Of a DNA stretch of 31,509 nucleotides, positions 1-31,509 are shown one piece after another. The number at the start of each line of letters is the position of its first letter. Within the stretch, counting starts at the first letter, position 1. The DNA comes from Gonapodya sp. JEL0774 (taxonomy: Eukaryota > Monoblepharomycota > Monoblepharidomycetes > Monoblepharidales > Gonapodyaceae). The position numbers were made by a program, and so were the translations under genes. The stretch spans positions 1-31,509 of the forward strand of contig JADIIX010000199.1 in the NCBI GenBank assembly GCA_027604505.1, given 5' to 3'. The notes beneath the pieces were generated by a model that ran no database searches, was not told the origin of the DNA, and saw nothing but the letters and a program-made list of their open reading frames with translations.

Positions 1-220
1 TAAACTGAGAAACCAAGGGTGCACACTGTGGTTAAGTGAAAACACCATGGTGCAAGGGTGGTTAAACAAGATAACCAACCAGATACCCTTGGTGGTATAA
101 AGATGGTTAAAATCACACTTAACCACTGAGTAACCATGCAAATACCCTGGGTGGTTATGCCAAGGTGGTATTTTTGTGGTTATTTGGCATAACCACACCA
201 TGGTTAAGGTCCCGACAGTC
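1..220. repeat. Nested inverted repeats built on AACCAC / GTGGTT
   Basis: The first 220 bases are saturated with short copies of TAACCA(C) and its complement (T)GGTTA in both orientations, mixed with CCATGG and ACCCTTGG/CCAAGGGT variants. The clearest unit is a perfect 13-bp inverted repeat (arms 151-163 and 184-196, 20-nt spacer). There is no coding frame. Dense short motifs in both orientations are typical of the ends of DNA transposons or MITEs, so this may be one end of an element continuing beyond position 1. That origin is inference; the repeats are seen directly. Confidence 0.6.
151..196. repeat. Perfect 13-bp inverted repeat (hairpin)
   Basis: Arm 1 (151-163) reads GTGGTTATGCCAA and arm 2 (184-196) is its exact reverse complement, with a 20-nt AT-rich spacer that itself contains two GTGG motifs. 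It is the strongest hairpin in the left repeat block. Confidence 0.85.
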
Positions 221-3150
221 CCAGTGGCAGCATTGAGAGTGAGGTGGTGTGGGATCCAATCCCAGCTGGGGCAGTTTTTCGGTTGAATGGTTATCAAGCT
301 GAGTACACCCTTGCAATCACAGAGCAAGCAGGCACTTACAGCAGCAAACCCAAACAGGCAGGAACAAGACAAACTGTGGAAGGTAGAGATCAGGGTTTAA
401 CATTGAATAATTCATTGTCAGGGAAAGAATGTGTTGTGAGCGAGAGTATGAGCTGCAAGAATGCTTCATGAAGATTGAAATTCTCCAGTTTTATTAGAAT
501 TGACTGTGGCACAGTGCACTCTTGGTGATAAACAGTGATTATTAAAAGGCCTGCCTATGTGGCACGGTTACGACACACATAATCGCATGTGCTTCCTAAT
601 TCTGCCACAATGATCACCTGTTGACTAATCAAAATAGCATCCAAGAGGCACAGTGAGACAAAACACTTATAAACCACTTGAAATGCAGTTGAAACCAGCT
701 CTAAAACATCATACCATCTTCTGTGCCCACCTCACCAAAGCTTGCAACCACAATTGTTCCCTTCCATAAGTACTGTGCTTGCTGCCATATGTTGCCATGT
801 GAACACTTCTAATTCTTCTTTTGCATTTGGGCCAGTGGTACTGGGAGCAACTGGTGGCCTGTGGCCACTGTTGTGCCTGTTGGCCTGAGGCTCACAGACA
901 CTCCTACCAAGGCAAGATGTACTGAATGTAGGTGCTACTCTACTGATTCTGTGGAAGGAGGGAGAATGCATGGGGCAGTTTCATTTGAGCTAATGCTTTT
1001 TTTCTCCATTTCAGTGGTTTTCCCTACCAGTACCTAAGGACAGTTGACCTGAGGCTGACAGCAACATGTTTTGTCAGTCAGACAAATGGCAAAATCAGGT
1101 GTATTTGGAATGAAATGAACACAAATTTTTACCCCAGCATCACTGTAGAATATTTTCTAGAGTTTTGGGTGAAGTTTTGCTATGTAAATTTGTCTCAAAC
1201 TCGACATTGTTTCAAATTGCAGATTCCTTTCTTTTGGACAGTTAATGGCAAACCTTTCACTTGCACTTGAGCGTCAGCTGATTGATGACAAAGCGTACAA
1301 TGAAACAGTGGACAAGACAGGAACGCAGAATACAAGCAGCCTGCCCCATCGCAAACTGCTTCACCGGCAAAGAATACAAGGTCCCAAGCATCCTCCACCA
1401 TGGTACCACACAATGAAAATGCCTCGGTTGAGTCAGATGCTGAGGATGGGTCTCCATCTCCCACTTGTAAGAGCTCAGGAGATGAAGCAAAAAGCAGGAT
1501 GATTATCAGCACTCCAGCTTTGGGTCAAAGGTTACTCATGCACTCTGAACATATCATTTTCAAAGTATATATCTTCAGAGAATAGATTTTGGCAAAGCAG
1601 ACACCCAGAAAGCCATGCAGCAATACCCAGGTGACCTCCCCCGTGCCGTGGAGTTTCTAGTCCAAACTGTGCGTGGGCAAGTGTGTATTGCATTCTGTTT
1701 TATCTGTATTCTTTGAGCTCTTGTTATCTCACTTCAAACTTCAACACCACCTGGCGGGGTTTAGGCAACAGGCATCACAGATTGCATCACAGGAACATTA
1801 CCCGCCGGGCCAAAGTGATTTACACAACAACAATGCCATCAACACCACGAACTTCACCTTGGAGGAGTCACGTACATGAGATACACAAAGAGCACGAGCA
1901 AGGAAAGAAAGCGGTCAATCCTTGTAGATCAAGTGGTGGGTTATATTTTTGCATCTACTTTCAGTTTTGGGCATAGTTCAGGAGAACTCATTGCCACAAA
2001 CTTTGTTTACCTGTAGTTTTCATGGGACCACTTGCACAGGACTTCAGGAACAGGCCTTTTTGATTGCTATCTGGTTCATCACAATGGAAAGGTGTGTTGT
2101 TGAAGTTGTAGGCCTGAGTTCTGTTGCTACTCATTGCTTGCGACAGATGGCGGAGATGAAAATGCAGTCTGTTCTTGACTGTAAGGAAGGATGGATCTGC
2201 CCATGCGCCAATCCTGCTTACAAATCAATGTTATTCAATAACTTTGCAGAGATAGCAGGAGATGATGAATCGGTGGTGTGTTTTAACAAAAAGCATGAGT
2301 GTGGGTGTATTTGCAGGTCTTGTGGAATGACGGGGTGTGGGATGAGAATCAGGGTCCCAAGTGTATTTGTGTATTCTGTGTGTCCAGTCCTGTCGGACTG
2401 CTATGTAAGCGCGTCATACAAAAATATATCTACACTACACTACGTCCCGCGTGTCAACTCAGTGGTCATACAACAGTCTCACTCATGCACAAATCCATGT
2501 CATCCTTTCCCAGGTGGTCACAGACCAAGGCATTGTAGATTGGGAATGCAATCATAAACACAGCAATGGTTTTGAAGATCTCGCCGCTGAGCTGAAACAA
2601 GCCAATCGGCGACGATCCGCTGTTTGGGAACCTCTGTGAGCTCGAAATTGGATGACATAGTGAGTTTGAATGTTTCCGCCTATTTGAACAATTTGGTTGG
2701 TGGCTGGGCAAACACCCGGTTATGACCAATTTGCCTTCATCCCGCACAGTTGTTGCAAACCGGCTCCAAAACTCTGCCATCTATATCACTGGCACACATT
2801 GATACATCAACTCCGCCCCACAAAAAGGCAGCGACCAACACAGATGGCAATTCTAGTTCTCTGTGCGCGTCCTTGATGCAATGGAGCTCCTTATAGTCTG
2901 GTTAGCAATTGCAGTCGCAAGAACAAACATGATTGTGACCCACACCAGTTGAAAGTCTATCTCCCCATCGGAATCCGCATTCAAGTCATATTCAAAGTCC
3001 ATGATGAACGGGCAGTTGACCTTGTAATGCGATAGAAGATAGAATTTCAAACATATCACGGAGGATGGGTGCTTGATGACTCCAAAACAGTTTTGAATTA
3101 CAATTAGGCAAAAACACTCTACAACTACGGTTAGTGCATCAGGAAACCGT
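221..3150. other. Gene-poor region, probably degenerate mobile DNA
   Basis: No gene could be assembled here. The reading frames are short, lack a consistent exon-intron pattern and resemble no family I know. Two stretches look somewhat more protein-like than the rest. About 1305-1585 (+) encodes a Ser/Asp/Glu-rich segment containing SVESDAEDGSPSP with no usable upstream start. About 1949-2557 (+) is an open, Cys-rich frame of 202 codons. Both could be remnants of transposon genes. Low coding content and the repeats at 1-220 make decayed transposon sequence the simplest reading. Confidence 0.45.
1305..1585 (+). pseudogene. Possible remnant of an acidic Ser-rich coding exon
   Basis: The frame ending at the stop at 1583-1585 encodes a low-complexity Ser/Thr/Pro/Asp/Glu-rich stretch (NTRSQASS, then SVESDAEDGSPSP, then SSGDEAKSR). 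This composition is usual for disordered regions of fungal nuclear or transposon proteins. An in-frame TGA lies just upstream of 1305, and the only in-frame ATG (1400) is internal. It is probably an isolated fragment. No family is recognised. Confidence 0.2.
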
Positions 3151-3174
3151 GGCTGGTCTCTGGGCCACTCCCGA
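3151..3174 (+). repeat. Left terminal inverted repeat of the transposon
   Basis: Begins GGCTGG and contains CCACTCCC. It matches the reverse complement of 9821-9843 at 20 of 23 aligned positions with one single-base gap. It is followed directly by three CAACTCC copies, as the right repeat is preceded by GGAGTTG copies, which supports a real TIR rather than chance. Confidence 0.6.
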
Positions 3175-3175
3175 T

Positions 3176-3352
3176 CAACTCCAAACAACTCCGCACAACT
3201 CCAGAGGACCGGGAGTAGACGGAGGCTACGGAGTGTCCGGACTCCAGACCCCCTACTCCGGAGTTGAATTTTTACCTCCTTTGCAACTCTGGGGTTGAAT
3301 TTTTCTCTCCTTTGCAACTCCGGAGAGACGTGTTTCTGTCCTTTACAACTTC
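3176..3352. repeat. Left subterminal repeats: 10-bp phased CAACTCC array and 31-bp tandem repeat
   Basis: CAACTCC occurs at 3176, 3186 and 3196, an exact 10-bp period. Further in, a 31-bp unit beginning GG(A/G)GTTGAATTTTT and ending TTTGCAACTC(T/C) occurs at 3260-3290 and 3291-3321, with a diverged third copy at 3322-3352. Each unit thus carries the motif in both orientations. Subterminal motif clusters are binding sites for element-encoded proteins in CACTA transposons; that role here is inferred. Confidence 0.7.
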
Positions 3353-3441
3353 CAACAGCACCTCCAGTCCACTCCAAATCGTTATTCATTCATAGAAATA
3401 TTGTATTTTCGTCTCTTTATGTTTGAAAGTACACAATAAAG

Positions 3442-5880
3442 TTAGTCTGTTCTTGGTTTCTTCGCGTAAAAAAGCCGATCCAACCCCTCTTCTTCGTTCA
3501 CATCAGCCGAGTTCTCCGCCTCACGCTTGATACCAGTACCAGTAGATGGATAGATCATGTCGCGTACGGTCGCTCGACTCTCAGGGTCCTGAAGAAACTT
3601 GGTTCTGAGAAAAGTCTCATACTGTACTTCAAGTTAGATATCAGATTCACTGCAACCAAGAGATGACAACACCTACGGTTTTCCAATCCCTCGCTATTTG
3701 TGCATCCTTTGAGAGGTTAAATCCATTTCTGTTAAGGGAATTCTTGAACTTCAGGTCCGGTTTAGAACTCGTGCGACAGTCATTGAACAGCAACAAAGGT
3801 GGTGGAACCAGACACTCACAATAACTGCTACCGACGCCATGATGACTGAGAGCTCCTCGTCGGTCCGATCCATAGAATTAACGTTGCAAGTGGGCATAAC
3901 TGATCGAACCATACGAAGAAATTGAGGGTTCAAGAACGGCCGTTCTTCGTCGTCAAGTAAGAATCTTGGAATGTTTTCAACGCGTGACAAAAGGTCTCTG
4001 CAAGAGCCAAGTTGGTTATCTTCATCTGCAAAGAGCACTTGCGAGCACCATATGTCATTGAGTACTCACCGGCTCCGTTGAGGCAGCTCATTGACACCGG
4101 CCTGCTTAGGGGCACTCAAATCTTGATATGCGACAGAGAACCAGACGCTGCCCTTCTCTTTTACCACTGCCACGAGATGGTTGGGCTTGGTCTCCAAGTC
4201 TCGCCGAATCTAAATCAAAGAAGAAAAACATCAGTACAAACTGCAGCTAAGAATTCTCACATTATAATGCGGGCGTTGTTAGCATATTGCCAGTTCTCTT
4301 GATCTGTGTACGGGTCTCAAATCGAAAATACGTTGCCCTCCGAGGACCGTGAACATGCATCACTCACCAACATAAACGCCGCCAAAGCCACTGAGGGGGG
4401 TAATGTTGTCTTGGTGTGTGCAGTTGCGCGCTGTAAAATAGACATTTCTGCAAATAGCATGTCAGAGTCCTCATCACTATGATGAGCGATGTGCTCTGGA
4501 GATGGGTTTCTAGAGCAACACAATAAAATATCATCTTTTCTTGACGCTGTAGAGTCAAAGTGCTCACTCACTTGAAAAGAACAAACTCCGCCGCCAGCTT
4601 TTGGATTTGATCCGCATTTTCCCAAATAGTTGGGTGACGAGACTTCAAAACCTCCAGCGGGATTTTCCTTTTTCCACGAGAAGATTTGCGGACAGTGTCA
4701 TCCTCATCTTCCTGCTCTCCAAATTGCATTGTGGGGGTTTGTTCAACGAATATGTTGCCTCCAAGAGAGAGGAAACCAACATGATCTCGCAGAATGACGA
4801 TCAGTGGACTGCATGAACTCACGATCCATCATCAGAACATTGGCTGGCATCACTGGTGGCAGTTTACCCAAGTTGCTTGATACCAGAAGTTTGGGAGGAA
4901 TCTCGTTGATTTGGACAGGCCGGCCTGGAGCAGGCTCTTGGATTGTGGAATCAAACGTAGGACAGAGGGATGGCGACACAGTCTCCTCGTCCCCGATTTG
5001 TGAGTTGTAGATGCATTCGACATCAGGCGTTTGTTCTCGCACCTTGAGATAAATTGAAAGAGCAGTGGTCCACATAAACGCACCGAGACCAAAGCCAATG
5101 ACGTTCTGTGAACCTGAGGAAACAATTTAATCAAGACACGCAAACCCACCCATGAAGTTTCAGGCAAACTGCACAGCCGATTCATTCCCAAAGGATCCTC
5201 CTGTTGGTACAGGGATTCGTCTTGGTTGTGCATCAAGGATGCAGTACTTTGCCAGTTGGTTGTCTGTTGAATAGATCTGATGACGTTGTTGCTTCCACCG
5301 ACCGCGCTTAGGGCACTAGACACAGTCTGCTGGCTTGACAATGTTAAACCCCTTGGATTCTGCGTGTTCTGTTGTGGGGTGGACAGTGCTGTCGGAAATG
5401 ATGAAGAACCTGCAGAAGCCTGCAACACCCATAAAATACCAATAGCAATTAGCGTCTGACACAAAATGGAGGTCCAGAAGTATATTAGTCCTGGGTTCTT
5501 ACTATTTCCCATGAAAACTGATTGTTTTCCTTGCCAGCGTCACCCATGTTGTCGCCACTGGTTTTGACTTTCGAAGACTTCAGATGGGTTGTGGATGCAT
5601 CCTTATTGTTCAAGCGCTGCATACTGAGCGGTTTTCTTGGGCCGTCGCTGGGAATCTGTCGGAGTGGTCATGGCGTAGCGGTGCCGTTTGGTGGGGTCAC
5701 GGGAGGCGGAACTTGCGGAAGTCCTCCCTGGACACGGTTTCTGTTGATTCTACCCGGCATAATCAAGGTTTGCTGTACAACTGCTTTGTCGATCTCAATA
5801 TCTGAGAGTTCTGTGAGTGATGGAGTTGGCAAAGGTTGGAAGTTTTCCATGAGCATCCGCGACCGTGCACGGGCCTCCAT
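3442..5880 (-). CDS. Unknown companion protein of the Plavaka-like transposon (598 aa)
   Basis: Ten exons keep one open frame: 5880-5701, 5655-5503, 5419-5146, 5113-4823, 4758-4572, 4509-4368, 4209-4070, 3997-3820, 3748-3677, 3621-3442. They sum to 599 codons including stop, and all phases agree. I recognise no family. The N-terminal 200 residues are Ser/Gln/Asn/Pro-rich. One hydrophobic segment (about 206-225, VIGFGLGAFMWTTALSIYL) could be a membrane helix or a buried core. The middle has a basic patch (RKSSRGKRK) followed by PLEVLKSRHPTIWENADQIQ, then an acidic stretch (HHSDEDSD). The C-terminus ends AKKPRTD, resembling a nuclear localisation signal. It is divergent from the transposase gene and inside the same TIRs, so a role in transposition, for example end binding like TnpA of Spm/CACTA elements, is plausible but unproven. 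Some splice sites are guesses. Confidence 0.6.
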
Positions 5881-6083
5881 TCAAATTCAAATGCTTAAAT
5901 TTTCGCAATATACACTTGTTATTCAGCATCTCTCCATCATCAACCCGGATCCGAATGTCGTCAGCCAAAAGTTAGTGTGAATTTTGCAAGGAGTATTTCA
6001 CATACTTAACGCAACATCAGACGAAAGACCGAAGATGTTCACTGGCGCTTGCAAACCTCCAAGAATCCCGCCTGGCATCAATA
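5881..6083. promoter_or_regulatory. Shared divergent promoter between the two transposon genes
   Basis: Only 203 bp separate the start codons of the leftward unknown gene and the rightward transposase gene, so the interval must contain both promoters and 5' UTRs. No clear TATA box is seen. The arrangement suggests coordinated expression. Confidence 0.45.
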
Positions 6084-9000
6084 GTGGCACCTCAGACATG
6101 TGGAAACCCAGATTCCATAATGGAGGATCGCGGGGTCTCTCCAGGAATAGGTGACGATATGATGGAGCAGGACTCACGGCCCCAGATCACACAGATGGGA
6201 GACCAACAGGATGATGCATCTAGGGACATGTTTGAACCAATTTATTATGCTGAAGGGCAAGATGAAGGGAATGGTCGGACAGAGTGGCATTCAAATCGTC
6301 CCACTCCGATCGGACATCAGACCAAGGAAGAGGATCTCCGAGGACAGTCATTCTCGTTTTTAGAGCGTGAATTGATATGTCTATACACAGATTACGACCT
6401 GTCTCTTGGTATCATGGATGATATCATCCAAATCATTCAACACCGACAAACAACTTTGTCGGAACTACGGTGGCCCAATGGAAGGCAGATGAACGACAAT
6501 TTACAGAAGCATGCGGACAATGTGGGACTGAACGTGAGTGCAATATTATTATGGGATGAGGTGTGTTGTTACTTCTTGTTCGCAGGCACCCAAAACCGAA
6601 CGCATATCTATTGGTGACACCTCCATTGTTCTCACATCTCACAACGCTGCGGACGTGATCAAGAAAGAGTTTGGGAAGCCCCAGTATGCACCGCATATGC
6701 TCTATGAGCCCCGGAAAGTCACTACCAAAGGTGGAGAGCGTACATACAGTGAATTCCAGGATGGTGATCTGTTTTGGGAACTTCAAGTAAGCAACTCTTC
6801 CTGCTAGTGTAATTATGGGTCCTCTGCTCACAGTGGCTGTCAGGGTTCTGTCCCCCGTGGTGGACTTGTCTTGGGCATCTTCATCGCAAGTGATGGGACA
6901 ACAACGGATGGACTCATGCGGGTGAAGGGGAGTAAAACTTGTAACTACAAGTGTCTCAATCGTGGGGACAAACTTATAATTTGGCCACAGAAAGTTCCTG
7001 TTTACCTGGCTCTCGCAAATCTTCCCAAGCATCTTCGCCGGCATTGCCTCGTCTTGCTAGCGATTGTGCCGGAACTACCGGAGAATCTCACCCCATCAGA
7101 AAGACAGTCGCTGTATCATAAATGCTGGAGTGTTTTGTTGGCTCCGCTTGTGGACGCTGCCATGAAGTGAGTTTGCAAAACCACATCTCACGCTGTGCAT
7201 ACATTGTATGCTTATGCTTTTCAACCACAGCGGAATTGAGATTGTTGGTCCAGATGGCCGGATATGGCTGGCATTCCCTCGAATTGTTGGACTTGGAAAA
7301 GCCTATCCGGAGGGGTATAGTAAATTGTGTTTGCTGCTCACATTTCCTCTAACAAATGTCCTTTTTGCACACAGAATTCTACTGGGTGGGCTCCAACAGG
7401 GCCAATCTTGCTTTAACTGTCTGGTTAAGGCTGTTGACTTCTCTGACCTCGTGATCATGTTGAGGAACAATCAGTTTGGCCCCTTGAAGCGTAAAGCATT
7501 AGTACCCCGAAAGGCACTTGAAATGCGAGAGGTTAGTGGCTTTGTGTAGAAGCAACGTTTGTGTCGTAGACGTCCTGCTATTAATACAACACTCTTGACA
7601 GTTATGGCATCAGGGTCGCGAACTGATAGAGAGCCGAGGTATTACAGCTGCAGAGGAATTTGCCGAACAACATGGAATACAGCTTGAAGATGTAAGTGCT
7701 CTCTGTTCTTACTTTCTAGGCTATGGTGACCTGTTCACTCTGATCTCCTACAGATTGCTCTTGATGCCGTCCTATTTTGTGATGCCTATCCCTTACTACG
7801 GGGTGATATTCTCCATGATATATGGAGTGGTGTTCTCAAGAGATGCATCGAGATTATCGTACGCGTCATCAAGGAGGCTGCGTTTGAGGACAATAACAGT
7901 GGCAAAAGACAAGCAAATAATGTCATACGTGGACTTAACAGACTGTGAGTTGGAAAATTCATATAGGGGACCCGAGACTACTACAATGCCTTGCTATGTC
8001 TCCCACACATGGCGGGGTGTCTGAAATTCCTCGATTTCCAGGAGCCCTCAGGTTTACAAAGGGCTACTTTGATGTCCTCAAAAGTGCAACTGCCACTGAA
8101 TACAGAAACATTGCTATGGTAAGCAGTCTTTTCATTTCTTCACCTACTTGAATACGTCTACATGTCTCTTTTCCACTAGACTTCTCCGTGTGTTCTTGCC
8201 AGCTGGGGATGCGTCGGAGAAAACATAAGAGAAATTGATCTCCAAGCATTTGTTGTACCATGTCTGCGTCATTTGACTGATTTTGGTGTGATAATGTCTC
8301 TCGATTGCATCCCATCTGACATGCTTGACGAGGCTGACGAACACCTGCGGCAATTTGTGATCCACTCAAAGCAGATTGATGGACTCTTTTTGGAACGAGT
8401 CTGGGCAGTGAGTACCTACATCCTCAAATGCGGCCACTGATCTCTGTTTACTTCCGGTTTCAAAGGTGCCTAAAGTTCATGAACTCCTCCACTACCGAGA
8501 ACACGTCCTTGACGGTGGTAGCCCGGATAATTGGAACTCAGATGCTTACGAGATGGGCCACCAGAAACACGTGAAGGCACGCTATCGAACTTCTAACAGA
8601 CGCCCGGACACAGTGGATGTTCAGGTAAAGTGGTCTCTAGTGTTTTCCACACTGTTGGTTATGGATGAACCTCTCCCATAGATACTTAATCGTGATCGCA
8701 TTCATGATGCGTTCACTGAACTCCCCACTCCCAATGAAGATGGAGTTCTGTTGGATTCCGTGGACAAAGACGAGAATGAGTCTGGATTTGTGTTGTTTCG
8801 GGCAGGAGCGTATCACCTTGGAGGCCGTAAAACTGGAGGTGCAGTTACCTTACTGGACTTTGTGGAGTCTGACGATTGTCTGAGTGGAGCTGGGGTCAAC
8901 TGGGATGAGATTCTCCGAACAAAGTACCATCAAATTGAATATGGCAAGCGATGGTGGCCGCACCGCCGTGGAAGGGTTCCACACCTAAATGAACTGGAAT

Positions 9001-9550
9001 CTTCCTTTGTGAGTTCTCATGGGGTTTACGTTGTCTGTTTGAAGCCTTACAATCTGTGACCCAGTTCACAACCTACGTTCTCTCTCGGCAGGTAACGCCG
9101 TACACCCGCATTTTTGTCTCACAACGTCCACGGCATCAGTTCGCTCGACCCTCTACAATGTCAATTCGGGCAGTTCCAAACTGGTATGGCTCGGAGTGGC
9201 GGCTGGCAGTGGCCGTATCAACGGACCTTGGACCTCAACACCCTTATTTTGCCGTTGCCCTCCGCTTCTTCACCAACAAGTTTCACGGCAAGAACTATGG
9301 ATGGGCAGCAATTCGATGGCTCAAGTTTCGGGAGATTGATGCGAGGGTGACTGGATGTTGGAAGGTGGCAGCGGATGCATATGACATCATTCCGATAGAG
9401 ACAATCATTGGACCTGTTGGTTTATGCCCCGACGCTAAGGAACAGGAAGCTGAGGACTTGAGCAACGGATTTTACAAGCTGTACTACCTGACGAAGCCAA
9501 ACCGTGACGTATGGATGTGGTTTCGATGGTTGGAGGGAACGCGAAGATGA
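6084..9550 (+). CDS. Plavaka-like (KDZ/CACTA-related) transposase
   Basis: Twelve exons: 6084-6533, 6586-6786, 6844-7166, 7231-7314, 7375-7531, 7602-7691, 7754-7944, 7977-8118, 8180-8407, 8466-8624, 8682-9008, 9092-9550; 936 aa with no internal stop. Blocks recalled from Plavaka transposases occur in the usual order: GLVLGIFIASDG then PVYLALANLPKHLRR (exon 3), VGPDGRIWLAFPRIV (exon 4), a CFNC motif (exon 5), RGDILHDIW (exon 7, about residues 451-459, matching the family's D-x-L-H-Q block), IPRFPGALRFTKGY (exon 8), and PKVHELLHYREHV then GHQKHVKARYRTSN (exon 10; family consensus near E-x-LHID-x-AKD-AYRATN). It would cut and join DNA at the element ends in the nucleus. Departures from the consensus, such as the missing Gln after LH, suggest a diverged subgroup. 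The first exon is acidic, has no zinc finger and could start elsewhere. Confidence 0.8.
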
Positions 9551-9699
9551 CTTCGAAAACTTTCCTTATTCGCAGCTATATTTAATAGTACTTCTAATAA
9601 TTACCGATGTATTTTTGTAATCCAGATTTGAATATGTGCAATATCATAGAAAAAATTATTGTTCGCAACAACAGAAACTCGGAGAAATTTGAGAGGAGC

Positions 9700-9820
9700 A
9701 ATAGGTGTCACCTATTGGCTAGCGAGGCGTAGGGAGTATACTCGGAGTTGCCACGAAGTGCTTATGGAGTGCCAGGCAACTCTGTAGAGGCGTTGGCACT
9801 CTGGAGTTGACGAAGTGGGG
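9700..9820. repeat. Right subterminal GGAGTTG/CAACTC motifs
   Basis: GGAGTTG occurs at 9744-9750 and 9803-9809 and CAACTCT at 9778-9784, with further GGAGT copies nearby. The orientation is mostly opposite to that of the left array, as expected for paired transposon ends. No gene is visible between 9551 and 9820. Confidence 0.55.
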
Positions 9821-9843
9821 TCGGAGTGGGCCGGAGGCCAGCC
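9821..9843 (-). repeat. Right terminal inverted repeat of the transposon
   Basis: Read on the minus strand it starts GGCTGGCCTC and matches the left repeat at 3151-3174 (20 of 23 aligned positions, one gap). It ends 54 bp before the proposed start codon of the next gene. Confidence 0.6.
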
Positions 9844-9897
9844 GATGTGCGTGACACGAACATCCCTGCACGACAAAGAAAACCGCCAGAAGAAATA

Positions 9898-11267
9898 ATG
9901 CGAGCAACAACTATGGAACCAGAGAAGCCCGCCTCCGAGAAATTGAAGAACACAAGCAAACGCTCTATTTCGACTCGAGAAGATCTTCCGTCGGGTGAGG
10001 TGGCAAGCTGGTTACTGCATCAGGTCACAATGTTCACAATCGGCGCTCCACCGATTCCTTTCGTGAAGTGACGGAACTCCGGATGAAAGCTGTTATTGCG
10101 GCGGAATCTAGGAAGAGAAAGGCAGAGGAGACAGAGCAGGTATTTTCCAGAACGCTAATTGCAGCTGCGAAGAATTTCCAAGTTTTCAACACTTTCCGGA
10201 ACACTCCACGACTCTTTCTCGTAAGCCCGCAAAAAGATTGCGTCAGAGTATATCTGCGGCAGAGTCTCGCTCTTCTTCTCCCGTCTCCGACGAAGATGGT
10301 GGCGAGATGACCCCACTTGCGAGAGTAGACACTTACGGCAATAGTGGATGGGTGTGAGCCTCGTTTAAAGTCACTTCCCTAATTCTTTCTTCTTGGTATT
10401 GCTAATCTCGCAGTTCTGCACGGGTCCTAGTTATCAGTGCCCTCCCTCACATGTTCCCATTCAAATTTCGTCGGACCCCACCAGCAATCCTTTTGACGCA
10501 GCAAACATGATTGGTACTGCCGGCGAAGACAAAGAACTGTGGATTATGAGAGTTCCTGCACATGTGAGCTTTTGCAATAACCATGTCGACTGTTCCTTTT
10601 GAGTACAATTCGCATGATCAAATTGCATATCCCATTCAGATTCCCCTCGCGCATCTCATCTCTCAGTTAAATATTCCACTTTCCCATATTGAAGACTCAT
10701 CAGAACCGCTTTGCCTGATCGAAGCTCCTGCGCCGACACCTCCAGGCTACCGTGGCCCCACTACCAACGAAACATACGCTCTGCTCGAAGCTAGTAACGA
10801 ACGCTTGGCGGGTGCACCAGTCATGGAGCGTTTAAAATGTTTGGTTCCAGATGGGGAGGCTGGGAACCTTGTTCTCGGTACGTGTCTACGTATCCAAATG
10901 GTCTTATCTCACGGTTACCATTAAATAAACGTTCGAATCACTGAAAATGGAACAAGCCCCAATCCCGACAGCTAGATATCTCGAAATCTTACCCAATATT
11001 CCTGGCCTCCCTTCTTCTTCCGACGTCGCCACCGCCGGCCGGCGAGCAAAGCGGCGGGTGGCAGGTGAGAGAGCGACAATGACAGAAGCAGAGAAGTACA
11101 GGAACCAACTCATAGGCAAGATTCAGGTGGGAAGGGTGGGGAGTGCTGAAACGCCTGCTGGGATAAAAGCTGGCAAAGTAGAGATGAAGAAGGAGAAGGA
11201 TAAGGGGAGGGATCAGGACACCAAAGCGAAGGGAAGAGCGAAGGAGATGAACGTTAGAGATAGGTGA
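9898..11267 (+). CDS. Possible RNA polymerase I subunit RPA34.5-like nuclear protein
   Basis: The 3' exons are clear: up to 10351, 10414-10563, 10640-10877 and 10957-11267. The product has a disordered, basic N-terminus (KPAKRLRQSISAAESRSSSP, then an acidic VSDEDGGE), a middle domain containing KELWIMRVPAH and IPLAHLISQLNIPL, a segment GNLVLAPIPTARYLEI, and a very basic Lys/Arg-rich tail ending at 11267. RPA34.5 (yeast Rpa34, human CAST) has this order: a KELWLI-x-x-P block, a late block near K-LV-x-AP, then a basic tail. It pairs with A49 in RNA polymerase I. The resemblance is from memory and weak. The 5' exons (9898 to about 10160) are unresolved: two or three frames are open and no single splice solution is forced. 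An in-frame upstream ATG at 9826 lies inside the transposon repeat. Confidence 0.5.
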
Positions 11268-11566
11268 TAAGGTGGAAGTCTGCGACGCGGGGCGCTGGGC
11301 CGGGAGCCGTCAGCAGGGTCGGAATGCTCGTTCCAACATGAGCGATTGCCCCGCTGTGAACAGTACATATATTGCTTGCGGTTTGCACTGTCTCCTCAAA
11401 TTTGGTGGACAGTTAGAATGGCTCTACACGACTTCATACATTTCATGCCATGTTTTACAAGAGCGGATCGATACGTTATTGTTTGCGATGTGAGCGTTGC
11501 TTCCGGTCACGGTCTGTCGGAAACGAACCAGCCGAGAATTCAGAAGCTCATCCGTCCTCAACCGGA

Positions 11567-13926
11567 ATGCCTGTTCCCATGGAATACTTCTCACCAGTTA
11601 TCATCGGTATCGGCGAAATACGCAATAAGCATAAGCGCCTAGAGGAAGCGGTTGAACCAGGTGAGCATCACTGTCAGCACTGTCTCACCGGGACTGACTC
11701 TGGAATTCATGTCTCCATACGGCTAATTCATCATCAGCGGATTTGATTGTGAGAGCATTTGGACGAGCCTTGACGGATACTGGGGCAAACTCATTGGAGC
11801 ATATCAGGAGATCGATTGATTCAATCGGTAAGTGTTATGTAAGTGCTTTTTCCTTCAACGGAATAATATCTACTCAAGCGATATAATCCCTACCCACAGA
11901 CGTCGTTGATTCGTGGACCTGGCGTGAGTTGTAAGCTTCTAAGTGACTCCAGATCTGCAAAAGCTCCAACTCTTCCCGATTGGGCTCTGACTTTGTCAGC
12001 GTACGAAGACCTTTCATCTCTCTTGTGCGAAAAGGCTGGCTTAAATGTCGATAAGAAATTCTACTCTCCGCGGAGTGGTTGCTGGCCGTGCCGGCTTCTG
12101 GACCGTGTGGCTACTCGAGTTAGTCTTGGTACGACAAAAGTCGGATTAATCTGCGGTGGAGAAGCACTCGCATCGTGTGAGCATGAACATCGTCGATTTG
12201 CTCACTACTCACTTGTTGCTCACGTGTGATTGTGGTGCATCAGTGAACCTTTTCGCTGCAGCAAAACAAGTTCCACCGTGGACCCGTGTGCAAACCCCCC
12301 CCGAAACCGGTTCCAAAGGACGAAACAGTAAGCAGCTTCATCGATTTCGGCACAGAAACTTAAATGAGGTTCAAATTTCTCTTCAACGGCAGTGACGGGA
12401 AACCGTATAGGTTACACCCAGCGACATGGCATATCTGCACCGGTGCAAATGTGTTCGTACTGTGTTCTGTATTGTTTCAAATATGTCTTTCTCACATGCG
12501 GTGGGAAATTTACAGATCCCTTGTTCGAAAACGCTATTCGAGCGCATCTAAAAATGACCAAGAAGGAGAATGAGGACGAATCTGCTGATCTCTATGCGGA
12601 GTTCGCGGAAATTGCAGCCACCAAAGCTTTCGCTTGGACTTACGGAGAGAAACCCCTCACCAAGGAGGAAATCGCCACCGTGTCGACTCGAAATCGCATG
12701 ATCTGTTACCCTTGTGAGTGTCATTATTATCAAACCAGGAACTCTATTTACTCCAATACTCCTGCTGACTGCCACGGCTGCTCCATAGACCCACTTGTCC
12801 AAAACGCATTCAATGGTGTCAATTGTGCGGCGGCAATTTTGATCTGCTCTCAAGCTCAAGCAGCAGCTTTCGGTGTACCGAAAGACAAATGGGTCTACGT
12901 TTGGGGTGCGGCTGGTACTCAAGATTCAACTGATTGTGAGTTATCTGGATGTGAAAGCACGCATTTTCGGATCTTGTGAACGATTACCCCGATCGTTCAC
13001 TCCGAACGCCCTGATCTCATGTTCAGACTTGTTCCGGCCCGTGTACTACACGTCACCATCTATTTCTGCAACGCTTGATGCAGCACTGGAGGCAGCAGGA
13101 GTGTCAAATGACCAAATTGACGCCTACGATATTTACAGGTACGTTGCATTCCATGAGCACCATTGTATGAACCAAATTCAATGTCTAAGCTCTCCACCCG
13201 ATGTTTGACGTAGCTGTTTCCCTATTGTTCCAAAATTTGCTGCCAAGCATCTCGGAATTCCAGTGACGGAATCGAAAGGGCGTGCCAAACCCCTATCTAT
13301 TATCGGAGGACTCACATCGTTCGGAGGCGCAGGGAACAACTACTCGATGCATGTACGTGTATTTCGCGATATATTGCGTATGGGGTCTCGCGTCATCATG
13401 TTACACTTGTAACTTGTATAGGCTCTCACTGAGATGGTGAGACAGATACGATCTGGAACATATCAAATCGGTTGCGTGCTTGCTAACGGTGGTATTGCGA
13501 CGTGAGTACGTTCCTCCGTTCCGTTGACTTCACAGCATTATCTGAACTGTTATTTCAAGTTATCATCACGCGGCAGTCATTGCTTCGAAGCCCCGACCTG
13601 ATGCCAATGTCGTGCCTTTCAAATCAGGAAACCTTCCAGAGCTCCTCCTCTCAGAGCACCCTGTTGTCACAGAACATCCTGCTACGGGGACTGCTACTAT
13701 TGAGACTTATACCGTCGAGTATGATCGATCGGGGAATGGAACTCGAGCATTTATCATCGGAAGGCTGGACGCCACGGGTGAAAGGTTCCTTGCCAACGAG
13801 GATGGCCCAGAAACTCTGCGCTGGCTTGAACACGACCCTGAACCGATAGGAAAGAAAGGTGTCGTACGGGCTTTGCCAGGGAAAGACATCAATGTGTTTA
13901 AGGTAGATGCTCGCGCCATGCTTTAG
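11567..13926 (+). CDS. Thiolase-like protein of the TLP1 type (acetyl-CoA acetyltransferase family)
   Basis: Twelve exons join in frame: 11567-11660, 11738-11827, 11900-11923, 12000-12176, 12244-12327, 12393-12461, 12516-12713, 12789-12935, 13027-13138, 13214-13352, 13422-13501, 13560-13926; 526 aa. Family landmarks in order are VIIGIGEIRNK, IDSIDVVDSWTWPYEDL, GGEALAS, GISAPVQMCSY, LYAEFAEIAA, NRMICYPYPLVQNAFN, YTSPSISATLDAALEAAG, YSCFPIVPKFAAKHLGIP, GLTSFGGAGNNYSMHA, and a C-terminal region fitting the extra TLP1 domain. Thiolases cleave or form acyl-CoA thioesters. In this subgroup the classical Cys/His catalytic motifs are altered, so the reaction is uncertain. The usual GGNxP-like motif reads SGCWP here. 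No peroxisomal SKL is present (the end is ARAML), so a mitochondrial or cytosolic location is possible. Confidence 0.85.
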
Positions 13927-14202
13927 CTTGTTTCATGCCCAAGCCATGAATGATAGATGCATGATCTTTGGTTATGTGAACACCTCATTTTGACTCCAAT
14001 CATGAATTTATTGGTGGGACGTGAACATGTTCGTGTTGTGCACTCGCCAAGTCCGAACGGACCATCCAACGACCACCACCACAAAACTGGGCGAGTTTTA
14101 TCGCACCGCTCCGCTTGCCACACCGCTACAAAGATCACCAAAAGTCGCAACTTCCGCAGAACCTTCTTTGAACCCCATATCATCAAGATTTTCTGAAGCT
14201 CC

Positions 14203-14952
14203 ATGACTGTCTATCCATCACCAGCGGCGCGACTCTCCAGTCTCCGCGCCCGGGAAGTCTCCGAAACGTTTGGGCAGATGCAATTCCTTCATTTTTGGGG
14301 TCACAAACCGGATCCTTCAGGCGCAGCTACCGTATCGTGCTTCAGTCAATTCTGGCCCGCGCCATTCGTTGTCGACGGGATTTGCTATCCAGCGGCGGAG
14401 TGGTTCATGATGGCTGGGAAAGCTCGGATATTTGGAGATATGGAGAATCTGGAAGCGATTCTCGCAGCCACGAAACCCGGTGCCGTCAAGAGTCTGGGGA
14501 GGAAGGTCACACCGTATGACGACGATGTATGGTCTCGCGAACGATACCAAGTTGTTGTGAGGGGGAACTTGGCAAAGTTCTCCCAGAACATTGCACTAAA
14601 GGAGTTCCTCCTCGCAACGGGGGAAAAGATACTCGTTGAGGCCAGTCCTCTGGATCGCATATGGGGAATCGGACTTGCGAAGACTGCGCCTGAGGCGGAC
14701 AAACCCTCGCAATGGAAGGGTCTAAACTTATTGGGATTCGCGTTGATGGAAGTCAGAGAGCGTTTGCGGGCTGGCGAGGAGTTGACCACACAAATATCAG
14801 AGACAAGTAATGGCGAAACCAGTCACAGTGGAGAACGCAACAATCATGTTGGGGGACATTCCGGCGTTGATTCAATTGACAACGACGACGGTGAACGTTG
14901 CGCAACTAGTAGAAAGCGTGATCGTACGTCTCAGAAATCCCGTTTGGGGTAA
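14203..14952 (+). CDS. NADAR-domain protein (YbiA/DUF1768-like)
   Basis: A single exon of 249 codons. Residues about 28-190 contain the NADAR signature in order: FWGHKP, SCFSQFWPAPFVVDG, YPAAEWFMMAGKARIF, KSLGRKV, GNLAKFSQN, LLATGEKILVEASPLD and IWGIGLAK. Characterised NADAR proteins such as bacterial YbiA are N-glycosidases acting on ADP-ribose-linked or riboflavin-pathway intermediates; the substrate here is unknown. A polar tail of about 55 residues follows, rich in Ser/Thr/Asn/Asp and ending with a basic cluster (SRKRDR) that could direct it to the nucleus. It is intronless, unlike its neighbours. The start at 14203 places the domain at the usual distance from the N-terminus. Confidence 0.9.
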   Translation: MTVYPSPAARLSSLRAREVSETFGQMQFLHFWGHKPDPSGAATVSCFSQFWPAPFVVDGICYPAAEWFMMAGKARIFGDMENLEAILAATKPGAVKSLGRKVTPYDDDVWSRERYQVVVRGNLAKFSQNIALKEFLLATGEKILVEASPLDRIWGIGLAKTAPEADKPSQWKGLNLLGFALMEVRERLRAGEELTTQISETSNGETSHSGERNNHVGGHSGVDSIDNDDGERCATSRKRDRTSQKSRLG

Positions 14953-15470
14953 ATATTTGTAATGATCTACAGTAATCCCATCCGATTCCAATCGCTGCCG
15001 TCGAAAGAGGGGCTGTATGAAACAATGGAGCCTCTGGAACCACAACAGCTCACGACGGAGCACGCAGGCCCTTGCGGCCGTCCTGGTGTCGCGTCTCAGA
15101 ACCAGACCGTCATCAAGTCTCATACGAGTGCCCAGCTACCCGTGCACCTGACTCAGAACCCTCGTGGCAGGTCTGGTGAATCCGCGAGGTGCTGATATAC
15201 ACGGACAACATCGTACTTTAGATCATCCTGCGGCTGCAGCCGATCTAGATTAACGTAACCAACAATTCCTTGAGCTTACTTCGTCATCTTACACATAGCT
15301 CATTGCCCCTGGCAATGTTTGTTCACTGCATTTTTCATGATGTCAGCACCACCAGTGGCTGGAAGTGACATAACTTTGGGATGGAATGAGAACATTGGAA
15401 ATCACGATGCCGATGGGTTTTACACAAAAGATACATCTCCTTCAACGTTCTTAGACATTACATGAACTCT
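14953..15470. other. Intergenic region between convergent genes
   Basis: It separates the 3' ends of the NADAR gene (+) and the thioredoxin gene (-). A frame at 14962-15195 is open, but it has no supporting motif and does not join the NADAR gene through a consistent splice. The rest holds only the two 3' UTRs. Confidence 0.5.
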
Positions 15471-16318
15471 CTAAGAGTGGTTCTGCAGTTCGTCAATCAG
15501 GCTTTTGAGCTTTTCCTTGCTGGCTCCAACGAGCTCCGCGACCTGCTTCTTCTTGCTGTGAACCCAAAATTCCAGCGACACAACGATCAGATTCTGACGC
15601 TGTCAATGTGATAGATGACACTCACTGAAAGACTTTAAAAGTGGGCATGGCGGAGATGCCAAGCTCCTCGGCAACCGGGCCAGTTTCGTCACCATCGACA
15701 TCGATCTTGACAAACGTGATGTCCGGGTACTTCGCGGAGAGTTCCTCAAAATAGGGGGAAATGAACTTGCAAGGACCGCACCTGAATCACAAAAGAGAGC
15801 AGTCGGGTCGGTAAACCATAATAGATCGAAGCGAGGATGCTGTCCCACCTTGGGACAGCACATATAAGAAAACAAGAAATGATGCATATCCGCGTTGCTG
15901 GCACTGACTGCGTGAACACCCCCACTAGCTCGCAGAAATGCAGTAACTTCCTCGAGTCCACAGCACTTCCATTCCCACAGCTCGAATCGATATAAATCCA
16001 GAAAGAGGTGCTGCGCCCACTCTTGTTTTTATTTCAGATTCCATCCCGAGTGCTTAGTTTCCGAACCGTACTCGCCACGAAACAGGCACGAAGGTCCGAG
16101 AATCAACCACCGACGCACAGCATTCACACTCACCATTCAGCAAAGAAGTCAATAGCTAGTTCAGAAAGAGGATCCACAAATATCATTAGTAGGCGGGCTC
16201 ATGTGAGACTGCACTCCCAACACACCTCCATATTCAGATGCACCGTACACTCACCGATTTTGGCGCCGGAATCCAAGAGGTCGTCCCACTCCTTCTTCGC
16301 GGTGATGATTTTGACCAT
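15471..16318 (-). CDS. Thioredoxin
   Basis: Four exons (16318-16255, 16155-16134, 15781-15626, 15555-15471) encode 108 aa, the normal length of a cytosolic thioredoxin. The active site is W29-CGPC (Cys30 and Cys33), split by the intron at Trp29. FVKIDVD is the central strand, AMPTF carries the cis-proline (Pro75), and QVAELVGASKEKL is the C-terminal segment. It reduces protein disulfides using electrons from thioredoxin reductase, feeding peroxiredoxins and ribonucleotide reductase. There is no targeting peptide. The second exon is only 22 nt, and the following intron is 352 nt, several times longer than most introns here. Confidence 0.93.
15838..15860. repeat. Perfect 10-bp hairpin in the long thioredoxin intron
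   Basis: TGCTGTCCCA (15838-15847) and its exact reverse complement (15851-15860) are separated by three bases. It lies 56 nt inside the acceptor end of the 352-nt intron. Confidence 0.75.
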
Positions 16319-16637
16319 GATAATCGAGCGCTGTGGTGATGTGAAAGTGCTGTAAGGTTTTGGGAACCTTCAAGTTTTGGTCTTTTTGCCATGCGACACT
16401 GTGTGGCGCAGTTCGGTGATTTGCACATTTTGCTCTGTCAGCACATGTCCCCTCCGTTGACCTTTCGTAAAATTCTCGTGAAAGGATGAAGGAATTGTAA
16501 CGTAAGCTCTAACATTCACACGGATCAAATAAATTGCCCATCATTTTATAGAGCAAACAGATAACATGAGTCACAAGCCAATAACAACAACAAATCCTAT
16601 CTGTGGATCCAAATATAAACCCAATATTGCTCCAATA
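16319..16637. other. Intergenic: thioredoxin promoter and 3' UTR of the large coiled-coil gene
   Basis: A 319-bp gap between two minus-strand genes. It must hold the thioredoxin promoter and the 3' end of the Num1-like transcript. No further gene or motif is seen. Confidence 0.5.
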
Positions 16638-19600
16638 CTACGTCAGAGTGAGCGCCCAGTTATTGACAGCGGCGTATTCGGGTTGGAATGCTGAAAGAAA
16701 ATGGAAGAGGTGACGAAAGATACCAACGAACGGGAACTTTCTACAAACCTCTCGCCATGTTCCGATTGTAAGACGCAAGACCACTGGACCATACATATTT
16801 TGAGCGATCAAGCTCTGCGGGAAGCGCACGACGTGTGAGGAGGTACTTGATGGTCTGCATAATTGTACACATTCGGTTGTAGGAACATCTGATGCACGGT
16901 GACCACATGCGAAGCCGCATCCCCACCTTTGCCCACAAATCATGCGTTTCCCTCGAATCAGCTCGGAGCCTGAGACCTCCGCGCCCTGCCTCGATGGGGT
17001 GATCTACTGTTGACAGCACGAGAATTGGCACTGACGTCGACCTGACCGACTCATCGCCACGATGTTTTTCCTTGGATGGTACCTCAGAGTAGACGGCCAA
17101 GATGGTTTCTGTGGAAAGTTTGCATGAAATTTTGAATTCAACAATATTAACAACGATACTCACCATCCTTGATCTCTTCGTCACTGAACTCGGCCTTGGT
17201 CTTATTCTTGCCCTTGCTCTCCTTGCCACGATTGTACATGAGCGTCATGGTTGCAATATCAATCCAGACAAATCGACGCTTGGTGCTTCCTCTAAGTGCT
17301 GCAAACAGCCCGCTCGAGGAAGTCATGAACTCCATGTACTCGCCTGCTGCAAGCATGTCGATTGCTTCGGCCAGATTCGAGCGAGAAGGTGGAGACGCTG
17401 GCGGAATTGGCAGTGGACTCCGGTAAGAGCCAGTTGAACGGACGGATAAGTCTGGGGACGGAGCTCGAGCTCTGGATGCAGAATCCGATAGTCCCAATTC
17501 ACCGCGGAGCGACATCTCCCTTACTACAGGTCCCACTACCATGGTCTCCTTTCTGTCAAGATTTTCGTGGAGAGATGAAGCTGCTGCGCCGTCCGCGTAG
17601 TATTCCGCACTGGAACGACGAGACCGGACGGGGAGACCATCAACAGAGGGAGCTTTGCGGATTGGAAGCTCATCGATTGCGCGACGATTGTAGACAGCGG
17701 AATTCCTACTCGCGCTACGTGGTGGTGGAATCGCAGGAGTAACTTGCACCGATTGTTCAGTTGGAGGCCCTCTAATACCCATTGCCGAGCGCATTAAATC
17801 AGAATTGCCGATAAATATCGGGGAGCCTTGCCCCTGATCGGCTGCATCCACATCGCGGAGCGTGGCAGCCGATGGACCGTCGGGGATCATTGCCGAGCTT
17901 TCTTGCGGCCCCACGTTCCGCTGCAGCATCATGACAAATAATATTAATGGCTGTAAAGACAATCAGTCATTGGACAAGAGAAGTGCACTCACAAGTGTCT
18001 GGTTGCCCACAATGGGAGATTCGGGCTCCGAGTTCTCCACCCTTGAATGCCTGTTCCGCTCATTTTGGAGTTCCTTTATCAACTTTTCCTTTTCGGCGAT
18101 CTCCGCCTCCAAGAGAGCGAGGCGCGAGAGGTGTGCGCTTTGTTGCAGTTCAAAGTCAGTCATCAGCTCTTCGGTTGATAGCGCAGCAGCAACAGCATCT
18201 GGTTGAGAGCCCATCTCCGCGATCTCCACGGTAGCTTGAGATCCGAACGACACCATATCCGGTTTCGGATCACTGAGATTGTCTTGTGTGGTGGCGTCGT
18301 GCCGCTCGAAATTTGGAGCCTACAAATGTCAATGGTTACCAAACGGGATAAGTGCTTCAATTATGACGGACGATTACGACTCCGATACGAACCGAAAGAT
18401 CAGTTTGAGCCTCCATATTAACATTTGGGGTAATGTCTTTCAAGTCGGGAGAAGCAGAACGAGAGTCAGGACCTTCCTGCTCGTTGCTCGTTCCCAACCG
18501 AGGCCTTATGGGCCGATTCCTGCGGCCCTCCCGCAGGTTCTCAACTTCAACTCGGAGTCTCTCGTTCTCACGATGAGCCTCGTCAAGTTCCCTCCACTTA
18601 GCCGCCTCACTTCCTCCCCGTGCAGCGACCTCAGCAAGTCGCTGGAGTCGGACTTTCTCCTTTACGGACTCGTCAAGCTGCGCCTGCAGTTTCTGAATCT
18701 GCTCCAAAAGGTGAGCTGAACGGGCTGTGGGGGCAGCAGAACTTGGGGGCATGTTTCGGAAATCTTGCTGATTCACTTTTCCCTGAAGATCTTGAAGACG
18801 TTGCTCGTACATGGCCGTCTGTGAAGCATGGGTCTGAGCTTGCTCATTCAATGTGCGATCTCTCGCGGCGACGGCTGCCTCGAGGTTTGCGACTGTCGCT
18901 TTGGCGGTTTCAAGCTGCTTCCCAAGTTGCAAAGCTTCCGATTCGGCCCTGGCCTTTTCCCGAGAGATTTCAGCAAGACGCTTCTCGTTCTCTGTGATAT
19001 CTCGCTGTCGGGAAGCTGCGGCCATCTTTGACTCTTCCAGCTGACGCCGCAGATCTTCTTGATTCGTGTAGTTCTGCTGGAGAAAATAACGAGCCTGATC
19101 TGCTGCTTTCCAGCCTTCGCGTGCGGTTTCCAGGTCTGTGAGAAGAGATTCCGTTCGGGTGGATGATTCTGTGAGCTGACGATCCGAGATGACACGATGT
19201 GCTTCCAGTGTCTCAACCGCACGCAACAACGTATTCTTATCTGCTTCCAGCCTGTCAATTTGAACTTGCTTGTCGCGAACATCTCGCGATAAAGCGTCAC
19301 GCTCTGTTCTCAAAACAGAAAGTTGGATCTCAAAGAACGATTGGTTTGACTGGATCTTCTCTAAATTAGTCAAGCTCTCCTGCAGCTTGCTTTCGAGCTC
19401 CGACACCTTCTCTGTCTGCGTTGCGAGGGATGTTTTGAGGCCAGCGATTTCTGATTGGGCCACAACCTTTGTTCTGGTATTCTCATCGACAGCAGCGGTA
19501 AGAGACGCTTTGAAGTTCGCCAATTCCGCCTCCGTAGCACCTTGCTTTTCTCTGGCAGCATCCAGTTGTGCAAGAATATCTTGCCACTTCGCTCTTTCCT

Positions 19601-22600
19601 CGAGAGTGGCAGCAAGTTTGGATTCGGCAACCTCTGCTGACCGCTCCGCGTCTTGTTTCGCGATATCCAAGGTGGCGAGCGCCTCTTCCAATGCAGTCTT
19701 CTCTGCGCTGAGCTCCAAGAGTTGCAGATCCTTGCCGCGGGTTGTCGCCAAAAGGGCGTCGCGCTCCGACCGAAGACTCTCGTTCGAACTTTGGAGTTCC
19801 GAGAATGACGATCGCAAAGTGAAGATCTGCTCTTGAGCCTCGCGGAGCTTGCTCTCCAATTCCAATGCACCAGCCTTCTCCTCTGCCAGAGCATCCACCA
19901 ATTCTTGAACTTCTATCCGGGCCTTTTCTAGATCCTTTGCTCTATCAGCGTTATCCTTTTCCAGAGATAAAACCAGACGCTCCTTCTCAGCAACAGCGTT
20001 GCCCAGCATTGCTAGACGTACAAGTTCGCCCGCTTGCAGTTCCATTGCAGTGGCCTGCTCCTTAGAGGATCGTTCAAGTTTTTCCCGTCTACTCCTTTCA
20101 TCCTCCAATTCTACGGTGAGTTGCTTCAACTGGGATCCGTGATCGCTCAAATTGCGCTGACTAGTGGTGAAATCGTTCTCCATAGCATCCAGACGCTGTT
20201 GTCGATGGGCCAGCTCCAGTTCTAGAGCAGCGAGCTTCTCAAGGGACCGTGTTTGGGTGGCGATGGTCTCCAATTGTTGCTCCACCGTGGCATTCAAAGC
20301 CGCGATCCGGTCGAATGCCGATTGGGCAGACGCATCCCTTTCCCTCAAAAATGTCTCCAATTCACCAATACGAGCGTCTTTGCTCGGACCTACTTCCTGC
20401 AACACGACAACCCTCTGCCGTAAATCGTCCAACTCCCTGGCATGGGCAGAAAGGGACTCCGCTAAGCTTGCAACCTCTTTATCACGGACATCCAATTTGT
20501 TGGACTTCTCCGCGAGCTCAATGTTACGCCGAGCAAGGTCGGATCGAAGAGCAATGCCAAGCGGGGTTTCGCGCTCAATGGTCTCACGAAGAGTCTGAAT
20601 TATCGCGTCCTTTTCCAAAGCGGCAGCCTCGCTACTAGCAAGCCTCTCTTTTGCGACAGCGACCGCCGACTCGAGATTATCGATCAAACCCTGTAAAAGA
20701 GCAGGTAGGTTGAGTACGACTGATCGCAACTCTGTAGAGCAGAATCTTTATCGTACCTGCATATTGTTGATTGTCGTGGATTGCGAAGCAATAGTCGCTT
20801 GAAGAGCAGCTACAGTATCAAGTTGTTCCGCAAGTTTCTGTGAATTATCTGCAAGGTCAGCGGTGACACCGTCAAGTTTCACTTGCAAGGCTATAGATAT
20901 TAAGAAATTTCAATTAGAACACCGTTCTCAACATTGCAATCGGATTACATTTAAGGCAGCAGACCGCTTACCTAGTTCTTTTTGGGCACTTTCCTCGAGG
21001 TCTCCTCTGAGTTTATCGATCAATGCCTCACGTTGGATACCCTTGGCTTCCTCCTCTCTCATCTTCCTGTCAGATTCCTCAACCACCCGCTCAAGTCTGA
21101 CAACTACAAGTCTTGTTTCCTCCATCGCCTTGGCTTGCGCTCCAACTGTCGCCCGTAGCGCCAACAAATCGTCCTCACGCTGCGCCATAATCACCTCCTT
21201 CGCTTGAAGCTCGTCCCTCAAACGGTCGATTTCCGCCTCACGATCATTGCTCTCATAGCTCTGCCTGTCCAACGTCGCTCGGAGAGTTGCCATCACAAGG
21301 TGGCGCTCTCGTCCCGAATCTTCCTCCCGCCTGAGGCGATCCTCCAGCTCATTCATGAGCGCAGTGCGAGCTTCCTCTGCCTCATCCATTACCGATATTC
21401 GCTGAGCGAGGACAGCCATTTCCCCTTCTGCTGCAGCTTTCCCTTCTAGGGCTTCTTGGAGGGCGCTTTGAAGTTCCAAGAATTTTTTATCTTTCTCTTG
21501 AATAGCGGACTTCATCGTCACGAGATCAGCCTCAAGCTGTTGCACCTTCGCTAAACTCGCTTCAAACTGGAAGCGAGCATTTTCCGCCACTTGATGGGCT
21601 TCATTGAGATCCCTCATCTTGTCCGCCTCCAATCCAGCAGCAGCAGCTACCGCGGATGCGAGAGCTGCCTCTACCTCCCTTGCCTTGACCGCTCTTTCGT
21701 CTGCGACTTTTTCGAGTTCGGAAAGTTTGCCTGCAAGCACTTCGATCCGCTCTGTCATTGTCCCAACCACGCCTCGGTAACCATCCCTCTCCTCCTCTAC
21801 TCTTCTCATCGCCTCAGCGAACTCCGCTTGATTCCTTTCACCCTCGGCCATTTCCTCTTTCAACTGGGCCAACTTCTTCTCAAGCTCAGCGCGTGCTTCT
21901 CCCTGCTCCGCCGCATCGCGAGCAGCCCTTTCAGCTTCCACGCGGTGAGCTTCCGCTCTCTCGCTTGCATCTTTCAAACCCCGCTCGGCCATCGCACGTC
22001 CAGCTCTTGCAGCTTCGTGCTCAGCGGCAACGGCAGCGGCATTCGCCTCCATCTCGGCAACTTTGGCTTGTTCAGTGTCCAGCTTTTGCGCCACGATACT
22101 CGACATAGCCTCTGCTTCAGCTCTGGCTCTCTCCATACGCTCGCGCTCCGCGTTCGCGATTTCCAGCTCGGCGGCCTTAGTGTCCCTTTCTGCTTCAGCG
22201 GCTGTCCTCTCTGCTTCAAGTGTCTCAATTTGCAAGCCCCGTTTTTCCACCTCGGCAGTGGCCTTTGCAAGATCCGCTTCAGCCTTCGCAACCGCGGCCT
22301 TGAGCTCCTCTGCCTCCTCCTTTTTCGATGCTAACCGCATTGTCAACGCCGCAACTTCCAGTCGCAACGTGCGACTGATCGAGTCTGCTTCGGATTTTTG
22401 ATCCTCTAGTGAAGTTAACTTCACTCGCATCTGTGCAGACTCCACTTCCAAAGCACGACGATCTTCAGCCCGTGCAAGCGTATCTCGCTCTAGAGCCTCA
22501 AGGCGCTTCCTCAATTCAATCTCGTGTCGCTTGGCGTCCCCGAGCTGAAGCTCCAAAACGTCCCGGTCGGATTCCGAACTGGCCAGACGTGTTAAGGTTG

Positions 22601-25600
22601 TCGTTAGCTGTTCGTCCAGGTCTTCAACAAGACGAAGAAGATGAGTGAGTCGGTCATCACGACGAGACAAGCTGAGTTTCGGTGGTAAAACGAGGGGAGG
22701 TGAGAGCCTATTCACAATTAACAGGATTTGGTGGCACATCGAAGCTTACTCACACTTCTCTGAGCCCATCCATACCCCGTCCAACGCCCCCTTCAGTAGC
22801 ATCACTTCCCAATCCACTCAAACCACTTAAGCCACTCTCCATACTGCCCCTGCTACTTTGTGTATCGCTACGTCTCAAGTTCCCGCCCGGCGATAACCAC
22901 GAGCGCACTGCACCAGCATCACGAAAATCCACGGGGTTGGGATAAGGCGATGCAAGACTTGAAGAAAGGCTGTGAAGACTCGCAGCGCTGGCCAGGCTAG
23001 ACCGCTCGGGACTCCTCGATCGACCACCGTAACTACCAAGTGGTGGAGGGTAGCTCGAACGGTCCCCGCTTCCTCTTCGACCTGTCCTTCCATGCTGTGC
23101 CTGTCGCCCGGTCTCCAGCGCCCTCGGATCTTCTCTCAGCAATCTGGCGTCCGGGTGTAACTCGTTGGCACCAACTGCGACACTGGGTACTGGAACAGCT
23201 GCGCTCCTAGGCGGAGATCTAGTGGGCACGATACCGACACTCGACAAATATGACAGTGGTATCGCGGAGGCTGCAGCGTACTGTGCATTGTGGACCGAAG
23301 AGTAATCCGGCGACCGTACGTTGATCCTCGGTGCGCCTCCTGGAACTGGTGCGGACGGAGGTCTTGACATGCTAGAGGCCGCAGAAACACCCGCATGGGG
23401 AGTTGTGGGACTCGGAGGCCTGAGCGGACTTGGAGATCTTGGGCTCGTAGGGCTCATTGGAGTTTGGAAACCAAAAGCAAATTGCGGAAGCTGAAATCGG
23501 GGCAGATCGTCCAGATCTGAGCCAGCCGAGCTGATCGAGTCCCGATCAGAATTACCCGAATGGTATTGAGGAGAAAGGGCGCGGGCGGAAAAGGATGATA
23601 CCGAGGCGGACCGGGCAGTCGTGTAAGCCGAAGGGGAGGTCGGACCAGACGTTGAGCCAGCAGCCGAAGTTGTAGGAGAAGAAGGGCGAGAAGAGGTACG
23701 AGGTGGATGATGGGTAGTAGGAGAGGAAGTGAGGGGTGGAGCTGAAGGAATGTACAGTGTAAGCACATGTGGAATGCGAAGACACCCGTCATAAAAGATA
23801 TGAAAGTGATTAATTGAGGCTATTGCAAATTCTCTCATGTATGTGCTCATTGGAGGTTCAGGCAAGAACGCCACACCAAGGACTGGTTGCGCCACTCGAG
23901 ACCACACAATTGAGTGCTCTCCAATCCGGAAAATGCGTACAGCACCAAAACTTCCCCAAAAAATATCACAAAAACACCTTACAACGAAAGATCGAAAACT
24001 CCGAGGCCCACATTCCAACGATCCGCTCCCCGGAATAATACGCCAATGACTGCCAACCACATGCTATTCTGATAGCTCACCTTCCATAACCGGTACACCT
24101 CGAACCTGTCCCACATGTTCTACTCCTCCAGAGTTTCTGTAACCTTGTCCAGTAACCGAGCCTCCAACGGAAATAGATGCGGCGGAAGATGTCACGTAAC
24201 CACCCGGAATTCGAGGGCTTGAGATAGAAGGCGACGTTGGATATCCAGTTGATGTAAGCGAGGATCGGCGCGGTGGGGGCTGAAATCGCAGTTTTGTTAC
24301 GGGGAGGGAACGACAAGGTTGGTTTGGGTTTGGGAGATGAACAACTGTCAGTGATTCAGCTAGCTGGCGGACCACATAACAACAGGCAGTCCTCCACGTA
24401 ATCTGACTCTAGATCGAGACAGAATAGGATTTTGAGCGCTCCTGGATTTGAGTGCCATTCGGTAACCGACTTTCCCATTTAGGAATGATAAACACGCCAA
24501 CAAACTTTACAACCCCAAAACCCCAAGCACAGTCAAAAAATAGCACCTTCACCCATTCAAATGAATCTCAAACGTATTGATCTGGCTCGAATCCGATCCA
24601 TTGCAGCCTCATGAAGGATTCCCAGAGATATCAGCCACTTACCTCATCCCAACCCGTCCCACTCCTACCCCTAGCAACGCTGCCCTCTCCTTCACTTTCA
24701 CTTCCTCCATCTAGAAAGCTGGAAATACCACCAGGACCAGTCCCGATACTCATCAACTCGTCTTGCTCTCTCACACCAGAGTTATGCCGTGAGGCCCAGT
24801 TAGGGGCTGTTGGAGATCGCGCTCGGGGATATGGGCCGGCACCCGGAGAGCCTGTCGGGGAGCGAGGCGGGGGGAACACGAGAGGCGCGGGGGGCATGGT
24901 GGGCGTTCGAGGTCCTGGGCCGGTATGGGTGCGGTCAGAGTATGTCGAAGTCGGTCGCGGGGATGATGAGCTGGAGGAGGAGGACGGGGGACGAGGTCCT
25001 AGCAGTAGAGATGCCGGGTATGGACGTTGATATGGTGGGAATGGACGAGCGTGGGTCAGCCAGACCGGAATTTCAGGAGATCGGAAGAAGCTCAACGGTC
25101 TCGCTTGCATCCAACGGACCATGTACATCCACCTCATATCACGCAACTTCCTATTTAGAATTGAGCGACCCACGGTACGATCTCCAATACTCCGAATTAT
25201 CGATCAAAGCAGACAGCGAAATGACCACCTTAAAAAAGATGGTGGTGTGCACAGATGGGCGGCCTCCGTTTCATGGGCTTATGTCACGTTCCAGAAAGCT
25301 CTCGATTTCAAATTTCATGTGTTCATCACATGTTTCACAGCACTCCCAGGGGAGGTGACCTGTTGCTCCCAACACTCACCAGACCCACTCCCCGACCCGT
25401 GCAACCCCGTCCCGCCAAATTGGCCCGTCTCAGACGCAGATAGCCGTTGAACAAAGTCGCTCAAAGTCCATCTCGAGTCCCTTTGCTGTGTACTTTGTAG
25501 CCCTACAATCGTGTGAGGTGGAGACGGGGAGATGGTCGTAGAGGTGAGCGAGGCGGCAAGTGACCGCGTGGGCGTTGAGAATGAGGATTGCATGGATGCC

Positions 25601-25707
25601 GATGTGTGCGCCGAGGTTGATGGGGCAAATGAGGAACCAGTGAGGGACGACAAGGGGATTGGAACCACTGGTGATGACGAGGTCGATGCGTGGTCGAATT
25701 GCTCCAT
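16638..25707 (-). CDS. Giant coiled-coil protein with C-terminal PH domain, Num1/ApsA/Mcp5-like cortical anchor
   Basis: Eleven exons (25707-25380, 25103-24643, 24279-24081, 23741-22754, 22707-20972, 20890-20757, 20690-18378, 18319-17993, 17950-17164, 17108-16749, 16690-16638) give about 2561 aa with consistent phases. Residues 1-650 are disordered and rich in Ser, Pro, Thr and Gly. About 690-2110 form near-continuous heptad coiled coil (Glu/Ala/Leu/Lys/Arg-rich, e.g. AERERMERARAEAEAM). A Ser/Arg/Pro linker follows. The end is a PH domain (about 2355-2490): GEYMEFM, STKRRFVWIDIATMTLMY and the terminal helix RETHDLWAKVG. Num1 and ApsA use such a PH domain to bind plasma-membrane phosphoinositide and coiled coils to capture dynein or mitochondria, controlling nuclear migration. 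The start is the first Met of the first clear exon; that frame stays open upstream to an acceptor at 25787, so a further 5' exon is possible. The second exon's 5' edge is uncertain. Confidence 0.78.
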
Positions 25708-26052
25708 ATCACCATCAAGGGAGTGAAATGCCGAGGTGGAAGCGGAAGCAGATTCCGTGTCGGAATCATCACGAGTTGACGGTGGGTCTGGGATTGAAAT
25801 GGCAAATTAGACAAGGCTGGTTGTACACGCAGCGCAAATTACAAGACAAGTATAGCTCTCCAGAGAACAGGACGAGTTGAGCTTTCAGCAGTATGTATGC
25901 TTTCCGCTCGGACAGCACGGTTCGGAAGTTTTGACTGCGGAAACTCGACCATACCGCCCTCTCGTTCAGCCAGCGACCCAACAGGCAGTGAGATGCAAAC
26001 TCAAATCTATCTTGCAAAAATCAGAGCACGCATGGACTGAAGATTTTTCGGA

Positions 26053-26431
26053 TTATGGTCTTAGTGTCTGAGGGCCACCCTCGTGTGTCACCGATCGCAT
26101 CGAACACAAAGTCCACGCATAAGCGGCCTTCCAGACCACGTGGTGCTGCCTCGCACGCATGATTCCATCCTCAACCTCGTTGAATGTCGGTTGCGGCTCC
26201 TCGTTCCATTCCGTCCATGTTTCTGTGCCCACTGGAAACGAAAACCAGTTTGCTGTCCTCGGCGCCGACGCATCCCCTGCTACCACCGACGACCATTTCC
26301 GATATCTCCGCTTCGATTTCCAAACCACTGTGGCAGGCTGACTGCCAGAAAATACTCACAACCCCCGCCCCGTCGTCCAGCCATCCTTTGCTAATGAGCT
26401 TTTTCTCTGACTCGATACCTCCACCCTTCAA
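26053..26431 (-). CDS. Possible small gene, unrecognised
   Basis: Two adjoining minus-strand frames look protein-like. One (26431 to about 26365) reads KGGGIESEKKLISKGWLDDGAG. The other (26330-26053) contains WKSKRRYRKW, WFSFPVGTETWTEWNEEPQP and HHVVWKAAYAWT and ends with a stop. They would have to be joined through a very short intron or another exon, and no splice choice I tried keeps the phase. No family is recognised. It may be a real small gene with wrong boundaries or chance open frames. Confidence 0.25.
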
Positions 26432-27731
26432 TGGTCGCTTGTGGTTTTCCCGCTGTCGTTTCCGTTCTCAATCGTCACCTTCTTCCTCCAAACGTTCGGT
26501 TGTATTGCTTTTCCGAGGTGGGTTTGTGCTAACGTCCTTTTTTTTTTGTTGTGAGGCGGAACACGGCATGAGGGCAAGAAGATCTGCGCCACTTGCCTTC
26601 GACTACTCGGCTTTCAACTCCATATGAAGAGTTTGCTCAGATGCTGGTTACTGTAACAGCAAGGCCTTCATTTCTCGTGCATGTACGTAGTTGAATCACC
26701 CAGAGCGCGAAATATTCAAAATTCACTCGGTAGTACGAGCAGCGCACTCCCTCCGGCCAGCTCCTCCCAAATAGGCGCCTGAAAAGCTTTGGTTGATTAC
26801 AGCAACATTCGCCCCCGAATCAGCCGAATAGAAAAACCGTTGCCACAAAGGACCATATGTGCCCTGGCATGGATCGATGCGGCAGCCGATGACCCAATAA
26901 TATCACTCAACCACCATAAACATAGCTCGGCTCACTTATTGCGGAGCTTCGTGGAACCACATTGCCACGTTCCGGAAGAACGCTAAAGAGGAAACCCTTC
27001 CTAGCATGAGTGATATGTGCAGGCTCCGGCTGGAATCCAGCATTATGTGGATGTCATGACTTGGCACGAGAGCTTCACATGAGCCATTTGCAGCGCGCGA
27101 TCGTCAAGTTGCACTTTACTTCTCTCAATGGGATTTGAACTATTGGACTCGCAATTCTAGAGACGCTCATGCCAACGCGAGCATGTACCGTCTGTTCCGA
27201 ATGCCGTCTAAGTCCAGCTGGAATCTAGCAAATGCTATGTGCTCACTCCAAGACAATCCACCGAAAGCAAATTATTTTACACCGCGAAACGAATTGAAGG
27301 ACGACAATTGGTGGATCTAGTTATGAACTAACAGATTGTCTCCGCGAGAGAATGGCGCTCTATTCACCGTCCGTGCTTGTATTGTTTCGAACGAGAACGC
27401 AAGCTCCTCCGATCGCACCTGACACGCAGCTTATTACACAGCCCCAGGATAGTTTGCTTTTGGTGTGGAAATAACCTCCGGGGGTTCTCCCGGACCTGCC
27501 TCTCTCGAAAAACGAAACTGTGTCGATTTCGTCTTTGTTTAGTATGTAAACGAACCACACCAACCACGTCGATCGGCGAGGGTTTTGGGTCTGACATAGT
27601 GTCTACGCGACACTAAATCTACACAGTCGGTGAATGCGGGGAATCCCAAGTAGTAAGCTTGGTGAGTTATCATTGTCCTCTAAGTCCGCCTTCAATCATT
27701 CACGGGCGCAGGTCGACTTCTCCTCGCCACC

Positions 27732-28158
27732 ATGGCCGATGAAACAGCGCAGATCGGGTTAGGGTTAGCTGCAAGGTCTGTTGTTCTGCGCTAGCCTGAG
27801 TCACCATGTCGATTACAACCACAGACAGCACTCCAAAAGCGTTGTTCTTCTTCTCCCACATCACATGTGTGCAACAGCAACACGACTACAACTCGGATAC
27901 ACAGAAGCACCAGGACGCTCCCTGTGTTTCCTGCCTTCATCGTGGAAAACGTGAGCGACTCCTTTCCAACTCCCACAGTTTAGTCAAAACCATCCAATTT
28001 ACAGTCCCCCAAAAATGCCGCGGAAAGGATAAACCTACGTCCCGAAACAAGAAGAATACACAACTTCGATCCAGATTGCAGAGTTTCCGGAGTTCCACCC
28101 TCCAAGCGCACTCGTCGAGATCCCTCACGCTATTGTGAGCAATGCGGCTGTCATTAAA
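27732..28158 (+). other. Possible short gene or remnant upstream of the YTP1-like gene
   Basis: A start in good context (CCACCATGG, ATG at 27732) begins MADETAQIGLGLAA and could continue after an intron. At about 28010-28155 two overlapping plus frames both look protein-like, one containing RINLRPETRRIHNFDPDC and ending YCEQCGCH. No splice model unites them. It could be a decayed gene or an upstream non-coding exon of the YTP1-like gene. Confidence 0.2.
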
Positions 28159-28757
28159 CAAGTTTGCTCCGTACCAATTACTTCACTCATTTGTAGATCT
28201 CGTATGTAGCGACCTCCTTCGATAGTCTTCTCTGCGTTTGCGAGGCCCTCAACCTGTCCTCCAAGAAAGTTTGAGCCAAACTCAGTTTGGCGCTGTCCCC
28301 GACAAGTGTTCAGGCCAACTTTCCACAATGCAAGCAACTCCACGTTTGCGATTAACCTTTGTCGAAGTCGTCTAACTTGGAGATGCTCTCTTGTCGGCGC
28401 TCCATATTCACTCCGGCGGCAATCGGCAGACGGCTGTTGAAAGGCTCTTACTATCAACTTATTGCTCGGCCGCTGTGCAGCTCGCCGACGATATTGAGAA
28501 TGCTCTCTTGTCCAATTCAGCTTCCGGTGAGGATCAGTTCCTTCATTCCAGCTAGTTATGACTCGGAGAACGTTATACGGGAACTTGGAGCCTCACAGGA
28601 GCTTATCTGATCTGACTAGTCCTCATTTCGCTGGTTGCTTAATGCTGAATGTTCCGTATGCATGTTATTGAATACAGTTTGAGTTCGAGCTGGATGACAA
28701 GTGGTGCACACCCCTCGCCCCACATCCGCCAAGCACTCAGGCACCATCATCCCATCG

Positions 28758-30936
28758 ATGAAGGCAAACGCCCGCGTTTCAAGGCTGCATACTCGTTTAC
28801 TTGTTCAAGCACTTGTATTCTCATTGTCTTTGCCGACGGCTTTCGCTCATGGGGGTTCATCCGAGGACGATGACACGCCTCCACTTCTAATCGCTCACTC
28901 GCTGATACAAGGACCAACTTTTCTCCTTCTTCTCCCACTACTGGCGGCCCTAGGCATCGCTAGGAGCCGCTTTCATGTACCCTTGGCTGTCGTGTCGGTT
29001 TTGATCGCCGTGGGGGGATTTATTCTCGGACACGCACATGAAACGTACGACCATCATAGGCAGGACACTGACGGCGATGGGGGAACTGGCGCAGATGATA
29101 CGCCGTCGGCACATGAGAGCTTTGCGTGGCCATTGATGGCGATGGTGGTGGTGCAGGGGCTTCTCGGCCTCTGTCTGCGACTGCATTTGGAGAGCAAGTA
29201 CTCTTGGGCGGCATCTCTGCGACCAGCAATGCGCAAAACACATTCCATGCTTGGCACTGTCATGATTCCTGTGGCGGGTTTCTTGCAGTGCGCATTAGGA
29301 GCCATTGCTTGGGGGGGACTCTGTGGGCCGGAAGAGCTTTATCAATGCCTTGCGGTAAGTCGCGCAATGATTCACTACAGTGAATTCATGACATTGAACT
29401 GAGTTTCTTGTCGCCACATAGCATCACATTATGGGGTCTGCGTTTGTAATATATGGCTTCGTACTCCTATCTATGGCGAAACTTGGTGGGGTGTCATGGC
29501 TAGCGCGCAAAGGATGGAGCCCGGAACTCATTGACGGCTCAGTACGTTAATCTGTTAATCTGACGATGGGATGCCCTCCTTCGTGATTAACATTCAATTG
29601 ATCGAAAATACTGTTCAGGTCATCTTTATATGGGGCGTCATAAACGTGAGTGTTCGAAACAATCGTGGTCATTCTCCGGGGACGTTTGCTGACATCTGTG
29701 CACCAAGACTTTTGCCCTTCATCGCGGGGGACCTTGGGTGAGGGAGAGGAAACGTCAACTGTTGCCGAACCAATCGAAAATTCATTGAAAACAACGTTTA
29801 TTCAACCAAAGACCCACAAAGATTTGCAACATGTCTCTCTCGGCCTGCTTTGGGTGTTTGGTGGTTCTCTTGCTGTGTTTCTTGCATGGCCTGTTGCGGG
29901 GTCCCCACCCAGGCGCAACGTCCTACCGGCACTGGTCATTGCGATCACTGGGTGGGGTATGGGCGAACATGGCCAAGCAAATGTGAGAAATTTCGAACAA
30001 GTTTCTTTGTACGAGCCTTCGTACCATTTTCTTCGACCTGCAGGAAATGTCGGCCCGTGTGCACACAACGTTTGGTCACACCCTATTTGCCGCTGGAGTT
30101 GCTCGCGGCCTGGAAGTTTGCTTCATTGTGAAGGATACATTGCCTGAGAGAGCAGTTGTAGTCTCACAAAACCAACAACAAGGTCAAGCGAATCAAAATT
30201 CTTTGGAACGGCCTAGTGCGATTCACCCGTTTCAATACTTGTGGGTTGCTTTGACTGGTTTCTTCGTTTCACCAAGTTCGTTTCTTGTTCTCTTATCAGT
30301 GTGTAAATTGCGTATAAGCCCTACCATTTTTCTCGTTTCTGCGGGCGTCCTCTTTGCCAGCGCAACTGATGAAGAGATTCGATGGGGTAACGCACAAGGT
30401 TTGTAGCGCTTCACGCGTTCCCAAGCCCCAACATATGGCAGTCTCTGTAGCTCATCCATTCATCAATTGTTACGGCTTGTTCAACATCAATTTGTGGTCA
30501 CCCACTCCCGGAAAATTGAATTCCATTTCGTCGCGCTCAGGAATTGATCCAGTAACCTGGTGTTTGGTCGGGTTTTCTGTTGCTTTTATGATTGTATTGT
30601 GGTTCAAGTAAGTTTCCCGTTTTCCCTACATTGGTGGGGTTCTTGATCTCTCAGCATTCGGAATATCCCATAACTGCCTCCACCCTCCAAATTCAACCCA
30701 GTATTCTTCTCGATATCTACAAACGCGTATCGTCCGCGTCCTTGAAGCCTTCAGAGTTGGAGGATTCATTTTCTCTCCTTCCTCGTGGCGAGTACGAGCC
30801 ATTATCAGGTGCCGTCGATACTGATCGCGAAGCAGAGGATGAATATGAGAATGAAGAAGATGAAACTAAGGCGGGAGGTGGTAACGACATGGATCAGGAC
30901 CAAAGAGGAAGTCGGGCCACTGGAGATGGACGTTAA
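28758..30936 (+). CDS. YTP1-like multi-pass membrane protein (DUF2427 plus Ytp1 domains)
   Basis: Eight exons (28758-29354, 29422-29541, 29619-29645, 29708-29737, 29812-29982, 30044-30386, 30442-30607, 30702-30936) give 562 aa with consistent phases. An N-terminal signal peptide (cleavage likely after AFA, residue 30) is followed by His-rich segments (AHGG, HAHETYDHH) and several membrane helices in the b561-like DUF2427 part (TFLLLLPLLAALG, VVSVLIAVGGFILG, MLGTVMIPVAGFLQ). The Ytp1 part has HHIMGSAFVIYGF, RGGPWTHKDLQHV, ALVIAITGWGMGEH, VHTTFGHTLFAAGVAR and SATDEEIRW, then a last helix (WCLVGFSVAFMIVLW) and an acidic tail. Two exons are only 27 and 30 nt, but their residues match the conserved order. 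The start was chosen at 28758 because it gives a clean signal peptide; an in-frame ATG at 28701 also exists. YTP1 proteins are of unknown function, probably secretory-pathway or plasma-membrane proteins. Confidence 0.85.
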
Positions 30937-31509
30937 TCTACAAAAGTGTCTCGAATGATTGTTATGGCTTATTGTGAGGGCCAAGATTTCCGCAACTCTT
31001 TATTATTGAAGGCATGAAGGCAATAATGATAATCCCCGTGCTTCCTAAACTCTACCCCGCCGCAGGCTGTAGCAGCGGTGGCCTCGACACTCTTTTCTCA
31101 AAACGGAACTGTAACACTTCAAAAATGTTCTTGTATTTCGAAATCGAATCTTTTCACTTCAAAAACTGTTCCAAACTCGACTTGATCATTTACGGAGTTT
31201 TGGGATATCAACATGGCTGGAAAATGGGACCTCGTGCAGACGCAAACACCGCATGAGAATCCACGCATCACAATAGCAAGTAGACCATGTATTCGCACTG
31301 AGACTCAGCAGTACACTAAGTAAAGCACGAAGAAGGGCGGAATCTTTAGATTACCACAAGTGACCTGCTCGCACGCTAAGTGCGCAGCTCTGTGCAGCAC
31401 CTGCGCCACCGCTTTAGACAAAAAAAGCAACGCGAAATATGATGTAAACCTTAGGATAGATAGAAACTGCATTTGACTCAATACACGCCGCGACGGCATC
31501 TGAGCTATA
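30937..31509. other. Intergenic region at the right edge
   Basis: Downstream of the YTP1-like stop codon no frame with recognisable content is seen on either strand. It includes the 3' UTR of that gene. Confidence 0.5.

Follow-up and report, generated by a model that had tools for sequence, protein, structure and literature searches.

In the En/Spm (CACTA) system, the TNPA protein acts on subterminal repeats and deletion derivatives can be mobilised in trans (as described in PMC2613891). Among PlavakaB elements (Kojima 2025, PMC12730594), some families are reported to carry TET/JBP proteins, proposed to be silencing antagonists. Our limited search of the Plavaka literature returned no description of a PlavakaB-type element in Monoblepharomycota.

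The window analysed here, a stretch of 31,509 nt, comes from the aquatic, chytrid-like fungus Gonapodya sp. JEL0774 (Monoblepharomycota; contig JADIIX010000199.1, assembly GCA_027604505.1), so the Agaricomycete setting suggested by a first-pass annotation does not hold. The two-gene Plavaka-like transposon that it proposed is supported by a PF18759 domain, a divergent gene and sister copies, and the unit at 3137-9847 is a genuine Plavaka-group DNA transposon with two genes. We consider it fairly probable that this is a PlavakaB-type element encoding a transposase and a helper, of which the present copy is probably defective. The element, of the Plavaka group in the CMCT clade, would move by cut and paste; its rightward gene would encode a DDE-type transposase, and its leftward gene most likely a helper acting, in the manner of TNPA, on CAACTCC-rich repeats inside both ends. 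Such a helper would assist in pairing or marking the ends, and it might also regulate the element. Its boundaries and repeats are:

3135..3136, no strand: target-site duplication TG, left copy (flanks GGTTAGTG and TGCGTGAC)
3137..9847, no strand: entire PlavakaB-type element, 6,711 bp, both ends common to C115, C200 and C183
3137..3171, plus strand: left terminal inverted repeat, starting CATCA (ten-end alignment)
3176..3347, no strand: left subterminal repeats, CAACTCC every 10 bp (3176-3203) and three 31-bp units (3255-3347)
9744..9809, no strand: right subterminal motif copies, inverted, GGAGTTG at 9744 and 9803
9823..9847, minus strand: right terminal inverted repeat, which lacks ca. 10 bp relative to the left end and to the C115 and C183 ends (ten-end alignment)
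9848..9849, no strand: target-site duplication TG, right copy (end alignment)

The ends first proposed, 3151 and 9843, coincide with the inner boundary of the inverted repeats; as judged from sister copies, the true ends lie 14 bp (left) and 4 bp (right) farther out. Inverted repeats were correctly recognised at both ends, with a best ungapped core of 18 of 21 bases as compared with the 20 of 23 given initially; its score of 27 was reached by none of 4,981 random place pairs (best random score, 25). With respect to the PlavakaB termini, CATCA..TGATG, the left CATCA is exact and the right, shortened end reads GATG with C in place of the preceding T; the right end of the C183 copy is TGATG. The duplication of TG agrees with the 2 or 3 bp typical of PlavakaB, and 2-bp duplications also flank C183 (GG) and a more distant element, C73 (CT), although a 2-bp duplication is weak evidence for our preferred reading when taken alone. 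The PlavakaB type is assigned from the ends together with the target-site duplication.

Both ends were also said to share subterminal motifs, in agreement with the enrichment of CAACTCC, a motif chosen by eye before counting, which occurs with its complement seven times in the outer 400 bp versus nine times in the remaining 31,109 bp. A pattern search with the end motif gave five exact matches, every one at a terminus of the window element, C115, C183 or C200; with up to two mismatches tolerated, there were 52 forward and 66 reverse matches, the reversed control giving 42 in each orientation.

The same genome contains three shorter copies with both ends of the window element, in C115 (ca. 1.0 kb), C200 (ca. 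1.4 kb) and C183 (2,448 bp), and no second full-length copy was found in the assembly; the copy number is a lower bound, and the copy in C157 extends to the contig end. Further copies thus exist, as the first-pass annotation required, and none of the three has its ends located between the two genes. C115 retains the 3' parts of both genes enclosed by the same ends, which places the leftward gene inside the element. Neither C115 nor C200 shows a clean CATC..GATG pair whose 2-bp flanks match, a point against our preferred reading; the duplication in C200 is possibly GGA. The search for empty sites proposed earlier found none in this genome with either flank, which likewise counts against that reading. 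The right flank had no second match in the genome; the left flank (1000-3136) had many, and its repeat in C7, C56 and C169 ends at 3132, 5 bp short of the element. C56 was rejected as an empty site because its onward sequence is unlike the right flank, the comparison of the window with C56:1-3000 yielding just left-flank pieces and a single 23-bp match elsewhere.

The window was aligned with C115 over two gene-bearing stretches to compare coding with non-coding change. The outermost 149 bp at the left (93% identity) were excluded, as were gap columns, of which the second-gene stretch had six and the right one 24. Changes affected 9 of 279 coding bp versus 36 of 400 non-coding bp (Fisher p 0.0027). 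Eight of these coding changes are in 213 bp of the second gene (1, 0 and 7 at the three codon positions; six synonymous and two non-synonymous), and one in 66 coding bp of the last part of the transposase. This conservation reflects past selection on the family and does not establish that the present copy was recently active.

The transposase gene and its relevant features are:

5955..9550, plus strand: Plavaka transposase gene, 12-exon open models from ATG 6120 of 908 aa or ca. 933 aa
5973..5975, plus strand: in-frame TAG directly 5' of a zinc-finger-like segment (comparison with the C73 transposase N-terminus)
7301..7303, plus strand: alanine codon (Ala314) where the second catalytic acidic residue is presumed to lie, 16 residues ahead of C-x2-C (alignments)
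7945..8051, plus strand: intron 7, 3' end uncertain; frame-keeping acceptors at 7976, 8051, 8084 and 8105, the nr protein using 8051

The Plavaka domain PF18759 scored 92.8 bits in our own model and 104 bits in the nr model, with a cut-off of 26.3. Initial gene models obtained by dynamic programming were replaced, their introns being doubtful. A frame of 908 codons in 12 exons can be joined from ATG 6120; if intron 7 is 32 nt long (7945-7976) and not 107 nt, the frame gains 25 codons and reaches ca. 933. An open 12-exon structure close to that annotated previously was recovered, but not its exact 936 codons. We discarded intron 7 as a lesion, since four acceptors preserve the frame and the 32-nt version retains the dropped segment. 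Upstream of ATG 6120, the zinc-finger-like segment (5976-6038) can be aligned to the start of the C73 transposase and is absent from every open transposase model that could be joined. The Plavaka motifs C(2)C and H(3-4)H, located between the second D and the last E, are present; as read from the sequence, the nr transposase contains C330-x2-C333 and H563-x3-H567, with a glutamate 20 residues on. For the catalytic D, D and E, there are candidates for the first D and the last E, and the presumed second position, assigned by its spacing to C-x2-C, is occupied by Ala314; the C73 transposase has an aspartate there.

We regard as unlikely that the element is intact and autonomous, starting at ATG 6120 or with the TAG spliced out, with a short intron 7 and a functional right end. 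Such an element is consistent with the 12-exon frames of either length, with the start of the nr protein, also at 6120, and with the conservation of the transposase end relative to C115; moreover, in-frame introns of 57, 93 or 114 nt from a donor-like GTTAGT at 5971 could bypass the TAG. These introns would, however, take out the TAG together with the zinc-finger-like segment, so that a start of the C73 type is lost in either case. This loss, the right terminal repeat short by ca. 10 bp and the alanine at the presumed catalytic position make the intactness of the copy doubtful, and the lack of a second full-length copy in the assembly also counts against it. The intactness claimed at first is weakly supported at best, although open frames can be joined. 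That the TAG could be skipped and intron 7 has frame-keeping acceptors lowers our confidence overall and raises that in an intact element. Even so, we favour a transposase and helper element whose window copy has probably since decayed and become unable to move by its own transposase.

The remaining gene is:

3442..5880, minus strand: second gene, ca. 594 aa with the N-terminus modelled here (5880); nr model of 523 aa, nine exons, first codon at 5622

The two genes diverge, with their 5' ends facing each other in the middle of the element. The 594 aa model joins this N-terminus to the nr model, with a weak donor at the first junction. A divergent second gene of 10 exons and 598 codons had been annotated; its minus-strand location is confirmed, and it is also in nr; its length is ca. 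594 aa, close to that annotated, or, in the nr version, 523 aa in nine exons. At E ≤ 1, it matched in its own genome only the window, C115 and, with one short weak match, C108 (E 0.096).

A second element, in C73 (1740-8459, 6,720 bp), has the same divergent two-gene plan, with ends enclosing both genes, and a related transposase (29% identity to that of the window in the alignment). Its zinc-finger-like N-terminus is open, with a C2H2 match of 13.6 bits, below the cut-off of 25, and its subterminal sequence differs, its ends containing no CAACTCC, a further point against our preferred reading. Matches at its left end start at C73 position 1740 for C157, 1739 for C39 and 1745 for C55. The inverted repeat scored 32 versus a maximum of 27 over 4,933 random pairs, while its length alone does not place it with the longest chance matches. 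We accepted the right end, which is unconfirmed by any other copy, because of this score, the left end fixed by C157 and the fitting CT duplication. The second proteins of both elements are colinear and weakly similar: blastp gave E 0.001, equalled or bettered by one of 500 shuffles; phmmer gave E 0.0058, with the best of 500 shuffles outscoring the real pair; and tblastn gave E 3.3 at best.

These data bear on whether the leftward gene is a trapped host gene or a nested element in its own right that plays no part in transposition, which we consider very improbable. The absence of a Pfam domain and of any relative recovered beyond the JEL0774 genome would suit this origin, as would the weakness of the similarity to the C73 gene. 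Against it, the own-genome matches are confined to those listed above, C115 has the 3' part at the same place within the same ends, and C73 has a divergent gene, colinear and weakly similar, at the same place. The sister copies provide evidence that the element includes a second, non-TET gene and that this gene has been under selection.

Searches for protein relatives beyond this genome returned the window's two own proteins alone; each search scored the ca. 8,000 candidates with the most words in common and was blind to diverged relatives, so that absence is not implied. A scan of viral contigs gave no homologues, a PDB profile search gave a single match, to an unrelated protein (E 0.23), and single-sequence AlphaFold models were unusable (mean pLDDT 33.7 and 32.3). 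For the second protein, no Pfam match was reported at E ≤ 10, with filters that discard most weak matches, and neither it nor its C73 counterpart matched TET/JBP dioxygenases at this threshold. We find it possible, if doubtful, that the second gene serves the element otherwise than by binding its ends, as a silencing antagonist or a regulator that does not bind DNA. The TET/JBP dioxygenases reported for some PlavakaB families (PMC12730594) and the lack of a recognisable DNA-binding domain in the Pfam search point this way, whereas the failure of both second proteins to match any Pfam family in those filtered searches, and the presence of subterminal repeats like those bound by TNPA-type proteins, point away from it. 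A helper remains the most likely function, with CAACTCC as its putative binding site; the likeness to TNPA is one of analogy.

As far as described in PMC12730594, the window element shares with PlavakaB the PF18759 domain, CATCA/GATG ends, a 2-bp duplication, and C-x2-C and H-x3-H, and differs in its Monoblepharomycota host, a second gene with no TET/JBP match, an alanine occupying the presumed second catalytic site, and the shortened right repeat. A PlavakaB-type element with defined ends is now placed in Monoblepharomycota; taken by itself, the window copy is a rather ordinary, probably worn, transposon. With En/Spm, it shares the wider clade, two proteins, short motifs reiterated inside both ends and, from PMC2613891, deletion derivatives. 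Conversely, En/Spm has CACTA ends and a 3-bp duplication, in place of the CATCA end and 2-bp duplication found here, and its two proteins reportedly arise by alternative splicing of one transcript and not from a separate divergent gene. We suggest, tentatively, that a divergent second gene encoding an end-binding helper may be a regular component of Plavaka elements in chytrid-like fungi; if so, the En/Spm-style plan of transposase plus helper would be native to Plavaka as well, and might be old within the CMCT clade.

The ends of the transposon recur at three further places in the Gonapodya sp. JEL0774 genome, detected in a DNA search with positions 3100-9900 as query: C115:42228-43226, C200:26323-27684 and C183:12365-14797. 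Reading of these shorter copies and a ten-end alignment, comprising the four copies and a diverged Plavaka element on contig C73 (L014), set the start of the element, CATCA, at 3137 and its close, GATG, at 9847; the flanks, GGTTAGTG and TGCGTGAC, indicate a TG target-site duplication. The genome search and end alignment proposed in the first-pass annotation thus yielded both copies and termini. That annotation had rightly bounded the element by inverted repeats, but its ends, 3151 and 9843, are each the start of the core GGCTGG within a repeat and not the termini shared with the sister copies. In the repeat core, 18 of 21 bases agree, with a score of 27 against a best of 25 among random pairs (0/4,981 as high). 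The C183 copy has GG on either side and termini CATC..TGATG; the C200 copy may show a 3-bp duplication, GGA, with an altered right end. Kojima 2025 (PMC12730594) attributes to PlavakaB duplications of 2 or 3 bp and the ends 5'-CATCA..TGATG-3', which the window element appears to fit by ends and duplication, save one base within its shortened right end.

The left flank (1000-3132) consists mostly of repeats with many genome matches and the right flank (9848-11400) gave no second match in the genome; the insertion borders on a cluster of repeats. Between the C183 and C200 copies the match is 86% over approximately 1.25 kb, mostly in sequence absent from the window element, and the two thus make up a small non-autonomous family with shared ends. 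Other features of the window are:

2321-2478: repeat unit of approximately 155 bp that has at least 18 further genomic matches, of which some are partial
14197-14949 (+): NADAR domain (PF08719, E 9.4e-52) in an open frame
18357-24063 (-): three long adjacent open frames, measuring 796, 605 and 437 codons between stops; the first matches a coiled-coil kinetochore model below the cut-off
28698-29399 (+): open frame matching DUF2427 (E 3.3e-12)

Whether the leftward gene belongs to the element was the main uncertainty of the first-pass annotation. Between the shared ends, the C115 copy carries the 3' part of this gene, 94% identical to window 3481-3796, and the 3' end of the transposase gene together with the right end, 89% identical to window 9485-9843, joined by sequence without match to the window. 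Containing the 3' parts of both genes, the C115 copy derives by deletion from a two-gene element, to which the second gene genuinely belongs. In 213 bp of second-gene coding sequence, window and C115 differ by eight changes, distributed 1/0/7 over codon positions (binomial p 0.0026), six synonymous and two nonsynonymous, one of the latter a stop in C115; the sole indel is of 6 bp. The transposase tail shows one change in 66 coding bp and 30 in 297 non-coding bp. Pooling both genes, 9/279 coding and 36/400 non-coding positions changed (p 0.0027). Both genes thus seem to have evolved under purifying selection during divergence of the two lineages, although numbers are small.

The same plan is found on C73, which bears another Plavaka transposase (29% identity to that of the window in alignment) and, to its left, an oppositely oriented gene of 631 codons in our own model. 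This element extends from C73 position 1740 to 8459, with both genes inside; the match to C157 begins at exactly position 1740 of C73, that to C39 at 1739 and that to C55 at 1745, and its flanks give a CT duplication. The right end is seen in this one copy. The second proteins of the two elements show a weak likeness in one-to-one comparisons (blastp E 0.001, phmmer E 0.0058; score reached by 1/500 shuffles), colinear in the C-terminal half, and tblastn with the window protein gave a best E of 3.3 on C73. Beside the element, L014:5-1064 encodes the terminal portion of one more Plavaka transposase, cut by the contig end. The left flank of the C73 element (L014:1653-1739) is repeated in C5, C39 and C121; because the C5 match stops exactly at 1739, C5 is a candidate and may hold an unoccupied relative of this insertion site.

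The right terminal repeat of the window element is approximately 10 bp shorter than its left end and than both ends in C115 and C183; C200 keeps these bases at the left end and partly at the right. The transposase frame is open from ATG 6120 upstream to 5976 and encodes there a segment, C-x2-C...LTQH...C, that resembles the N-terminus of the C73 transposase. An in-frame TAG (5973-5975) stands between ATG 5955 and this zinc-finger-like segment. Introns of 57, 93 or 114 nt from a donor-like GTTAGT at 5971 could bypass it in frame, as could two others with poorer donors, but all take out most or all of the segment, so that on neither reading does the zinc-finger-like start survive. Sixteen residues before the transposase C-x2-C, the window element has alanine and C73 aspartate; by the spacing in RAG1 (D708, C727, C730), this would be the second catalytic position. 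Intron 7 (donor 7945) has candidate acceptors at 7976, 8051, 8084 and 8105, all frame-keeping; the nr protein uses 8051, and the 32-nt version, to 7976, gives approximately 933 codons, near the 936 first annotated, a figure not itself obtained. The segment retained by the 32-nt version resembles other Plavaka proteins, and intron 7 is not counted as a lesion. An open transposase frame is thus possible, as first annotated, but it is doubtful that the unit is intact: given the shortened right repeat, which is the firmest point, the lost start and the alanine, this copy is unlikely to be active autonomously.

The first-pass annotation described Plavaka elements as Agaricomycete DNA transposons, but the genome is not that of an Agaricomycete: Gonapodya belongs to Monoblepharomycota (chytridiomyceta). 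The assembly comprises 25.0 Mb in 381 contigs, C199 (31,509 bp) being the window entire, and the nr entries for the two genes, HDU93_003173 (872 aa) and HDU93_003172 (523 aa), are from the same organism. The founding paper is Iyer 2014. Plavaka is already reported from Rhizophagus (PMC11075540) and Amoebidium (PMC11244446), so its presence beyond Agaricomycetes has precedent. The main text of Kojima 2025 (PMC12730594) does not mention Gonapodya, 'monoblephar' or 'chytrid', and no title about transposable elements was found among titles on Gonapodya or Monoblepharidomycetes; none of five terms looked for occurs in PMC6416283, which treats fungal transposons. A PlavakaB-type element was unexpected in this phylum. 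Novelty is not claimed for the second gene.

CAACTCC or its complement, a motif picked by eye before counting, has seven occurrences within the outermost 240 and 160 bp of the window element, against 0.12 expected in 400 bp, and nine in the remaining 31,109 bp. The left subterminal region contains a tandem run of 10-bp period, followed by three units of 31 bp; the C73 element has no CAACTCC in its outer 250 bp on either side. On balance, this is a genuine two-gene PlavakaB-type element, its second gene with an inferred helper role and the window copy probably defective; we consider this joint reading probable, in a grading where rival readings are not mutually exclusive. Reiterated motifs near the ends liken it to En/Spm, where TNPA binds such subterminal repeats, TNPA and TNPD are both required for transposition, and TNPA and its Tam1 counterpart TNP1 show little mutual similarity (PMC2613891); by analogy with TNPA, the second protein would be a helper acting on the CAACTCC repeats.
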